Source of the DNA: Sphingopyxis sp. H050 | Lineage (GTDB): Bacteria > Pseudomonadota > Alphaproteobacteria > Sphingomonadales > Sphingomonadaceae | Length of the DNA: 64,000 nucleotides | Assembly (NCBI RefSeq): GCF_001468265.1 | Contig: NZ_LNRZ01000003.1 | Span: 248,001 to 312,000 of the forward strand | Direction: 5' to 3' | Shown here: piece after piece, positions 1 through 64,000 of the stretch | How the letters are laid out: the number at the start of each line of letters is the position of its first letter | Numbering within the stretch: position 1 is the stretch's first letter | The notes under the pieces: generated by a model | The model's database searches: none | The model's input: only the letters and a program-made list of their open reading frames with translations | What the model was told of the DNA's origin: nothing | Translations under genes and position numbers: made by a program

Positions 1-437
1 GTCGCCTTTTCGACCGTCAGCAGCCGCAGGCCGGGGTCGGCGAAATTCGCCGCCTGCGTATCGAAATCGAGCGCACGGCGCACCGGCAATTCCATGTTCG
101 ACTGGCCCGAGCAAAGCCAGACATCGCCGAGCATGACATCCTTGGCGGCCGCCGCCACCCGTCCGTCCGCGCCGCGAACGGTGAGTTCATAGGGGCCGCC
201 CGCCGGAAGCGCGGTGAAGCCGGCCTGCCAATATCCCTCGCCATCCGCGGTCGTGGTCGCCTTCTTGTCCGCGAGCGTAACCGTCAGCTTGTCGCGGGGC
301 GCCGCGGTGCCGCTCACCAGGATCGGCTGGCCGCGCTGGATGACGGCATGGTCGGTGAAGGTCGGGGCGAGCGTGACCTGGGCGTGTGCCGGACCGGCGC
401 AGGCCGCGGCCGCCAGCAGCAGCGTCCGCCAGGTCAT
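1..437 (-). CDS. Sialate O-acetylesterase-like esterase (N-terminal part, cut by window edge)
   Basis: Only the first ~145 residues are in the window. Translation from 437 gives a signal peptide (MTWRTLLLAAAACAGPAHAQ), a beta-rich N-terminal domain, then GDVWLCSGQSNMELPV. GQSN is the catalytic-serine block of the SGNH-type sialate O-acetylesterase (SASA) family. In plant-polymer loci this family removes acetyl groups from xylan or its oligosaccharides, and here it would work in the periplasm. The ATG overlaps the stop of the upstream lactonase gene by four bases (ATGA), so it is the fifth gene of the xylX-xylA-xylB-xylC operon. The esterase class is well supported; acetyl-xylan as substrate is inferred from the neighbours. 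Confidence 0.8.
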   Translation of the reverse strand, partial: MTWRTLLLAAAACAGPAHAQVTLAPTFTDHAVIQRGQPILVSGTAAPRDKLTVTLADKKATTTADGEGYWQAGFTALPAGGPYELTVRGADGRVAAAAKDVMLGDVWLCSGQSNMELPVRRALDFDTQAANFADPGLRLLTVEKA

Positions 438-1309
438 GCCGCGCGCACCAGCGGCAGCGGGTGACCGCCGACGTCGGGGCGAAAGGCGAATAACGCCCCC
501 GCGAGCGGTTGCGCCGCGCGCTCCTCCGCCGACATCTCCTGATGCGCCGAGGTTGCATAGAGCGTCGCCAGATCGGGGCCCCCGAACGCCAGCTTGGTGA
601 TGTTCGCGGTCGGAAAGTCGACCTTCGCAATCTCTTCGCCCGCCGGGTTGAAACAGCGCGCCGCCCAGCCCGCATAACAGCCGACCCAGACATTGCCCGC
701 TGCGTCGGTGATCGACCCGTCGGGGTGCCCCATGCCGTCGCCGAAGGTCACGAACGGCCGCAACGCACCGGGCAGTCCATCCGGCCCGATCGGGGCGGCC
801 CGGATTGTTCCGGCGAGCGTATCGGTGAAATAGATCGTCGCGCCGTCGGGGGCGATGGCGGGGCCGTTGGTGATCGCGATCCCGCTGGGCCCCGCCTGCT
901 CGACCTGTCCCGCCGCCAGCCGATAGAAATTGCCGGTTTCGGCCTCGCACGCATTGTCCATCGACCCGAACCACACGGCGCCCGTTGCATCGGTACAGGC
1001 GTCGTTGAGGCGATTGCCGGGCCGATCGGCCTCGACCGCCAGCCAGGCCGTGAATTCCCCGCTGGCCGGATCGAACCAGTGGAGCCCGCCCTGCAGTCCG
1101 CACAGCAGCCGCCCGTCGTCCGCCGGCAGCGCCCAGCCGATTTCGCCCGGCGCGGACCACTGGTCCAGCGCGAGCGATGCGGGGTCGAAGCGCAGGAGCC
1201 GCTTCTGCTTGATATCGACGAACCACAGGCACTGGCGCGCCGCGTCCCACACCGGCCCCTCGCCCAGCGACGTCGACGGCAAGGCGACCGGTTCGGGCGT
1301 CATCGTCAT
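434..1309 (-). CDS. xylC: SMP-30/gluconolactonase family xylonolactonase (XylC-like)
   Basis: A 291-residue SMP-30/regucalcin-type six-bladed propeller. It hydrolyses a sugar lactone, here most likely D-xylonolactone to D-xylonate, the second Weimberg step. Visible family blocks are LGEGPVWD near the N terminus (metal-binding Glu), RLNDACTD, ITNGPAIAPDG and HPDGSITDAAG, which carry the usual Asn/Asp metal ligands. The whole sequence recalls Caulobacter XylC. I start it at ATG 1309 (MTMTPEP) because this overlaps the xylB stop by ATGA; a longer reading frame upstream only shadows xylB. It is followed, again with a 4-bp overlap, by the acetylesterase. Arabinonolactone is a possible alternative substrate. 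Confidence 0.88.
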   Translation of the reverse strand: MTMTPEPVALPSTSLGEGPVWDAARQCLWFVDIKQKRLLRFDPASLALDQWSAPGEIGWALPADDGRLLCGLQGGLHWFDPASGEFTAWLAVEADRPGNRLNDACTDATGAVWFGSMDNACEAETGNFYRLAAGQVEQAGPSGIAITNGPAIAPDGATIYFTDTLAGTIRAAPIGPDGLPGALRPFVTFGDGMGHPDGSITDAAGNVWVGCYAGWAARCFNPAGEEIAKVDFPTANITKLAFGGPDLATLYATSAHQEMSAEERAAQPLAGALFAFRPDVGGHPLPLVRAA

Positions 1310-2103
1310 CAGCGCCAGCCCGCGTCGACCCAATAGTCGTGGCCGGTGCACATGCGCGCGTCGTCGGAGGCGAGGAACAGCGCCATCGCCGCGACATCGG
1401 CGGGCTGAACGCGCGCCTTCAGGCATTGCGCGGCGATGATCTCGGCCTCGCCCTCGGGCGTGTACCATTTGGCCTGGCGCGGGGTTTCGACATTGCCGGG
1501 GATGATCGTGTTGACGCGGATATTGTCGGCGCCCAGCTCACGCGCCATCGAGCGCGTCATCCCCTCGATGGCGGCTTTTGCGGTCTGGTAAAGCACCAGA
1601 TCGGGCAGCGCGAGGTGCCAGCTGATCGATCCGAAATTGACGATCGATCCGCCGCCCGCCGCCTTCATGCCCGGGATGACCGCCTGCGCAGCGAAAAACA
1701 GATGCCGCAGATTGACCGCGATCCGCTCGTCCCAATAGGCGGGGGTGACGTCGCTTATCGCGTGGCGGTCATCGTTCGCCGCATTGTTGAGCAGGATGTC
1801 GAAGCTGCCGAGTTCGTCGGCGAGCATGGCGATATTGCCGCCCAGGCTGTCGAGATCGGTGAGATCGCAGCGGGCAAATCGCGGGGGCGACGCGGCATCG
1901 ACCGACAGGCGGCGCGCCAGCGCTTCGCCGGCCTCGACCTGCCTGTCGAGGAAGGCCACATGCGCGCCCTGCGCGGCAAAGCCGCTGACCAGCGCCTCGC
2001 CGATCCCGCTCGCGCCGCCGGTGACCAGCACGCGCTTGCCGATGAGACTGGGGTATTTCGCCGCCGCTTTCGGATCGTGTGTCGTTCGAGTCAGCACGCT
2101 CAA
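1309..2103 (-). CDS. xylB: NAD(P)-dependent short-chain D-xylose 1-dehydrogenase (XylB-like)
   Basis: A 264-residue classical short-chain dehydrogenase. TGGASGIG (residues 28-35) is the nucleotide-binding loop, NNAAND follows near residue 106, and the catalytic Ser (GSISWHL) and YQTAK pair are present. Stretches such as DDRHAISDVTPAYWDERI and KWYTPEGEAEIIAAQCLK are very like Caulobacter XylB, which oxidises D-xylose to xylonolactone. The name follows Caulobacter usage; E. coli xylB (xylulokinase) is unrelated. The start appears to be TTG at 2103, overlapping the xylA stop as TTGA, which suggests coupled translation; GTG two codons in is the alternative. L-arabinose may also be a substrate. 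Confidence 0.9.
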   Translation of the reverse strand: MSVLTRTTHDPKAAAKYPSLIGKRVLVTGGASGIGEALVSGFAAQGAHVAFLDRQVEAGEALARRLSVDAASPPRFARCDLTDLDSLGGNIAMLADELGSFDILLNNAANDDRHAISDVTPAYWDERIAVNLRHLFFAAQAVIPGMKAAGGGSIVNFGSISWHLALPDLVLYQTAKAAIEGMTRSMARELGADNIRVNTIIPGNVETPRQAKWYTPEGEAEIIAAQCLKARVQPADVAAMALFLASDDARMCTGHDYWVDAGWR

Positions 2104-3539
2104 TCCCCCGTGTAGACCGTCTTGATCTGCGTATAAAATTCGACCGCCGCAAACCCCTGCTCGCGCGCACCATAGCTCGACTTGCGCGTCCCGCCGAATG
2201 GCACATGATAATCGACCCCGGCGGTCGGCAGATTGACCATCACCATGCCGGCGCGGACATGCTTGCGGAAATGGCGGGCGTGCTTCTGGCTGTTGGTCAC
2301 AATTCCCGAGGACAGCCCGAATTCCCCGGCGTTGGCGAGGTCCAGCGCCGCGTCATAATCCTTGACCCGCACGGTCGAAACCACGGGGCCGAAGACTTCC
2401 TCCTTGTTGATCCGCATGTCGGGATTGGTGTCCGCGATCAGCGTCGGCGTCATATAATAGCCGGGCGTCGCCGCCTTCGCCGGATCGCCCCCGGTGACGC
2501 AACGCCCGCCCTCGTCGACCGCGATCTTCGCATAGCGCAGATTCTGCTCGAACTGCGCCTCGCTCGCCGCGGGACCGACCTGCGTTTCGGGATCGAGCGC
2601 CGCGCCGACGCGCAGCCCCTTGGCCTTTTCGGCGAGCGCGGCGACGAAACGGTCGTGGATCGCATCCTCGACGATCACCCGAGACGATGCGGTGCAGCGC
2701 TGGCCGGTCTGGAAGAAGCCGCCGTCGAGCGCGATCGCCACCGCCTTGTCGAGATCGGCGTCGGCCAGGACGACGAGCGGATTCTTGCCGCCCATCTCGA
2801 GCTGCACCCGCGCCTGCCGCGCCATCGCCGCCATGCCGACCTTGGTGCCAACGCCCTGCGATCCGGTGAAGGAGATGGCATCGACGCCGGGATGGTCGGC
2901 AATCGCCGCGCCGACTTGGCCCTGCCCGAGCACCATGTTGAACACGCCCGGCGGCGCCCCGCATTCCATGATGATGTCGGCGAGCGCGCTCGCAATCGCC
3001 GGGGTTACATTGGCGGGCTTTATCACGACGGTGTTGCCGAACGCGAGCGCCGGCGCCGATTTCCACGCCGGGATCGCGATCGGGAAGTTCCACGGCGTGA
3101 TCAGGCCATAGACGCCGACCGCCTCGCGATAGGTCGCAACGTCGAGCCCCGGCCGCGTCGATTCGAGCGTCTGCCCGTGGCGGCGCAGCGCCTCGCCGCC
3201 GAAATAGCGGAAGATGCGCGCGGCGCGCATCACTTCGCCCATGCCTTCGGCGCGGGTCTTGCCCTCTTCGCGCGCAAGCAGCTCGCCAAGCTCGGCGGCG
3301 CGCGCCATGATCGTCGCCGCGACCTTGTCGAGCAGGTCGGCGCGCACTTCGGGCGAGGCGTTCGCCCAGCCCGGCTGCGCGGCGCGCGCGGCGGCGACCG
3401 CGGCATCGACCGCCGCCGCGTCACCCGCGGGGAACAGCGCGACGACCTCGTCGGTGTTCGACGGGTTCAGGCTTTCCAGCGTCGCTCCCTCGGCGCCGAT
3501 ACGCTCGCCGTTGATCAAATGCCCGAGTTTCAAAGTCAT
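2100..3539 (-). CDS. xylA: 2-oxoglutarate semialdehyde dehydrogenase (XylA-like)
   Basis: A 479-residue aldehyde dehydrogenase of full family length. TPWNFPIAIPAWK is the cofactor-binding block, LEMGGKNP contains the general-base Glu and FQTGQRCTASS the nucleophilic Cys. With xylX, xylB and xylC it fits the last Weimberg step, 2-oxoglutarate semialdehyde to 2-oxoglutarate, feeding the TCA cycle. The name follows Caulobacter usage, not xylose isomerase. ATG 3539 begins the conserved MTLKLGHLINGE; an AAGGAC ribosome site lies about a dozen bases upstream. It lies 16 bp after xylX and overlaps the xylB start. By sequence alone other aldehydes are possible; the assignment rests on context. Confidence 0.88.
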   Translation of the reverse strand: MTLKLGHLINGERIGAEGATLESLNPSNTDEVVALFPAGDAAAVDAAVAAARAAQPGWANASPEVRADLLDKVAATIMARAAELGELLAREEGKTRAEGMGEVMRAARIFRYFGGEALRRHGQTLESTRPGLDVATYREAVGVYGLITPWNFPIAIPAWKSAPALAFGNTVVIKPANVTPAIASALADIIMECGAPPGVFNMVLGQGQVGAAIADHPGVDAISFTGSQGVGTKVGMAAMARQARVQLEMGGKNPLVVLADADLDKAVAIALDGGFFQTGQRCTASSRVIVEDAIHDRFVAALAEKAKGLRVGAALDPETQVGPAASEAQFEQNLRYAKIAVDEGGRCVTGGDPAKAATPGYYMTPTLIADTNPDMRINKEEVFGPVVSTVRVKDYDAALDLANAGEFGLSSGIVTNSQKHARHFRKHVRAGMVMVNLPTAGVDYHVPFGGTRKSSYGAREQGFAAVEFYTQIKTVYTGD

Positions 3540-3555
3540 GGCGTGGGTAAGTCCT

Positions 3556-4695
3556 TCAAATACGATCGATGAGCCCGCGGCTCGCGAGATTGCGGAACAA
3601 TTCGGTGATGCCCATCGTCCACGGCGGCGCATCGCGCGATGTGGTGACGATATTTTCCAGCGCCCCGAGCCACGGCGAGGAAATTGTCACCCGGTCGCCG
3701 ACCTTGTGGGTGAAACCGCCGCCGGGCACGTCGCGGTCCTGCGTCGGCGCAAACAGCGTGCCGAGATAGAGCGCATAGCCATCGGGATAATGATGTTCGC
3801 TGCGCGCCTGCGCCGCGAGGTCGAGCGGGTCGCGGCTGATCTGGCCCATCTGGTTCTTGCCGGTCAGCACATAGCCATCGGCGCCCTCGATCCTGAGGTC
3901 GATCTCGGCGCTGCGCACATCGTCGATCGTGAAACCGCCGTCGAACAGGCGGATGAACGGCCCGAGCGCCGCCGAGGCGTTATTGTCCTTTGCCTTGCCG
4001 AGCAGCAGCGCCGAGCGGCCTTCGAAATCGCGAAGGTTCACGTCGTTGCCCAGCGTCGCCCCGACCGCTTCTCCCGCGCTGTCCATGACCAGCGCGACCT
4101 CGGGCTCGGGGTTGTTCCAGCTCGAATCGGACCGCACCCCGATCGGCGCCCCGGCGCCGACCGACGAGAGCACCGCCGACTTGGTGAAGACCTCGGCATC
4201 GGGGCCGATCGCGACCTCCAGATATTGCGACCACATATCCTCGGCGATCAGCGCCGCCTTGAGCGCGGCCGCCTCGGCCGAGCCGGGGACGACCGCGCGG
4301 ATGCCCTGCCCGATATGCTGTTCCAGCCCAGCGCGGATCGTCGCGGCCTGCGAGGCGTCGCCGCGCGCGCGCTCCTCGATCACGCGCTCGATCGCCGACA
4401 CGGCAAAGGTGACGCCCGCGGCCTTGATGCATTGCAGGTCGATGGGACTGAGCAGGCGCGCGCCGTCGGGCAGCGCCGGCGCCTCGGGATCGAGTGCGGC
4501 GACCGGCCTGCCATGCTCGGGCAGCCATTGGCGGCGCGCGATCGCGGCCGATACGGTCGCCGCGCTGGGGGTCAGGTCGTAAAGCACGCCGCCGTCGATG
4601 AGCACGGGCGTCGGACCCGCGCCGAAATCGACTCGTCCGAGCAGGCGAGCAGACCGCCAATCGGCGGGCAAAACGGGGCCCAACGCAAAACCCAT
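3556..4695 (-). CDS. xylX: 2-keto-3-deoxy-D-xylonate dehydratase, FAH family (XylX-like)
   Basis: A 379-residue fumarylacetoacetate-hydrolase-fold protein. It closely tracks Caulobacter XylX (LQCIKAAGVTFAVS, VIEERARGDA, WSQYLEVAIGPDAE, NDVNLRDFEGRSALLL, FTHKVGDRV). XylX dehydrates 2-keto-3-deoxyxylonate to 2-oxoglutarate semialdehyde. The acidic residues in WNNPEPEV and NDVNLRDFEG match the family's metal site. ATG 4695 is preceded by a strong GGGGAGG site (4703-4712 region, minus strand). This is the first gene of the xyl operon and has a TTGACA-type promoter and a LacI-type palindrome just upstream. The preceding pathway enzyme, xylonate dehydratase, is absent from the window and must lie elsewhere. 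Confidence 0.9.
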   Translation of the reverse strand: MGFALGPVLPADWRSARLLGRVDFGAGPTPVLIDGGVLYDLTPSAATVSAAIARRQWLPEHGRPVAALDPEAPALPDGARLLSPIDLQCIKAAGVTFAVSAIERVIEERARGDASQAATIRAGLEQHIGQGIRAVVPGSAEAAALKAALIAEDMWSQYLEVAIGPDAEVFTKSAVLSSVGAGAPIGVRSDSSWNNPEPEVALVMDSAGEAVGATLGNDVNLRDFEGRSALLLGKAKDNNASAALGPFIRLFDGGFTIDDVRSAEIDLRIEGADGYVLTGKNQMGQISRDPLDLAAQARSEHHYPDGYALYLGTLFAPTQDRDVPGGGFTHKVGDRVTISSPWLGALENIVTTSRDAPPWTMGITELFRNLASRGLIDRI

Positions 4696-4725
4696 TGACC
4701 TGAAACCTCCCCACAGCCATTGTTG

Positions 4726-4739
4726 TGATAGCGCTACCA
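4726..4739. promoter_or_regulatory. LacI-type operator in xylX/GH43 divergent region
   Basis: TGATAGCGCTACCA is a near-perfect 14-bp dyad, differing by one base from the perfect TGGTAGCGCTACCA at 17401-17414. The central CG-containing palindrome is typical of LacI-family regulators, and the motif resembles the one I recall from xylose-inducible Caulobacter promoters bound by XylR. It lies between the divergent xylX and GH43 genes, so one bound repressor could block both. The regulator gene is not in the window. Confidence 0.7.
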
Positions 4740-4763
4740 TCACGCTCTAGGGGGTCGTGTCAA
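4736..4763 (-). promoter_or_regulatory. Putative promoter of the xylX operon
   Basis: On the minus strand TTGACA (4758-4763) is followed after 16 bases by GATGGT (4736-4741). The -35 is perfect and the -10 is weak. The -10 falls inside the operator, which fits repression by blocking polymerase. The -10 position is inferred. Confidence 0.45.
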
Positions 4764-4816
4764 GGTTGGCGATCAGAAAATCCGTCGCCGGGCGGGGCCG
4801 CAGCCTCACCGGACGA

Positions 4817-6529
4817 ATGGAGGGGAGAGGCGCGTTGCGGGGTTGGTGCTATATTGCCTGGGCGGCTTGGACTCTGGCGGCGACGCCCGCCGCGGCCCAA
4901 TCGGACGTGCCGCCCGTCGCAAGCTTCGACTATGTGACCTGTTCGGGCACGCCCGATGCCGAATCGGCGACGGCCGGACCGGGGGATTTCGCCAATCCGG
5001 TGCTGCCCGGTTTCCAGCCCGATCCCTCGATCGTCCGCGTCGGCGACGACTATTATCTGGTCAATTCGACCTTCAGCTGGTTCCCCGGCCTGCCGGTCTA
5101 TCACAGCCGCGACCTTGTCCATTGGCGCCAGATCGGCAACGCCATCGACCGCCCCAGCCAGCTGACGATCGGCAAGGTCGGCGTCACGCGCGGACTGTTC
5201 GCGCCGACGATCAGCCACCACGGCGGGCGCTTTTTTATCGTCAACACCTGCATCGATTGCGGCGGCAATTTCATCCTGGCCGCCGACGATCCCGCCGGAC
5301 CCTGGTCCGATCCGCACTGGCTCGACTTCGGCGGCATCGACCCGTCGCTGTTCGTCGATGATGATGGCAAAGCGTGGATCGCCTATAATGACGCGCCGCC
5401 GGGGCCGCCCGAATATGACGGGCACCGCGCGCTGTGGCTGCAGCAGATCGACCTGGCCACGATGAAGATGGCGCCGACGCGCACCTTGCTGGTCGACAAG
5501 GGCGTGCACGCTGCCGACAAGCCGGTGTGGGCCGAGGGACCGCATATCTACAAGGTCGGGCGCTATTATTATCTGACCGCGGCCGAGGGGGGCACCGCCG
5601 ACCAGCACAGCCAGACGATCTACCGCGCCGAGACGGTCACGGGACCCTATCGCCCCGGGCCGGCCAACCCGATCCTGACCCAGCGCGACTTGCCCGAAGG
5701 TCGGCCCTGGCCGGTGCAGGCGACGGGCCACGCCGATTTCGTCCAGATTGCCGACGGCAGCTGGTGGGCGGTCTTTCTCGCGACGCGCCCCTATGCGGGG
5801 CAGCAGACCAATTTGGGGCGCGAGACCTTCCTGTTGCCGGTGCAATGGAAGGACGGCTGGCCGTTGATCCTGCCCTCCGGCACGCCGATCGCGCCGACCG
5901 GTAAGCGCCCGGCCCTGCCTGCCTTCGCCGGCGACACGCTGGGCCAATGGCGCGACGACTTCGACGATCCGCGCCTGGCGCTCGACTGGATGATGCTCCG
6001 CACCCCGCAGGGTCGCGCCTGGTGGAGCCTGTCGGGGAGCAAGGGCGCGCTGCAGCTGACCGCCCGTCCGGTCGCCGCTGGGTCGCTCGACCAGCCGAGT
6101 TTCGTCGGCAAGCGGCTGCGCCATCACGACGCGGTGTTTGAAACCCGCGTCACCTTTGCGCCCACCGCCACCGGCGACCGCGCGGGGCTGCTCGCGCTCA
6201 CCGACGAGAATCATTTTCTCTTCTTCGGCCGCGAGCGGCTGGCGGGCGGCGACGCGATCGTGCTGCGGCGCCGCGGCGCGGCGACGGAACCCGCCGAGGG
6301 CGTGGTCGTGAAGCAGGCTACGCTCGGCGCCAGGCCAGCCGCCGCGATCGATTTGCGGATCCGCCTGAACCGCGACAAGGCCGCGCTGCAATGGCGCGCC
6401 GCCGGGGCAGCGGATTGGCAGACGCTGGCCGCCGACGTCGATGCGTCGGTGCTTGCCACCGTCGGCGCCGGGCTGTTCACCGGCGCGGTAATCGGCCCGC
6501 ACGCGGCGCGCACGGACGCCCGGCCTTGA
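4817..6529 (+). CDS. GH43 beta-xylosidase / alpha-L-arabinofuranosidase, exported
   Basis: A five-bladed GH43 propeller (about residues 57-350) is followed by a beta-sandwich domain of the kind found C-terminally in GH43 xylosidases. FQPDPSI (Asp near 69) is the general base, GGIDPSLF the pKa-tuning Asp and WAEGPHIYK the general-acid Glu. The N terminus is a signal peptide ending TPAAAQ. The start is uncertain: ATG 4817 is used here, but TTG 4835 has a much better ribosome site (AGGGGAGAGG) and gives an equally good signal peptide; GTG 4757 is also open. It should release xylose or arabinose from oligosaccharides and heads an operon with halogenase, GH3 and cupin genes. Confidence 0.88.
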   Translation: MEGRGALRGWCYIAWAAWTLAATPAAAQSDVPPVASFDYVTCSGTPDAESATAGPGDFANPVLPGFQPDPSIVRVGDDYYLVNSTFSWFPGLPVYHSRDLVHWRQIGNAIDRPSQLTIGKVGVTRGLFAPTISHHGGRFFIVNTCIDCGGNFILAADDPAGPWSDPHWLDFGGIDPSLFVDDDGKAWIAYNDAPPGPPEYDGHRALWLQQIDLATMKMAPTRTLLVDKGVHAADKPVWAEGPHIYKVGRYYYLTAAEGGTADQHSQTIYRAETVTGPYRPGPANPILTQRDLPEGRPWPVQATGHADFVQIADGSWWAVFLATRPYAGQQTNLGRETFLLPVQWKDGWPLILPSGTPIAPTGKRPALPAFAGDTLGQWRDDFDDPRLALDWMMLRTPQGRAWWSLSGSKGALQLTARPVAAGSLDQPSFVGKRLRHHDAVFETRVTFAPTATGDRAGLLALTDENHFLFFGRERLAGGDAIVLRRRGAATEPAEGVVVKQATLGARPAAAIDLRIRLNRDKAALQWRAAGAADWQTLAADVDASVLATVGAGLFTGAVIGPHAARTDARP

Positions 6530-8037
6530 TCCGGCCCGAGCCCGTCCGCGTGGTCATCTTGGGCGGCGGCACCGCCGGCTGGATGACCGCCGCCGCGCTC
6601 GCCAAATTGCTGCCTGGACAGGCCGACATCCATCTCGTCGAATCCGAAGAGATCGGCATCGTCGGGGTCGGCGAGGCGACCTTGCCGCATTTGCGCGAAT
6701 TCATCCGCCGCCTCGGCCTCGACGAGATGGACTTCATGCGCAAGACGCGCGCGACGTTCAAACTCGGCATCGACTTTGTCGATTTCGGTGCGATCGGCGA
6801 GCGTTATATCCATCCCTTCGGCGCCTATGGCACCGACATCGCCGGGGTCGGCTTCCACCATTATTGGCTGCGGATGAAGGCCGCGGGCCGTGTCCCGCCG
6901 ATCTGCGACTTCTCGCTCCCGATCGTCGCGTCGCGCGCGAGGCGCTTTGCGCCGATCCCCGCAGGCGGCGACTTCCTCGATAGCAGCTACAGCTATGCCT
7001 ATCAGTTCGACGCGACCCGCATGGCGCCGATGCTGCGCGCTTTCGCGGAAGCGCACGGCGTGCGGCGCAGCGAGGGCAAGGTCGTCGGCGTCGACCGCGA
7101 CGGGACAAGCGGCGATATCGCCGCGCTGCGCACCGACCGCGACGAGACCATCGCGGGCGATCTGTTTGTCGACTGCTCGGGCTTTCGCGCGCTGCTGATC
7201 GGCGAGGCGCTGGGCTCGCCGTGGGAGGATTGGTCGCAGTGGCTGCCGTGCGACCGCGCCGCGGCCTTGCCGTGCACCGCGCCCGACGGGCCGATCGAGC
7301 CCTATACCCGCGCGACCGCGATGCCCGCCGGCTGGCGCTGGCGCATCCCGCTCCAGCACCGCGTCGGCAACGGCTATGTCTATTCGAGCGCGCATCTGTC
7401 GGACGACGAAGCCTGCGGCGCGATCCTGGGCGCGATCGAGGGCGAGCCGCTCGCCGATCCGCGCGTGCTGCGCTTTCGCGCCGGGCGGCGGACCAAAAGC
7501 TGGGACCGCAATGTCGTCGCGATCGGCCTCGCCAGCGGTTTCCTCGAACCCCTCGAATCGACGAGCATCCACCTCGTGCAACAGGCGGTGACGCGGCTGG
7601 TCGAACTGTTCCCGCAGCGCCGCATCGACGCGTCCGACCGCGACACCTTCAACGCGCTCGTCGACCGTGAATATGACCGCATCCGCGACTTCCTGATCCT
7701 GCACTATCACGCCACGCGGCGCGACGATTCGGATTTCTGGAACCATGTCCGCACGATGGCGGTGCCCGAAACGCTGCAGCGCAAGATGGACCTTTGGCGG
7801 ACGAGCGGGCGCGTCGAGCTCTATACGCAGGGCCTGTTTCTCGAGGCGAGCTGGGTCGCGGTCTATTTGGGCCAGGGGGTCGTGCCTATATCCTATGACC
7901 AGCGCGCCGACACGCCGGCGCCGGACCGTTTGGCGAAGTCGCTCACCGAACTCGATCAGGCGATCCGCCAGCGCGTCGCGGCATGGCCCGACCATGGCGA
8001 CTATCTGCGGCAAGCCGGCGCGTGGGAAGCGGCATGA
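6526..8037 (+). CDS. Flavin-dependent tryptophan halogenase family protein, catalytic motifs intact
   Basis: A 503-residue FADH2-dependent halogenase homologue. It has the flavin-binding GGGTAGW near the N terminus, VGVGEATLP, the catalytic-Lys block ATFKLGI, the family signature WRWRIP and LEPLESTSIH, whose Glu-Ser corresponds to the PrnA active-site pair. All residues needed to make and relay hypohalous acid therefore look present. I start at TTG 6526, which overlaps the GH43 stop as TTGA; the next in-frame GTG (6550) would remove residues before the flavin loop. Halogenase homologues are known in sugar/TonB loci of Caulobacter and Xanthomonas, with the natural substrate mostly unknown. Free tryptophan is not implied. 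Confidence 0.85.
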   Translation: MIRPEPVRVVILGGGTAGWMTAAALAKLLPGQADIHLVESEEIGIVGVGEATLPHLREFIRRLGLDEMDFMRKTRATFKLGIDFVDFGAIGERYIHPFGAYGTDIAGVGFHHYWLRMKAAGRVPPICDFSLPIVASRARRFAPIPAGGDFLDSSYSYAYQFDATRMAPMLRAFAEAHGVRRSEGKVVGVDRDGTSGDIAALRTDRDETIAGDLFVDCSGFRALLIGEALGSPWEDWSQWLPCDRAAALPCTAPDGPIEPYTRATAMPAGWRWRIPLQHRVGNGYVYSSAHLSDDEACGAILGAIEGEPLADPRVLRFRAGRRTKSWDRNVVAIGLASGFLEPLESTSIHLVQQAVTRLVELFPQRRIDASDRDTFNALVDREYDRIRDFLILHYHATRRDDSDFWNHVRTMAVPETLQRKMDLWRTSGRVELYTQGLFLEASWVAVYLGQGVVPISYDQRADTPAPDRLAKSLTELDQAIRQRVAAWPDHGDYLRQAGAWEAA

Positions 8038-9308
8038 GCGGAGCGGCGGGCGTGACGCGGTCGGTGCTGGTCGTCGGCGACGGCGTCGTCGGGCTGGCCG
8101 CCGCGATTGCGCTCCGCCGCGCGCTGCCGGGCGCCGCGGTCCGGCTGGTGCAATTGCCGGGCGACGAGGACAGCTGGCTCAACCGGCTGGGCGCGGCGAG
8201 CCCGATCATCCATCGCTTCCACCGGCAGATCGGGCTCGACCCCCGGCTCTTCGCGCGCCGGACCAACGCCGATCCGGCGTATCTGCGCCACTATGTCCGT
8301 GACGGGCAGCCGGCGGTTCGCGAAGCGAGCACCGCGGCGATCCCCTTTGTCGAGGGCGTGCCGCTGCATCACATCTGGCTGCGCCACCGCCTCGAGGACG
8401 GCGAAGGCGCGCCTGATTTCGCCGCGATGCTGCTCGCGCTGCGCGAAGCGCGCGGCGACGAGGGCGGCTTCGGCCCACGCTTCGACATCGCTGCCTATCA
8501 AGGCCTGCTCGGCGAGATGGCGGCGGCGCTCGATATCGACATCGCGGCGGTGGCCGACGTCACCGTCACGGCGGACAATGGCGCGGTCGCGGGTCTTTCG
8601 GCCGATGGCGGCGCATGGCTGCGCGCGGATCTCTATGTGGACGCCGCCGGTCCGCGCTCGCGCCTGCTCACGGCGCTCGGGGCCGGATGGACCGATTGGT
8701 CCGATTGGCTGCCGAAGCTGTCGCTTTCGATGTCGCCGGACGGCGGCGGCGCGCAGGGCGACGAGCGGCTGGCTTACGAAGGCGGCGGGATCGTCTGGCA
8801 GACCCCCGTTTGGCGCGCCGCGCTCGCCCCCGATGCGACCGCCCGCGGCCCGGGCTGCCTCGGCCGCTGTTGGCTGGGCAACGCCGTCGCCATCGGCGAA
8901 GCCGCCGTGCGCGCGCCGACCGCCGATGGCGTCGGCCTCGGCGTCGCGCTCGAGGATATTTTGCGGCTGATCGCGCTGCTGCCGCGTCCCGACGGTGGCG
9001 GGCAAGAGCAGCGCGAATATGACCGCCGCGCCGCGATCGCCTATCGCGCGCTCGCCGACTGGAGTGGCCTCAGCACAGCGCCGGGCGCCGACGGCCCGCC
9101 GGGCCTCGCCGAAATAGGCGCGGCCTTTGCCGCGCGCGGCCGTGTGGCGATCGACGAGCTCAGCCCGATCCAGCCCGGCGAGTGGCTTGCCCGACTGATG
9201 GCGCTTGGCCCGCCGCCGCGCCGCGTCGATCCGACCGCATGGGCGCTGCCCGACGCCGTCGTCCGTTCCACCATCGCCCGCGCCGCGCCGGCGCGCGTGC
9301 CGACCTGA
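8034..9308 (+). CDS. Degenerate tryptophan-halogenase paralogue, catalytic residues lost
   Basis: A 424-residue relative of the neighbouring halogenase. It keeps a recognisable Rossmann start (VVGDGVVGLAAAIAL), a late FAD-contact block (NAVAIGEAAV) and the DWSDWLPK echo of DWSQWLPCDR. It lacks ATFKLGI with its Lys, lacks WxWxIP (aligned region reads IVWQTPVWR), and has APTADGVGLG where LEPLESTSIH should be. So it probably binds flavin, if at all, without halogenating. The ATG overlaps the preceding stop (ATGA), implying co-translation and perhaps a heteromeric partner role. It is full of ordinary codons and has no stops, so it is not a pseudogene by appearance. Confidence 0.72.
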   Translation: MSGAAGVTRSVLVVGDGVVGLAAAIALRRALPGAAVRLVQLPGDEDSWLNRLGAASPIIHRFHRQIGLDPRLFARRTNADPAYLRHYVRDGQPAVREASTAAIPFVEGVPLHHIWLRHRLEDGEGAPDFAAMLLALREARGDEGGFGPRFDIAAYQGLLGEMAAALDIDIAAVADVTVTADNGAVAGLSADGGAWLRADLYVDAAGPRSRLLTALGAGWTDWSDWLPKLSLSMSPDGGGAQGDERLAYEGGGIVWQTPVWRAALAPDATARGPGCLGRCWLGNAVAIGEAAVRAPTADGVGLGVALEDILRLIALLPRPDGGGQEQREYDRRAAIAYRALADWSGLSTAPGADGPPGLAEIGAAFAARGRVAIDELSPIQPGEWLARLMALGPPPRRVDPTAWALPDAVVRSTIARAAPARVPT

Positions 9309-9328
9309 ATCGCCAAGAGAGGATGATG

Positions 9329-11848
9329 ATGCGCAAAAGTCTATGGCTGATGCCGCTGGTGCTGGGCGCCTGCGCCGCACAGGCCGGGGGCCCGACGCGG
9401 TCGGCGGCGTCCGCCGACGCGGGCAAGCTCCTGCTCGCGCCGGTCCCGCCCGAGGCGACGGCGCATCCCGCGCTCTGGCCCAAGCCGCACTGGCCGCAGC
9501 CGCGCGATGCCGCGACCGAAGCCCGCCTCGCCGCGCTGATCGCGCGAATGACCGTCGAGGAAAAGGTCGGCCAGATCGTGCAGGCCGACATCGGCAGCGT
9601 CACGCCGGAGGAGGCCAAGGCCTATCATCTCGGCTCGATCCTCAACGGCGGCAACAGCGGTCCCGGCCACGACGATCTGGCGCCGCGCGAAAAATGGCTC
9701 GCGCTGGCCGACGCCTTTTATGCGGCCTCGGTCGACACCTCGAACGGCGGCGTCGGCATTCCGATCATCTGGGGCACCGATGCGGTGCATGGTCACAGCA
9801 ACATCGTCGGGGCGACGATTTTCCCGCATAATGTCGGCCTCGGCGCGGCGCGCGATCCCGATCTGATCGAGCGGATCGCCCGCGCGACCGCGCTCGAAAT
9901 CCGCACGACGGGCATGGAATGGACCTTTGCCCCGACCGTCACCGTGCCGCAGGATTATCGCTGGGGCCGCGCCTATGAGGGCTATTCGTCCGACCCGGCG
10001 CTGGTCAGCGAATATGTCGGCCGCATGGTGCAGGGACTCCAGGGTCCGGCGACCGGCAAGGATTTGCTCAAGGGTCCTTATGTCATCGCCTCGACCAAAC
10101 ATTACCTCGCCGATGGCGGCACCGTCGACGGCCGCGATCAGGGCGATGCGCGGATCAGCGAAGAGCAATTGCGCGACATCCACGGCGCGCCTTACGTCCC
10201 CGCGCTCGAACAGGGCGTCGCGACGATCATGGTCAGCTTTTCGGGCTGGAACGGGGTCAAAAACACCGGCAACAAATCGCTGCTCACCGATCTGCTCAAG
10301 GATCATATGGGGTTCGACGGGTTCCTGGTCAGCGACTGGAACGCCCACGGCCAGGTCGCCGGATGCACCAACGCCTCCTGCCCGCAGACGATCAACGCCG
10401 GGCTCGACATGGTGATGGCGCCCGACAGCTGGAAGGCGATGTGGACCTCGCTCGTCGCGCAGGCGAAGGACGGCACGGTGCCGATGGCGCGGATCGACGA
10501 TGCCGTCGCGCGCATCCTGCGCGTCAAGATGCGGCTCGGGCTGTTCGAGGCAGGCAAGCCGTCGAGCCGGCCCTATGCCGGCCAATGGGATTTGCTCGGC
10601 GCGCCCGCGCATCGCGCCATCGCGCGCGAGGCGGTGCGCAAGTCGCTCGTGCTGCTGAAGGATCAGGGCGGGGTGTTGCCGATCAAGCCAGGCAGCCACA
10701 TTCTCGTCGCCGGCGATGCCGCCGACGATATCGCCCGCCAATCGGGCGGGTGGACGCTGACCTGGCAGGGTACGGACGTCACCAACGCCAACTTTCCGGG
10801 CGCCACCTCGATCTGGAAGGGGCTGGACGAGGCCGTAAGGGCCGCCGGCGGCAGCGCCGAATTGGCGCCGGGCGGCGCCTACCGCAAGAAGCCCGACGCC
10901 GCGATCGTGGTGTTCGGTGAAACACCCTATGCCGAATTTCAGGGCGACCTGAAGACGCTCCAGCTCCGCCCCGAGCTTCGCGCGCCGTTCGCGACGATGC
11001 AGAGGTTGAAGGCTGCGGGCATCCCGGTGATCGCGGTGATGATCAGCGGGCGGCCGCTGTTCATGAACCCCGAGCTCAACGTCGCCGACGCCTTCGTCGC
11101 CGCCTGGCTGCCGGGCTCGGAAGGCGGCGGCGTCGCTGATGTTCTAGTCGCCGGCAAGGACGGCAAGCCGCGGTTCGATTTCACCGGCAAGCTGCCGACC
11201 GCCTGGCCCGCCACCGCGCGCGCCGACGGCCCGGTCCTGTTTCCCTTCGGCTATGGGCTGGGCCTGAACGACCGCGCGCCATGGACGACGCTGTCCGAAG
11301 AGCCCGGCGTCGAGACGAGCGACAGCGGCAATGTCTGGTTCGCGCGCGGCATTCCCGCCGCGTCCTGGTCGCTGCGCGTGCTCGACGGCGCGGGCGACAC
11401 GACGCGGATCACCTCGGTCCCCGCCGCGGCGCTCGGCGGGCGCGTGAAGGTCACTGCGACCGACCATGTCGTCCAGGAGGGCGCGCGCCAGTTCGCCATC
11501 GCCGGCGGCCCGGCGACGGTCGAAGTGTCGAGCCACGCCCCGGTCGATCTGTCGCGCGAGAGCAACGGCGACCTGTTGCTGGTCGCGACGATGCGCGTCG
11601 ACCAGCCGCCGGAGCAGCCGGCAACGCTGGCCGTCAATCGCACCCCCATTCCCTTTGCGGCATTTTCCGCCGCAACCGCGGGCCAGTGGCGCAGCTATGG
11701 CGTGCCGCTGAAATGCTTTGCTGCTAAGGGGGCCGACATGACCAGGGTCGAGACGCCTTTTCGCCTGACGACCGACGGCGCGGCACGCTTCAGCCTTGCC
11801 GAGGTGCGGTTGGCGTCGGTGGCGGATGTCATCATCCCCTGCCCATGA
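9329..11848 (+). CDS. GH3 beta-glucosidase / glucan 1,4-beta-glucosidase lipoprotein
   Basis: An 839-residue GH3 enzyme: N-terminal TIM barrel (MTVEEKVGQI through the nucleophile Asp in VSDWNAHG), alpha/beta sandwich (KSLVLLKDQGGVLP) and a C-terminal beta domain of about 200 residues like that of ExoP-type glucan glucohydrolases. It would release glucose (or xylose) from the non-reducing end. Three ATGs occur in a row (9323, 9326, 9329); the last is best spaced from AGAGAGG. The N terminus LVLGACAAQ contains a lipobox, so the protein is likely tethered in the periplasm. It sits 20 bp after the degenerate halogenase and overlaps the cupin gene. Confidence 0.9.
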   Translation: MRKSLWLMPLVLGACAAQAGGPTRSAASADAGKLLLAPVPPEATAHPALWPKPHWPQPRDAATEARLAALIARMTVEEKVGQIVQADIGSVTPEEAKAYHLGSILNGGNSGPGHDDLAPREKWLALADAFYAASVDTSNGGVGIPIIWGTDAVHGHSNIVGATIFPHNVGLGAARDPDLIERIARATALEIRTTGMEWTFAPTVTVPQDYRWGRAYEGYSSDPALVSEYVGRMVQGLQGPATGKDLLKGPYVIASTKHYLADGGTVDGRDQGDARISEEQLRDIHGAPYVPALEQGVATIMVSFSGWNGVKNTGNKSLLTDLLKDHMGFDGFLVSDWNAHGQVAGCTNASCPQTINAGLDMVMAPDSWKAMWTSLVAQAKDGTVPMARIDDAVARILRVKMRLGLFEAGKPSSRPYAGQWDLLGAPAHRAIAREAVRKSLVLLKDQGGVLPIKPGSHILVAGDAADDIARQSGGWTLTWQGTDVTNANFPGATSIWKGLDEAVRAAGGSAELAPGGAYRKKPDAAIVVFGETPYAEFQGDLKTLQLRPELRAPFATMQRLKAAGIPVIAVMISGRPLFMNPELNVADAFVAAWLPGSEGGGVADVLVAGKDGKPRFDFTGKLPTAWPATARADGPVLFPFGYGLGLNDRAPWTTLSEEPGVETSDSGNVWFARGIPAASWSLRVLDGAGDTTRITSVPAAALGGRVKVTATDHVVQEGARQFAIAGGPATVEVSSHAPVDLSRESNGDLLLVATMRVDQPPEQPATLAVNRTPIPFAAFSAATAGQWRSYGVPLKCFAAKGADMTRVETPFRLTTDGAARFSLAEVRLASVADVIIPCP

Positions 11849-12873
11849 AGGACTGGCTCACCCGCGCCGCGCCGGTTGCCGAGGTCGATGCCCGCGACGC
11901 CGAGGCCGCACAGGCGGCGCTGAAGGCGGCGAACGGCCGGCCGCTGGTGTTGCGGGGGCTGACCGCGGACTGGCCGTTGGTCGCGGCGGGACGAGAGGGC
12001 GTCGCGGCGCTGGCAGAGCGGCTGGCCGGCTACGGCCCCGGCGCGCCGATGAATGTCTTCACCGCACCGGCGGGGACGCACGGCCATTATTTCTATCGTG
12101 GCGACATGACCGGTTTCAACTTCCGCACCGAGCAGGCGACGATGCCCGAACTGCTCGACCGGCTGCTGTGGGCGAGCACGCTGGCCGATCCGCCGAGCTT
12201 TTACGCGGGGTCGACCCCGGCGGCGGATTTCATGCCCGGCTTCCTCGCCGATCACCCCTTGCCGGTCGCGGCCCCGGGCGCGATCCCGCGGCTGTGGACC
12301 GGCAATGCCTCGCACATCGCGACCCATTTCGATCAGTCGGACAATATCGCGGTCGTCGTCGCGGGCATCCGCCGCTTTGTGCTGTTTCCGCCCGAACAGG
12401 TCGCGAACCTCTATCTCGGCCCGCTCAACAAGACCCCGGCGGGGCAGCCGGTGAGCATGGTCGCGGTCGACGATCCCGACCTCGCGCGTTACCCGCGCTT
12501 CGCCGAGGCGATGGCCGCGGCAGCGGTCGCGACGCTCGATCCGGGCGATGCGATCTTCATCCCCTCGCTCTGGTGGCACAACATCCGCGCCACCGGTCCG
12601 CTCAACCTGATGGTCAATTATTGGTGCGATGCCGGCGCCGGCAGCTCGCCCTTGCTCGCCTTTGCGCACAGCCTGCTGGCGATCCGCGATCTGCCCGCTG
12701 CCGAACGCGCCGCATGGCGGACATGGTTCGAGCATTTCATCTTCGGCGACGAGGGCGCGGCCGCCGCCGATCATCTGCCGCCGCATGCCCAGGGCGTGCA
12801 GGGCGCTGCGTCGCCCGAGCGCGATGAGACGATCCGCAATTTCGTGCTGCGCGGGCTGATGGGGCCGCGTTAG
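11845..12873 (+). CDS. Cupin_8/JmjC-like Fe(II) 2-oxoglutarate oxygenase
   Basis: A 342-residue cupin-like protein. THFDQSDN supplies an HxD pair and SLWWHNI a later His, the usual Fe(II) triad of JmjC/FIH-type hydroxylases; RPLVLRGL near the N terminus is typical of the family. No signal peptide is seen, so it should act in the cytoplasm. Relatives hydroxylate protein or peptide side chains. It overlaps the GH3 stop (ATGA) and its own stop is convergent with the third halogenase (12870-12873). Cupin_8 and halogenase genes recur together in sugar-utilisation loci; the substrate is unknown. Confidence 0.75.
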   Translation: MKDWLTRAAPVAEVDARDAEAAQAALKAANGRPLVLRGLTADWPLVAAGREGVAALAERLAGYGPGAPMNVFTAPAGTHGHYFYRGDMTGFNFRTEQATMPELLDRLLWASTLADPPSFYAGSTPAADFMPGFLADHPLPVAAPGAIPRLWTGNASHIATHFDQSDNIAVVVAGIRRFVLFPPEQVANLYLGPLNKTPAGQPVSMVAVDDPDLARYPRFAEAMAAAAVATLDPGDAIFIPSLWWHNIRATGPLNLMVNYWCDAGAGSSPLLAFAHSLLAIRDLPAAERAAWRTWFEHFIFGDEGAAAADHLPPHAQGVQGAASPERDETIRNFVLRGLMGPR

Positions 12874-14378
12874 CGCGCCACTAGTCGGGCGATAAAGTCG
12901 GCGTGGCTGGGCATCGCGCGCGCCTGCTGATCGAACACCGACGCGATCCGCTCCATCGCGGCGATGATCCTTGCGTCATCGGTCGCATCGACCAGCGGAT
13001 CATATCCCTCGGGCAGGATATTCTGCCCCAGCATGACCGCCGCCCAGTTGGCGATGCCGAACAGGTCATGGTCGAAGCGGCGGATGCGGCCCTTGGTGCG
13101 GAACAGCTCGATCTTCTGCGCCAGGCTGTCGGGGATCTCCATCGCCGTCCTGTCGCGCCAGAAGGGCGTGTCGCGGCGCGCGGTCGCCTTGTAGTGCAGG
13201 ACGATGAAGTCGCGGACATATTCATATTGATCGATCATCAACCGGTTATATTCGTCGCGCTCGACCGCGCTGAATCGCATATCGGGAAACAGCCAGAACA
13301 GCTTGTTGATCCCGGTCTGGATCAGATGGATGCTCGTCGATTCGAGTGGCTCGATAAACCCGCCCGCCAGGCCGAGCGCGACGACATTGCCCTCCCACAA
13401 TCGCTCGCGAACCCCCGCGGTGAAGCGCAGCGGGCGCGGATCGGCCAGCGGCTCGCCGTCCAAATGGGCGAGCAGGGTCGCGCGCGCCTCGTCATCGCTG
13501 GCATAGGCGCTCCCATAGACGATGCCGTTGCCGGTGCGGTGCTGGAGCGGAATGCGCCATTGCCAGCCGAAACCGTGCGCGGTGGCGCGCGTCGCGGGGA
13601 TCAGCGGATCGACGCGCGCCGACGGCACCGCCATCGCCCGGTCGCACGGCAGCCATTGCGACCAGTCGCGATAGCCGACCCCCATTTCGCGGCCGAGCAG
13701 CAGGCTGACGAAGCCCGAGCAATCGATGAAGAAATCGCCCGCGACCTCGCGTCCGTCGCCGAGGCGCAGCGACGTGACATGCCCGCTTTCCGCGTCGCGA
13801 TCGACGCCTTCGATCCGTCCCTCGATCCGCTCGACCCCGTCCGCTTCGGCCCGGCGGCGCAGGAAGGCGGCGTACAGTGCGGCGTCGAAATGATAGGCCG
13901 CCGCCATCTGGTGCAGGGGCGAGCGCGGGTCGCCGCTCTGCGGGGCATAGCCGCCCTCGCGGACCGCGGCCCCCGTGATGAAATAGTCGGTGAACGGCCG
14001 GATCCGCGGATCGCACCGATGCTTGAGCCAGAACTGGTGAAAGGCGATGCCTTCGAAATTATGCCCGGGGTCGCCGAAGGGGTGGAGGTAGCGCTCGCCG
14101 AGCGCGCCCCAGTCGACGAACTCGATCCCCAGCTTGAAGGTCGCCTGCGTTTCGCGAAGGAACTCGGCCTCGTCGATGCCGAGCATGCGGTTGAAGTCGC
14201 GGATCGGCGGGATCGTCGCCTCGCCGACTCCGACGGTGCCGATCGCGTCGGATTCGACCAGGATGATCCGCCGCTGGCCGTCGTTCAGGAACCGCGCCGC
14301 GGCGGCGGCGGCCATCCAGCCGGCGGTGCCCCCACCGACGATCACGACAGTGCGGATCGGCGCGCCGCCTTCGGTCAT
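12870..14378 (-). CDS. Flavin-dependent tryptophan halogenase family protein (second intact copy)
   Basis: A 502-residue halogenase homologue with VIVGGGTAGW, VGVGEATIP, ATFKLGIEF (catalytic Lys), FGWQWRIP and IEPLESTSIH all intact. It resembles the 6526-8037 protein closely across the body (RDWSQWLPCDRAM, YVRDFIVLHY) but is clearly not identical, so the two are diverged paralogues. ATG 14378 overlaps the aldose-epimerase stop as ATGA, which decides it over the ATG four codons upstream. It is the third gene of the GH5 operon. The substrate cannot be read from sequence. Confidence 0.86.
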   Translation of the reverse strand: MTEGGAPIRTVVIVGGGTAGWMAAAAAARFLNDGQRRIILVESDAIGTVGVGEATIPPIRDFNRMLGIDEAEFLRETQATFKLGIEFVDWGALGERYLHPFGDPGHNFEGIAFHQFWLKHRCDPRIRPFTDYFITGAAVREGGYAPQSGDPRSPLHQMAAAYHFDAALYAAFLRRRAEADGVERIEGRIEGVDRDAESGHVTSLRLGDGREVAGDFFIDCSGFVSLLLGREMGVGYRDWSQWLPCDRAMAVPSARVDPLIPATRATAHGFGWQWRIPLQHRTGNGIVYGSAYASDDEARATLLAHLDGEPLADPRPLRFTAGVRERLWEGNVVALGLAGGFIEPLESTSIHLIQTGINKLFWLFPDMRFSAVERDEYNRLMIDQYEYVRDFIVLHYKATARRDTPFWRDRTAMEIPDSLAQKIELFRTKGRIRRFDHDLFGIANWAAVMLGQNILPEGYDPLVDATDDARIIAAMERIASVFDQQARAMPSHADFIARLVAR

Positions 14379-15259
14379 GTCCGCTCCCATGCATCAAGGA
14401 CAATGCGCGCGCCGATCGTCTCACCGGGCGCGGCGACCGGCATGGGCCGCCCCGCCGCGCCAAGGTTCAGCGCATTGTTGCTGTGTGGCACGGGTTCGAA
14501 GCAGAAGAAATCGGTATCGACCGATGTATAGACCACCGCACATGGCAGGTCGGACTGGATGCGCAGCGCCAGCGGGCGGTCGATCCACCAGATGGTCGCG
14601 CGGCCGTCCCAGCCGTCGTAACAATTGTCGCGTTCGCGGCCCGCGACCGCCCGCCCCGCCGCAAAGTCGCTGCTCGGATCGGGCGTTACGGCGCGCACCG
14701 GCAATTGGTCGGCGCCCGCAAGCCACATCTGTCCCGCGGTGAATTGCAGATGCGCGCCGGCGGCGTCGAAATAGGGATGCATCCCGATCGCCAGCGGCGC
14801 GGTGGCGTCGCTGCGATTGGTGACAGTCAGATCGACCGTCAGCTGCGCAGGCGCCAAGGCGAAGCGCTGCTCGGCGGAGAAGGCCCACGGCCAGTCCGCA
14901 TCGCCATCATGCTCGTATCGCAGCACGGCTTGGTCGGCGCTGCTTTGGGTGACCGTCCACCCGCGCAGCCAGCCGACGCCGTGCAAGGGATGCGCGAAGC
15001 CGGCCTTGTTCGGCGGCAGCCGATGCGCGAGGCCATCCCACAGGAAGCAGCCGTCCGCGATGCGGTTCGAATAGGGAACGAGCGGAAAGCTCGCCATTGC
15101 CAGCGGATTCCAATCCGCCGCCGCGATCCCGCTCTCGTACAGCATCGACTGGTCGCCGATCCGCCACGCCGCAATCGCGCCGCCCGCCTCGGGCACGAGC
15201 ACCAGCCGTGCCGCCCCTGCTGCCAGCGTGCGGGTCGCAAACGGGCTGTCGGCGCTCAT
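14375..15259 (-). CDS. Aldose 1-epimerase (mutarotase) family protein
   Basis: A 294-residue galactose-mutarotase-like beta-sandwich. FPLVPYSNRIADG, HPLHGVGWLRGW (catalytic His), GMHPYFD (second His) and a C-terminal FFCFEPVPHSNNALN block with the catalytic Glu are all present. It interconverts alpha and beta anomers of sugars released by the neighbouring glycosidases, probably glucose or xylose. No signal peptide is seen, so it is cytoplasmic. The ATG at 15259 overlaps the GH5 stop (ATGA) and its stop overlaps the halogenase start, placing it in the middle of a three-gene operon. Confidence 0.88.
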   Translation of the reverse strand: MSADSPFATRTLAAGAARLVLVPEAGGAIAAWRIGDQSMLYESGIAAADWNPLAMASFPLVPYSNRIADGCFLWDGLAHRLPPNKAGFAHPLHGVGWLRGWTVTQSSADQAVLRYEHDGDADWPWAFSAEQRFALAPAQLTVDLTVTNRSDATAPLAIGMHPYFDAAGAHLQFTAGQMWLAGADQLPVRAVTPDPSSDFAAGRAVAGRERDNCYDGWDGRATIWWIDRPLALRIQSDLPCAVVYTSVDTDFFCFEPVPHSNNALNLGAAGRPMPVAAPGETIGARIVLDAWERT

Positions 15260-17352
15260 TCGCTCGCGGCGGCGCCCGCTTCGCGCAAGACATAGACCGG
15301 GCCGATCTCGATCGCCTGCGCCGCCCCGGCGGTGTGCAGCGCCAGCTGCGCCGTGCCGGCAGCCATCGCCAGCGAAGCGGTGGTGCCGATCTGATAGAGC
15401 CGCCAATTCGGACCCACCGTCAGCACATTGTCGGCAAACCCCTCATAGGGCGCGGCATTTTGCTGCACCCGGATCGCCAGCCTGCCCTGCCCGTCGGGGG
15501 TCGATGCCGACACCGTGCGCGCCAGCACCGCGATCCGGAGCCGGTCGCCTTTCGCGATGGCGTCGCGCAGCGGCACCGCGGCGCCGGCGTCATACGCGTT
15601 GGCGCCCGCCCTGCTGACCGTCAGCAAGGTCGCGACGCGGCCATAGACGTTGGTCGTCGTCGCCTTGGCAACCTGGGTGGTCCCGTACAGCGCCCAGTCG
15701 CGCTTCGCCGGGTCGTTGAGCAGATTGCCCTTGCCGACCAGTTGCGGCGGCAGTTCGGGGTCGGCGGCGGGGGCCGCGGTCGCGGCCGTCTGGCGGAGCG
15801 ACTTCGCGCCTTCGACGATGATCACCTGCCCGATCTCGATCGTCTGCCGCGCGCCGGCCAGTTGCAGCCCGAGCACCGCCTGCCCCTTGGCGATGTCGCG
15901 GTCGGCGGTCGCCGGCACTTCGTACAGCTGCCATTCGGACCCGACGGTCAGCGCCGTGTCGCCGAACCCGGCGTAGGGGGCGACATTCTGCTGGAAGCGC
16001 ACCCCGATCCGGCCCTTGCCGTCGGGCGCGTCGGATTTGACCGTGCGCGCCCAGAAGGCTGCGACATAATCGCCCTTGCTCCGCAACCCGGTACGGATCG
16101 GCACATTCGCGCCCGCGTCATAGGCCGCGACGCCCAGCGATTGCAGCGCAAATTGCATCGCGGCGCCGCCGCCCGGGATGTCGGGCGACTTGACGATCTT
16201 CGACTTCAGGATCGTACCGTAGGTCGCCCAGTTCAATGCCGAGGGATCGTTGATCAGCGTCCCCGGCAGACTGTCGTCGAGCGCCTGCAACGCGGGCGTG
16301 GGTTGGCGCTCGTCGGCGGGCGCCGAGGGCGCCGCAGCGGGCGCCGCGGCGCTCGCCGGTTCGGGCAGCCCGATCGCAGCGCGCAGCCCGGGCAGCCACG
16401 CCTTCTTGTCGCTGTCGTAAAAAGGAAAGGTGTTGGTATAGGCCCAGGTGCACATGCCGATGCCGAGCGGCGCGAACGCCCTGGTCACCGCGGCATGATA
16501 TTGCACGCGCTGGTCGAGCGGCACCGTCGTATGCGCGCCGGTTTCGCCCATGAACGGCAGCAGCCCGGTCCTTTCGCTGTAATCGCGGATCTTCTGCACA
16601 TCGCGCACCAGCCGCGCCGCATCGTCGGCGCTGCCATAGGCGCGTCCCAGCGGCGGCGCCGGATCGACCCATGTCGCCCCCTGATGGGTGAAATCGAACG
16701 GCTCATAATAGTGAAAGGTCGGATAGACGTGCGGATCGTCGGGCAATGTCAGCGTCTTGAGCGAATCGATCCCGCTCCAGAATTCACCCCCGATGATCAC
16801 CGGCCGGTCGGGGTTGGTCGCGCGCACCGCCGCCAGCGCGGGCGACAGCGCTTCGAGCAGGTTGGCGTTGGTGAATTTGTCGTGCGGCTCATTCTCCAGC
16901 TCGAACCACAAGCTCTTGGTGGGCTGGTCGGCGAAGGCGGCGCCGATCTGCTTCCAGATCCCGGCAAAGCGCGGCGCGCTGCCCAGCGGATCGCTGTGCA
17001 TCGATTCGAAATTATGGCTGTCGAGGATGACGTTAAGCCCCGCCGCCTGCGCCGCGCCGACCAGATGCTTCACCCGCGCGAGGAAGGCGGGTTCGATCGT
17101 GTAGGGCGGCTCCTTGCCGGCGTGGCTGTCCCAGCGCACCGGCAAGCGAATGGTCTTGAAACCGGCCGAAGCGATATTGGCAAAATCGCTATCGGCGATG
17201 CGATGCCCGCCCCATCCGGTCTCGGTCGGGGGCTCGAGGCTGTTGCCCATGTTGATGCATGTGCCGACGGGCAATCCGCGCGGCGCCGCCATAGCGCTTG
17301 CGGGCACGATTATCGACGCCATTGTCGCGGCCAGCATCATCGCCTTTTTCAT
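15256..17352 (-). CDS. Exported GH5 endo-glucanase with two tandem C-terminal modules
   Basis: A 698-residue protein: signal peptide (residues 1-27), GH5 barrel (about 28-330) with acid/base Glu155 in ELENEPH and nucleophile Glu270 in FMGETGAH, an Ala/Pro linker (331-355), then two copies of a ~150-residue beta module. Both copies show NDPxxxxWxxYGT, AYDAGAxVP, R(V/T)xxDGxGRxxxRxQQN, a P-Y-x-G-F block, TVGxxWxLY and a final AxQxIEIGxV block. The modules resemble carbohydrate-binding or family-9-CBM-like domains. The enzyme should cut beta-1,4-glucan or a related backbone outside the cytoplasm. ATG 17352 has a good GGGAGGT site. It leads an operon with epimerase and halogenase. Confidence 0.88.
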   Translation of the reverse strand: MKKAMMLAATMASIIVPASAMAAPRGLPVGTCINMGNSLEPPTETGWGGHRIADSDFANIASAGFKTIRLPVRWDSHAGKEPPYTIEPAFLARVKHLVGAAQAAGLNVILDSHNFESMHSDPLGSAPRFAGIWKQIGAAFADQPTKSLWFELENEPHDKFTNANLLEALSPALAAVRATNPDRPVIIGGEFWSGIDSLKTLTLPDDPHVYPTFHYYEPFDFTHQGATWVDPAPPLGRAYGSADDAARLVRDVQKIRDYSERTGLLPFMGETGAHTTVPLDQRVQYHAAVTRAFAPLGIGMCTWAYTNTFPFYDSDKKAWLPGLRAAIGLPEPASAAAPAAAPSAPADERQPTPALQALDDSLPGTLINDPSALNWATYGTILKSKIVKSPDIPGGGAAMQFALQSLGVAAYDAGANVPIRTGLRSKGDYVAAFWARTVKSDAPDGKGRIGVRFQQNVAPYAGFGDTALTVGSEWQLYEVPATADRDIAKGQAVLGLQLAGARQTIEIGQVIIVEGAKSLRQTAATAAPAADPELPPQLVGKGNLLNDPAKRDWALYGTTQVAKATTTNVYGRVATLLTVSRAGANAYDAGAAVPLRDAIAKGDRLRIAVLARTVSASTPDGQGRLAIRVQQNAAPYEGFADNVLTVGPNWRLYQIGTTASLAMAAGTAQLALHTAGAAQAIEIGPVYVLREAGAAASE

Positions 17353-17399
17353 CCAAGGACCTCCCAATCAGCCGTCGTTCGAGCGCGGCTTGCGGTGAT

Positions 17400-17428
17400 T
17401 TGGTAGCGCTACCAGCCGATGGCGTCAA
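17400..17428 (-). promoter_or_regulatory. Promoter of the GH5 operon
   Basis: On the minus strand TTGACG (17423-17428) and TACCAA (17400-17405) are exactly 17 bases apart, about 50 bases upstream of the GH5 start. The spacer and -10 are occupied by the LacI-type palindrome. Confidence 0.55.
17401..17414. promoter_or_regulatory. Perfect LacI-type operator upstream of GH5 operon
   Basis: TGGTAGCGCTACCA is a perfect 14-bp palindrome lying over the spacer and -10 of the GH5 promoter. It matches the xylX/GH43 operator at 13 of 14 positions, indicating a shared repressor for all three sugar operons. Confidence 0.75.
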
Positions 17429-17637
17429 AACCTAATTGCGCGGTCAATCGGCTGCCGGTCCACCCGCCGTTCAGCAGGCGTCGGCAGTCGGATCGCCTTT
17501 CATCGCGGCTCCTGCCGGCTGGGGCGTAAAGCTCAGGCGCGCGGGTCGCGGGCCATGGACAAGGCCGCCTTTACGCTCTTTTTACAGCGGCGGGTTAGGG
17601 CGGTCTTCGAGGGACCGCTCGCACCGGGAATTGGCTG

Positions 17638-18108
17638 ATGCCGAAGACACGTGAGATCGAGCGGTTGCGCGCCGAGCATGCGGCGCTCACCACGCTGTCG
17701 CGCTTCCTGATGGAGATGGTTTCCGCGCCGCAGCCGCCGCGCGCGACCGAGCTGACCGCGGTGCGCGGGATGCTGCGCGATACGCTGGTGCGCCATCTGA
17801 AATGCGAGGACTGGGCGCTTTATCCGCGGCTGCGCGCGACAGGCGATGCGGCGATCAACCGCATGGCGAAGGAATTCGTCGACGAGATGGGGCATCTGGC
17901 GAGCGATTTCGACGCCTATGACCGGCGCTGGACCGACGAGGCGGCGCTTGCCTGCTGGGCCGACTTCTGCGCCGAGACGACGGGCATCCTGCACGCGCTG
18001 GGGATGCGGATCGAGCGCGAGGACCGCGACCTTTATCCGGTCGCCGAGACGATCGCGATCGCCGAGGCCGGGCGCGCCGAGAAGCGCGGGGGTCGCCGCG
18101 CGGCATAA
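17638..18108 (+). CDS. Hemerythrin-like HHE-domain protein
   Basis: A 156-residue all-helical protein. Candidate diiron ligands are His14 (RAEHAAL), the H-x3-E in RHLKCEDWALYP, GHLASDF, and LHALGMRIEREDRDLYP, in the order expected for a hemerythrin/HHE four-helix bundle. Such proteins bind O2, NO or iron, or act in redox sensing. It is monocistronic: the upstream 220 bp has no gene and the CHAT gene downstream is convergent, with 3 bp between stops. The function beyond metal/O2 binding is not deducible. Confidence 0.75.
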   Translation: MPKTREIERLRAEHAALTTLSRFLMEMVSAPQPPRATELTAVRGMLRDTLVRHLKCEDWALYPRLRATGDAAINRMAKEFVDEMGHLASDFDAYDRRWTDEAALACWADFCAETTGILHALGMRIEREDRDLYPVAETIAIAEAGRAEKRGGRRAA

Positions 18109-18111
18109 GCC

Positions 18112-21069
18112 CTATCGATCCCGGTTGGTGACCAGCGTGAAGGGCGCCCAGCTTGCCGGGTGCGCCCAATGCGGCTTCCATCCCTCGACCGCGCTGCCGT
18201 CGGCATGCTTGCCGGTGCGTACAGCCTCCATCGCCGCGGCGAGCGCGGTCGCGGGGGTCGCTTTCTCGTTCGACAGCGCCTCGACGATCAGCGCCGCGGT
18301 CGCGTCGTCGGCGACGCGCCAGTGGCTCGCGAGCAGATTGTCCGAGCCCGCATAGAGGAAACTGCGCGCGAGGCTCGACAGGGATTCGCCGCTCGCGCCC
18401 GCTTCGGCGCCCGGGGTCGCGGTGTTGCACGCCGAGAGCACGACCCATTTGGCGCTGAGCGACAGGTTCGCCGCCTCGCTGGCGGTGAGCAGGCCATCGT
18501 CCTCGACGCTCGCCTTGCCCGGCGGGGTCAGCACGAGGCCGGGTTCGGAGCCGATCCCCATTTCATAGGGCAGCAGGCCGTGCGTCGCGAAGACGACGGT
18601 GACCGCGCGCGGCAGCTCGGCATCGGCCTTGACCGCGGTTTCGGTCGCGTCGGCGCCGATGCGCGCGCCGCGGCCCTTGCCGATCGTCGCCGACAGCCGC
18701 GTCAGCTCGGCGGCGGTGCCGGGGAGCGGCGACAGGCGGCGGAGCTTGTCGACCGAGGCCATCGTCTTGTCGCCGCTCGCGGCGGTGAAGCCGCTGCCGC
18801 GCACGCCGACGCCGCCGCGCCGCCGCGGGCCGGCGCCGCGATCCTCGCCGGCCGTGGCCGCCTCGCCGCTGCCGAGCAGGGTCGGCGCGCCATAGGCGAC
18901 GAGCGGCGGGCGCGCTGCCGTGGCGGCGGAAGGCTCGTCGCGCCGCGCGAGCGCGAGCGCGCTGACCGAGGGCAGGGTGATGAAGCGGTAGCGCTTGCCG
19001 AGCCATTGGGTCGCGGCGAGGTCTGCCGCCGCGCCGCTTTCGGGGTCGCCCTGCGGCGCTTTCGCGATCAGCGCGGCGAGCGGCAGCCCGGCGATCGGCC
19101 CGCTGACGACATTGTAGATGCGGCCGTTCCGGGGCAGCGCGGCGGCGACCGGGGCGATCAATTGCTGGTAGAGGCGATAGGCGGCGGCGCGGTCGTAGCG
19201 GGGATAGCGTTCATCGATGACGCTCGGCGCGCCGCGTGCCTCGGCCTCGCCGAGCGCATTATAGTCGGCGAGCGAGCAGCTATTCTCGTCGATCCGGCAT
19301 TTGAGCCGCGCGACGTCGGCGGCGATCGGCGCCGCGCCATTGTCGACGCGGTGCCACAGCGCCTTCCTCTTCGAGATGGCGAAGGCATAATGATGGCCCT
19401 CCGACGGCAGCAGCATCAGCACCGCCTCGTCGGGGGCGAGCAGCTTCTGCACCGCGGCGATGTCGATCGCCTTCGGCGCGACGAGCGTCGCATAGTCGGG
19501 GAATTCGGCGGCGATGCGGGCGTCCAGCGGCGCGAGGCGCGCGGCGGCGTCGTCGAGGTCGGCGCGGAGGGCCGCGGTCCGGCCCTCGTCGCGGCCGAGC
19601 GATTGCTCGCGGTAGCGCTGGGTCAGCGACACGACCGCCTGCGCCGCATCCTGGCGCTCGCGAACGAGGTCGCCGAGCGGTCCGGCACCCGCGATGTCGC
19701 GCGCCGCAGCCTCGTTGATCGCGTCGCCTGCATCCGTCAGCGTCAGGTCTTGCGCCGCGAGGAAGGCCGGCGCCATCGCATCGACCTTGTCGGTGCGCGC
19801 GGCCCAGCCGGCGAACATCACCACGTCATAGGCGCTCGATTGCGGATTGCGGCGGGTGCCGCGGGCGACGGCCTTGGCGAGCGCGGCGACCGCCGGATTG
19901 GCGTCGTTGGACGCGTTCAGCCGCGCGTCGCGTTTCAGGCGCAGGCGGTTCGCCGCTTCGATCGCGGCGGCGAGGCCGTCGGCCTCGCGCCCCGCCACCT
20001 GCGCGCGGGCACGGGCGAGCGTGGTGAGCAGGATGATCGTATCGGTGGTCCCGTCGGTCCAGCTGCCCTTTTCCTCCGCGAGTTGGAGCGGCAGCGCCTC
20101 CTCGAAAAAGGGCAGGGCCTCCGCGGCCTTGCCCTGACCGAGCAGCGCGACGGCGTAATTATAGCGCGCCTTCTGAGTGTTGATGATCGTACGGCCGAAA
20201 AGCTTCTCCGCCTCGACCGCGGCATAGGCGCCGGGGGCTTCGGACGCGGCGAAGCGGCCGACGATATTGCGGTAATAGCTGATCTGGTTGTGCGCGAGTT
20301 GCAGGTCTTGCTCGCGCCCGAATTGCTCGGCGGGCACGGCTTCCAGCCGGGCGACCAGCCGGTCGAAGGTCCGGTCGGCCTCCTCGTCGCGGCGGACCAG
20401 TGTCAGCGCCTCGGAATAGCGGCGGAGCAGGTCGATATCGGGCGCGTCCAGCCCGGCCGCGTCGAGTTCGGCGAAGGTGTCGTCGAGCGCCCGCACCGCC
20501 TCCTCATAGCGCCCCTCCCGCAGCATATCGTTGGTCGCAGATTCGATGACGAGGCGCGCGAGGTCGGCAGCGCGGCCGTCCAGCATGCCATATTCGGCGG
20601 CGCGGCGGTGGATCAGCCGCGCGTGGGCGAGGCGCTCGTCGAACGGCAAGCCATATTTCATCCAGTCGAGGAACAGCAGTTCGGCGCGATAATTGCCTGC
20701 GGCATGAAAGCGGTCGGCCTCGGCGCGCATGCGGGTAACGACGCGGCTGTGGTCGGCGTCGCCGGGCTCGCGATCTTCGGTGCGGAAATACATCCAATAT
20801 TCGGTGCCCATGTCGGAGCGGTTGGCGCTCGACAGCTTGTCCGGATGGCGCAGAACGACGTCGATCGCGGCGAGCGCCGCGGCGACCTGGGCTTCGTCCC
20901 TCGTCCTGACGACCTGATCGAGCGCAGCGCGGACGGCGCGATTCGGTTCGTCGTCGCATTGGCCGTCCTCATCCTCGGCGCAGGCGGGCGGTTCCTTGGC
21001 GAACGCCGGACAGGCGGTGGAGGCGAGCAGCAAAGCGGCGAACGCGGGAAGCGCGCGGCGTATCGTCAT
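18112..21069 (-). CDS. Exported TPR-CHAT domain protein (caspase-like fold)
   Basis: A 985-residue protein. A signal peptide (ALLLASTACPAFAKE) is followed by a helical TPR-like region to about residue 480 and a C-terminal CHAT domain with the His-Cys dyad in FATHGLLP and LSACNTATP. CHAT proteins are caspase/separase-fold peptidases. Well-studied ones (Craspase/Csx29-type) are cytoplasmic effectors; this one appears exported. It is the last gene of a collagen-like lipoprotein - TpsB - CHAT operon, with a 90-bp gap to tpsB. ATG 21069 is chosen because it begins the signal peptide; no strong ribosome site precedes it. The target is unknown. Confidence 0.82.
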   Translation of the reverse strand: MTIRRALPAFAALLLASTACPAFAKEPPACAEDEDGQCDDEPNRAVRAALDQVVRTRDEAQVAAALAAIDVVLRHPDKLSSANRSDMGTEYWMYFRTEDREPGDADHSRVVTRMRAEADRFHAAGNYRAELLFLDWMKYGLPFDERLAHARLIHRRAAEYGMLDGRAADLARLVIESATNDMLREGRYEEAVRALDDTFAELDAAGLDAPDIDLLRRYSEALTLVRRDEEADRTFDRLVARLEAVPAEQFGREQDLQLAHNQISYYRNIVGRFAASEAPGAYAAVEAEKLFGRTIINTQKARYNYAVALLGQGKAAEALPFFEEALPLQLAEEKGSWTDGTTDTIILLTTLARARAQVAGREADGLAAAIEAANRLRLKRDARLNASNDANPAVAALAKAVARGTRRNPQSSAYDVVMFAGWAARTDKVDAMAPAFLAAQDLTLTDAGDAINEAAARDIAGAGPLGDLVRERQDAAQAVVSLTQRYREQSLGRDEGRTAALRADLDDAAARLAPLDARIAAEFPDYATLVAPKAIDIAAVQKLLAPDEAVLMLLPSEGHHYAFAISKRKALWHRVDNGAAPIAADVARLKCRIDENSCSLADYNALGEAEARGAPSVIDERYPRYDRAAAYRLYQQLIAPVAAALPRNGRIYNVVSGPIAGLPLAALIAKAPQGDPESGAAADLAATQWLGKRYRFITLPSVSALALARRDEPSAATAARPPLVAYGAPTLLGSGEAATAGEDRGAGPRRRGGVGVRGSGFTAASGDKTMASVDKLRRLSPLPGTAAELTRLSATIGKGRGARIGADATETAVKADAELPRAVTVVFATHGLLPYEMGIGSEPGLVLTPPGKASVEDDGLLTASEAANLSLSAKWVVLSACNTATPGAEAGASGESLSSLARSFLYAGSDNLLASHWRVADDATAALIVEALSNEKATPATALAAAMEAVRTGKHADGSAVEGWKPHWAHPASWAPFTLVTNRDR

Positions 21070-21159
21070 CGAAGACCAGTCCAGCGATACGCGACCCGCG
21101 CCGGTTATTGCCGGACGGAGGCCCGAGCGCAATAGGGCGCGCGCCGCGGGCCGCGGGGT

Positions 21160-22812
21160 TCAGGGCCGGAGCGACAGCTTCCAGCTGAACGCGACGCGCC
21201 AGCCCTGATCGAAGCCCGGCACCGGCTGTTTCCAGGCGTCGGCGAGTTCGAGCCCGATCGTCGCGTGGTCGGCATAGGCGAGGCGGATGCCGCCGCCCCA
21301 GCTGCCGAGCCGATAGCCGATGCGCGGATTGGTCGGGCGCGCCAGCAGCGTGACGTCGGCATAGTCGACGAAGCCGTAGAGTTCGCTGGGCGCGAAGCGG
21401 CCCTTGCGCAGCGGCCGCAGCGCCAGCTCGGCAAAGCCCGCGCCGCCGCGGTCGCCCGAGACGAGCCCGTCGTCGAACGCACGCCCGAAGGTCGCGCCGC
21501 CGACGCTGAAGCGCTGCGCCGCGGGCAGCCGGTCGCGCGTCCAGCGGCCGGTCGCGGCAAGGCGCAGCACCATCGCCTTGCCGATCGCCTGGTTCGCCTC
21601 GACCGCCGCATCGCCATAGAGGAAGCCGGTTTCGCCGACCCCGACAGGCACGTCCGCGCCCCAGATGTCGAGGCCCTTCGCCACGCCGAGGCGGGCGCCG
21701 ACGACGGTGCGCTCCTCGGTCATGCGGAAGGAGAGGCCGCCGCCCGCGGTCCAGGTTTTTTCGGCGGCCAGCGTCGATCCGAAGAGCGCATTCTTCGAAT
21801 CGAGATGGTCGAGCCGGACCGAAGCGGTGAGGTTGCGGCGGGTGCTGCGGATCAGCGGGTGGGTGACGCCGAAGCCGGCGCTCCACGCGTCGCCGTCGAT
21901 CGCGAGGTTGGCCGGGCGGGTGCGAAGCGCCGCCGCCGACAGCTCGGCGCGCGTTCCGTCCGCGCCGATCGGGGTCGAATGCGCGCCGGCGACATAGAGC
22001 AGCGACTTGAAATTGACCGCCGCTGCGCCGCTCAACCGCGTTTCGTCTCCGCTGCGCAGCAGGCTATAGCCCTTGGCATTCGCCTCGAGGATCCCGTCCT
22101 TCACATAGGAGGTTGTCCGCGTCGAAAAGCCGAAGCCGAGCGTCGGCCTTTTTGCGTCGACTGCAAGGTCGAGCGCGACCGCCCCCGGCGCGCCGGTCAG
22201 CGACAGTCCGGGCTTGACGGTCGCCCCCGGAATGTCGCCGATATTGCCGAGCGTGCGTTCGAAACGGCTGCGCGGCAGCGGGTTCCGGCCGGGCAGCGCG
22301 TTCGCCATGCGCGCGATCAGCGGGGTCGGGCCGCCGTCGCTTTCGCCGCTCAGCGTCACGGTGCTGATATAACCTTCGGCCGAGGCGACCTCGACGACCC
22401 CGTCGGACAGATCCTGGTCGGGGATGACGAGGGTGAAGAGCGCGACGCTCGACCGGCTGTAGGCGCGCGTCATCGCGGCGGCGAGTTTGGCGAGATTGTC
22501 GGCCGAAGCCTTTTTGCCGACGAAGCGCTGCGCGGCCTTGGCGACATTGGCAGGCACGCCCGCGCCGGTGAACTTGATTTCGGTGATGGTGATGTCGGGA
22601 CGCGCGCCGAGTTCGACCTTGCCGAGCTCCATTCGGGGAGCCTGCGGGTCGGGTAGCGGGTCGCGACTGTCGCCGGTGGGGGCGAGCGGCGGCCGACCGT
22701 CGATCGGCGTCGCCGCGGGCTGGGCGGCCCAGGCCGCGGCGGGGAGGAGCAAGGCTCCCGCCACCGCCGCGGCGCGGACCCGACGCTGATGCGTCAACGG
22801 CCGGCGCAGCAT
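21160..22812 (-). CDS. TpsB/ShlB/FhaC-family outer-membrane transporter
   Basis: A 550-residue protein: signal peptide ending AAWAAQ, Pro-rich spacer, a POTRA-like region (ITITEIKFTGAGVP...; LSDGVVEVASAEGYISTVTLSG), then a long beta-rich barrel ending in aromatic-terminated strands (FSWKLSLRP). The block FSVGGATFGRAFDDG corresponds to the conserved loop-6 motif of FhaC/BamA barrels. The family exports a TpsA partner across the outer membrane, but no TpsA with a haemagglutination-activity domain is next to it. It begins 6 bp after the collagen-like lipoprotein stop and precedes the CHAT gene, so those are its natural candidate partners. Confidence 0.85.
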   Translation of the reverse strand: MLRRPLTHQRRVRAAAVAGALLLPAAAWAAQPAATPIDGRPPLAPTGDSRDPLPDPQAPRMELGKVELGARPDITITEIKFTGAGVPANVAKAAQRFVGKKASADNLAKLAAAMTRAYSRSSVALFTLVIPDQDLSDGVVEVASAEGYISTVTLSGESDGGPTPLIARMANALPGRNPLPRSRFERTLGNIGDIPGATVKPGLSLTGAPGAVALDLAVDAKRPTLGFGFSTRTTSYVKDGILEANAKGYSLLRSGDETRLSGAAAVNFKSLLYVAGAHSTPIGADGTRAELSAAALRTRPANLAIDGDAWSAGFGVTHPLIRSTRRNLTASVRLDHLDSKNALFGSTLAAEKTWTAGGGLSFRMTEERTVVGARLGVAKGLDIWGADVPVGVGETGFLYGDAAVEANQAIGKAMVLRLAATGRWTRDRLPAAQRFSVGGATFGRAFDDGLVSGDRGGAGFAELALRPLRKGRFAPSELYGFVDYADVTLLARPTNPRIGYRLGSWGGGIRLAYADHATIGLELADAWKQPVPGFDQGWRVAFSWKLSLRP

Positions 22813-22818
22813 GGGCGC

Positions 22819-23784
22819 TTATTGGCCGCCTTTGGGGGTGCCGAGCCCGCCAAGCAGGCCGGTGACGGTTCCCGTCACGGTGCCGACGACGCCGGTCACC
22901 GGACTGGTCGGCGTCGTGCCGCCGCCGGTCGCGCCGCCGGTAACTCCCCCCGTGACGCTGCCGAGCGTGCCGGTCGCCGTGCCGACGACATTGTTCACCA
23001 GCGCAACGGGCGCGCCGACGGGCGTGGTGGCGGGGCCGCCGTGCAGTCCGCCGCCGAGCAGATTGCCGGTGCCGAGCAAGCCGCCATTGGCGCCATTGCC
23101 GAGCGTGACGAGCTGACCGCCCGAGCCGACGCCGAGGGTGAGCAGCGAGCCGGTTTGCTGACCGGGCGAGAGGATGCTAGCGCCGATCAGCGGCGAGGCA
23201 CCGGGCGAACCGAGCGCGGTCGCCTTGCCGATCGTCGCGGTGATCAGCTGACCCGGCGCGGCAGCGAGGCCGTCGACCAGATATTGCTTGCCTTCGCCGG
23301 TCTGGATCAGCGCGACGCCGGTCGATTTGACGACGCCGATGACGGTGCCGACCAGATTGGCATTGCCGGGCACCTTGCCATCGACCGCGCTGGCGAGGAG
23401 CAGGCCCTTGTCGGCGACGACGTTGACCAGGCTGCCGGTCTTGATCAGCACGCCGCCGATCACGGGATTGGTGCTCGCGGGGTCGCCGGTGTTGGCGAGC
23501 AGGCCGGTGCCGGCGATGCCGCCCGGCCCCACAAGGCCGCCGACCGCCAGCGCGCCGGCATTGCCGAGGCCGACGCCGTTGCCGGGCGCGCCAGCGGGGC
23601 CCGCAGGACCGGCCGGACCGGTGGCTCCGGTCGCACCCGCGGGCCCGGCAGGGCCGGTCGCCCCGGTGGCGCCACCGGCGCCGACGCTGCCGACGCGGTA
23701 GCTGCCCGACGATTCGCAGGCGACGAGCGCGAAGCACGCCGGGATCATGGCAAGCATGGTAAGAGTGGTACGAGACGAACGCAT
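22819..23784 (-). CDS. Collagen-like Gly-X-Y repeat lipoprotein
   Basis: A 321-residue protein. It starts MRSSRTTLTMLAMIPA with lipobox LVAC, then a short collagen-like stretch at about residues 40-70 in which every third residue is Gly (GATGATGPAGPAG type). The rest is a Gly/Thr/Val/Leu-rich region with repeating GxLxxVTGGVTGG-like runs at the end. ATG 23784 has a clear AAGGAGA site. Bacterial collagen-like proteins form triple helices at the cell surface. It is the first gene of the operon with tpsB and CHAT, and has its own promoter-like region upstream. Low-complexity sequence limits any functional claim. Confidence 0.75.
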   Translation of the reverse strand: MRSSRTTLTMLAMIPACFALVACESSGSYRVGSVGAGGATGATGPAGPAGATGATGPAGPAGPAGAPGNGVGLGNAGALAVGGLVGPGGIAGTGLLANTGDPASTNPVIGGVLIKTGSLVNVVADKGLLLASAVDGKVPGNANLVGTVIGVVKSTGVALIQTGEGKQYLVDGLAAAPGQLITATIGKATALGSPGASPLIGASILSPGQQTGSLLTLGVGSGGQLVTLGNGANGGLLGTGNLLGGGLHGGPATTPVGAPVALVNNVVGTATGTLGSVTGGVTGGATGGGTTPTSPVTGVVGTVTGTVTGLLGGLGTPKGGQ

Positions 23785-23804
23785 GAGACATCTCCTTGGA
23801 GAAG

Positions 23805-23820
23805 GCACTGGTCCCAGTGC
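23805..23820. promoter_or_regulatory. 16-bp dyad in leader of collagen-like operon
   Basis: GCACTGG and CCAGTGC flank a 2-base centre. The dyad lies between the predicted -10 (23839) and the start codon (23784), so it is either an operator or a leader hairpin just before the ribosome site. Confidence 0.45.
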
Positions 23821-23838
23821 GAACAACTGTTTTGTCCC

Positions 23839-23868
23839 AATATAAGTTCCGTAATATCAGTTAGTTAA
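23839..23868 (-). promoter_or_regulatory. Putative promoter of collagen-like/TpsB/CHAT operon
   Basis: On the minus strand TTAACT (23863-23868), an 18-base spacer and TATATT (23839-23844) form a sigma70-like promoter. A GTTAA...TTAAC inverted repeat (23864-23879) overlaps the -35 and could bind a regulator. Confidence 0.4.
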
Positions 23869-24129
23869 TTGCCGTTAACTCTCTGTAACAACTATCGTGA
23901 CGTCTGCCTTTCAGGCCATTTGGGGCGGTTTCAGTTCGGCCGGAAATTAACTCTCTTTTTCGGTATACCGTGCGTCGAGAGCGACGATCTGCATGGCGCG
24001 GCGCTTTGCGGTCGCGCCCCGCTTAACGTCATGCGCCCTTTGCTTAAACCAGCTTATAACCGCGCCCGGTGCTTGATTTGCGCGGCCGCCTCGCCTAGCG
24101 GCTGCGGGCAGAAACCGGAGATTTTTTGC

Positions 24130-24399
24130 ATGACCGACACGCCCCCCGACCATCTGTCGACCAACCCGCGCTCGCCCCATTTCGACATGGAGGTGCTGCA
24201 GCGCGGCATCGGCATACGCTTCAAGGGCAAGGAGCGCACCGACGTCGAGGAATATTCGATCTCCGAAGGCTGGATCCGCGTCGCCGCGGGCAAATCGAAG
24301 GATCGCTTCGGCCAGCCGATGACGATCAAGCTGTCGGGCGAGGTCGAGGCCTGGTTCGAAGATACCGCTGCCGAAAGCGGCGAGGCGTCGGAAGATTGA
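24130..24399 (+). CDS. DUF3297 family protein
   Basis: An 89-residue cytoplasmic protein (MTDTPPDHLSTNPRSPHFD..., then FGQPMTIKLSGEVEAWFE). It matches my recollection of DUF3297, a small alpha/gammaproteobacterial family of unknown function. ATG 24130 is preceded by GGAG at suitable spacing; the longer upstream reading frame is non-coding in character. It is monocistronic and followed by hairpins shared with the convergent CHAP gene. Confidence 0.7.
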   Translation: MTDTPPDHLSTNPRSPHFDMEVLQRGIGIRFKGKERTDVEEYSISEGWIRVAAGKSKDRFGQPMTIKLSGEVEAWFEDTAAESGEASED

Positions 24400-24414
24400 G
24401 GTCCCATAAAGGGG

Positions 24415-24479
24415 GAAGCCACCCGGAAGGCGTGGCCTCCCGGATGGCTTCGAGTGCTCGTCAGTAACCCTTGAGGGTT
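24415..24479. terminator. Hairpins between convergent DUF3297 and CHAP genes
   Basis: Two stems are visible: GAAGCCACCCGG pairing with CCGGATGGCTTC (24415-24451, one mismatch) and AACCCT-TG-AGGGTT (24466-24479) followed by TTT. The position between convergent stops suggests a bidirectional terminator, although the U-tract is short. Confidence 0.45.
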
Positions 24480-24493
24480 TGGGGGGGGCAGGG

Positions 24494-25072
24494 TTAGCCG
24501 CCGAGCGAAGCGGCGATGAGTTCGAGGCCGTTGCCGGGTTTCCAGCTGCTCTGGGCATAGGCCGGCGGGGCAAAAGCGTCACGATCGGGGTTGGCGTTGC
24601 CGCCGGCGTAGATGAAGCCTTGCACCGGATTGGCGCGCAGGCCGAGGTCGCCGATCGGGGCATACCATACGCGCACCATGCTCCAGTCGCCCGCCGGGCT
24701 GACGTCGACGACGCGGACGTTGCGCTCGATCTGGCCGCGGCGGCCGTTGATCGGCGACCAATTGGCATGGTCGATCAGGATTTCACGGTCGCTGACGATC
24801 TTCTTGACGACGGCGACATGGCCGAGCGGCATGCCGCCGGTGCCGGCGAAGGCCATCACGGCGCCCTTGCGGGGCTCGTCGCCGCGCTCGTAGGTGCCGG
24901 CCGCCTGTGACCACCAGGTCTTGGCATTGCCGCGGATGTCGACGCCCGATTCGGCGCGGGCGAAGGGGACGCACTGCAGATAGTCGCGGGCGGCGGCCGG
25001 AGCGCTGACGAGCAGACCGGTGATGGTCATCACAGACGCGACGACGGCAGCCAGATAACGACGATGGAGCAT
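24494..25072 (-). CDS. Exported CHAP-domain cysteine amidase/endopeptidase
   Basis: A 192-residue protein with a signal peptide ending APAAARD and a CHAP domain. The Cys is in LQCVPFAR, the His in PLGHVAVV and the third catalytic position in IDHANW. CHAP enzymes cut peptidoglycan peptides or cross-bridges, so it likely acts in the periplasm on cell-wall remodelling. It appears monocistronic: the GGDEF-EAL gene stop is 176 bp upstream on the same strand. A role in toxin or phage biology is possible but nothing nearby supports it. Confidence 0.82.
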   Translation of the reverse strand: MLHRRYLAAVVASVMTITGLLVSAPAAARDYLQCVPFARAESGVDIRGNAKTWWSQAAGTYERGDEPRKGAVMAFAGTGGMPLGHVAVVKKIVSDREILIDHANWSPINGRRGQIERNVRVVDVSPAGDWSMVRVWYAPIGDLGLRANPVQGFIYAGGNANPDRDAFAPPAYAQSSWKPGNGLELIAASLGG

Positions 25073-25248
25073 GGATTGCGACCCCCTGTGGCCCGTGTTC
25101 GGGCGTTGCAGCGTCTTTGCTATGGCTTGGCTTTTCCACCAACCGCGAAGCGGTGAATCGCGCCATCGATGCGGTGAGCGGGGGAACCTTTTGGTAAGCT
25201 TTTCAACTCGTCGTGCGGGCGGTTCGGCTCACCGGCAGATGCCGGGAC

Positions 25249-27603
25249 TCAGGCCGCGACCGTCGCCGCCGGTTCGGGCGGGCGGAAGAGCATGAGCACG
25301 TCGGTCGCGGGCATGGGGCGGCCGTAATAATAGCCCTGGATGTTGCTGCAGCCGAGGGTGCGCAGCGTATCGACCTCGACCTCGGTCTCCGCGCCTTCGG
25401 CCGTCGTCGACATGCCGAGGCTGTCGGCGAGCGCGACGACCGCGCGGATGATCGCGATCGATTCGATACTGCCCTTGGCGGCGCCGACGACGAAGCTGCG
25501 GTCGACCTTGATCGTCGAGAATTGCGTCTTGCGGAGGTATCCGAGCGAGGAATAACCGGTGCCGAAATCGTCGAGGCTGAGGCGGATGCCGAGTCCAATG
25601 AGCTGGTCGAGCAGCTGCGCCGCGCCGCCGCCGTCGCGCAGGAAGACGCTTTCGGTGACTTCGATCTCCAGCCGCTGCGGCGGCAATCCGCTTTGCGCGA
25701 GCGCCGAGACGACGACCGAGGCGAAGGCGGGGTCGGTGAGCTGTTCGGCCGAGACGTTGATCGCGACCTTCAGGTTCGACGGCCATTTCATCGCTTCGTG
25801 GCAGGCCGTGCGCAGCACCCATTCGCCGATCGGCGAGATGAGGCGGCTGTCCTCGGCAAGCGGGATGAAGCGGCCGGGCGAGACATTGCCGAGCTTCTGG
25901 TTGTTCCAGCGGATCAGCGCCTCGAAGCCGTTCAAGGTGCCGTCGGCGGCGGTCACGACCGGTTGATAGTAGAGTTCGAACTCGCCGCGGTCGAGCGCGC
26001 CGCGCAGCTCCTGTTCCATCACGCGGCGTTCCTCGGCCTGCGCGTGGAGCGAGGCGACATAAGCGGCGACGACATTCCCGCCCTTGTCCTTCGACTTGTA
26101 GAGCGCGAGGTCGGCGTTGCGGGTCAGCGTCTCGACCGTCGCGCCGTCGGTCGGGCCGATCGCAAAGCCGACGCTGGCGCCGACGAACAGCTGGTGGTTG
26201 TCGACCACATAGGGACGGCTGATCGTCTGGATGATCCGTTGCGCCAGTCCTTCCGCCTCGTTCACCGAGGGGACGTTATGCAGGACGACGGCAAATTCGT
26301 CGCCGCCGAGGCGGCCGCAGGTCATGCCGCGTTCCATCATGCCCTTCAGGCGCGCCGCAACCTGCGCGAGCAATTTGTCGCCGACCGGATGGCCGAGCGT
26401 ATCGTTGACCGCCTTGAAGCGGTCGAGGTCGATCATCAGCATCGCGCAGCGCGACTTGGCCTCGATCGCCTGCGTCAGCGCGCGGGCGAGATCCTCGTGC
26501 AGGCTCAGGCGGTTGGGCAGGCCGGTGAGATTGTCGAAGCGCGCCATCTTGGCGATCTGTTCGGCGGTCGCATGCTGCTCGGTGACGTCCGACCCGACGC
26601 CGCGGAAGCCCAGAAACTTGCCGGTCTCGTCGAGGCGCGGCGAGGCCGACAGCTCCCACCAGCGCGGCTTGCCGCCGATCGTCACGGGGACGATCAGGTT
26701 CGAGAAGCTCTCGCGCCGCTTCATCCGCTCGGCCATGTCGTGCAGCGCCTTGGGGAAATTTCCGGTCGCCCAGGCGTCGCCCGACAGCGCCTGGAGCAGC
26801 GGGATCCCCTCGAGCGCCTCGGCAGTGCCGCCCAGCGCATAGGCGAGGCGCGGCGTAACGTGGAGCAGGCGGCGGTTGTTGTCGGTCTGCCACAGCCAGT
26901 CGGCCGAGGTTTCCTCGAATTCGCGGAGCAGCAGGCTGACCGTTTCGGTCTTTTCGTGCAGCGTCTCCTCGGCGCGGCGGAAGCGGATATGCGCCTGCCC
27001 GAAGCGGACGCAAAAGGCGCTGAGCAACAGGCCGGCGACGAGCGTCACCGAGGCGAGCTCGGGCGCGCCAGCCATGACAAGCGCGCTTGCCGCGGACAGG
27101 CTGACCGGGGCGATGAACAGGATGCACGCCATCGGGATGCTGTGCGCGACGATCGCCAGCGTCAGCATCATCAGCAGCGAGATCGTCCACATCGACAGCA
27201 CATGATCGAGCGGCGGGCCCAAGCCGAGCAGCCAGAAGGGGATCGACCAGGCGACCGACGAATAGAGGGCATGGCGATTGCAGAGCCGATATTCGGCCGC
27301 GCCCGACAGCTTGGGGTCGCCGAGCGGCAATTTGCTGAAGGCGCGGTAAGAGAAGAGACTGAAGCTGATTGTTCCCGCGAGCCAGGTGCCGATAATCGGC
27401 CAGGGCGCGCTGTGGACCATGGTCAAGGCGGCGACAAGCGCCATGCCGACGCCCATCCACAGGCGCAGCGTTCCCTTGCCGCGAAGCGGCGCGAGCTGAA
27501 GCTGGCGGAGATCGCCGACATCCTCGTTTCGCGGCCCCAGCCCCAAAAGGGTCCGCAGGGATACTCGATCGGCAACTATCTGGTCGGTCAGCAAACTTTT
27601 CAC
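25249..27603 (-). CDS. Membrane GGDEF-EAL cyclic-di-GMP enzyme with PAS-like domain
   Basis: A 784-residue protein: about five or six hydrophobic segments (residues ~45-210), a PAS-like domain (EFEETSADWLWQTDN ... FLGFRGVGSDVTEQ), GGDEF with intact RLGGDEFA, and EAL with GFEALIRW and DDFGTGYSS intact. Both synthesis and breakdown of cyclic di-GMP are therefore possible; net activity cannot be told. It is membrane bound, with the catalytic part in the cytoplasm. No partner gene is linked, and the acyl ligase upstream on the same strand is 147 bp away. Ordinary codon use. Confidence 0.9.
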   Translation of the reverse strand: MKSLLTDQIVADRVSLRTLLGLGPRNEDVGDLRQLQLAPLRGKGTLRLWMGVGMALVAALTMVHSAPWPIIGTWLAGTISFSLFSYRAFSKLPLGDPKLSGAAEYRLCNRHALYSSVAWSIPFWLLGLGPPLDHVLSMWTISLLMMLTLAIVAHSIPMACILFIAPVSLSAASALVMAGAPELASVTLVAGLLLSAFCVRFGQAHIRFRRAEETLHEKTETVSLLLREFEETSADWLWQTDNNRRLLHVTPRLAYALGGTAEALEGIPLLQALSGDAWATGNFPKALHDMAERMKRRESFSNLIVPVTIGGKPRWWELSASPRLDETGKFLGFRGVGSDVTEQHATAEQIAKMARFDNLTGLPNRLSLHEDLARALTQAIEAKSRCAMLMIDLDRFKAVNDTLGHPVGDKLLAQVAARLKGMMERGMTCGRLGGDEFAVVLHNVPSVNEAEGLAQRIIQTISRPYVVDNHQLFVGASVGFAIGPTDGATVETLTRNADLALYKSKDKGGNVVAAYVASLHAQAEERRVMEQELRGALDRGEFELYYQPVVTAADGTLNGFEALIRWNNQKLGNVSPGRFIPLAEDSRLISPIGEWVLRTACHEAMKWPSNLKVAINVSAEQLTDPAFASVVVSALAQSGLPPQRLEIEVTESVFLRDGGGAAQLLDQLIGLGIRLSLDDFGTGYSSLGYLRKTQFSTIKVDRSFVVGAAKGSIESIAIIRAVVALADSLGMSTTAEGAETEVEVDTLRTLGCSNIQGYYYGRPMPATDVLMLFRPPEPAATVAA

Positions 27604-27750
27604 ATCGCCCGGTCTAACGGCGACGGGTTACGGGAAGGTAACTATGCGGCTGATCGGCGCGGAAAAATTTGTCCCGTGGCGGGACGGTAATAGGAGAGGC
27701 TTGGGTGCGACCGCTTCCGGTAGTCGGCAACCAAGCCCCCGAAAACAGCC

Positions 27751-29565
27751 TCAGGCCGCAAGTTCGAACGGCTGGATTTCGCCCGCCAGATATTGCGCGC
27801 GCGCTTTCGAGCGGCTGAGTTTGCCCGAGCTGGTGCGCGGCAGGGTGCGCGGCGGGATCAGCTCGATCAGGCAGTTCATGCCAGTGATCGCGCGGACGCG
27901 GTCGCGGATCTTTTCGCGCAGCGCGATGCGCTCTTCCTCGTCGCTGGTGCGGCACTGGACGAGCACCGCCGGCGTCTCCTCGCCGCCGGGCGCGGTGATC
28001 GCGAAGGCCGCAATGTCGCCCGACTTGAAGCCCGGCAGCTGCTCGACCGCCCATTCGATATCCTGCGGCCAGTGATTCTTGCCGTTGATGATGATCATGT
28101 CCTTGGCGCGGCCGACGATGTAGATGTAACCATCTGACAAATATCCCATATCTCCGGTGTCGAGCCAGCCGTCGACCATGCACGCAGCGGTCGCTTCGGG
28201 GTCGCGGAAATAGCCGGTCATCAGCGACGGGCCGGTGCACCACACCTTGCCGACGGTCTGGTCGGGGAGCAGATTGCCGGCTTCGTCGCGGATCTCGATG
28301 GTCATATCGCGCGCGGCCTTGCCGCAGTTGACGATCGCGCGGTATCGGGTCGGCCGGCCGGCATCGTTCGCGGCGCCCGACAGCTCGGTTTCCTCGACCA
28401 GTTCGACGACGATGCCTTCGCCCGGCGGCATGATGCTGACCGCGAGCGTCGCCTCGGCGAGGCCGTAGCTCGGCAGGAAGGCGCTGGCCTTGAAACCCGC
28501 CTCGACGAAGGCGTCGACGAAGGCCTGCATCACGTCGGGGCGGATCATGTCGGCGCCATTGCCCGCAACGCGCCAGCGCGACAGATCGAAGCGCTCGGCG
28601 ACATGGCTCTGGCTGGAGATGCGGCGCGCGCAAATGTCATAGCCGAAGGTCGGCGAATAGCTGAGCGTCGTGCCCTGGTTGCGGCTGATCAGGTCGAGCC
28701 ATGCGAGCGGGCGGCGGGCGAAATCCTCGGTCTTCAGATAATCGACCGACACTTGGTTCGCCACCGGCGAAAGCAGGCAGCCGACGAGGCCCATGTCGTG
28801 ATACCAGGGCAGCCACGACACGCAGCGGTCGCTTTCGCGCAGTTCCATGCCATGCGAATGCGCCGCCAGATTGTTGAGCAGCGCGCCATGTGTCACCGCG
28901 ACGCCGTGCGGGAAGCGCGTCGAGCCGCTGCTGTACTGAAGGTAGCAGGTCTCGTCCGTCTTCTGCTCGGGAAGGGCGGCGGCGGGGGCCGCGCGCTTTT
29001 CGAACTCGCTCCAGTCCATCGGCTGGACCCCGCGCTCGTTCGCCGCGTCGATCGCCATCGCGGCGATTTCGGGGGGGAAAAACAGCATCTTGGGATCGCT
29101 GCTGGTCAGCTGGACGACAAGCTGGCTGACGTAGGAATCGCGGCCGCCGAAGCTGGTCGGCAGCGGCAACGGCACCGGCCAGGCGCCCGCGTAAATGGTG
29201 CCGAAGAACAGCGCGGCGAATTCGGGACCCGTCTCGGCGATCAGCGCGATGCGGTCCTCGGGCTGAACGCCCGCCGCGATCAGGCGATATGCGGTCGCCA
29301 GCGCGTCGGCCTTGAGCTCGCTGTACGGATAGGGGCGCACCAGCTTTCCGCGCGGATCGTGGAAATTGAGCCCGCGGGTGCCGCTGGCGGCATAGTCGAG
29401 CGCTTCGCCGACGGTAGCGAAGTCCGAGAAGCGGCGCGGCTGAGCGCATTCGGTCGGGGTGGGGACGAGTTCGTCCACCACCGGGGCGGTATTTTGGGTC
29501 ATAGGGCGTGTCGGGTCCCGGGAATCGGGGCGCGCGGCAACAATCATGTCATGTTTTTCAGCCAT
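27751..29565 (-). CDS. Fatty acyl-AMP ligase / acyl-CoA synthetase-type adenylating enzyme
   Basis: A 604-residue ANL-superfamily enzyme. YSSGSTRFPHGVAVTH is the phosphate loop, LPSYGLAEATL and GWLDTGDMGYL are core motifs, and RTSSGKLSRSKAR holds the C-terminal catalytic Lys. Overall it looks more like a fatty acyl-AMP ligase than a typical FadD; an acyl carrier protein acceptor is then expected, but none is adjacent. The phosphate loop is unusual: Arg replaces the second Gly and His the Lys of SGSTGxPKG. Start 29565 has an AAGG site; ATG 29502 is the alternative. It is divergent from recX. Confidence 0.8.
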   Translation of the reverse strand: MAEKHDMIVAARPDSRDPTRPMTQNTAPVVDELVPTPTECAQPRRFSDFATVGEALDYAASGTRGLNFHDPRGKLVRPYPYSELKADALATAYRLIAAGVQPEDRIALIAETGPEFAALFFGTIYAGAWPVPLPLPTSFGGRDSYVSQLVVQLTSSDPKMLFFPPEIAAMAIDAANERGVQPMDWSEFEKRAAPAAALPEQKTDETCYLQYSSGSTRFPHGVAVTHGALLNNLAAHSHGMELRESDRCVSWLPWYHDMGLVGCLLSPVANQVSVDYLKTEDFARRPLAWLDLISRNQGTTLSYSPTFGYDICARRISSQSHVAERFDLSRWRVAGNGADMIRPDVMQAFVDAFVEAGFKASAFLPSYGLAEATLAVSIMPPGEGIVVELVEETELSGAANDAGRPTRYRAIVNCGKAARDMTIEIRDEAGNLLPDQTVGKVWCTGPSLMTGYFRDPEATAACMVDGWLDTGDMGYLSDGYIYIVGRAKDMIIINGKNHWPQDIEWAVEQLPGFKSGDIAAFAITAPGGEETPAVLVQCRTSDEEERIALREKIRDRVRAITGMNCLIELIPPRTLPRTSSGKLSRSKARAQYLAGEIQPFELAA

Positions 29566-29683
29566 GTCTGCCTTGCGCGACCCTCAAAGGTTGGAACAAA
29601 AAGGCCCATTTCTGGGCGTTAAAGCCCGATATGGCGGTGCTGATCGTTCTCAATCAGGCCCGACTGTGGCATAAACATGGCGC

Positions 29684-30256
29684 ATGTCCAATCGCCGCGC
29701 GTCATCCGACCGGTCCCGCAAACGCCTGAACGCGGCCAAGCTCGACGAGCTGGCGCTCGCCTATGTCGCGCGATTCGCGACGAGCAGGGCGAAGCTTTCG
29801 CGCTATCTGTCTAGGAAAATTCGCGAATCGGAATGGATCGACGAGCGTGACGCCATGACGGCGTGCGAGGCGATCGCCGATCGGATGGAGCGGCTGCACT
29901 TTCTGGACGACAGACAATATGCCGCGATGCGCGCCGGCGCGATGACGCGGCGCGGCCTCGGCGTGCGGCGGGTCAAGGCGCAGCTCTACGTCGATGGAAT
30001 CGCGCCCGAGGACAGCGGCGATGCGGTGGCCGAGGCCGAGGACAAGGCGCTGGCCGCGGCGGTCGGTTTTGCGCGGCGGCGGCGCTTCGGACCCTTTGCG
30101 GTGCGCCCGCCCGGCGATCCCAAGGAACGCGAACGGCAGGTCGCGGCCTTTTTGCGGGCGGGGCACAGCATGACGATCGCGCGCCGCATTCTGGCTGTGC
30201 TGCCAGGCGACGCCGAGGCGCTGGCGGCGCTGGACGCCGAGGCGGCGCTCGATTAG
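29684..30256 (+). CDS. recX: Regulatory protein RecX
   Basis: A 190-residue helical protein of RecX type. Tandem three-helix units are visible (LALAYVARFATSRAKLSRYLSRKIRE; LHFLDDRQYAAMRAGAMTRRGLGVRRVKAQLYVDGI; ERERQVAAFLRAGHSMTIARRIL). RecX binds RecA filaments and restrains recombination. recA is not in the window. It precedes the DUF192 gene by 31 bp and is probably co-transcribed with it. No LexA box (GTTC-N7-GTTC type) was seen upstream. Confidence 0.82.
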   Translation: MSNRRASSDRSRKRLNAAKLDELALAYVARFATSRAKLSRYLSRKIRESEWIDERDAMTACEAIADRMERLHFLDDRQYAAMRAGAMTRRGLGVRRVKAQLYVDGIAPEDSGDAVAEAEDKALAAAVGFARRRRFGPFAVRPPGDPKERERQVAAFLRAGHSMTIARRILAVLPGDAEALAALDAEAALD

Positions 30257-30287
30257 GCCTCGGCCGCCACCAGAGAAGGATCTGCCG

Positions 30288-30743
30288 ATGCGTCTGTTGC
30301 TCACCGCCCTTGCCCTGTCGTTCGCCCTGCCGATGGCGGCGTGCAGCAAGGATGCCGGCGAAGCGGAGCGCGCGGCGACGATCCCGGTGACGGTGACGAT
30401 GGCGGGGACGCAGCACCGCTTCGACGTCGAGGTCGCGCGCACCGATGCCGAGCAGCAGCAGGGGCTGATGTTTCGCACCAGCCTGCCGAAGAATGGCGGG
30501 ATGATCTTTCCTTTTCCGAAGCCCAAGATCGCGAGCTTCTGGATGAAGAACACCCTGATCCCGCTCGACATGATCTTCATCCGCAGCGACGGCAGCATCG
30601 ACCGGATCGCCGAGAACACCATCCCCGAATCGCTCGAGCCCGTAGCAAGCGGCGGCGAGGTCGCAGCGGTACTCGAACTCGCGGGCGGCACCGCCGCAGA
30701 GCTTGGCATCGACGAGAGCGCGACGGTGACTTGGAAAGATTGA
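30288..30743 (+). CDS. DUF192 family lipoprotein
   Basis: A 151-residue protein with lipobox MAAC. The DUF192 fold is marked by QQQGLMFRTSLPKNGGMIFPF, ASFWMKNTLIPLDMIFI and AVLELAGGTAAELGI, the family's signature blocks. The function of DUF192 is unknown. AAGGAT is a fair ribosome site. It follows recX and is followed by an inverted repeat that may end the transcript. Confidence 0.82.
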   Translation: MRLLLTALALSFALPMAACSKDAGEAERAATIPVTVTMAGTQHRFDVEVARTDAEQQQGLMFRTSLPKNGGMIFPFPKPKIASFWMKNTLIPLDMIFIRSDGSIDRIAENTIPESLEPVASGGEVAAVLELAGGTAAELGIDESATVTWKD

Positions 30744-30756
30744 GCCGTCTTTCTTT

Positions 30757-30844
30757 CCGTTTGTCCTGAGCTTGTCGAAGGCCCGTCCTCGCTTTCGGCG
30801 GCGACAAGACGAGAACAGCCCTTCGACAAGCTCTGGGCGAACGG
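30757..30844. repeat. Sphingomonad REP-type inverted repeat (CTTCGACAAGCTC class)
   Basis: CCGTTTGTCCTGAGCTTGTC starts the left arm (30757) and the right arm ends CTCTGGGCGAACGG (30844), with GCCCTTCGACAAG at its start. Arms of about 27 bases are inverted and separated by ~34 bases. Related pairs occur at 41083-41168 and 55681-55795. Confidence 0.8.
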
Positions 30845-30913
30845 AAAAAGGGGCGGTGCGATGCCGCTTTGGCGCTTGCGCGACGGCTCTGCTTGCCTGT
30901 AAACGCCGCAGCC

Positions 30914-31300
30914 ATGAGCATTTTGGGCAAGATTTTCACCTGGTGGGACGGCGCGACTGTCGGCACGTTGCTGAACAGCTGGAGCACGGGCGAGAAGGTC
31001 GGCGAGGACAGCCTCGGCAACCGCTATTACCGCGCCAAGAAGGGCAGCCGCCGCTGGGTGATCTACAACGGCCCGAACGATGCGAGCCGGGTGCCGCCCG
31101 AATGGCACGGCTGGCTGCACGGCACGTTCGACGAACTGCCGACCGAGATTCTGCCCGCGCCGCATGCGTGGGAAAAGGAAGCCACCCCGAACCTGACCGG
31201 CAGCCTTGGCGCCTATCGCCCCGCGGGGGCGCTGGAGCGCGGCGGGCGCCGCGCCGCGGCGACGGGCGATTACGAGGCCTGGCGTCCCGGCGCCGACTGA
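30914..31300 (+). CDS. NADH:ubiquinone oxidoreductase accessory subunit NDUFA12
   Basis: A 128-residue protein with the family blocks VGEDSLGNRYYRAKKG, RRWVIYNG, ASRVPPEWHGWLHGTFDELP and a C-terminal YEAWRPGA. It is the alphaproteobacterial and mitochondrial accessory subunit of respiratory complex I, on the matrix/cytoplasmic arm. ATG 30914 begins the conserved MSILGKIF. The nuo operon is not here. It is followed after 5 bp by the DUF2155 gene, a pairing I recognise from other alphaproteobacteria. Confidence 0.88.
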   Translation: MSILGKIFTWWDGATVGTLLNSWSTGEKVGEDSLGNRYYRAKKGSRRWVIYNGPNDASRVPPEWHGWLHGTFDELPTEILPAPHAWEKEATPNLTGSLGAYRPAGALERGGRRAAATGDYEAWRPGAD

Positions 31301-31305
31301 ATCGA

Positions 31306-31968
31306 ATGCGGCCGCACTTCATCCGTAGCGCGCTTCTCGCGCTCGTCGCGGCGACCGCGCTCACCGCGTGCGATCGTGGCGGGGACGGCAAGCGGCCTGG
31401 CGAGACGAGCGCGCAGCTGGCGAAGTCCGACCGCGTCCCGAAGGAAGTCGGCGGCATCGAGGGGGCGACCCCGATGGATCAGCGCGTCGCGGTGGTCGGG
31501 TTGCTCAACAAGCGCAACGGCCTGGTCCGCGAGCTCGAAATGAAGCCCGGCGACATCGCGCGCGTCGGCCGCGCGATCGTGCGGCTGCGCGCGTGCGAGA
31601 CGACCGCGCCGTGGGAGGATCCGCCCGAAACCGGCGCCTTCGTCCAGCTGACCGTGCAGGATCAGCGCGACGACAAATGGTATCGCGTCTTTTCGGGCTG
31701 GCTGTTCCGGGAACGGCCCGAACGCAACATCATCCAGCACCCGATCTACGACGTCTTCGTCAAAAGCTGTGCGATGACATATCCGGGCGGCGAACCCGTT
31801 GTTCGCTCGGCACCTAAGGCTGCCGCGGCGCCGGCGGCGGCCAACGCGTCCAGTGCGCCCCAGTCGCCCGCGACGAACGGCGGCGACGGCACGCCGGCCC
31901 CGCCTGCTCCCGCGGCCGCGGCGCCGGCGCCCAAGGCCGCGCCGCCGCCGTCCGACAGCACCGAATAG
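31306..31968 (+). CDS. DUF2155 domain lipoprotein/exported protein
   Basis: A 220-residue protein: lipobox-like LTAC near residue 22, then the DUF2155 core ([32 protein letters not shown] ... FVQLTV ... [27 protein letters not shown], here quoted in parts), then an Ala/Pro tail of about 60 residues. The function is unknown. It starts 5 bp after NDUFA12. Its 3' 223 bp overlap, on the opposite strand, the 3' end of aat, and both proteins are low-complexity there. Confidence 0.8.
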
Positions 31969-32537
31969 AGCCGCCGGAGATAGTCGCTCTGCGGGATTTC
32001 GATCGCGCCCAGGCTTTCGAGATGCGGCGTAATGAACTGGCAGTCGAGCAACCGCCAACCGCCCGCGATGAGCCGCGCGACGAGATGCGCGAGCGCGACC
32101 TTCGACGCGTCGCGCGCGCGGCTGACCATCGATTCGCCGAAGAAGGCGCGACCGAGCGAAACGCCGTAGAGCCCCCCGGCGAGCGTGCCGTCCAGCCACA
32201 CCTCGACGCTGTGCGCGTGGCCGAGCTGGAACAGCTGCTCGTAGCTCGTCTTGATGACCGGGTTGATCCAAGTCGTCGGCCGGTCGCCCGCGGGCTCGGC
32301 GCAGAGCGCCATCATTTCGCGAAAGGCGGTGTCGGTGGTGACGCGGAAGCGGTCGGAGACGAGGACCTTTTTCAGGCTGCGCGAGAGGTGGAAGCCGTCG
32401 AGCGGCAGAATCGCGCGCAGCCGCGGTTCGACCCAATGGACCGACGGGTCGTCCGCCCCGTCGGCCATCGGGAACAGCCCCTGCGCATAGGCGCTGAGCA
32501 GCAGCGCAGGGTCGATCGATTCGAAATGCCGGGTCAG
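31746..32537 (-). CDS. aat: Leucyl/phenylalanyl-tRNA-protein transferase
   Basis: Core motifs are [66 protein letters not shown] and [19 protein letters not shown]. The enzyme adds Leu or Phe to N-terminal Arg/Lys for ClpS-ClpAP degradation. The first ATG (32468) lies inside the conserved GLFPMAD, so the true start is upstream. No ATG, GTG or TTG is in frame there, but CTG 32537 overlaps the methyltransferase stop as CTGA and gives a normal N terminus ([14 protein letters not shown]). The C-terminal ~60 residues are an Ala/Gly-rich extension beyond the family end. Confidence 0.85.
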
Positions 32538-33355
32538 CTTGCGGGCTTCACGAATTTCAGCGTCATGCGGTCCGATTCGCCGATCGCCAGATATTTTTCG
32601 CGGTCCTGGTCGCCCTCGCGCAGGGTCGGCGGCAGGGTCCAGACGCCCTTTTCATAATCTTTCGTGTCCTTGGGATTGGCGTTGATCTCGCCCTTGCCCG
32701 CGAGCTTGAAACCGGCGGCTTCGGCAAAGGCGATGATCGAGCTTTCCTTCATATAGCCCGATTTCTCTTCCTTTGCCGGATCGTCATTCTCATTCAGCCG
32801 ATGCTCCTCGACCCCCAGCACGCCGCCGGGCTTCAGCATCGCATAGATCTGCCGAAAGGCCTCGGCGGCATTGTCCTTGCCGCCGAAGCGCCAATTGTGG
32901 ACGTTGCGAAAGGTGAGCACGACATCGGCGCTGCCGTCGGGGACCTTGGGGCCGGCGCCGGTACTCGGAAATTCGGCGAGCTTGAGCGCGCCATAGGTCG
33001 CCGCGTCGGCCGTCTGCTTTTCCTTGATCCGCACCAGACCGCGGTCCCAGGGCGCCGCTACATATAGGGTGCCGCCGCCCGCCTTGCTGAGCGGCGCCAG
33101 GATTTCGGTGTACCAGCCGCCGCCGGGCCACAGCTCGACGACCGTATCGCCGGGCTTCACGCCGAAAAAGGCCAGCGTTTCGGCGGGATGGCGATAGGCG
33201 TCGCGCTGGGTGTTCGCCGCCGTGCGGTTCGGTGCGGCGACGGCGGCGGCGATCGGGTCGTGGGGCTTATGATTTGCGTGGTGGTCCTGCTGCATCGCGG
33301 CAGCGGGGACGGCGATCAGGGCGGCTGCACTTGCAACCAGTAACAGGGAACGCAT
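32534..33355 (-). CDS. Exported class I SAM-dependent methyltransferase-like protein
   Basis: A 273-residue protein with signal peptide ([21 protein letters not shown]), a His-rich linker ([11 protein letters not shown]) and a methyltransferase fold: [17 protein letters not shown] is the SAM loop, [13 protein letters not shown] and [13 protein letters not shown] follow. ATG 33355 has a GAGAGG site. An export signal on a SAM-dependent enzyme is odd because SAM is cytosolic; such exported methyltransferase-like proteins do recur in proteobacteria. Its stop overlaps the proposed CTG start of aat. Confidence 0.78.
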
Positions 33356-33406
33356 ATGGGCACCTCTCTCCAGGGGAAAGCCCTGTTTGCGAAGGGATGC
33401 CCGGCA

Positions 33407-33595
33407 ATGCAAGTGTCGATGCTGACGGTGGGGATCGGTGCCGCGGTCCTGTTCGGCGTGGCCGAGGTCGCGAGCTGGCGCCGCAACAACCGCCGCGACG
33501 TCGACAAGGTTGGATTCATGCCGTGGCGCGGGATCGCGCTTGCGTCGGCTGCCGTCGCGCTGTTCGCGACGGCGTTCTGGCTGGCCGGGAAATAA
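33407..33595 (+). CDS. Small two-helix membrane protein
   Basis: A 62-residue hypothetical protein: hydrophobic helix about 5-21 (LTVGIGAAVLFGVAEVA), a charged hairpin RRNNRRDVDKVGF, second helix about 39-58 (IALASAAVALFATAFWLA). A GAAGGGA site precedes ATG 33407. It is divergent from the methyltransferase gene. Not recognised; coding is supported by the ribosome site and clean membrane topology. Confidence 0.5.
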   Translation: MQVSMLTVGIGAAVLFGVAEVASWRRNNRRDVDKVGFMPWRGIALASAAVALFATAFWLAGK

Positions 33596-33598
33596 ACC

Positions 33599-33657
33599 TT
33601 CCCCCGCGGGGGAAAAATATGGCGAGCCTGCGCATCCCTCTCTCCAAGCGGAGAGGG
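33599..33657. repeat. Palindromes between small membrane gene and cpaF
   Basis: TTCCCCCGCGGGGGAA (33599-33614) is a perfect 16-bp palindrome and CTCTCC-AAGC-GGAGAG (33640-33655) a second stem next to the cpaF stop. They may act as terminators for the convergent genes; neither has a good U-tract. Confidence 0.5.
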
Positions 33658-33664
33658 CAGGAAA

Positions 33665-35164
33665 TTACAGGCAGGCCTCGAGATACGGCTGGTCGAAGCC
33701 GTATTGGCGCGCCTTTTCCAGCGTATAGGGGCGCAGGCCCATCGCGCGATACTCGCCGATGATCTTGCCGTCCTTGTCCTCGTCCAGATATTCGAACTTG
33801 AACAATTCCTGGGTGACGATGACGTCGCCCTCCATGCCGATCACCTCGGTCACATTGGTGACGCGGCGCGAACCGTCGCGCAGGCGCTTGATCTGGACGA
33901 TCAGGTCGACCGAATCGGCGATCTGCTTCGAGATCGCTTCCTTCGGGATCTTGATGTCGCCCATCAGCACCATGTTTTCCATACGGCCGAGGCATTCGCG
34001 CGGGCTGTTGCTGTGCAGCGTGCACATCGACCCGTCGTGACCCGTGTTCATCGCGGCGAGGAGGTCGAAACACTCCGCGCCGCGGACTTCGCCCATGATG
34101 ATGCGGTCGGGCCGCATGCGCAGCGCGTTCTTGACGAGGTCGCCCATGTGGATCGCGCCATTGCCCTCGAGGTTCGCCGGGCGGGTTTCGAGCGGCAGCC
34201 AGTGCGGCTGCTGCAGGCGAAGTTCGGCGGCGTCTTCGATCGTCAGCACGCGCTCGCCGGGGTCGATCATCTTCGACAGGGCGTTGAGCATCGTCGTCTT
34301 GCCCGAACCCGTACCGCCCGAGATGACGATGTTGAAGCGGCTGGCGCCCGCGATCTTCAGCGCGGTGCACATCTTCTGGCTCATCGCGCCCCACTGGTGG
34401 AGCATGTCGAGCGTGATCGGCTTGGCCGAGAATTTACGAATCGAGATCGCGGTGCCGCGCAAGCTGAGCGGCGGGACGATCACGTTGACGCGGCTGCCGT
34501 CCTTCAGGCGGGCGTCGGCGAGCGGCGTGGTCTGGTCGACGCGGCGGCCGACGAGGTTGCAGATGCGCTGCGCGATCTGGAACAGATGCTGTTCGTCGCG
34601 GAATTGGATCGGCGCGATGACCAGCTGGCCCTTGCGCTCGATATAGGTCTGGTACGGGCCGTTGACCATGATGTCCGAAATGTCGGGATCGGCCAGCAAT
34701 TCCTCGAGCGGACCGAAGCCCAGCAGCTCGTCGACGAGCACCTTTTCCAGCGCGAACTGCTCGCGGCGGTTCAATGTGATGCGCAGCTCGGCGAGCACTT
34801 CGAGGATGATCGGACGGAATTCCTCGGTGAGCTCGTCCTTCGACAGTGTCGCCGCGGCCTCCGGGTCGACACGCTCGAGCAGGCGCGGCAGCACCTGCTC
34901 CTTGATCTTGTGAACGCTGGCTTCGAACCCTTGCGCCTTTTCCGGCTCCGCCATGTCGGCGGTCGAGCGCTGGTTCAGCCGCTCCATCGCCTCCTCTTCG
35001 GGGGTCAGGTTCGACGGGATCGGCGGCGGCGCCGTTTCGGGGGCGGGGGTTTCGATCGCGGGGAACTGGCTGCCGCCGGACAGGCCGGAGCCTCCCTGCA
35101 TCGGCTTCGCCACGCCAAAAGCGGGGCGGCCAGCGGTTCCGGGACGGCGTCCGAATGCACTCAT
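33665..35164 (-). CDS. cpaF: CpaF/TadA-family secretion ATPase
   Basis: A 499-residue CpaF-type type II/IV secretion ATPase. A Pro-rich N-terminal region (to ~60) is followed by a helical N-domain, and the ATPase domain has Walker A GGTGSGKTT, RMRPDRIIMGEVRGAE (Walker B/Asp-box region) and THSN-like MCTLHSNSP. It powers Flp/Tad pilus assembly at the inner membrane. No other tad/cpa gene is beside it; the neighbours on both sides are unrelated. The start is ATG 35164 (GTG one codon before is possible). Confidence 0.88.
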   Translation of the reverse strand: MSAFGRRPGTAGRPAFGVAKPMQGGSGLSGGSQFPAIETPAPETAPPPIPSNLTPEEEAMERLNQRSTADMAEPEKAQGFEASVHKIKEQVLPRLLERVDPEAAATLSKDELTEEFRPIILEVLAELRITLNRREQFALEKVLVDELLGFGPLEELLADPDISDIMVNGPYQTYIERKGQLVIAPIQFRDEQHLFQIAQRICNLVGRRVDQTTPLADARLKDGSRVNVIVPPLSLRGTAISIRKFSAKPITLDMLHQWGAMSQKMCTALKIAGASRFNIVISGGTGSGKTTMLNALSKMIDPGERVLTIEDAAELRLQQPHWLPLETRPANLEGNGAIHMGDLVKNALRMRPDRIIMGEVRGAECFDLLAAMNTGHDGSMCTLHSNSPRECLGRMENMVLMGDIKIPKEAISKQIADSVDLIVQIKRLRDGSRRVTNVTEVIGMEGDVIVTQELFKFEYLDEDKDGKIIGEYRAMGLRPYTLEKARQYGFDQPYLEACL

Positions 35165-35297
35165 CACAATATCCTGCTTCGAATCAAACGGGTTGGGAAA
35201 TCAGCCAATTTTCGTGGCTAAACCCCCATTCGATACGGTGAATAAATCGGAAACTTTGACATTCTCCTAATGCGGAGGCCGATATCGGAGCGGGCGC

Positions 35298-35331
35298 AAA
35301 AAAGCCCGCATCCGGTCGGATGCGGGCTCTT
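35298..35331 (-). terminator. Rho-independent terminator of the atp operon
   Basis: On the minus strand GAGCCCGCATCC-GACC-GGATGCGGGC forms a long perfect stem followed by six Ts (35298-35303). It begins about 25 bp after the atpC stop. Confidence 0.88.
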
Positions 35332-35354
35332 GAGACGCCGTGGACGGCGAAAGA

Positions 35355-35612
35355 TCAGCCGGCGATATGCTCGGCAAGGACGGTGAGGCCGCCTTCATTG
35401 ACTTCGGCGAAGCCGCCTTCGACCTCGATCGTCTCGGGCGCGGCGCCGCTCGTGGCATAGATGGTCAGCGGGCCGTTGCGCAGCGTTGCCATGAACGGCG
35501 CGTGGCCTTCGAGCACCGAGAAATCGCCCTCGCTGCCTGGCACGGTGACCATATAGACGTCGCTCGACCGCTCGAGGCGGGCGGGGGTGACGAGTTCGAA
35601 CTTCAGAGCCAT
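35355..35612 (-). CDS. atpC: F1F0 ATP synthase epsilon subunit
   Basis: 85 residues, the short alphaproteobacterial form of F1 epsilon ([44 protein letters not shown], then [16 protein letters not shown]). It keeps the beta-sandwich and lacks most of the C-terminal helical pair, so helical self-inhibition is not expected. It is the last gene of the atp operon, 123 bp after atpD; that gap is filled by an inverted repeat. ATG 35612 follows GGGGGAG. Confidence 0.9.
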
Positions 35613-35621
35613 TCTCAAATC

Positions 35622-35730
35622 TCCCCCCTCCCGCTTGCGGGAGGGGTCGGGGGAGGGACTGTTTCGTTTATAGCGGACGGCCCGTCCCCTGACAGGCCCT
35701 CCCCTAACCCCTCCCGCAAGCGGGAGGGGA
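35622..35730. repeat. Paired CCCTCCCGC palindromes between atpD and atpC
   Basis: CCCCTCCCGCTTGCGGGAGG on the left and CCCCTCCCGCAAGCGGGAGG on the right are each self-complementary and are arranged as an inverted pair around ~40 bp. This is a mobile-looking intergenic repeat sitting inside an essential operon. Confidence 0.8.
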
Positions 35731-35735
35731 ATCTT

Positions 35736-37274
<1,539 letters not shown>

Positions 37275-37280
37275 TCAAAA

Positions 37281-37838
37281 TCAGCTTACGAAGCTGAAAG
37301 TAATAACATGCTGCTGTTCGCCGACGCGTTGGTCGGAAGTGGTGATCGCTAGAAGGGCCTTCTGTCCACCTACCTCGTAATTGAACGTCTCGTAGGTCAG
37401 ATTAGCGTTGCCTTGGCGTCGCTTCTCAGGCTTTCCTGAGTTGCCCGAAGAGCTGGTGCTCAACGACGTCGTCAATGCGTGAAATTGCCCAATCACTGCT
37501 GCTTCGTCAGCCTCAGCGATACGAACTTCGCAGATGCCTATTGGGTTATAGGCGAGTAGAAGTTGGGCTTGGCTGGGACTGCTCAGCGCCCAAGCCACCC
37601 CGCCCGATTTTCCAAACAGTGCTGTGGTAGCCGCCTCGGGTAAGCGGCGAGCAAGTGCATTGCCTTCTCCCAGCACGGATAGCGCTCGGGCCTTGTCGCC
37701 CGCGGTCGCTACACAGAATGACTTGAACAGAGCGACGCCGTCCTTTGCGCGAGCATCAGATGCCATCGCCTCGCTGGCAATAGCCGTAAAGCTCGTCGCG
37801 AGCCCAATGCAAATAAAGGCGAGGCGAAGCTTATGCAT
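37281..37838 (-). CDS. Unrecognised exported protein inserted in the atp operon
   Basis: 185 residues. The signal peptide is MHKLRLAFICIGLATSFTAI with cleavage near SEAMA; the mature part has two Cys (SFCVATAGD and GICEVRI) that could pair, and a Ser-rich linker (SLSTSSSGNSGKPEKRR). Its ATG is one base after the atpG TAA, so translation is coupled, and atpD follows after 21 bp. Base composition is visibly lower in G+C than the flanking atp genes, and codons such as ATA and TTA occur, suggesting insertion by transfer. Not recognised as a known ATP-synthase factor. A role in the complex is unsupported. Confidence 0.72.
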   Translation of the reverse strand: MHKLRLAFICIGLATSFTAIASEAMASDARAKDGVALFKSFCVATAGDKARALSVLGEGNALARRLPEAATTALFGKSGGVAWALSSPSQAQLLLAYNPIGICEVRIAEADEAAVIGQFHALTTSLSTSSSGNSGKPEKRRQGNANLTYETFNYEVGGQKALLAITTSDQRVGEQQHVITFSFVS

Positions 37839-37839
37839 G

Positions 37840-38715
37840 TTACAGCGCTTCCGCGCCTGCAATGATTTCGATGAGTTCGGTGGTGATCGCCGCCTGACGC
37901 GTGCGGTTGTAAACGATGGTCAGCTTGTTGATCAGCTCGCCCGCGTTGCGCGTTGCATTGTCCATCGCGGTCATCGACGCGCCCTGTTCGGACGCGGCGT
38001 TTTCAAGCAGGCCCTTGAAGATCTGGATGGTGACGTTGCGTGGGAGCAGGTCGGCGAGGATCGCCTCCTCGTCGGGTTCATATTCGACGGCGGCGCCGCT
38101 CGACGCCGGAACGTCGGCGGGCGGCGGAACCGGGATCATCTGCTGGCCGGTCGCGATCTGGAGCAGCGCCGAACGGAACTTCGAATAGAAGAGATGCGCG
38201 ACGTCGAACGCGCCGGCTTCGTACATCTCCATGACCTTCGCCGAGATGTCGCTCGCCTGATCGAAGCCGATGTCGCGGATGCCGGTGGTCTCATATTGCT
38301 CGACGATCTGGCCGGGGAAAAGGCGCGCGATCACCGGGCGGCCCTTGCGGCCGACGAGGTAGAACAGGACCTTCTTGCCCTCGGCCTGCAGTTCGAGCGC
38401 CTTGTCGCGCGCGGCCTTGACGATGTTCGAGTTGAACGCACCCGCAAGGCCGCGGTCGCTGTTGAGCACGACGAGCAGGTGCGTGTCGCTCTTGCCCGTG
38501 CCCGACAGCAGCTTGGGCGCCGAATCCGATGCGCCGACCTTCGACGCGAGGCTCGCGACGACGCCTTCGAGCCGTTCGGCATAGGGGCGCGCGGCTTCGG
38601 CGGCCGCCTGTGCTTTACGCAGCTTCGCGGCGGCGACCATCTTCTTGGCCTTGGTGATCTTCTGGGTCGATTTGACCGAGACGATCCGCCCTTTGAGTTC
38701 CTTCAGACTGGCCAT
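37840..38715 (-). CDS. atpG: F1F0 ATP synthase gamma subunit
   Basis: 291 residues with the terminal helices that form the rotor shaft: [20 protein letters not shown] at the start and [20 protein letters not shown] near the end. ALA-type insert [15 protein letters not shown] lies in the middle. ATG 38715 follows AGAGAGG closely; TTG one codon upstream is possible. Upstream, 76 bp containing a CCCCGCGAAGGCGGGG repeat separate it from atpA. Its stop is 1 bp from the inserted gene's start. Confidence 0.95.
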
Positions 38716-38730
38716 CAAGCCTCTCTCTGT

Positions 38731-38781
38731 GTGTCCCCGCGAAGGCGGGGACCCATGGGCCCCCGCCTTCGCGGGGGCTCA
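38731..38781. repeat. CCCCGCGAAGGCGGGG inverted repeat between atpA and atpG
   Basis: TCCCCGCGAAGGCGGGGA and CCCCCGCCTTCGCGGGGG are each palindromic and lie back to back around ACCCATGGG. This class differs from the other repeats in the window. It should fold into a strong hairpin in the atp mRNA. Confidence 0.8.
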
Positions 38782-38791
38782 CAGTTATGGG

Positions 38792-40324
<1,533 letters not shown>

Positions 40325-40359
40325 TCAGCCTTTCATCGGGCAGTTTGGCGTACGGGCTT

Positions 40360-40926
40360 TCAGCCCTTCATCGCCTGGGCGAAACTGTTGAGACGGGTAC
40401 GGATGCTGCCGTCGATCAGCTGGCTGCCCAGCTGGACGACGAGGCCGCCGAGGATGGCGGGGTCGACGGTGGTCGCGATCTGGACGTCGCGGCCGACACG
40501 GGTCTTGAGATTGGCGGCAAGCGCCTTCAGCTGCTCGGCGCTCAGCGGATGCGCGCTGGTGACCTTCGCCGTCACTTCGCCGCGGTGCGCCGCGACGATC
40601 GCATGATAGGCGTCGATCATGCCGGCAAGGTCGCCGAGGCGGCGGTTGTCGGCGAGGACGCCCAGAAACTTCGTCGTCAGCGGATCGAGCTTCATTGCCC
40701 TGGCGACCGCGGCGATCGCTTTCGCCGCATCGCTGCGACCGACGACCGGGCTGGAAACGAGTGCGGCGAGGTCCGCCGATTCGGCGAGCCCGGCCTTCAG
40801 GTCCGACAGGCTCTTCTGGACGCTGTCGATGGCATTCGATTCGCGCGCCAGATCGAACAGCGCGCTGGCATAGCGGCCCGCGAGGCCCGCCGTGATGTTG
40901 CCCTGAATGCCGCCGGAATTCTCCAC
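40360..40926 (-). CDS. atpH: F1F0 ATP synthase delta subunit (first gene of atp operon)
   Basis: 188 residues. The N-terminal helical domain (GLAGRYASALFDLARE) and C-terminal GGLVVQLGSQLIDGSIRTRL block identify the stator delta/OSCP subunit linking F1 to the b subunits. GTG 40926 is chosen: AAGGAC lies nine bases upstream and it gives the normal family length, whereas the longer frame runs into the leader. The F0 genes are elsewhere, as usual for alphaproteobacteria. Confidence 0.93.
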   Translation of the reverse strand: MENSGGIQGNITAGLAGRYASALFDLARESNAIDSVQKSLSDLKAGLAESADLAALVSSPVVGRSDAAKAIAAVARAMKLDPLTTKFLGVLADNRRLGDLAGMIDAYHAIVAAHRGEVTAKVTSAHPLSAEQLKALAANLKTRVGRDVQIATTVDPAILGGLVVQLGSQLIDGSIRTRLNSFAQAMKG

Positions 40927-40981
40927 GCGTAAAAGTCCTTTGCTACGATCCCGTGGGGGATGGGTCGCACGGGTTTCAGCG

Positions 40982-41040
40982 GATATTCGAGAATATCCCC
41001 CGCAGCGAAGTCGCGGCGCGCCTAGCAACGATTCTGTTGC
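40982..41040. promoter_or_regulatory. Two inverted repeats upstream of atpH
   Basis: GATATTC-GA-GAATATC (40982-40997) and GCAAC-N6-GTTGC (41025-41040) lie 55-115 bp upstream of atpH. They could be leader hairpins or operators for the atp operon. A TTGCAT-type -35 is nearby but no convincing -10 was found, so the promoter itself is not placed. Confidence 0.4.
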
Positions 41041-41082
41041 AATGCAAGGTGAGGGTGGGATGAATCACACCGCCTCCCGGCC

Positions 41083-41168
41083 CCGTTCGCGCCGAGCTTG
41101 TCGAAGCGCCGTCCTTTCTCCAAAGTGGACCGGTAAGAACGGGGCTTCGACACGCTCAGTCCGAACGG
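41083..41168. repeat. Sphingomonad REP-type inverted repeat (second copy)
   Basis: The left arm begins CCGTTCGCGCCGAGCTTGTC and the right arm reads GCTTCGACACGCTCAGTCCG and ends at AACGG (41168). It has the same architecture as the copy at 30757-30844 and lies between the divergent atpH and dienelactone hydrolase genes. Confidence 0.8.
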
Positions 41169-41184
41169 ATGAGGGGAGTTATCG

Positions 41185-41862
41185 ATGGGCGAGATGATCC
41201 GGATGACGATGGACGACGGCGCCGAGATCGCCGTCTATCACGCGCAGGCGGAGGGCGAGCGCCGCGGCGGGCTGGTGCTCATCCAGGAGATTTTCGGCGT
41301 CACCGACCATATCCGCGAGCTGTGCGACGACTATGCCGCCGACGGCTATGAGGTGCTCAGCCCCGCGCTGTTCGACCGCGAGCATCCGGGGTTCGAGAGC
41401 GACTATTCGGGGCCGCAGTTCCAGCGCGCGGTGCAGCTGGCGCGCGAGCTGCATCCGTTCGAGCAGAGCCTGAAGGACGCGCAGACCTGCATCGACGCGC
41501 TCAAGGGCAAAGGGCCGGTGTTCATCACGGGCTATTGCTATGGCGGGTCGGTCGCGTGGCGGATGGCGCAGATCAGCCCCGACCTCGCGGCGTCTTCATC
41601 CTATTATGGCAGCCTCGTCCCGACGATGTTCAAGGACGAGGCGCCGGCCTGCGCCACCATCGCCCATTTCGGCCGCTTCGACGAGGGGATCCCGATGGAG
41701 GGCGTCGAGGCGCTGATCGCCAAGGCGCATCCGACCGCGCAGATTTTCGTCTATGAGGCCGGGCACGGCTTCAACAGCGACCGGCGCAAGGATTATCACG
41801 AGGCGAGCGCCGATCTGGCGCGCGAGCGGACGCTGATGCTGTTCCGGGCGTGCGGCGGGTGA
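41185..41862 (+). CDS. Dienelactone hydrolase family protein
   Basis: A 225-residue alpha/beta hydrolase. The nucleophile Cys is in GYCYGGS (about residue 118), the acid Asp in HFGRFDEGIP and the His in AGHGFN, the classical Cys-Asp-His triad of dienelactone hydrolase. Preference for a Cys nucleophile fits lactone or ester substrates; no aromatic-degradation genes are nearby, so the true substrate is open. A strong GAGGGGAG precedes ATG 41185. It overlaps the next gene by GTGA. Confidence 0.85.
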   Translation: MGEMIRMTMDDGAEIAVYHAQAEGERRGGLVLIQEIFGVTDHIRELCDDYAADGYEVLSPALFDREHPGFESDYSGPQFQRAVQLARELHPFEQSLKDAQTCIDALKGKGPVFITGYCYGGSVAWRMAQISPDLAASSSYYGSLVPTMFKDEAPACATIAHFGRFDEGIPMEGVEALIAKAHPTAQIFVYEAGHGFNSDRRKDYHEASADLARERTLMLFRACGG

Positions 41863-42389
41863 GGCTGATCGTCATCCACGGCCCCGCCGCGAGCGGAAAG
41901 CTGACCGTCGCGAAGGAACTTGCGGCGCTGACCGGGCTGCCGCTGTTCCACAACCATCTGGTCGTCGACGCGCTGCTGAGCGTGTTTCGCTTCGGCAGCC
42001 CGGCGTTCGTCGAGCTGCGCGAGAAAATCTGGATGGACGTCTTCGCCGCCGCAGCGGCGGAGAATCGCTCGCTGATCTTCACCTTCCATCCCGAGGCGAG
42101 CGTCGCGCCCGATTTTCCCGCGCGCGTCGCGGCGCTCGTCGGCGGAGCGGGCGGGCAGGTCGATTTCGTGGCGCTGACCTGCGCGCCGGACATCATCGAG
42201 ACGCGCATCGAGGCGCCGGCGCGGCAGGCGAGCGGCAAGCTCTCGTCGCTGGCGCTGTATAACGAGCTGGAGGCGAAGGGCGCCTTTGCCTATCCGCCGC
42301 TGCCCCCGGCCGCGGTGGAGATCGACAGCGGCACGACCGAACCCGACGAGGCGGCGCGGCTGATCCGCGAGACGCTGGGGCTGCGCTAA
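41859..42389 (+). CDS. P-loop NTPase, shikimate-kinase/AAA-like small kinase
   Basis: 176 residues. LIVIHGPAASGKLT is a Walker A loop near the N terminus (a Leu follows the Lys where Ser/Thr is usual, with Thr one further), LFHNHLVVD and FTFHPEAS follow, and the C terminus reads VEIDSGTTEPDEAARLI, a pattern common in small nucleotide or sugar kinases. I start at GTG 41859, which overlaps the hydrolase stop as GTGA and begins directly before the P-loop. The substrate is not deducible. Confidence 0.68.
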   Translation: MRLIVIHGPAASGKLTVAKELAALTGLPLFHNHLVVDALLSVFRFGSPAFVELREKIWMDVFAAAAAENRSLIFTFHPEASVAPDFPARVAALVGGAGGQVDFVALTCAPDIIETRIEAPARQASGKLSSLALYNELEAKGAFAYPPLPPAAVEIDSGTTEPDEAARLIRETLGLR

Positions 42390-42437
42390 CCCGATCTCAA
42401 CCTGTCGCGCGCACGCTCGTGTGCGAGGAGAGCGCCC

Positions 42438-42992
42438 ATGCCGCTGATCGCCGCCCTGCTGCTGTCGGGGACGAGCTTCGCCATCGACCCGTCCTACAAG
42501 CCGGTGTCCGACCAGCTCGCGCCCGCGCGCGCGGGCAAGGTCCAGTGTCACGAGCCCGATCCCGCCGCGCGCACTTGCCGGATATTGACATGGCTCAGCG
42601 AAGGCGCGAACGGCCGCGTCCAGCTCCGCCAACTCACCGCGCTCGCCGACAGCCCGTCGCTCGCGGCCGAGCTGCGTTTTACGCTGACGCGCGAGGGAAC
42701 GGCCTTCTGCGGCGTCGTCGACGACAGCTATATGGCGGGGTTTCGCATCGTCAGCGGCCGCGCGCCCTATGCGCCGGCAGACAACAAGCGCTATGCGATC
42801 CGCTATCGCGAGGCGATGATCGAGGCGCTGTGGAACCGCAAGACCTGCGCCTATGCCTTTGCCAGGCCTGGCGACCCGATGCAACTCGAGGTCGGGACGG
42901 TCGACGGCGAGTTCGCGGGCGAACTGATGGCAAGCTATATCTGGATCGACCCCGGCGCGGGCTGGCGGCTCAAGGCGCGGCCGCCGGTTTGA
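42438..42992 (+). CDS. Hypothetical exported protein
   Basis: 184 residues with a short signal peptide (MPLIAALLLSGTSFA). The mature part has four Cys (VQCHEPD, RTCRIL, AFCGVVD, KTCAYAF) that could form two disulfides, and YMAGFRIVSG, then a C-terminal SYIWIDPGAGWRL. A very good GAGGAGAG ribosome site precedes it. Its last 23 bp overlap the convergent serine protease gene. I do not recognise the family. Confidence 0.6.
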   Translation: MPLIAALLLSGTSFAIDPSYKPVSDQLAPARAGKVQCHEPDPAARTCRILTWLSEGANGRVQLRQLTALADSPSLAAELRFTLTREGTAFCGVVDDSYMAGFRIVSGRAPYAPADNKRYAIRYREAMIEALWNRKTCAYAFARPGDPMQLEVGTVDGEFAGELMASYIWIDPGAGWRLKARPPV

Positions 42993-44526
42993 CCGCCGAC
43001 GCCGTGGCGGCGCCGGCCGCCGCCTTCTGGCACTGATAGACCAGCCGTTCGTTCGGGCTGGCGGGCAGCGCGCTGCGGATCGCGTCCTGCTGGACGGCGA
43101 GCGCGGCGATCTGACTCTGATCGGCGGTGCAGCTCTTGACCGTCACGCCGGCGCGAATCTCGCGCGCTTTCGCCATCGTTTCGGCATCGAGCAGATAGCG
43201 GTCGACGCGATAGTCGCGCCCCGCGGGGTCGATCGAGGCGACGGTGACGGTCGCTTCATCGTTGGGCACCAGGATCCGCTGCCAATTCCCGTCGGCGCCC
43301 TCAGTATATTGCGTCTTGTCGTTGACGCAGCCGTTCTCGCCGATCTTGATCGGCACGTCGGTGGTTTCGGACACGGTGATGCGGCTGCGGTCCTGGCGGA
43401 TCATGCAGAGCAGATTGCCCTCGGCGAGCTTTGGTGCGGCCTCGCTGGCGGGGGCTTGGGTTTCGGCGGCGATCTCGGCGCGGGCATCGGGGCGGGTGAC
43501 GAACAGGATCGCGGCGAGGACGATCAGCACGCCGCCCGCGCCGCCCGCGATCTTGGCCTTGCGCATATTCTGCTGGCCATAGAACATCAGGCCGGCGCCC
43601 GCCGCCAGCGCGCCGACCACGAAGATCACGCCCGCCAGCGCGATGCGGTTCTCGCGCGCCGCCAGCGCATCCTCCTCGGCGCGGGCTTCCTTGAGCTCGC
43701 GGTCGAGGCGCGCGGCCGCTTCCTTCCCGGCGTTCGCTTCGGCCGCCGCGCGGGCATCGGCCTCGATCGCGGCGCGGTCGCGCGCGTCGGCCTCGGCCAG
43801 CGACAGGCAGGGCGTGCCGATCGAGCCATATTGCTGCCCGGCATCGGACAGGAAGCGCGACAGCTCGCGCGCCGAGATGGCGAAGGCGAAGGGCGAATCG
43901 CCGTCGTCGGCGCGGGTGATCGCGCTGTTGATCCCGACGACTCGGCCGCAGCCGTCGACCAACGGGCCGCCCGAGTTGCCGCGTGAGATTTTGGCGGTGT
44001 GGACCAGCATCGCGACCCCGTCGACGCTCTGTGTATTGGACAGATTGCCCTCGCTCCGCGTCGGGGTGCGCGGGGTGATATAGTCGGAGGAGCTCCGCGC
44101 AGTCGCCAGGTCGACATTGCCCGGATAGCCGAGCGCGACGACATCGGCGCCCGAATCGAGCGGACCCGAATAGACCGCCGCGGCGGGCAGGCGGGTGCCC
44201 GTGATCTCGATCAGCGCCAGGTCGCGCGCCGTGTCGATCGCGATCAGCTTGGCGCCATAGCTTTTCTGCCCCTCCGACGGGACGACGCCCAGCGCGACAT
44301 TGTCGGGGTATCTGGCCGCCGATTCGACGACATGCGCGTTGGTCACGATTCGCGTCGGCGAGATGGCGATGCCGCTGCCGTGGCCGAAGCCGACGACCTC
44401 GCCATCGACCATCGCAACGGTGACGACGCGCACGACGCTGCGCGAGGCGGCGCTGATATCGTCGGCGGCGCGGGCCGGAAGCGTGAGGGCGATCAGGGCG
44501 AGGAACAGCGCAAGGAGGCGGGTCAT
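42970..44526 (-). CDS. Membrane-anchored trypsin-like serine protease
   Basis: 518 residues: signal peptide (ending LPARAAD), S1-type protease domain with the triad in TNAHVVES, TARDLALIE and ISRGNSGGPL (about 25-235), a charged coiled coil (ARDRAAIEADARAAAEANAGK and on), two hydrophobic segments (IALAGVIFVVGALAAGAGLMF; AGGVLIVLAAILFV, quoted in part), then a ~150-residue C-terminal domain with Cys residues. No PDZ domain is seen, unlike DegP/HtrA. The layout suggests a periplasmic protease tied to the inner membrane, with the C-terminal part possibly sensing. Substrate unknown. Confidence 0.82.
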   Translation of the reverse strand: MTRLLALFLALIALTLPARAADDISAASRSVVRVVTVAMVDGEVVGFGHGSGIAISPTRIVTNAHVVESAARYPDNVALGVVPSEGQKSYGAKLIAIDTARDLALIEITGTRLPAAAVYSGPLDSGADVVALGYPGNVDLATARSSSDYITPRTPTRSEGNLSNTQSVDGVAMLVHTAKISRGNSGGPLVDGCGRVVGINSAITRADDGDSPFAFAISARELSRFLSDAGQQYGSIGTPCLSLAEADARDRAAIEADARAAAEANAGKEAAARLDRELKEARAEEDALAARENRIALAGVIFVVGALAAGAGLMFYGQQNMRKAKIAGGAGGVLIVLAAILFVTRPDARAEIAAETQAPASEAAPKLAEGNLLCMIRQDRSRITVSETTDVPIKIGENGCVNDKTQYTEGADGNWQRILVPNDEATVTVASIDPAGRDYRVDRYLLDAETMAKAREIRAGVTVKSCTADQSQIAALAVQQDAIRSALPASPNERLVYQCQKAAAGAATASAVKPAAAP

Positions 44527-44787
44527 GGCGCGGAACCTAGCCGCTGACGGTGCGAAGGCAAGCTAGAGATAGGGCCTCCGCATGATCAACCACGCGCCCG
44601 CACTGCCGTAGAAGATCATCGGCGACCGGAGGCGGTCTTCTCCGTGCCGGGGAGGATCGGCGCTGTCCGCTCCCCACCTCCAATGCCGCCCCCCATCGAA
44701 GCCCCCCGAACTTTGAACGCAAGCATCGGGAAGCGCCCCCGATCGCGGCGTGGCATTGCGGTCTCAGCCAAGAGAAAGGACTGAAAA

Positions 44788-45258
44788 ATGACCTATATGA
44801 TCCGGGGGCTGGCCTCCGATCCCTTCGCCGGATTGTTTGATCTGGATGACGCTGCGCTCGCGGCGATCAACGCCCGCCGCGTCACCGCGACCGCTGACCG
44901 CGGGTTCCCGTGCCGCATCAGCCTGGAGGATGCGAAGGCGGGGGAGGCGCTGATCCTGCTGCATCACACCAGCCACGATGTCACGACGCCCTATCGCAGC
45001 AGCTATGCGATCTATGTCCGGCCGGGCGTCACCGCGGCGACCTATCGTGACGCGACCCCGCCGGTGTTCGAGGGACGCCCGCTCGCGCTGCGCGCGTTCG
45101 ATGCGGCAGGGATGTTGCAGACCGCACGGCTTGCGGGGCCGGGCGAGGCCGATGGCGCGATCCGCGACCTGTTTGCCGATGAGGCTATTGCCTATATCGA
45201 CGCGCACAACGCCGCGCATGGCTGTTTCGCCGCGCGAATCGAAAGGGATGCAGCATGA
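44788..45258 (+). CDS. DUF1203 family protein
   Basis: 156 residues with the family-like blocks RGFPCRISLEDAKAGEALILL, YRSSYAIYVRPG and a C-terminal IAYIDAHNAAHGCFAARIE. This matches what I know of DUF1203, function unknown. Ribosome site AAAGGAC precedes ATG 44788. It overlaps ada by ATGA, so it leads a three-gene operon; co-translation with ada hints at an alkylation or genotoxic-stress link. The 261 bp upstream hold no further gene or obvious operator. Confidence 0.75.
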   Translation: MTYMIRGLASDPFAGLFDLDDAALAAINARRVTATADRGFPCRISLEDAKAGEALILLHHTSHDVTTPYRSSYAIYVRPGVTAATYRDATPPVFEGRPLALRAFDAAGMLQTARLAGPGEADGAIRDLFADEAIAYIDAHNAAHGCFAARIERDAA

Positions 45259-46289
45259 GCGCCGATCTGATGACCGACGACGATCGCTGGGCGGCGGTGC
45301 TGCGCCGCGACCGCGCGCTCGACGGGCGCTTCGTGACCGGGGTGCTGACGACAGGCATCTATTGCCGGCCGAGCTGCGCCGCACGCCACCCGCTGCGCGA
45401 GAATATCCGCTTCTTCGAGGGCGGCGCTGCGGCGCGCGCGGCGGGGCTTCGCCCGTGCAAGCGTTGCCTGCCCGACGATGTCGCGCGCGACGAGGGCGCG
45501 GTGCTCGCCGCGATCCACGCGATCAAGGCGAGCGAGGAGCCGCTCGCGCTCGCCGACCTCGCCGCGCGCACCGGCTATTCGTCGACGCATTTCCAGCGCG
45601 TCTTCACCCGCCACACCGGCCTGTCGCCTGCCGCCTATGCCCGCGCCTTGCGCGAAGAGCGCGCACGGCAGGCGCTGAGCGAGGGGACCAGAGTGACCGA
45701 CGCGATCTACGACGCGGGCTTTTCGGGGCCATCGCGCTTCTATGAAAATATGGAGGGACGCATGGGGATGACGGCTTCGGCGTGGGTGAACGGCGGCAAG
45801 GGCGCGACGATCCATTGGGCGGTCGTGCCGACCAGCCTCGGCGCGATGCTCGTTGCGGCGACCGGGAAGGGCGTCTGCCGCCTGAGCTTCGACGAGGGGC
45901 GCGAGGCGCTCGAAGAGCGGTTTCCCGCGGCCGAGCTGGTCGAAGGCGGCGACGAATTTGCAGCGCTGCTCAAACAGGTCGTCGATGCGGTCGAGGCGCC
46001 GGTGAACGGCTTCGACCACATCCCGATCGACGTGAAGGGCACCGCCTTCCAGGAGGCGGTCTGGCGGGAGCTGCGCCGGATACCGGCGGGCGAGACGCGC
46101 AGCTACTCCGATATCGCCGCCGCTGTCGGCAAGCCCAAGGCGGTGCGCGCCGCGGGGAGCGCCAATGGCGCCAACAATGTCGCGGTGTTGATCCCGTGCC
46201 ACCGCGTGGTACGCAGCGACGGATCGCTCGGCGGCTATGCCTATGGCCTGCCGATCAAGCGCGAGCTTCTGGAGAGGGAAAGCAAATGA
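45255..46289 (+). CDS. ada: Bifunctional Ada: methylphosphotriester/O6-methylguanine repair and regulator
   Basis: 344 residues in the full Ada order: zinc domain with the four Cys (GIYCRPSC and CKRC), AraC-type helix-turn-helix (LADLAARTGYSSTHFQRVFTRHTG in part), and methyltransferase domain with active-site IPCHRVV and the downstream Gly-rich loop GSLGGYAYG. It transfers methyl groups from damaged DNA to itself and then activates alkylation-response genes. It is flanked by 4-bp overlaps with DUF1203 and the PEP-mutase-like gene. Confidence 0.93.
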   Translation: MSADLMTDDDRWAAVLRRDRALDGRFVTGVLTTGIYCRPSCAARHPLRENIRFFEGGAAARAAGLRPCKRCLPDDVARDEGAVLAAIHAIKASEEPLALADLAARTGYSSTHFQRVFTRHTGLSPAAYARALREERARQALSEGTRVTDAIYDAGFSGPSRFYENMEGRMGMTASAWVNGGKGATIHWAVVPTSLGAMLVAATGKGVCRLSFDEGREALEERFPAAELVEGGDEFAALLKQVVDAVEAPVNGFDHIPIDVKGTAFQEAVWRELRRIPAGETRSYSDIAAAVGKPKAVRAAGSANGANNVAVLIPCHRVVRSDGSLGGYAYGLPIKRELLERESK

Positions 46290-47044
46290 CTGATAAAATT
46301 GCCCGGTTCCGTGCGCTCCATGTTCCGGGCGACCCGCTGATCCTCGTCAACATCTGGGACGCAGGGAGCGCGAAGGCGGTCGCCGCGGCGGGCGCCAAGG
46401 CGATCGCGACCGGCAGCTATGGCGTCGCGGGTGCGCAGGGCCGGGCGGACGGCGAGGATTTTCCGCTGGAGGATGTGTTCGAAAATCTGGACCGCATCCT
46501 CGCGGTCACCGACCTGCCGGTCACGATCGACATGGAATCGGGCTATGGCGCCGATCCGGCGGCGGTCGGCGTCTCGGTCGGCCGCGCGAAGGCGGCGGGT
46601 GCGGCGGGAATCAATATGGAGGACCGCTTGCCGGGCGAGAGCGCGCTGCTGCCCGTCGCCGACGCGCAGGCGCGCTACCGCGCCGCCGCCGACACCGGCA
46701 TCTTCGTCAATGCGCGCTGCGATACGTTCCGCGGGCAGGATGTGGCGCAGGATGGCGACGCGCTCGTCGCCGCGACGCTCGAGCGTGCGCGCGCCTATGC
46801 CGACGCGGGCGCGGGATCGCTGTTCGTGCCCTTCCTGCTGGACCCCAAATGCATCGGCGCGATCTGCGAGGGATCGCCCCTGCCGGTCAACATGCTGCGC
46901 GGCAAGGGCGGCCCGACGCACCAGGAACTCGCGAGCCTTGGCGTCGCGCGGATCAGTCATGGGCACCAGCCCTGGGCGGCGGCGATGGCATGGCTGACCG
47001 GGCAGGCGCAGCAGGTGCAGGGCGGCGCCGAACCCGATTATTGA
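46286..47044 (+). CDS. Isocitrate lyase / PEP mutase family protein
   Basis: A 252-residue TIM-barrel enzyme. LVNIWDAGSAKAVAAAGAKA, TIDMESGYG, AGAAGINMEDR and IFVNARCDTF are the blocks of the small ICL/PEPM group (Mg-binding Asp and Glu visible). Members cleave or isomerise C-C or P-C bonds, for example oxaloacetate hydrolase or methylisocitrate-type lyase activity. The canonical lyase KKCGH motif is not present, so true isocitrate lyase is unlikely. It is translationally coupled to ada. Confidence 0.8.
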   Translation: MTDKIARFRALHVPGDPLILVNIWDAGSAKAVAAAGAKAIATGSYGVAGAQGRADGEDFPLEDVFENLDRILAVTDLPVTIDMESGYGADPAAVGVSVGRAKAAGAAGINMEDRLPGESALLPVADAQARYRAAADTGIFVNARCDTFRGQDVAQDGDALVAATLERARAYADAGAGSLFVPFLLDPKCIGAICEGSPLPVNMLRGKGGPTHQELASLGVARISHGHQPWAAAMAWLTGQAQQVQGGAEPDY

Positions 47045-47047
47045 CGG

Positions 47048-48589
47048 CTATTCGGCCGCCTTCGCGGCGTTCTCCACGTCGTCATTCTGCTTGCCTTCGG
47101 CGCTTTTGCGCATGTCTTCGAGTTGGGCGAGCAGGGCCTCGCCATTGCCGCCATCGTGTGGATCAAGGGCGACGATTTTAGCAAGCGCGATCGCGCTGTC
47201 GTATTTGCCGTTGTTCGCGAGGGCGAAGGCATAGTTCATCCGCGTCCCGATATCTTCGGGTCCGAGTTGGAAAGCGCGCGCCAGCCCATCGACTGCGATC
47301 GGTGGAGGACGCATCCCCTGATTGACGAAGCTGCGGTAATAGGCCGCCAGCGGCATCGGATCGTTCGGATTGGTGCGGTTCGCCAGGATGATGGGTTTGC
47401 GCGCGGCGTTCCAGTCCGCGGCGACGGCGTCCTTCTTGTCCTCGACCTCGGCCATCAGCATCTCGCCAAGGAGCACATTGGCGCGCACATGCGCGGGATC
47501 GATGGCCAGCGCCTTGTCGGCCGCGCCGCGCGCCGCCGGCTTGCTGCGCTTGTCGTCGCTCAGCCCCCATTCGCACATTGCGATTTCGTACCAGATGCCG
47601 GCGTCGCCCGGAAATTGAAGGCTCAACTTCTTGAGGGCGTCGCGCGTGCGCATCATTCTTTCGTCGTCCCCGGCGCTCAACCGTTCGAGCCGCAGCGGCA
47701 GCGCCGCATCCTGCGCCGGCGTCAGCGCGGCGATGGTTATCGGCCCGGCGATCGCGATCGCGTCGCTGGTGGTGCGATAGGTCAGCGGCTTCGTCATGTA
47801 GCGATTGAGGTCCTTGTCGAGCTTTTCCAGGTCGCCGAAGCTGTCGGTGGCGGCCTTCTTCGGATCGACGCCCTTGTTGATCGCATCGACATAGGTGCCG
47901 AGCTGGCTGATGCGCGCCTGATCGTTGTAGAGCAGATGAGTGAGCAACCACGCGCGGCCGTAATAAACGTCGATTTGCCCCGAGTTGCGCATTTCGAGCG
48001 GGCGCTTGAACAGCAGCGTCTCGGCCGGAATCTTCGGCATGGTGAGCAGGCCGAACGCGCGGCCATAAGCGGGCTTGCCGACTTCGGCCTTGCCGTCTTT
48101 TGTGAAGTCGACGGTCGAATAATATTCGGCGAAGCCCTCGACGAACCACGCCGGGAAAGCGCCTGGCAGAAAGCGTCGCATGAAATGATGGGCATATTCG
48201 TGGAACAGGGTCTGCTGCGACTGCGGCGTCCCCTTGAGGACATAATCCTCGCGGTTCGATACCGCGAAGCTGCCCTCGGGATCGGGGCGATAGAAGCCCG
48301 CGATGTTCGATCCGCCCTTGCCGGCGTAGAGGCGGCCGGCATCCGTCGCGCGATCGACCAGATAGATGGTCAGCGGATTCGGATCCTTTCCGCCCTCGAT
48401 CTTGAAGCGATAGCGCAGCGTCGCGTCGAAACGTTCGAGCTTCCCCGCGAAGTCGCGGAGGTCGCGCTCGCTGCCCTCACTATAGATGATGAAATTATTC
48501 GTATCGGCGCGAAGCCATTTCGCGTTGGCCGGCGAGGCCGTGGCCATCATTGCGATTCCGGCCATCAGGCTTAAACCGACTTTGATCAT
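47048..48589 (-). CDS. Exported HExxH zinc metallopeptidase-like protein with TPR region
   Basis: 513 residues: signal peptide (LMAGIAMMATASPANA), a compact N-terminal domain (WLRADTNNFIIYSEG), FHEYAHHFMRRFLPG as zinc-binding HExxH with a downstream Glu in WFVEGFAEYYS, and a C-terminal helical TPR-like half (residues ~330-500). This is the DUF1570-like peptidase arrangement. It is probably periplasmic. ATG 48589 begins the signal peptide. The stop lies 3 bp from the convergent PEP-mutase-like gene. Target unknown. Confidence 0.78.
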   Translation of the reverse strand: MIKVGLSLMAGIAMMATASPANAKWLRADTNNFIIYSEGSERDLRDFAGKLERFDATLRYRFKIEGGKDPNPLTIYLVDRATDAGRLYAGKGGSNIAGFYRPDPEGSFAVSNREDYVLKGTPQSQQTLFHEYAHHFMRRFLPGAFPAWFVEGFAEYYSTVDFTKDGKAEVGKPAYGRAFGLLTMPKIPAETLLFKRPLEMRNSGQIDVYYGRAWLLTHLLYNDQARISQLGTYVDAINKGVDPKKAATDSFGDLEKLDKDLNRYMTKPLTYRTTSDAIAIAGPITIAALTPAQDAALPLRLERLSAGDDERMMRTRDALKKLSLQFPGDAGIWYEIAMCEWGLSDDKRSKPAARGAADKALAIDPAHVRANVLLGEMLMAEVEDKKDAVAADWNAARKPIILANRTNPNDPMPLAAYYRSFVNQGMRPPPIAVDGLARAFQLGPEDIGTRMNYAFALANNGKYDSAIALAKIVALDPHDGGNGEALLAQLEDMRKSAEGKQNDDVENAAKAAE

Positions 48590-48659
48590 TCCGCGCCCCC
48601 GTTCCAAAGAACGAGGTGAAGCTGCCAGCCGCGACGGGCGCTGTAAAGCGATGGCAGCG

Positions 48660-50828
48660 TTAAACAAAGCTGTATGGATCAATATCTATGGCCAGCCGCG
48701 CCTTCGATGGCCAGTCGATCCGGCCGATCCAGTCGCGGATCGCGCCCTGCAGGTCGAAACTGCGCGGCGCGTGGAGCAGCAGGCGGAAGCGGTGGCGGCC
48801 GCGGAGCATCGCCAGCGGGGCCGGGGCGGGGCCATAGATGGCGAGGCCCTCGGCGACCGGCGCCTTCTGCCCCAGCCGCTGCGCCACGCCGCGCGCGACC
48901 TCGATATCCTCGGACGAGATGACGAGCGCGGCGAAGCGGCCATAGGGCGGCGCGCCGGCGAATTTGCGCGCCGCAGCCTCGGCGGCATAGAAACCCTCGC
49001 GGTCGTTCGCGACCAGCGCCGCCATCACCGGCGCGTCGGGAACACGCGTCTGGATCAGCACTTCGCCGGGCTTGACCCCCCGCCCGGCGCGCCCCGCGAC
49101 CTGCGCGATCTGCTGGAAGGTGCGCTCGGAGGCGCGCAGGTCGCCGCCGTCGAGCCCCAAGTCGGCATCGACGACACCCACCAATGTCAGGTTGGGGAAA
49201 TGATAGCCCTTGGTGACGAGCTGGGTCCCGATGATGATGTCGACCAGCCCGCCCTCGACATTATCGACGAACTCGGCGGCCTTAGCGGGCGACCACAAAG
49301 TGTCCGACGTGACGATGGCCGTTCTTGCCTCGGGAAAGCGCAGCGCCACTTCGTCGGCGACCCGCTCCACCCCCGGTCCGCAGGCGACGAGGCTGTCCTC
49401 GTCCTCGCACTCGGGGCACAGCCGCGGCGGCGGCATCACATGGCCGCAATGATGGCAGGCGAGGCGGTGGACGAGCCGGTGCTCGACCATCCACGCCGTG
49501 CAGTTCGGGCACTGGATGCGGTGCCCGCAGGTGCGGCAGAGCGTCAGCGGCGCAAAGCCGCGGCGGTTGAGAAACAGCAGGCTCTGCTCGCCCTTTTGCA
49601 ATCGGTCGGCAAGCGCATCGACGAGCGGCGGCGCAAGCCAGCGGCCGCGGTCGGGCGGGTCGCTGCGCATGTCGATCGCCGCGAGGTCGGGCAGGGTCGC
49701 GCCGCCGTAGCGCGCGGGCAGGACGATGTGGCGGTAACGCCCGGCCTCGACCATCGCGAGGCTTTCGAGCGCCGGGGTCGCGCTGGCGAGAATGACGGGC
49801 AGCCCCTCGAAATGCCCGCGCATCACCGCGACGTCGCGCGCGTGATAATGGACGCCGTCCTCCTGCTTGAAGCTCGTCTCATGCGCCTCGTCGACGACGA
49901 TGACGCCGAGGTTGGCATAGGGCAGGAACAGCGCCGAGCGCGCGCCGACGATGATCTTCGCCTCGCCCGCGGCGATGCTGTGCCACGCGCGGCGGCGCTC
50001 GGTCGACCGGAGGCCGGAATGCCACCCCACCGGCTCGCAGCCGAAGCGCGCGGCGAAGCGGGTGAGCATCGGTTCGGTCAGCGCGATTTCGGGGAGCAGG
50101 ACCAGCGCCTGCTTGCCCGCGTCGATCGCGGCGGCGATCGCCTCCATATAGACTTCGGTCTTGCCCGATCCGGTGACCCCGTCGAGCAGCAGCGTCTCGA
50201 ATTTCGCCGCGGCGACCGCGTCCCTCAGTTGCTGCGCGGCGGCGGATTGCTGGTCGGAGAGGTCGGGCGGGGCAAAGCGGCTGTCGGGCTCCGGATAGGG
50301 CTGGTCGGCCGACACCGCCACCGCTTCGAGCGCGCCGGCCTGCACGAGCCCGCGGATCACCGCCTCGCTGACCTCGGCCATGGCGGCGAGTTCGCGCACG
50401 ATCCCCTGCCGGCTGCCGATCTTCTCGAGCGCGACGCTGCGCTGCGGGGTCATTCGCGCCGGCAGTTCGCCGGTCGCGCGATATTCGACGATCGGGCGCC
50501 GCGCGTCGGCGAAGGCGGCGCCGGGCAGCACCATGCGCAGCACCGATCCGGGCGGCGCCAGATAATAGTCGCTCGTCCATTCGACGAGCTTGCGCAAAGG
50601 CGCGGGAACCGGCGGCACCGGGACCACCTCGAACAGGTTGCGCAGGCGATTGTCGCCGACGGGTTCGGGCGCGCCGAAACTTTCGTCTTCCCACACCACG
50701 CCGCCCATCCGCCGCGGCCCCAAGGGCACGACGACGACGCTGCCGAGCGGCGCCTCGCTGCCCTGCGGCACCCGATAGTCGAGCGGGCCGAGGGCGGCGG
50801 TGAGAAGGAGAATGCGGGCGCGGGTCAT
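48660..50828 (-). CDS. priA: Primosomal protein N' (replication-restart helicase PriA)
   Basis: 722 residues: DNA-binding N-domain (RILLLTAALGPLDYRVP), helicase Walker A GVTGSGKTEVY, VVDEAHE, RRGFAPLTLCRTCGHRIQC, and paired zinc sites with eight Cys (CRTCGHRIQCPNC, CHHCGH, CPEC). QIAQVAGRAGRG is the last helicase motif. It reloads DnaB at collapsed forks. ATG 50828 starts the family N terminus; the open frame runs far upstream through the opposite-strand patatin gene but is not coding there. It is divergent from patatin. Confidence 0.95.
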   Translation of the reverse strand: MTRARILLLTAALGPLDYRVPQGSEAPLGSVVVVPLGPRRMGGVVWEDESFGAPEPVGDNRLRNLFEVVPVPPVPAPLRKLVEWTSDYYLAPPGSVLRMVLPGAAFADARRPIVEYRATGELPARMTPQRSVALEKIGSRQGIVRELAAMAEVSEAVIRGLVQAGALEAVAVSADQPYPEPDSRFAPPDLSDQQSAAAQQLRDAVAAAKFETLLLDGVTGSGKTEVYMEAIAAAIDAGKQALVLLPEIALTEPMLTRFAARFGCEPVGWHSGLRSTERRRAWHSIAAGEAKIIVGARSALFLPYANLGVIVVDEAHETSFKQEDGVHYHARDVAVMRGHFEGLPVILASATPALESLAMVEAGRYRHIVLPARYGGATLPDLAAIDMRSDPPDRGRWLAPPLVDALADRLQKGEQSLLFLNRRGFAPLTLCRTCGHRIQCPNCTAWMVEHRLVHRLACHHCGHVMPPPRLCPECEDEDSLVACGPGVERVADEVALRFPEARTAIVTSDTLWSPAKAAEFVDNVEGGLVDIIIGTQLVTKGYHFPNLTLVGVVDADLGLDGGDLRASERTFQQIAQVAGRAGRGVKPGEVLIQTRVPDAPVMAALVANDREGFYAAEAAARKFAGAPPYGRFAALVISSEDIEVARGVAQRLGQKAPVAEGLAIYGPAPAPLAMLRGRHRFRLLLHAPRSFDLQGAIRDWIGRIDWPSKARLAIDIDPYSFV

Positions 50829-51140
50829 GGGGTGGGCAGGATATAGGGCGGCGGGTAAAATAGGAAAGCACCGAGGTGGCGGCAGCCTTCGAGGGGTGGC
50901 GGCTCTCCGTCTCCCCTCCCGCCTGCGGGAGGCGCGCGCGCGACTACCATGAACGTCCGCCCCACCCCGACACGGCCCGCTTTGCACGCACGGCGGCATC
51001 CCGGCGCGGGCAAATCGAGGGTCGCACAGGGATGAACTTTCCTGAACTTTGGGCCGATGACGCGGCCTGTGCATCGCCTGGACCGATCGCCGCCTTCGCA
51101 GGACGGGACAGCGGCCTCGAACCGCGCTATCACGGCGCCG
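50829..51140. other. Divergent intergenic region priA/patatin
   Basis: A 312-bp G+C-rich gap. It holds a single CTCCCGCCTGCGGGAG palindrome near 50915-50932, related to the atpD-atpC repeat class. An in-frame ATG at 51057 could extend the patatin protein by 28 residues but those residues look non-coding. No RNA gene, operator or clear promoter was recognised. Confidence 0.4.
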
Positions 51141-53462
51141 ATGCGGGAAAAGGAACTGCGCTTCGCCCTGATTTGCTACGGCGGCATCAGCCTCGCCGTC
51201 TATATGCACGGCATCACCAAGGAGGTGTGGCGGCTGGCCGCCGCGTCGCGGGCCTTTCACGAGGGCAAGGTGCCCGGCGGGTCGGGCCGCACCTATCACG
51301 CGCTGCTGTCCGCAATCGAGGCGCGCAGCGGCACGCGGCTTCGCGTCCTGGCCGATATCGTCGCGGGGGCGAGCGCCGGCGGGATCAACGGCATCTTCCT
51401 CGCGCGCGCGATCGCGAGCGGCCAGTCGCTCGATCCCTTGACCGAGCTGTGGCTGAAGGACGCCGACGTCGACAGCCTGATCGATCCCGACGCGCGCCCC
51501 TTGTCGGCAGCGACCAAATTCTGGGCGGTGCCGCTCGCCGGCTGGATGATGAAGAAGCGCGGCAATGTCATCGACCGCACCGTCGGCGCAGGCGCCCAGG
51601 ATGAGGTGCGCGCAAAGCTGTCGCGCTTCGTGCGGGCGCGCTGGTTCGAACCGCCCTTCGGCGGCGAAACCTTCTCGAACCTGTTGCTCGACGCCTTCGA
51701 CGCGATGGCGGACGGGCCGAAAGGGCCGTCGCTGCTGCCGGCGGGCCAGCCGGTCGACCTGTTCGTCTCGGTCACCGATTTCGCGGGGCACAGCGCCCCG
51801 CTCCATCTCAACAGCCCGCCGCGCGTCACCGAGCAGGAGCACCGGCTGGTCATGCATTTCCGGCAGGACAGTGCCGCTGGGGACGGGCTCGGCGATATTC
51901 CCTCGCTCGCCGCGGCGGCGCGTGCGACCGCCAGTTTCCCGGGCGCCTTTCCGCCCTTCACCCTGCGCGAACTCGACCGGGTGCTCGATCGGCGCGGCAT
52001 CGCCTGGCCGGGGCGCGACGGTTTCATCGCCGCGCAGCTGCCCGCCGGCGGTGAGGGCGATCCCGCCGACCGCGTGCTGATCGACGGATCGGTGCTCGCC
52101 AACGCGCCCTTCCGCCCCGCGATCGCCGCGCTCAAGCAGCGCCCGGCGCGGCGCGAGATCGACCGGCGTTTCGTCTATATCGACCCCAAGCCCGACTATC
52201 GTGCGATCAGCTTCGGCAAGGGCGGCGGGGCAGCGGCCGAAGGCGAGCCCGCGCGGTTGCCGGGTTTCCTGTCCACGATCCTTGGCGCGCTCTCCGAAAT
52301 CCCGCGCGAGCAGCCGATCCGCGATAATGTCGAGGCGATCGAGGGCATGTCGCGTCGTATCCGCCGCATGCAGCATATCGTCGATGCGATGAAAGTCGAG
52401 GTCGAGGAACAGGTCGCGGCGCTGTTCGGCGCCACCTTCTTCCTCGACACGCCGACCCCGGCGCGGCTCCAGAAATGGCGCGCGAAGGCGCAGGATCAGG
52501 CGTCGGTGCGCGCGGGCTTTGCCTACTCGCCCTACGGGCATCTCAAGCTGTCGGCGGTGGTCGAGGATCTGGTCGGCGCGGTCAACCGGCTTGCGCCGCC
52601 CGAGGGCGATGTCCACCGCCGCAACCGCCGCGACGCGCTGTGGACGGAAATCCGCGCCCGCGGGCTCGACCGGCTGTCGGGCCGGCGCGGGCTGGGGGCG
52701 AGCGGCGATGCCGTCGCCTTCTTTCGCACCCACGACCTCGGCTTTCGCATCCGCCGCCTGCGTTTCCTCGCGCGCGAGCTCGACCGCGTGGTCGAGGCGA
52801 AGCGCGACGTGCGCGACCCCGCCTGCGATGCGATGCGAAGCGCCATCTACGCCGCGCTGGGCCTCTATCTCGAACGCGAGGGCGATCATTGGCTCGCCGG
52901 CATTGATGTGCCCGCCGACGCCGACGCGGCGATGTGGATCGACGCGCTCGGCGATCGCCGCGACCTGATCGGCGCCGATGCCGCGGCCGACGAACTGGTG
53001 GCCAAGGGACTGGCCGGGCTGCCCAAGGACGACCGCCGCGTCCTGCTGCTCGCCTATCTGGGCTATCCTTTCTATGACATCGCGACCCTGCCGCTGTTGC
53101 AGGGCGAGGGGTTCGACGAGTTCGACCCGATCAAGATCGACCGCATCTCGCCCTCCGACGCCACCGCGATCCGCACCGGCGGCGCGGGGGCGATGCTGAA
53201 GGGCATCGAGTTCAACAGCTTCGGCGCCTTCTTCAGCCGCGCCTACCGCGAGAATGACTATCTGTGGGGCCGCCTCCACGGCGCCGACCGGCTGATCGAC
53301 ATCGTGTCGAGCAGCGTCGCGGGCGACAAGGCGTTACCGGCCGAAGACCTCGCCGCGATCAAGCGACAGGCCTTCCACGCGATTCTTGACGAGGAAGAGG
53401 GCCGGCTGCCGAAGGTGAAGGCGCTGATCGCCGAGCTGAGGGGCGAGATCGGGCCGGCCTGA
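51141..53462 (+). CDS. Patatin-like phospholipase with DUF3376-type C-terminal region
   Basis: 773 residues. MREKELRFALICYGGISLAVYMHG is the oxyanion-loop start (quoted in parts elsewhere), ADIVAGASAGGINGIF has the GxSxG nucleophile and LIDGSVLANAPF the catalytic Asp of the Ser-Asp dyad. The C-terminal ~400 residues are helical and match the DUF3376 region found in this patatin subgroup. ATG 51141 begins the conserved N terminus. It is likely a lipid acyl hydrolase, cytoplasmic or membrane-associated, since no signal peptide is seen. Its physiological role is not clear. Confidence 0.85.
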   Translation: MREKELRFALICYGGISLAVYMHGITKEVWRLAAASRAFHEGKVPGGSGRTYHALLSAIEARSGTRLRVLADIVAGASAGGINGIFLARAIASGQSLDPLTELWLKDADVDSLIDPDARPLSAATKFWAVPLAGWMMKKRGNVIDRTVGAGAQDEVRAKLSRFVRARWFEPPFGGETFSNLLLDAFDAMADGPKGPSLLPAGQPVDLFVSVTDFAGHSAPLHLNSPPRVTEQEHRLVMHFRQDSAAGDGLGDIPSLAAAARATASFPGAFPPFTLRELDRVLDRRGIAWPGRDGFIAAQLPAGGEGDPADRVLIDGSVLANAPFRPAIAALKQRPARREIDRRFVYIDPKPDYRAISFGKGGGAAAEGEPARLPGFLSTILGALSEIPREQPIRDNVEAIEGMSRRIRRMQHIVDAMKVEVEEQVAALFGATFFLDTPTPARLQKWRAKAQDQASVRAGFAYSPYGHLKLSAVVEDLVGAVNRLAPPEGDVHRRNRRDALWTEIRARGLDRLSGRRGLGASGDAVAFFRTHDLGFRIRRLRFLARELDRVVEAKRDVRDPACDAMRSAIYAALGLYLEREGDHWLAGIDVPADADAAMWIDALGDRRDLIGADAAADELVAKGLAGLPKDDRRVLLLAYLGYPFYDIATLPLLQGEGFDEFDPIKIDRISPSDATAIRTGGAGAMLKGIEFNSFGAFFSRAYRENDYLWGRLHGADRLIDIVSSSVAGDKALPAEDLAAIKRQAFHAILDEEEGRLPKVKALIAELRGEIGPA

Positions 53463-53468
53463 CTGGGG

Positions 53469-54431
53469 TCAGTGCGAGTGCGGGCCCTCGCCATGGTCGT
53501 GCGCGCCCATGATATCCTTCGATCGGTCGGGCCGGGCCCCGTGCGGATGGCCCCTTTCGCTGTTGAATATCGATGCGACGAAGCCGTCGGTCGGCATGAA
53601 GCCGCCCTTGATCTCATATTTTCCCGCGACGTTCATCGCGGTCACTTCGTCCAGCGTCTTGCCCGCCGCCTTGGCGCTTTCGACCGCCGCGATCACGTCG
53701 GCGAGCATCGCGCGATACGCCGCGAGATCGGCCTTGGTCGCGAGCGGGCCATGGCCGGGGATGATCACGCTCTTGTCGTCGGCGAGCGCCAGCACGCGGT
53801 CGGCGGCGGCAAGCACGCCATAGGCCGATCCGCCGCTGTCGAGGTCGATGAAGGGCAGGCTGACCTTGTTGAAGAACAGGTCGCCCATGTGAAAGACGTT
53901 CGCGCCCTGCCAGTGGAGGATCGAATCGCCGTCGGTGTGCGCGTGCGGCGCGTGCATCACCTTGATCGTATCGCCGTTGAGGTGGAGCGTGATCCCGTCG
54001 TGATAGGTGAGCACCGGCAGCGCGCCCTTCGGGCTCGGCGGCACCGCCGTGCCGCGCACCGTCTGCTGCGACGCCATGCGCTCGCGGACATGGTCGTGCG
54101 CCATGATCATCGCGCCGGCCTTGCCGAAATTCTCGTTCCCGCCGCTATGGTCGCCGTGCCAGTGGGTGTTGATCAGCCATTCGGCGGGCGGCGCGCCCAG
54201 CGCCTTGACCGCCGCCTCGATCTTCGGGGTCAGCGGCGCATATTGATCGTCGACCAGGATCGTCCCGTCGGCGCCGTGGCTGACCGCAATATTTCCGCCG
54301 GCGCCAAACAGCACCGCCAGGCCGGGGACGACGGTCTCGGTGCGGATGTCGACCTTCGACCAGTCGGTCTGCGCGAGCGCCGGCAGCGGCGCGGCAAACA
54401 GGGCGGAAGCGAGCAGAGCGGCGCGGATCAT
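53469..54431 (-). CDS. Exported metallo-beta-lactamase-fold hydrolase with His-rich tail
   Basis: 320 residues: signal peptide (MIRAALLASALFAAPLPALAQ), MBL fold with NTHWHGDHSGG (HxHxDH zinc site), HAHTDGDS and IPGHGPLA, and a His-rich C terminus (GHPHG..., GAHDHGEGPHSH). The fold resembles the periplasmic subgroup often annotated beta-lactamase-like; it lacks evidence for antibiotic hydrolysis. The His-rich tail may help recruit zinc. It is convergent with patatin, 6 bp apart. Confidence 0.82.
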   Translation of the reverse strand: MIRAALLASALFAAPLPALAQTDWSKVDIRTETVVPGLAVLFGAGGNIAVSHGADGTILVDDQYAPLTPKIEAAVKALGAPPAEWLINTHWHGDHSGGNENFGKAGAMIMAHDHVRERMASQQTVRGTAVPPSPKGALPVLTYHDGITLHLNGDTIKVMHAPHAHTDGDSILHWQGANVFHMGDLFFNKVSLPFIDLDSGGSAYGVLAAADRVLALADDKSVIIPGHGPLATKADLAAYRAMLADVIAAVESAKAAGKTLDEVTAMNVAGKYEIKGGFMPTDGFVASIFNSERGHPHGARPDRSKDIMGAHDHGEGPHSH

Positions 54432-54517
54432 GCAGGACCTTTCGCAAAGGAAAGTGCGAAGGTTACCCGAGCGTCGGCGGGATGCAAAGTCCTTCTCCCG
54501 CGAAGGAGAGCGACGGA

Positions 54518-55648
54518 TCACTCCGTCAGATCGTCCCACATTTCCTTAATGCGGCCGAAAAAGCCCTGGCTCGCCGGGCATTCGTCGCCGGTTTCGGTCT
54601 CGCGGAACGCCTGCAGCAATTCCTTCTGCTTCGCGCTGAGCCTCGTCGGCGTCTCGACATCGATCTGGACGACGAGGTCGCCCGTGCCGCGGCCGTTCAG
54701 CACCGGCATGCCCGCGCCGCGCTGGCGGAGCTGCTTGCCCGACTGGATGCCCGCGGGAATCGCGATGTCGTGCTTCTTGCCGTCGAGGCCGGGGATGGCG
54801 ATCGACCCGCCGAGCGCCGCGGTGGTGAAGCTGATCGGCGCCCGGGTGAACAGCGTCGTGCCCTCGCGCTCGAACACCTTGTGCCGCGCCATGTGGAGGA
54901 AGATGTAGAGGTCGCCCGGCGCCGCACCGCGCGCGCCGCTTTCGCCCTCGCCCGACAGGCGGATGCGCGTGCCCTCGTCGACCCCGGCAGGGATGTTGAC
55001 GGTCAGCGTCTTGCGGCGGTCTACACGGCCTTCGCCGTGGCACGTATTGCAGGGGTCGGCGATCACCTCGCCCGCGCCCTGACAGGTCGGGCAGGTGCGC
55101 TCGACCATGAAGAAACCCTGCTGCGCGCGCACCTTGCCGTGACCGGCGCAGGTCGAGCAGCGGTTGGTCGCGGTGCCGGGCTTGGCACCCGATCCGTCGC
55201 ACGTCTCGCAGCGCGCCGCGACGTCGACCTGGATCTCGCGCGTCACGCCGGTGAAGGCGTCCTCGAGCCTGATTTCCATGTCGTAACGCAGGTCGGCGCC
55301 GCGCGCCGGGCCGCGCTGCTGGCGTCCGCCGCCGAACGCCGAGCCGAAGATCGATTCGAAAATATCGCCGATGTCGCCGAAATCGGCGCCGGTGCCACCG
55401 CCGAAGCCGCCCGCGCCGCCGTTGACGCCGGCCTTGCCGAACCGGTCATAGGCCGCGCGCTTCTGCGGATCCTTCAGGCAGTCATAGGCCTCGTTGATCG
55501 CCTTGAACCGCGCCTCGCTGTCGCCGCACCCCGGATTCTTGTCGGGGTGATATTGCATTGCGAGCTTGCGATAGCTGGCCTTCAGCGCCGCGTCGTCGGC
55601 GGTGCGATCGACTTCGAGCAGTTCATAATAATCGATGTCGAGCGACAT
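54518..55648 (-). CDS. dnaJ: Chaperone protein DnaJ
   Basis: 376 residues: J domain with HPD at 34-36, Gly/Phe-rich linker (FGGGTGADFGDIGDIF), four CxxCxGxG zinc repeats (CETCDGSG, CSTCAGHG, CPTCQGAG, CNTCHGEG) and the C-terminal client-binding domains. It is the type I Hsp40 that stimulates DnaK. It lies 163 bp after dnaK on the same strand, with a REP-type repeat between them. Confidence 0.96.
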   Translation of the reverse strand: MSLDIDYYELLEVDRTADDAALKASYRKLAMQYHPDKNPGCGDSEARFKAINEAYDCLKDPQKRAAYDRFGKAGVNGGAGGFGGGTGADFGDIGDIFESIFGSAFGGGRQQRGPARGADLRYDMEIRLEDAFTGVTREIQVDVAARCETCDGSGAKPGTATNRCSTCAGHGKVRAQQGFFMVERTCPTCQGAGEVIADPCNTCHGEGRVDRRKTLTVNIPAGVDEGTRIRLSGEGESGARGAAPGDLYIFLHMARHKVFEREGTTLFTRAPISFTTAALGGSIAIPGLDGKKHDIAIPAGIQSGKQLRQRGAGMPVLNGRGTGDLVVQIDVETPTRLSAKQKELLQAFRETETGDECPASQGFFGRIKEMWDDLTE

Positions 55649-55680
55649 AATCTATCGGCCCCTAGCCCGGCCTCCCATTT

Positions 55681-55795
55681 CCGTTCGCCCTGAGCCTGTC
55701 GAAGCCTGTCCCGAGCGACGCCGCAGGCGGCGTCGAGGGGGGCCGTTCTTCTCTGAAGAAGAAGGGCGGTGCTTCGACAAGCTCAGCACGAACGG
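55681..55795. repeat. Sphingomonad REP-type inverted repeat between dnaK and dnaJ
   Basis: The left arm CCGTTCGCCCTGAGCCTGTC... begins at 55681 and the right arm GCTTCGACAAGCTCAGCACG ends with AACGG at 55795. The inner part contains CGACGCCGCAGGCGGCGTCG, itself a palindrome. This is the third copy of the class. Confidence 0.82.
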
Positions 55796-55811
55796 CATGA
55801 GAGGTCAGCCT

Positions 55812-57719
<1,908 letters not shown>

Positions 57720-57787
57720 TGATAACCGTCCTTGTTGCTTCTTCGGCGCCCTAATCAGGCACGCCGTCCATGGGTTTGATGGGCGCG

Positions 57788-57815
57788 ATATAGGTGCGCT
57801 TTGCCTTGGCACAAG
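57788..57815 (-). promoter_or_regulatory. RpoH (sigma32) heat-shock promoter of dnaK
   Basis: On the minus strand CTTG (57812-57815), 17 bases, then CCTATAT (57788-57794). This fits the alphaproteobacterial RpoH consensus CTTG-N17/18-CYTATnT exactly. It lies 69 bp before the dnaK ATG. Confidence 0.75.
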
Positions 57816-57873
57816 GGTTTTGACCGCCTATCTGGAATCCGAAAATTTCGCGCTTTTACGGAGTCATCCCGAA

Positions 57874-58437
57874 ATGAAACCCTTCGCTCCCCGTCTCTTT
57901 CTTGGCACCGCACTTGTCGCCACCGCGCTGACCCTGACCGCGTGCGAGCAGAATCTGGGCAAGGGCCAGCCGCTGAACGTCGTCGGCGGCTATATCCAGA
58001 TGGCCGCCACCCCCGACCGTCCGGCGGTCGGCTATTTCACCGTCCAGGGCGGTCCGCGCGACGTCCAGCTGATGGCCGTCACCTCCGATCTCGCGCAGCG
58101 CGTCGAAATGCACGAGAGCGTCAAGGAAAATGGCGTGGTGACGATGAAGCCGCTGGTCAGCGCCGACGTCCCCGCAAAGGGCAAGCTGCAATTCAAGCAG
58201 GGCGGCAAGCATCTGATGATCTGGAACATCAACGGCGCCGCGGTGCGCGCGGGCAAGCTGCCGATGCAATTCGTCTTCACCAACAACAACAACGAGCGCA
58301 TCCTGTTCGACCTGCCGATCAAGCCCGCCCCGGGCGGCGAGGCGGCCGCGACCGGCGAAACGGCAATGGATCACAGCAAGATGGATCATGGTGCGATGGA
58401 CGCCGAAAAGGCGCCGGCGGACGCGGCCAAGAAATAA
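57874..58437 (+). CDS. PCu(A)C-family copper chaperone lipoprotein
   Basis: 187 residues: lipobox LTAC, PCuAC domain with the copper motif in RVEMHESVKENGVVTMKPL and GGKHLMIWN (Met/His ligands in the expected order), and a Met/His-rich tail (MDHSKMDHGAMD) as an extra metal site. The family delivers Cu(I) to the Cu-A/Cu-B centres of cytochrome oxidase in the periplasm. It is divergent from dnaK and directly followed (no gap) by the vgr-related gene's GTG. Confidence 0.85.
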   Translation: MKPFAPRLFLGTALVATALTLTACEQNLGKGQPLNVVGGYIQMAATPDRPAVGYFTVQGGPRDVQLMAVTSDLAQRVEMHESVKENGVVTMKPLVSADVPAKGKLQFKQGGKHLMIWNINGAAVRAGKLPMQFVFTNNNNERILFDLPIKPAPGGEAAATGETAMDHSKMDHGAMDAEKAPADAAKK

Positions 58438-58938
58438 GTGCCGCGCCCGTCGCGACCCCTGACGAAAGGCGAGATCGCGCTCGCGCAAAGCGTCTTCGGC
58501 GACGCCATCGACTATGCGCGGGTGCGCGTGCGCCACTATAAATGGATCTTCTTCCAGCCGCGCCGCATCGTCATGGCGCCGATGGGCGACCTGCATTTCC
58601 ATCCCAGGGGCGGCGTCTATTGCGACGATTTTTCCTCCCCGGCCGGTGTGCGCGAGGATGAATGGAAGGCCAAGGGGCTGTTCCTTCACGAAATGACGCA
58701 CGTCTGGCAGGCGCAGCAGCGCGGACGTTGGTATCTGGTGCTCATGCGGCACCCGTTCGCGACCTATGACTACAGCCTCAAACCCGGCTGGCCGCTCCAC
58801 CGCTACGGACTGGAACAGCAGGCGGAGATCGTGCGGCACTATTGGCTGCTGACGCAGGGCGCGACGATCGGCGGCGCGCCCGATGTGGCATCCTACCGGG
58901 CAATCCTGCCCGCGTCGTGGAAGGCATCCGGTTCCTGA
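58438..58938 (+). CDS. 'Vgr related' HExxH-motif protein
   Basis: 166 residues starting with GTG immediately after the TAA of the copper chaperone. LFLHEMTHVWQAQQRGRW contains a zincin-like HExxH. There is no signal peptide and no VgrG domain; the common database name 'vgr related protein' in sphingomonads is not informative. It may be a metallopeptidase or just a metal-binding domain. It is followed after 12 bp by a membrane PH-domain gene. Confidence 0.65.
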   Translation: MPRPSRPLTKGEIALAQSVFGDAIDYARVRVRHYKWIFFQPRRIVMAPMGDLHFHPRGGVYCDDFSSPAGVREDEWKAKGLFLHEMTHVWQAQQRGRWYLVLMRHPFATYDYSLKPGWPLHRYGLEQQAEIVRHYWLLTQGATIGGAPDVASYRAILPASWKASGS

Positions 58939-58950
58939 GGAGAGACAGAC

Positions 58951-59394
58951 ATGCCCGAAGTTCTCGACCGCTTTCGTTCCTCGACCTGGGGCTGGCTGCG
59001 CGGCACGCTCCTCGGCTGGCTGACGCTGCTGCTCTGCCTCGTCGGGGTCGGGTTCCTGATCATCCTCGTTCAGTGGATCCGCAACCTCGGCGTCACGTAC
59101 GAGCTGACCGAGGACCGCCTGATCCTGCGCAAGGGCATATTCGTCAAAAGCATCGACGAGATCGAGCTTTACCGCGTCAAGGACGTCCGCATGGACTTCA
59201 CCCTTGTCAACCAGTGGGCAGGGATCGGCACCATCAGCATCGATTCGTCCGACGAGACGACGCGCGCGGGCGCGCTCGTCATCCCGCATATCGAGCGGGC
59301 GGCGGAACGGCGCGAGGAACTGCGTCGGCTGGTCGACGCCGCGCGGCAGAAGCGCCGCGTGCGCGAACTCGACGTATCGAGCGAAATGCTCTGA
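58951..59394 (+). CDS. Bacterial PH-domain membrane protein
   Basis: 147 residues. One or two hydrophobic helices (WLRGTLLGWLTLLLCLVGVG; FLIILVQWIRN) are followed by a bacterial PH (bPH2/DUF304-like) domain: TYELTEDRLILRKGIFVKSIDEIELYRVKDVR in parts, then GTISIDSSDETT. These domains sit at the inner membrane, with unknown ligands. AGGAGAG is a good ribosome site. Third gene of the copper chaperone cluster. Confidence 0.78.
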   Translation: MPEVLDRFRSSTWGWLRGTLLGWLTLLLCLVGVGFLIILVQWIRNLGVTYELTEDRLILRKGIFVKSIDEIELYRVKDVRMDFTLVNQWAGIGTISIDSSDETTRAGALVIPHIERAAERREELRRLVDAARQKRRVRELDVSSEML

Positions 59395-59446
59395 TCTGGC
59401 AATTACCGGCTAGCCAGAAGGGTGGTGTTCGATCTATGTTCCGTGC

Positions 59447-60823
59447 ATGGATGTCACCGCGCTCGCTATCGCCTTCGTCGCCCTCGGTCTCGGCGGCCTG
59501 ATCGGCTGGCTGTTCGCCGGACGGCAGGCGGGGGCGCTGAAGGCCGAGCGTGATGGATTGTCCGAGCGTTTCAAGGCGGCGGTGACCGATCTTGCGGCCG
59601 AGGCCGAGGCGCGCAAGGCGGCGGACCTCAAACTCTCGGCGCTGCTTGCCGAACAGCGCGCCCGCGACGAGGCGCACGAGGCGCAGATCGCCCAGCTCCG
59701 CGACGCGCAGACGGCGCTCACGGCGCAGTTCCGCGAAGTCGGGCAGGCGATGCTCGGTGAGGCGCAAAAAGCCTTCCTCGAACGCGCCGAGCAGCGTTTC
59801 AAGCAGAGCGAGGAGACGGCGGGACAGAATCTCAAAGCCTTGCTGTCCCCGGTCCACGAGCGGCTGCAGAAATATGAGGAAGCCGTCGGCAAGGTCGAGG
59901 CCGAGCGCCGCGACGCCTTCGGACTGCTCCACGGCCAGATCGCGGCGATGCGCGAAGGCACCGAGCGCGTGTCGAGCGAAGCCGCAAAGCTCGTCAACGC
60001 GCTCCGCAACGCCCCCAAGGCGCGCGGCCGCTGGGGCGAGCAGCAGCTGCGCAATGTCCTCGAAAGCTGCGGGCTCAGCGAGCATGCCGATTTCCAGACC
60101 GAGGTCAGCGTCGCCGATGGCGACGGCGGACGCCTCCGTCCCGACGTCGTCGTCAAGGTGCCGGGCGGACAGAGCCTCGTTATCGACGCCAAGGTGTCGC
60201 TCAACGCCTATCAGGATGCGTTCGGCGCGGTCGACGAGAATGAAAAGGCGGTGCATCTCGCCGCGCACGCCGCGGCGATGAAGGCGCATGTCAACACGCT
60301 CGGCGCCAAATCCTACTGGAACCAGTTCGACGACACCCCCGATTTCGTCGTGATGTTCGTCCCCGGCGAGCATTTTCTTGCCGCCGCGCTCGATCAGGAT
60401 CACGAGCTCTGGGACTATGCGTTCGAGCGCAAGGTGCTGCTCGCGACCCCGACCAACCTCATCGCGATCGCGCGCACCGTTGCGGCGGTGTGGCGGCAGG
60501 AAAAGCTCGCCGGGCAGGCGCGCGAGATCGCCGCGCTCGGCAAGGAACTCTATGCGCGCATGTCGGTGATGGGATCGCACATCGCGCGCGTCGGCAAGAA
60601 TCTCGACCAGGCGACCGGCGCTTACAATGCCTTCGTTGGTAGCTTCGAATCTCAGGTTCTCACCCAAGCCCGGCGGTTTGAAAGCTTAGACATTGAAACC
60701 GGCGATAAGGCCATTGCGCCGTTGCCGGCCTCCGAGCAGAATGCCCGACCGATTACTAGAATATCGACAGCCGAACATCTTGATGAGCTGCCGAATTCGA
60801 ACTTGGCCAGACTGTCAAAGTGA
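59447..60823 (+). CDS. rmuC: DNA recombination protein RmuC
   Basis: 458 residues: N-terminal membrane anchor (ALAIAFVALGLGGLIGWLFA), coiled coil (~30-170), and the RmuC nuclease-fold domain (ARGRWGEQQLRNVLESCGL, RLRPDVVVKVPGGQSLVIDAKVSL in part, YAFERKVLLATPTNLIAIARTV in part). It limits recombination of inverted repeats. The last ~50 residues fall outside the conserved domain and are encoded by DNA of lower G+C, continuous with the patch downstream. Confidence 0.9.
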   Translation: MDVTALAIAFVALGLGGLIGWLFAGRQAGALKAERDGLSERFKAAVTDLAAEAEARKAADLKLSALLAEQRARDEAHEAQIAQLRDAQTALTAQFREVGQAMLGEAQKAFLERAEQRFKQSEETAGQNLKALLSPVHERLQKYEEAVGKVEAERRDAFGLLHGQIAAMREGTERVSSEAAKLVNALRNAPKARGRWGEQQLRNVLESCGLSEHADFQTEVSVADGDGGRLRPDVVVKVPGGQSLVIDAKVSLNAYQDAFGAVDENEKAVHLAAHAAAMKAHVNTLGAKSYWNQFDDTPDFVVMFVPGEHFLAAALDQDHELWDYAFERKVLLATPTNLIAIARTVAAVWRQEKLAGQAREIAALGKELYARMSVMGSHIARVGKNLDQATGAYNAFVGSFESQVLTQARRFESLDIETGDKAIAPLPASEQNARPITRISTAEHLDELPNSNLARLSK

Positions 60824-61036
60824 TAGAGAGGAGACTCGATATGGACCCTTGATGCTTGAACAGAAGCAGACGAGTGTCGTGACGGTGATGTAGAGATTCC
60901 CTTAGAAGATCTGAATATCCTCCAAAGAGACTGCGAGCTGAGCGTAGCGAAGAGGTTTTTGGAAGCCCTATTTATATTCCTGCTGAACAATAAACGCGGC
61001 ACTTCTGGTCTAGCCCTCCATTCAAGGAGAACGGCT

Positions 61037-61201
61037 ATGTCGATGCTTCAGAAATATTGCGCTGAAACTGAGCCCGGTATCTGGCAGTGGTTCATTGCCA
61101 CGCCGGAGGGGCGGTGGATCGCGGTATCTGCACGCAAGTTTCCGAGTCTGTCGGAAGCGAAGCAAGCATTGAAAAGCTTTCTGCGGTTGTTGAAACCGTA
61201 A
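61037..61201 (+). CDS. Small hypothetical protein (54 aa)
   Basis: The sequence MSMLQKYCAETEPGIWQWFI... ends in a basic helix SEAKQALKSFLRLLKP. A perfect-looking AAGGAGA ribosome site lies 7 bases before ATG 61037, which decides this start over an upstream ATG at 60959. The WQWFIATPEGRWIAVSARKF stretch loosely recalls DUF1508/YegP-type beta repeats, but at low certainty. It lies in the lower-G+C patch after rmuC and is followed by a good terminator, so it is probably a real small gene. Confidence 0.6.
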   Translation: MSMLQKYCAETEPGIWQWFIATPEGRWIAVSARKFPSLSEAKQALKSFLRLLKP

Positions 61202-61224
61202 GCTGAAATCCGCAACATCTGGCC

Positions 61225-61257
61225 AAGGGGGGCAGGCGAAATTCGTCTGCCCCTTTT
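61225..61257 (+). terminator. Rho-independent terminator after the 54-aa gene
   Basis: GGGGCAGGCG pairs with CGTCTGCCCC (one G-U) around AAATT, followed by TTTT at 61254-61257. Confidence 0.78.
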
Positions 61258-61277
61258 CAGTTGGATCGCGTGAACGA

Positions 61278-61979
61278 CTAGATCGCGCGCTTCAGCAGCG
61301 CCGTCTTGCCGTCGGCGCCGTTCAGGATCAGCGTGCCGTCGTTAGGGAAGGCGAGGCTCACCGGACCGCGCATCAGCGCGAAGAAGGCGCTCTCCTGCGT
61401 CATGCCCGCACCGGGGCAGGCCATCTTGGTCGCCATCAGTGGTCCTGCGGTCAGCGTGCTGCCCTCGACCCTGTAGCTGCCCGAGAAGCGGTTGCACCCC
61501 GCGCTACCGCTCAACCGCTCGCCGTCGAACTGCAGCGACGTCGGCCGCTCGCCCGCGACTGCAACACCGCCGATCGACACGAAGGTCCAGCTCGTTCCCG
61601 CAAGTTCGCTGGGCGGCAGCACCCCGCCGCCGCAGCCCTTCACCGTCTTGCCGTCGGCGGTGACCGTCACCGTGTCGCGATAGCGGCGATCGCTCATCCC
61701 GTCGCTGCATGTCGCATGCGTGACGTCGACCGTCAGTCGATCGGTGACATAGCGCTCGCCGTTGAACGAAGGCCGCGCTCCGGGATTGGGCACCGCGATC
61801 TTCGTCTCGCCGTAATCGCCGTTGTAGTTGAGCCGCTCGGGGGTGATCTCCAGCGTCCAGCCGGGCTCGGTGCCGAGCGCGAAATAGGCGGCGGGCTTCG
61901 GACCCTGCGGCGGCTGGGCGGCCGGGACGCAGGCGGCCAACGATAGGCCGACGGCAAGAAGCGGAAGCAACTTGGACAC
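61278..61979 (-). CDS. META-domain (HslJ-like) lipoprotein
   Basis: 233 residues with lipobox LAAC. The first half has an ALGTEPGW-type domain (YFALGTEPGWTLEITPERL) often seen with META domains; the second half is META (ELAGTSWTFVSIGG, LSGSAGCNRFSGSYRVEG, MACPG... F). The GTG at 61979 is chosen: AAGGAGAG lies 7 bases upstream and it opens directly on the lipoprotein signal. HslJ-type proteins are linked to heat or novobiocin tolerance in E. coli; the role here is unproven. Confidence 0.8.
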   Translation of the reverse strand: MSKLLPLLAVGLSLAACVPAAQPPQGPKPAAYFALGTEPGWTLEITPERLNYNGDYGETKIAVPNPGARPSFNGERYVTDRLTVDVTHATCSDGMSDRRYRDTVTVTADGKTVKGCGGGVLPPSELAGTSWTFVSIGGVAVAGERPTSLQFDGERLSGSAGCNRFSGSYRVEGSTLTAGPLMATKMACPGAGMTQESAFFALMRGPVSLAFPNDGTLILNGADGKTALLKRAI

Positions 61980-61997
61980 GGGAGCTCTCCTTGAAGT

Positions 61998-62077
61998 CCG
62001 TTCGCGTCGAGCGAAGTCGAGACGGCCATCGTCAGCGCGCGTCCTCACGGCATCTCGACTTCGCTCGATGCGAACGG
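61998..62077. repeat. GAGCGAAGTCGAGA-class inverted repeat
   Basis: CCGTTCGCGTCGAGCGAAGT leads the left arm (61998) and the right arm reads TCTCGACTTCGCTCGATGCG followed by AACGG (ends 62077). The outer CCGTTCG/CGAACGG is shared with the CTTCGACAAGCTC class, but the core differs, so it is a sister family. Confidence 0.75.
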
Positions 62078-62133
62078 GTATCGGATAGTAGCACAAGGGT
62101 GGCGCGCCGCTGAACGGAAAGCGTGTTCGCCGT

Positions 62134-62943
62134 TCAGCTTCGCCGCTGGTTCAGCACCTCATAGGCCATCACCGACGCCGCGACCGCGGCGTTCAGGCTG
62201 TCCGCCTTGCCCATCATCGGCATCTTCACGCGCAGGTCGGCCGCCGCGGCATAGGCTTCGGGCATTCCCTGCGATTCATTGCCGATCAGGATGAAGGTCG
62301 GCGCGGCGTAACGCACCGCCTGATAGTCCTGCGTATCGTCGCCGAGCCAGGTCGCGACCAGTTCGCCGGGGCCGCTGCGCAGCCAGGGCAGGAATTCGTC
62401 CCAGCGCGCCTGCACCAGTTTCTGCGTGAAGATCGCCCCCATGCTCGCGCGCACCGCCTCGACCGCATAGGGATCGGTGCTCTCGTCGAGCAGGATCAGC
62501 CCGCCCGCGCCGACCGCGTCGCCGGTGCGCAGCATCGTGCCGAGATTGCCCGGATCGCGCAGTCGTTCGGCGACGAGCCAGATCGGCGCGGCAGTGCGGT
62601 CGAGATCGGCGAGCGCGGTCTTGGGCTCGGCGTAGATGCCGACGATCGTCTGCGCATTGTCCTTGCCCGACAGTTTCGACAGGATCGCGGGCGTCGTGTC
62701 GATGACCTCGCCGCCGCTCGCCAGCGTTGCCTCGACCAGCGCCTGCGCCAGCGGATGCGCGGCGCCTTCCTCGGCCAGGAACAGCCAGTGCGGCAGCACG
62801 CCCGCCTCGCGCGCCTCGGTCGCGATGCGCAGCCCCTCGGCCAGGAACAGCCCCTCGGCGCGGCGGTGCCGCTTTTCGCGCAGCAGGCGTATCCGCTTGA
62901 TCAGCGGGTTGGAAAAGCTTTCGATGCGGCTGCGGCGAGCCAT
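62134..62943 (-). CDS. TrmH/SpoU-family RNA 2'-O-methyltransferase
   Basis: A 269-residue SPOUT enzyme with an N-terminal substrate-binding domain (FSNPLIKRIRLLREKRHRRAEGLFLAEG in part) and the knot domain: RDPGNLGTMLRTGDAVGA, FILIGNESQGMPE, and SLNAAVAASVMAYE. It methylates ribose 2'-OH in rRNA or tRNA; which nucleotide is not readable. It starts 4 bp after the HPr stop and is probably the last gene of the rapZ-EIIA-HPr operon. Confidence 0.88.
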   Translation of the reverse strand: MARRSRIESFSNPLIKRIRLLREKRHRRAEGLFLAEGLRIATEAREAGVLPHWLFLAEEGAAHPLAQALVEATLASGGEVIDTTPAILSKLSGKDNAQTIVGIYAEPKTALADLDRTAAPIWLVAERLRDPGNLGTMLRTGDAVGAGGLILLDESTDPYAVEAVRASMGAIFTQKLVQARWDEFLPWLRSGPGELVATWLGDDTQDYQAVRYAAPTFILIGNESQGMPEAYAAAADLRVKMPMMGKADSLNAAVAASVMAYEVLNQRRS

Positions 62944-62947
62944 GGCG

Positions 62948-63229
62948 TCAATCCTCGCCGAAGCTGTCCTTGACCAGCCCGACGAGCTTCAGCAGCGCGG
63001 CGTCGGCGCCGTCGCCCTTCGTGTGGATCGTGATGCTGTCGCCCTTTGCGGCGCCCAGCATCATCAGCCCCATGATCGAGGTGCCATTGACGCGCGATCC
63101 GCCCTTTTCGACCTCGACCGACACCGTCTCGGGCAGGCGGCTGACGAAGGTCACGAACTTGGCGCTCGCGCGGGCGTGGAGCCCGCGCTGGTTGGTGATC
63201 TCGACCGTCTCGCTGACTTCGCCGCTCAT
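62948..63229 (-). CDS. ptsH: HPr-family phosphocarrier protein (NPr-like)
   Basis: 93 residues. QRGLHARASAKFV has the phosphorylated His18; NGTSIMGLMMLGAAKGD is the Ser-46-type region that HPr kinase could modify. In alphaproteobacteria this is the NPr of the PTS-Ntr relay (EINtr-NPr-EIIANtr), which has a regulatory role instead of sugar uptake. It overlaps the EIIA gene by ATGA. Confidence 0.92.
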   Translation of the reverse strand: MSGEVSETVEITNQRGLHARASAKFVTFVSRLPETVSVEVEKGGSRVNGTSIMGLMMLGAAKGDSITIHTKGDGADAALLKLVGLVKDSFGED

Positions 63230-63654
63230 GGTCCCACTCCCAGCATCTCCGATGCGACGGAGATATATTTCTGGCCCGCTTCCTTGGCCGCGATCACCGC
63301 GGCGCGCAGGTCCATCGCCTTGCGGGCGCTTTCCAGCCGGATCAGCATCGGCAGGTTGACGCCCGCGATCACCTCGGTGCGCCCGCTTTCGAGCAGGCTG
63401 ATCGCCAGGTTCGAGGGGGTGCCGCCAAACAGGTCGGTCAGCATGATCACGCCGCGGCCCTCGTCGACCTTGCGGATCGCGTCGGCGATTTCCTTGCGGC
63501 GCATTTCCATATTGTCGTTGGGACCGATGCACACGGTCGCGATCGCGCGCTGCGGGCCGACGACATGCTCCATCGCGCGCACCATCTCTTCGGCAAGGCG
63601 GCCGTGGGTGACGAGGACCATTCCCAGCAGCGGCAGAGCTTTATCGACACCCAT
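63226..63654 (-). CDS. PTS EIIA-Man-type component
   Basis: 142 residues. VLVTHGRLAEEM holds the phosphorylated His17; GVIMLTDLFGGTPSNLA and NLPMLIRL are EIIA-mannose/fructose signature blocks. No membrane EIIC/EIID is present, so it takes part in regulatory phosphotransfer together with HPr. It lies between rapZ and ptsH in the typical alphaproteobacterial order. Confidence 0.9.
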   Translation of the reverse strand: MGVDKALPLLGMVLVTHGRLAEEMVRAMEHVVGPQRAIATVCIGPNDNMEMRRKEIADAIRKVDEGRGVIMLTDLFGGTPSNLAISLLESGRTEVIAGVNLPMLIRLESARKAMDLRAAVIAAKEAGQKYISVASEMLGVGP

Positions 63655-63668
63655 GAAATCGCAGACCC

Positions 63669-64000
63669 TTATGCTTTGCCGGCGCCGGCGGGAGATGCGG
63701 GCGGGGGTCTGCCCTCAAGCCCATCTTGCGGCGCGGAGTCAAGATTGCGATGGGTCAGAACTGGCTCATAACCGGACGCACGTAGCGTTTGAGCAACACG
63801 GTCGGCGACATGGACCGACCGGTGACGCCCGCCGGTGCAGCCGAAGGCGATGGTGACATAGCTCTTTCCCTCGGCGCGATAACGGGGAAGCAGGGTCAGG
63901 ATCAGCATCTCGATCTGCGCGACGCTGTCTTCGTAAGCGGGGTCGGCCATGACATAGGCGGCGACATCCGCGTCCAGCCCGGTGCCGGGCTTCAGCTTCG
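63669..64000 (-). CDS. rapZ: RNase adapter/NTPase RapZ (C-terminal part, cut by window edge)
   Basis: The last ~110 residues are in the window, with the start beyond the right edge. The in-window part reads KLKPGTGLDADVAAY..., VAQIEMLILTLLPRYRAEGKS and the signature IAFGCTGGRHRSVHVADRV of RapZ. In E. coli RapZ steers RNase E to the sRNA GlmZ and senses glucosamine-6-phosphate; in alphaproteobacteria it sits beside hprK. Context with EIIA and HPr supports it. The Pro/Ala tail (EGRPPPASPAGAGKA) is a lineage extension. Confidence 0.88.
   Translation of the reverse strand, partial: KLKPGTGLDADVAAYVMADPAYEDSVAQIEMLILTLLPRYRAEGKSYVTIAFGCTGGRHRSVHVADRVAQTLRASGYEPVLTHRNLDSAPQDGLEGRPPPASPAGAGKA

What the first reader, a model, noticed from the sequence alone, without database searches (positions are those of the whole stretch)
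6526..14378. Halogenase-halogenase-cupin cassette inside a polysaccharide locus: candidate modification system
Two intact flavin-dependent halogenase homologues, one degenerate one and a JmjC/cupin-type oxygenase are translationally coupled to glycosidases and appear to share a LacI-type operator. No secondary-metabolite biosynthesis gene is nearby. A plausible reading is that they modify a protein or peptide, for example an outer-membrane TonB receptor or a signal, when sugar is present. Halogenases in such loci are recorded, but I know of no established function for this combination.
Basis: partly seen in the sequence, partly recalled or inferred. Interest (0 to 1): 0.78.

Follow-up and report, generated by a model that had tools for sequence, protein, structure and literature searches.

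The report
Halogenases predicted to tag sugar receptors
A bacterial xylan-use locus carries two intact halogenase genes, a conserved halogenase look-alike that has lost its catalytic residues and an oxygenase-family gene; relatives of these genes travel with one kind of outer-membrane sugar receptor across many bacteria, and they are predicted to chemically tag one tryptophan on the likely outer face of that receptor, which would be a new kind of receptor modification.

Summary
The cassette is real: GH43, TrpH1, a short TrpH-like gene, GH3 and a Cupin_8 gene form one gene row, and TrpH2 closes a convergent GH5-epimerase row. Both begin at copies of a palindrome (TGRTAGCGCTACCW) that matches exactly at only five places in the genome, all in this 37-kb cluster; another copy sits between a third TrpH and a TIGR01782 TonB-dependent receptor (TBDT). 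The 'degenerate' gene is not random decay: it belongs to a look-alike clade that mostly lost the catalytic Lys/Glu and follows an intact TrpH in 37 of 40 cases. In 31 genomes, 51 of 58 PF04820 genes lie within 10 kb of a TIGR01782 TBDT, and 16 of 16 cassette-type Cupin_8 genes lie beside PF04820. Linked TBDTs fall in three clades plus one singleton. Each clade carries an invariant loop tryptophan (126 of 126), against 5 of 92 unlinked TBDTs at those two alignment columns and 3 of 7 further unlinked clade I-like ones. Best reading: the halogenases (and perhaps the FIH-like cupin) modify this receptor loop before export. The chemistry is untested. Against it: the tryptophan could simply bind sugar, and one genome keeps it without any halogenase gene.

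The parts
4726..4739 (.). LacI-type operator-like palindrome TGATAGCGCTACCA between the leftward pentose-type genes and the GH43-TrpH1 row
   Evidence: exact pattern at 5 places in the genome, all in this cluster
4817..6529 (+). GH43 beta-xylosidase-type enzyme with apparent signal peptide (ORF opens at 4757)
   Evidence: PF04616 306.9 bits, PF17851 122.8 bits; start and signal peptide read by eye
6526..8037 (+). TrpH1, intact flavin-dependent halogenase homologue (group A, precedes the look-alike), TTG start overlapping the GH43 stop
   Evidence: best-scoring solved structure BrvH 6frl
8034..9308 (+). Short halogenase look-alike: catalytic Lys/Glu missing, WxWxIP broken, predicted fold kept; shortened member of a conserved clade
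   Evidence: AF2 pLDDT 88.1, top PDB matches BrvH with TM 0.80-0.81 by query length
9323..11848 (+). GH3 exo-glycosidase
   Evidence: PF00933 249.9 bits, PF18559, PF01915
11845..12873 (+). Cupin_8 (FIH-like) non-haem iron oxygenase homologue; HxD (161-163) and H245 line up with the FIH metal-site motifs
12870..14378 (-). TrpH2, intact flavin-dependent halogenase homologue (group B); ORF opens at 14390, coupled ATG at 14378
14375..15259 (-). Aldose 1-epimerase, coupled to TrpH2 (ATGA overlap)
   Evidence: PF01263 133.8 bits
15256..17352 (-). GH5 endo-glycanase-type enzyme with apparent signal peptide, first gene of the TrpH2 row
   Evidence: PF00150 148.5 bits; start and signal peptide read by eye
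17401..17414 (.). Perfect palindrome TGGTAGCGCTACCA ahead of GH5-epimerase-TrpH2

Best explanation
The cassette is likely a sugar-induced receptor-modification module: the intact halogenases are predicted to halogenate (or possibly hydroxylate) an invariant tryptophan at the likely outer face of the partner TonB-dependent xylan receptor, with the halogenase look-alike and the FIH-like cupin as likely helpers. Steps: (1) shown in sequence: copies of one palindrome, which matches exactly at only five places in the genome, precede the GH43-TrpH1-short-GH3-cupin row, the GH5-epimerase-TrpH2 row, the third TrpH/receptor pair, an MFS-like gene and a second GH3 gene. (2) Inferred: sugar relieves a LacI-family repressor, so receptor and enzymes are made together. 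(3) Inferred: the enzymes show no signal peptide by eye, so they would act in the cytoplasm on the unfolded receptor before export. (4) Inferred: the target is the loop tryptophan (own receptor W565, 'YNWGVLSEQW'). (5) Inferred: the look-alike pairs with the TrpH encoded just before it, perhaps for substrate recognition, and the cupin hydroxylates a nearby residue, perhaps the Asn before the Trp. (6) Speculative: the mark tunes ligand grip, loop stability or exposure to phage and bacteriocins.
For: Linkage: 51 of 58 PF04820 genes in 31 genomes lie within 10 kb of a TIGR01782 TBDT, and 30 TBDTs have a PF04820 match within 500 bp, although only 31 of 144 such TBDTs are linked at all. In 196 genomes, all 55 with a clade III receptor match carry PF04820, against 66 of the other 141. 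Site: the loop Trp is present in 72 of 72 clade III, 41 of 41 clade I and 13 of 13 clade II linked receptors; after reduction at 50% identity 41 of 41, against one W at each of the two columns in 33 unlinked representatives. For clade III it is the only residue of any kind that is at least 95% conserved and at most 5% present in unlinked TBDTs (an Asp, 51 of 52 against 5 of 92, just misses), at about 38% mean identity. An AF2 model places it just past barrel strand 562-580, in the long loop (581-702) before strand 703-722; the turns on the other side are short. Regulation: five exact operator places genome-wide, all in this cluster. Enzyme side: BrvH, the best-scoring solved relative of TrpH1, does not accept free Trp, is weak on indole, and has a solvent-open site that its authors compare with the peptide halogenase MibH (PMC5945002, passages). 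The Cupin_8 protein matches FIH over the metal site. Cassette-type Cupin_8: 16 of 16 lie within 5 kb of PF04820, against 0 of 15 other Cupin_8 matches.
Against: No modified receptor has been observed. The Trp could be a sugar-stacking residue needed by these receptors anyway. Genome G188 keeps a clade I receptor with the Trp but has no PF04820 match at all, although its genus-mate G150 has a listed PF04820 match about 90 bases from its clade I receptor, so recent loss is possible. Two more unlinked clade I-like receptors (L240, L241) keep the Trp, in genomes with PF04820 elsewhere. Clades I and II/III use different loops. Independent origins are few (three clades), so residue counts overstate the statistics. 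In clade II the sequences are close (32 clade-specific residues), so its Trp is not special on its own. The one other linked receptor (L141) has no Trp at either column. The number of conserved Trps does not track halogenase number cleanly, and the Asn-cupin link is weak (p = 0.09). The operator pattern was written after seeing the cluster's sites; at up to one mismatch its backwards control gave more matches than the pattern (12 and 11 against 6 and 6).
Confidence: 0.5

Rival explanations
1. The halogenases act on a free small aromatic molecule (an indole, a phenolic released from plant polymer, or a signal) that accompanies sugar uptake.
For: BrvH and three Xanthomonas relatives act on indole or indole derivatives in vitro (PMC5945002, PMC7336383, passages). 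Xylan, unlike starch, can carry ferulate (recalled).
Against: The same linkage holds in a GH13 (starch-type) locus of this genome (GH13 recognised by eye), where no aromatic decoration is expected. BrvH's authors doubt that indole is the natural substrate. No aromatic-metabolism family appeared among the genes of the locus scanned with Pfam (not every ORF was scanned).
Confidence: 0.2
2. The loop tryptophan is a carbohydrate-binding residue and the halogenases modify something else; receptor and halogenases share loci only because both serve sugar use.
For: Trp commonly stacks on sugars (recalled). G188 keeps the Trp with no halogenase, and two more unlinked clade I-like receptors keep it. The loop is on the likely outer face.
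Against: Most unlinked TIGR01782 receptors lack it: 5 of 92 have a W at either column. PF04820 lies within 500 bp of the receptor match in 30 cases.
Confidence: 0.18
3. The enzymes modify the co-encoded secreted glycosidases (GH43, GH3, GH5), not the receptor.
For: Translational coupling to GH43 and GH3 genes, and to the GH5 row through the epimerase, in this window.
Against: In the named loci a receptor hit is found in 69 of 80 stretches, while the glycosidase types that I looked for (GH3, GH43, GH5 queries only) come and go.
Confidence: 0.07

Closest known systems
BrvH (6frl) and Xcc4156 (6y1w), 'orphan' PF04820 halogenases
   Same: Same subfamily by sequence (468 to 496 bits); catalytic Lys and Glu kept; brvH also lies beside a second halogenase gene.
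   Different: Those papers give no native substrate, and 'TonB' does not occur in either main text. Here the neighbourhood, operator and a candidate target residue are given.
Peptide Trp halogenases MibH, SrpI, MppI (lanthipeptide and other RiPP pathways)
   Same: Flavin halogenases acting on ribosomal peptides (Trp for MibH and SrpI); MibH works after other modifications, including proline hydroxylation (PMC12615548, passages).
   Different: RiPP gene clusters with small precursor peptides; here no precursor peptide was noticed (not searched for specifically) and the proposed target is a large outer-membrane protein.
QhpG, peptidyl-Trp dihydroxylase for CTQ cofactor
   Same: A halogenase-fold flavoprotein that modifies one Trp in a protein (PMC7876137, abstract and passages); weak NCBIfam similarity.
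   Different: Far below the QhpG cut-off (33-34 against 240 bits); different partners.
FIH-type asparaginyl hydroxylases
   Same: The Cupin_8 protein aligns over the FIH catalytic core with HxD...H in place.
   Different: 62 bits over about 107 residues only; substrate unknown. Activity of FIH on Asn is recalled.
Xanthomonas/Caulobacter CUT loci and the Caulobacter xylose regulon
   Same: TBDT + inner-membrane transporter + regulator + degradative enzyme; a conserved palindrome upstream of xylose genes (PMC1790865, passages).
   Different: That paper does not mention halogenases (0 occurrences).

Membership tests
Flavin-dependent Trp halogenase (PF04820) | Pfam model over cut-off across full length | tested here: met
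   TrpH1 609 bits, TrpH2 614 bits
Flavin-dependent Trp halogenase (PF04820) | FAD GxGxxG, WxWxIP motif, catalytic Lys and Glu | tested here: met
   TrpH1/TrpH2 keep all; the short gene does not
Flavin-dependent Trp halogenase (PF04820) | Halogenating activity | not testable with these tools
   needs enzyme assay
Halogenase look-alike (short gene) | Halogenase fold kept, catalytic residues lost, conserved as a clade | tested here: met
   fold is a prediction; long-branch attraction could inflate the single clade
Peptide/protein Trp halogenase (MibH/SrpI-like) | Encoded with its peptide or protein substrate | tested here: inconclusive
   co-encoded TBDT with invariant loop Trp; modification unseen
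Peptide/protein Trp halogenase (MibH/SrpI-like) | Site open to large substrates (no long cap loop) | tested here: inconclusive
   TrpH2 aligns without gaps to Xcc4156 over its last 87 aligned residues; openness itself is reported for BrvH
FIH-like 2-oxoglutarate oxygenase | HxD...H metal triad | tested here: met
   H161, D163, H245
FIH-like 2-oxoglutarate oxygenase | Asn hydroxylation of a protein | not testable with these tools
   indirect only: Asn directly before the loop Trp in 20 of 20 clade III loci with a cupin, 38 of 46 without, p = 0.09 (66 of the 72 clade III receptors)
CUT locus | TBDT, sugar enzymes and LacI regulator under one operator | tested here: met
   no exact operator copy was found before the LacI gene itself, and LacI binding is untested

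The most novel reading that the evidence does not exclude
Bacteria brand their outer-membrane sugar receptors: a cytosolic set of flavin halogenases, guided by a dedicated dead halogenase and assisted by an FIH-like hydroxylase, installs a halogen on one loop tryptophan of a TonB-dependent receptor, under the same sugar switch that makes the receptor. This would be the first regulated halogenation of a nutrient receptor and would give the long-orphan BrvH/Xcc-type halogenases a native substrate.
Probability: 0.38. Interest if true: 0.93.

Novelty: new variant of a known kind. Interest (0 to 1): 0.76.

Why it matters
Close relatives of these enzymes are common (574 confirmed in one capped scan), and the BrvH and Xcc4156 papers call or leave the native substrate unknown (passages). 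The linkage, the shared operator and the invariant loop tryptophan turn that open question into a single mass-spectrometry experiment on a named residue. If true, halogenation becomes a receptor post-translational modification, and the conserved catalytically dead partner offers a handle on how protein-level halogenases choose a site, which is useful for protein engineering.

Tried and rejected
Rejected: that the short gene is simply a pseudogene; its relatives form one clade of mostly full-length frames in the same slot after an intact TrpH. Rejected: that one column is shared by all three linked receptor clades; the clade I Trp lies in the preceding loop. Tried without clean result: number of loop Trps against number of halogenases (L058 and L059 with one TrpH lack the second Trp, but L078 and L089 keep it); Asn before the Trp against cupin presence (p = 0.09). 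NCBIfam gave only weak superfamily hits. Paper searches for a TrpH-TBDT link listed nothing on point in the open library held; I judged by listing only, apart from PMC1790865. One search listed two papers with both terms; passages show one has only a table of iron-limited proteins (PMC3377617), and the other muses that an unknown halogenase might take part in virus-host receptor redox (PMC11337851), without the link described here. Subscription papers were not searched. Foldseek of the receptor model gave general TBDTs at 9-12% identity among the 50 listed, so the loop could not be matched to a sugar-bound structure.

Rows dropped: one TIGR01782 row below cut-off with an in-frame stop (G010:C48) was left out of the 144; 92 of 113 unlinked TBDTs were fetched; PF04820 sequences with 200 or fewer aligned residues were dropped from the tree (210 kept of 216); PF04820 rows were cut by the tool, so linkage there was checked by genome and by the 40 stretches; searches scored at most 3, 4 and 7 candidates per genome, so copy numbers there are lower bounds.
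Full report
Observation. The window is G000:C3:248001-312000 of a 4.36-Mb genome. Pfam gives GH43 (4757-6529), Trp_halogenase (6526-8037, 609 bits), a weak Trp_halogenase (ORF 7983-9308, likely start 8034, 86.6 bits), GH3 (9323-11848) and Cupin_8 (11845-12873) on the plus strand; Trp_halogenase (12870-14390, 614 bits) and aldose epimerase on the minus strand, headed by GH5. Junction sequences show 4-base stop/start overlaps at five gene pairs; for TrpH2 this is the ATG at 14378. Short/GH3 has a gap. TrpH1, TrpH2 and five other full-length genomic paralogues keep the catalytic Lys and Glu.

One regulon. The palindrome TGGTAGCGCTACCA has two matches in the window with up to two mismatches, at 4726 and 17401 (0.08 expected in shuffles). 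Widened to TGRTAGCGCTACCW after I had seen the cluster's sites, it matches exactly at five places in the genome, all in C3:228783-265414: before an MFS-like gene (by eye), between a third TrpH (230291-231796) and a TBDT (231973-235278), before a second GH3 gene, and before the two window rows. With one mismatch allowed one more place appears, on another contig; the tool's control (pattern read backwards) gave 12 forward and 11 reverse matches against 6 and 6 for the pattern. The number of sites therefore means little; their clustering is what counts. A LacI-family gene lies at C3:242204-243304, with no copy found in the 131 bases around its start. Binding is inferred.

Own genome. PF04820 has 8 matches in four clusters. 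Three of the seven TIGR01782 TBDTs over cut-off adjoin PF04820. Two other clusters are TBDT-TrpH-GH13-type enzymes-TrpH (GH13 by eye) and TBDT-TrpH-SapC-Cupin_8-TrpH-LacI.

Linkage elsewhere. Of 80 named loci (the best 80 of 574), 69 hold a TBDT hit in the fetched stretch, and several of the 11 others are short contigs. Over 31 genomes, 51 of 58 PF04820 genes lie within 10 kb of a TIGR01782 TBDT. The seven others are the three of this window, 19-26 kb from their receptor but under its operator, and four in G006, G012, G014 and G017. Cupin_8 matches split: 16 of 16 scoring at least 196 bits lie within 5 kb of PF04820, 0 of 15 of the rest. In 196 genomes, clade III receptor profile: 55 genomes, all PF04820-positive; clade I profile (a few intermediates included): 83 of 85; PF04820 overall 121 of 196 (Fisher p about 1e-14 and 1e-22, ignoring relatedness).

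The look-alike. Of 41 genes scored as degenerate (one, L060_6228, is probably a cut intact gene), few keep the Lys (6), the Glu (9) or the second motif Trp (9), but all keep the FAD-side Asp (41) ('degenerate' was defined by loss of K, E or W, so the contrast with intact genes is partly by construction). In a tree they form a clade of 40 including the window's short gene (support 0.97). In named loci 37 of 40 scored genes have an intact PF04820 gene as the next one upstream on the strand, and in all 37 the two open frames overlap or lie 4 bases apart. Long-branch attraction may help the grouping. The window's copy is shortened (424 aa) yet models well (pLDDT 88.1, pTM 0.90; top matches BrvH and Xcc4156). 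A search of 31 genomes (its own and 30 relatives) with it gave matches in 16, best outside its own 63.6 bits, so it has no close orthologue there.

The receptor residue. I aligned 94 TBDTs from halogenase loci (3 own, 28 from relatives, 63 from named loci) with 92 unlinked ones (92 of 113). Linked TBDTs form three clades (I 28, II 13, III 52) and one singleton, each next to unlinked branches. Residues at least 90% conserved in both II and III and at most 5% in unlinked: one, a Trp at column 1731. In clade III it is the only residue at least 95% conserved and at most 5% in unlinked; an Asp (51 of 52, 5 of 92 unlinked) just misses. Against all other TBDTs, clade II included, clade III has one such residue, an Asp. 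Clade I has its own Trp (column 1622) among 11 such residues, clade II 32. Control clades of unlinked receptors gave 1 to 81 such residues against the other unlinked ones, with one Trp among them (u11, a close set). Fetching 40 more stretches: clade III 20 of 20 with Trp and with a TrpH in the stretch; clade I linked 13 of 13 with Trp; clade I-like unlinked 3 of 8 with Trp (L234, L240, L241) and 5 without, counting L210 from the first set. L234 comes from a genome with no PF04820 match at all, the clearest result against my reading. After reduction at 50% identity: linked 23 of 23, 16 of 16 and 2 of 2; unlinked 1 and 1 of 33 at the two columns. In the AF2 model of a clade III receptor (L041, pLDDT 80.5) the Trp (585) sits just past strand 562-580, at the start of the 581-702 loop, on the side that I infer to be outside because the turns on the other side are short.

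Enzyme precedents. The BrvH paper (passages) reports no acceptance of Trp, low activity on indole, and an open site resembling MibH. A 2025 review (passages) describes MibH, SrpI and MppI as peptide halogenases. QhpG hydroxylates a protein Trp (abstract and passages). The cupin aligns to FIH over the metal site. None of this shows what the window's enzymes do.

Verdict. The association and the candidate site are shown; the modification is inferred. The result is a strong, directly testable hypothesis for a large orphan enzyme group.

Noticed in passing
window 18112-23826 (-): CHAT-domain protein, ShlB/FhaC-type two-partner secretion transporter and a collagen-like GAT/GPA repeat protein (read by eye) lie together on one strand: a possible secreted protease or adhesion unit.
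   Followed up: no
window 434-4743 (-): Lactonase (SGL), SDR, aldehyde dehydrogenase and a fourth gene (no Pfam hit) look like an oxidative pentose pathway, divergent from the GH43 row and next to operator 4726-4739.
   Followed up: partly
L013:6836-14780: TBDT-TrpH-SapC-Cupin_8-TrpH set (for SapC). The TBDT-TrpH-(gap)-Cupin_8-TrpH pattern recurs with near-constant spacing in 12 of 31 genomes; SapC was not searched for in the others, and its role here is unknown.
   Followed up: partly
window 25249-27603 (-): PAS-GGDEF-EAL protein.
   Followed up: no
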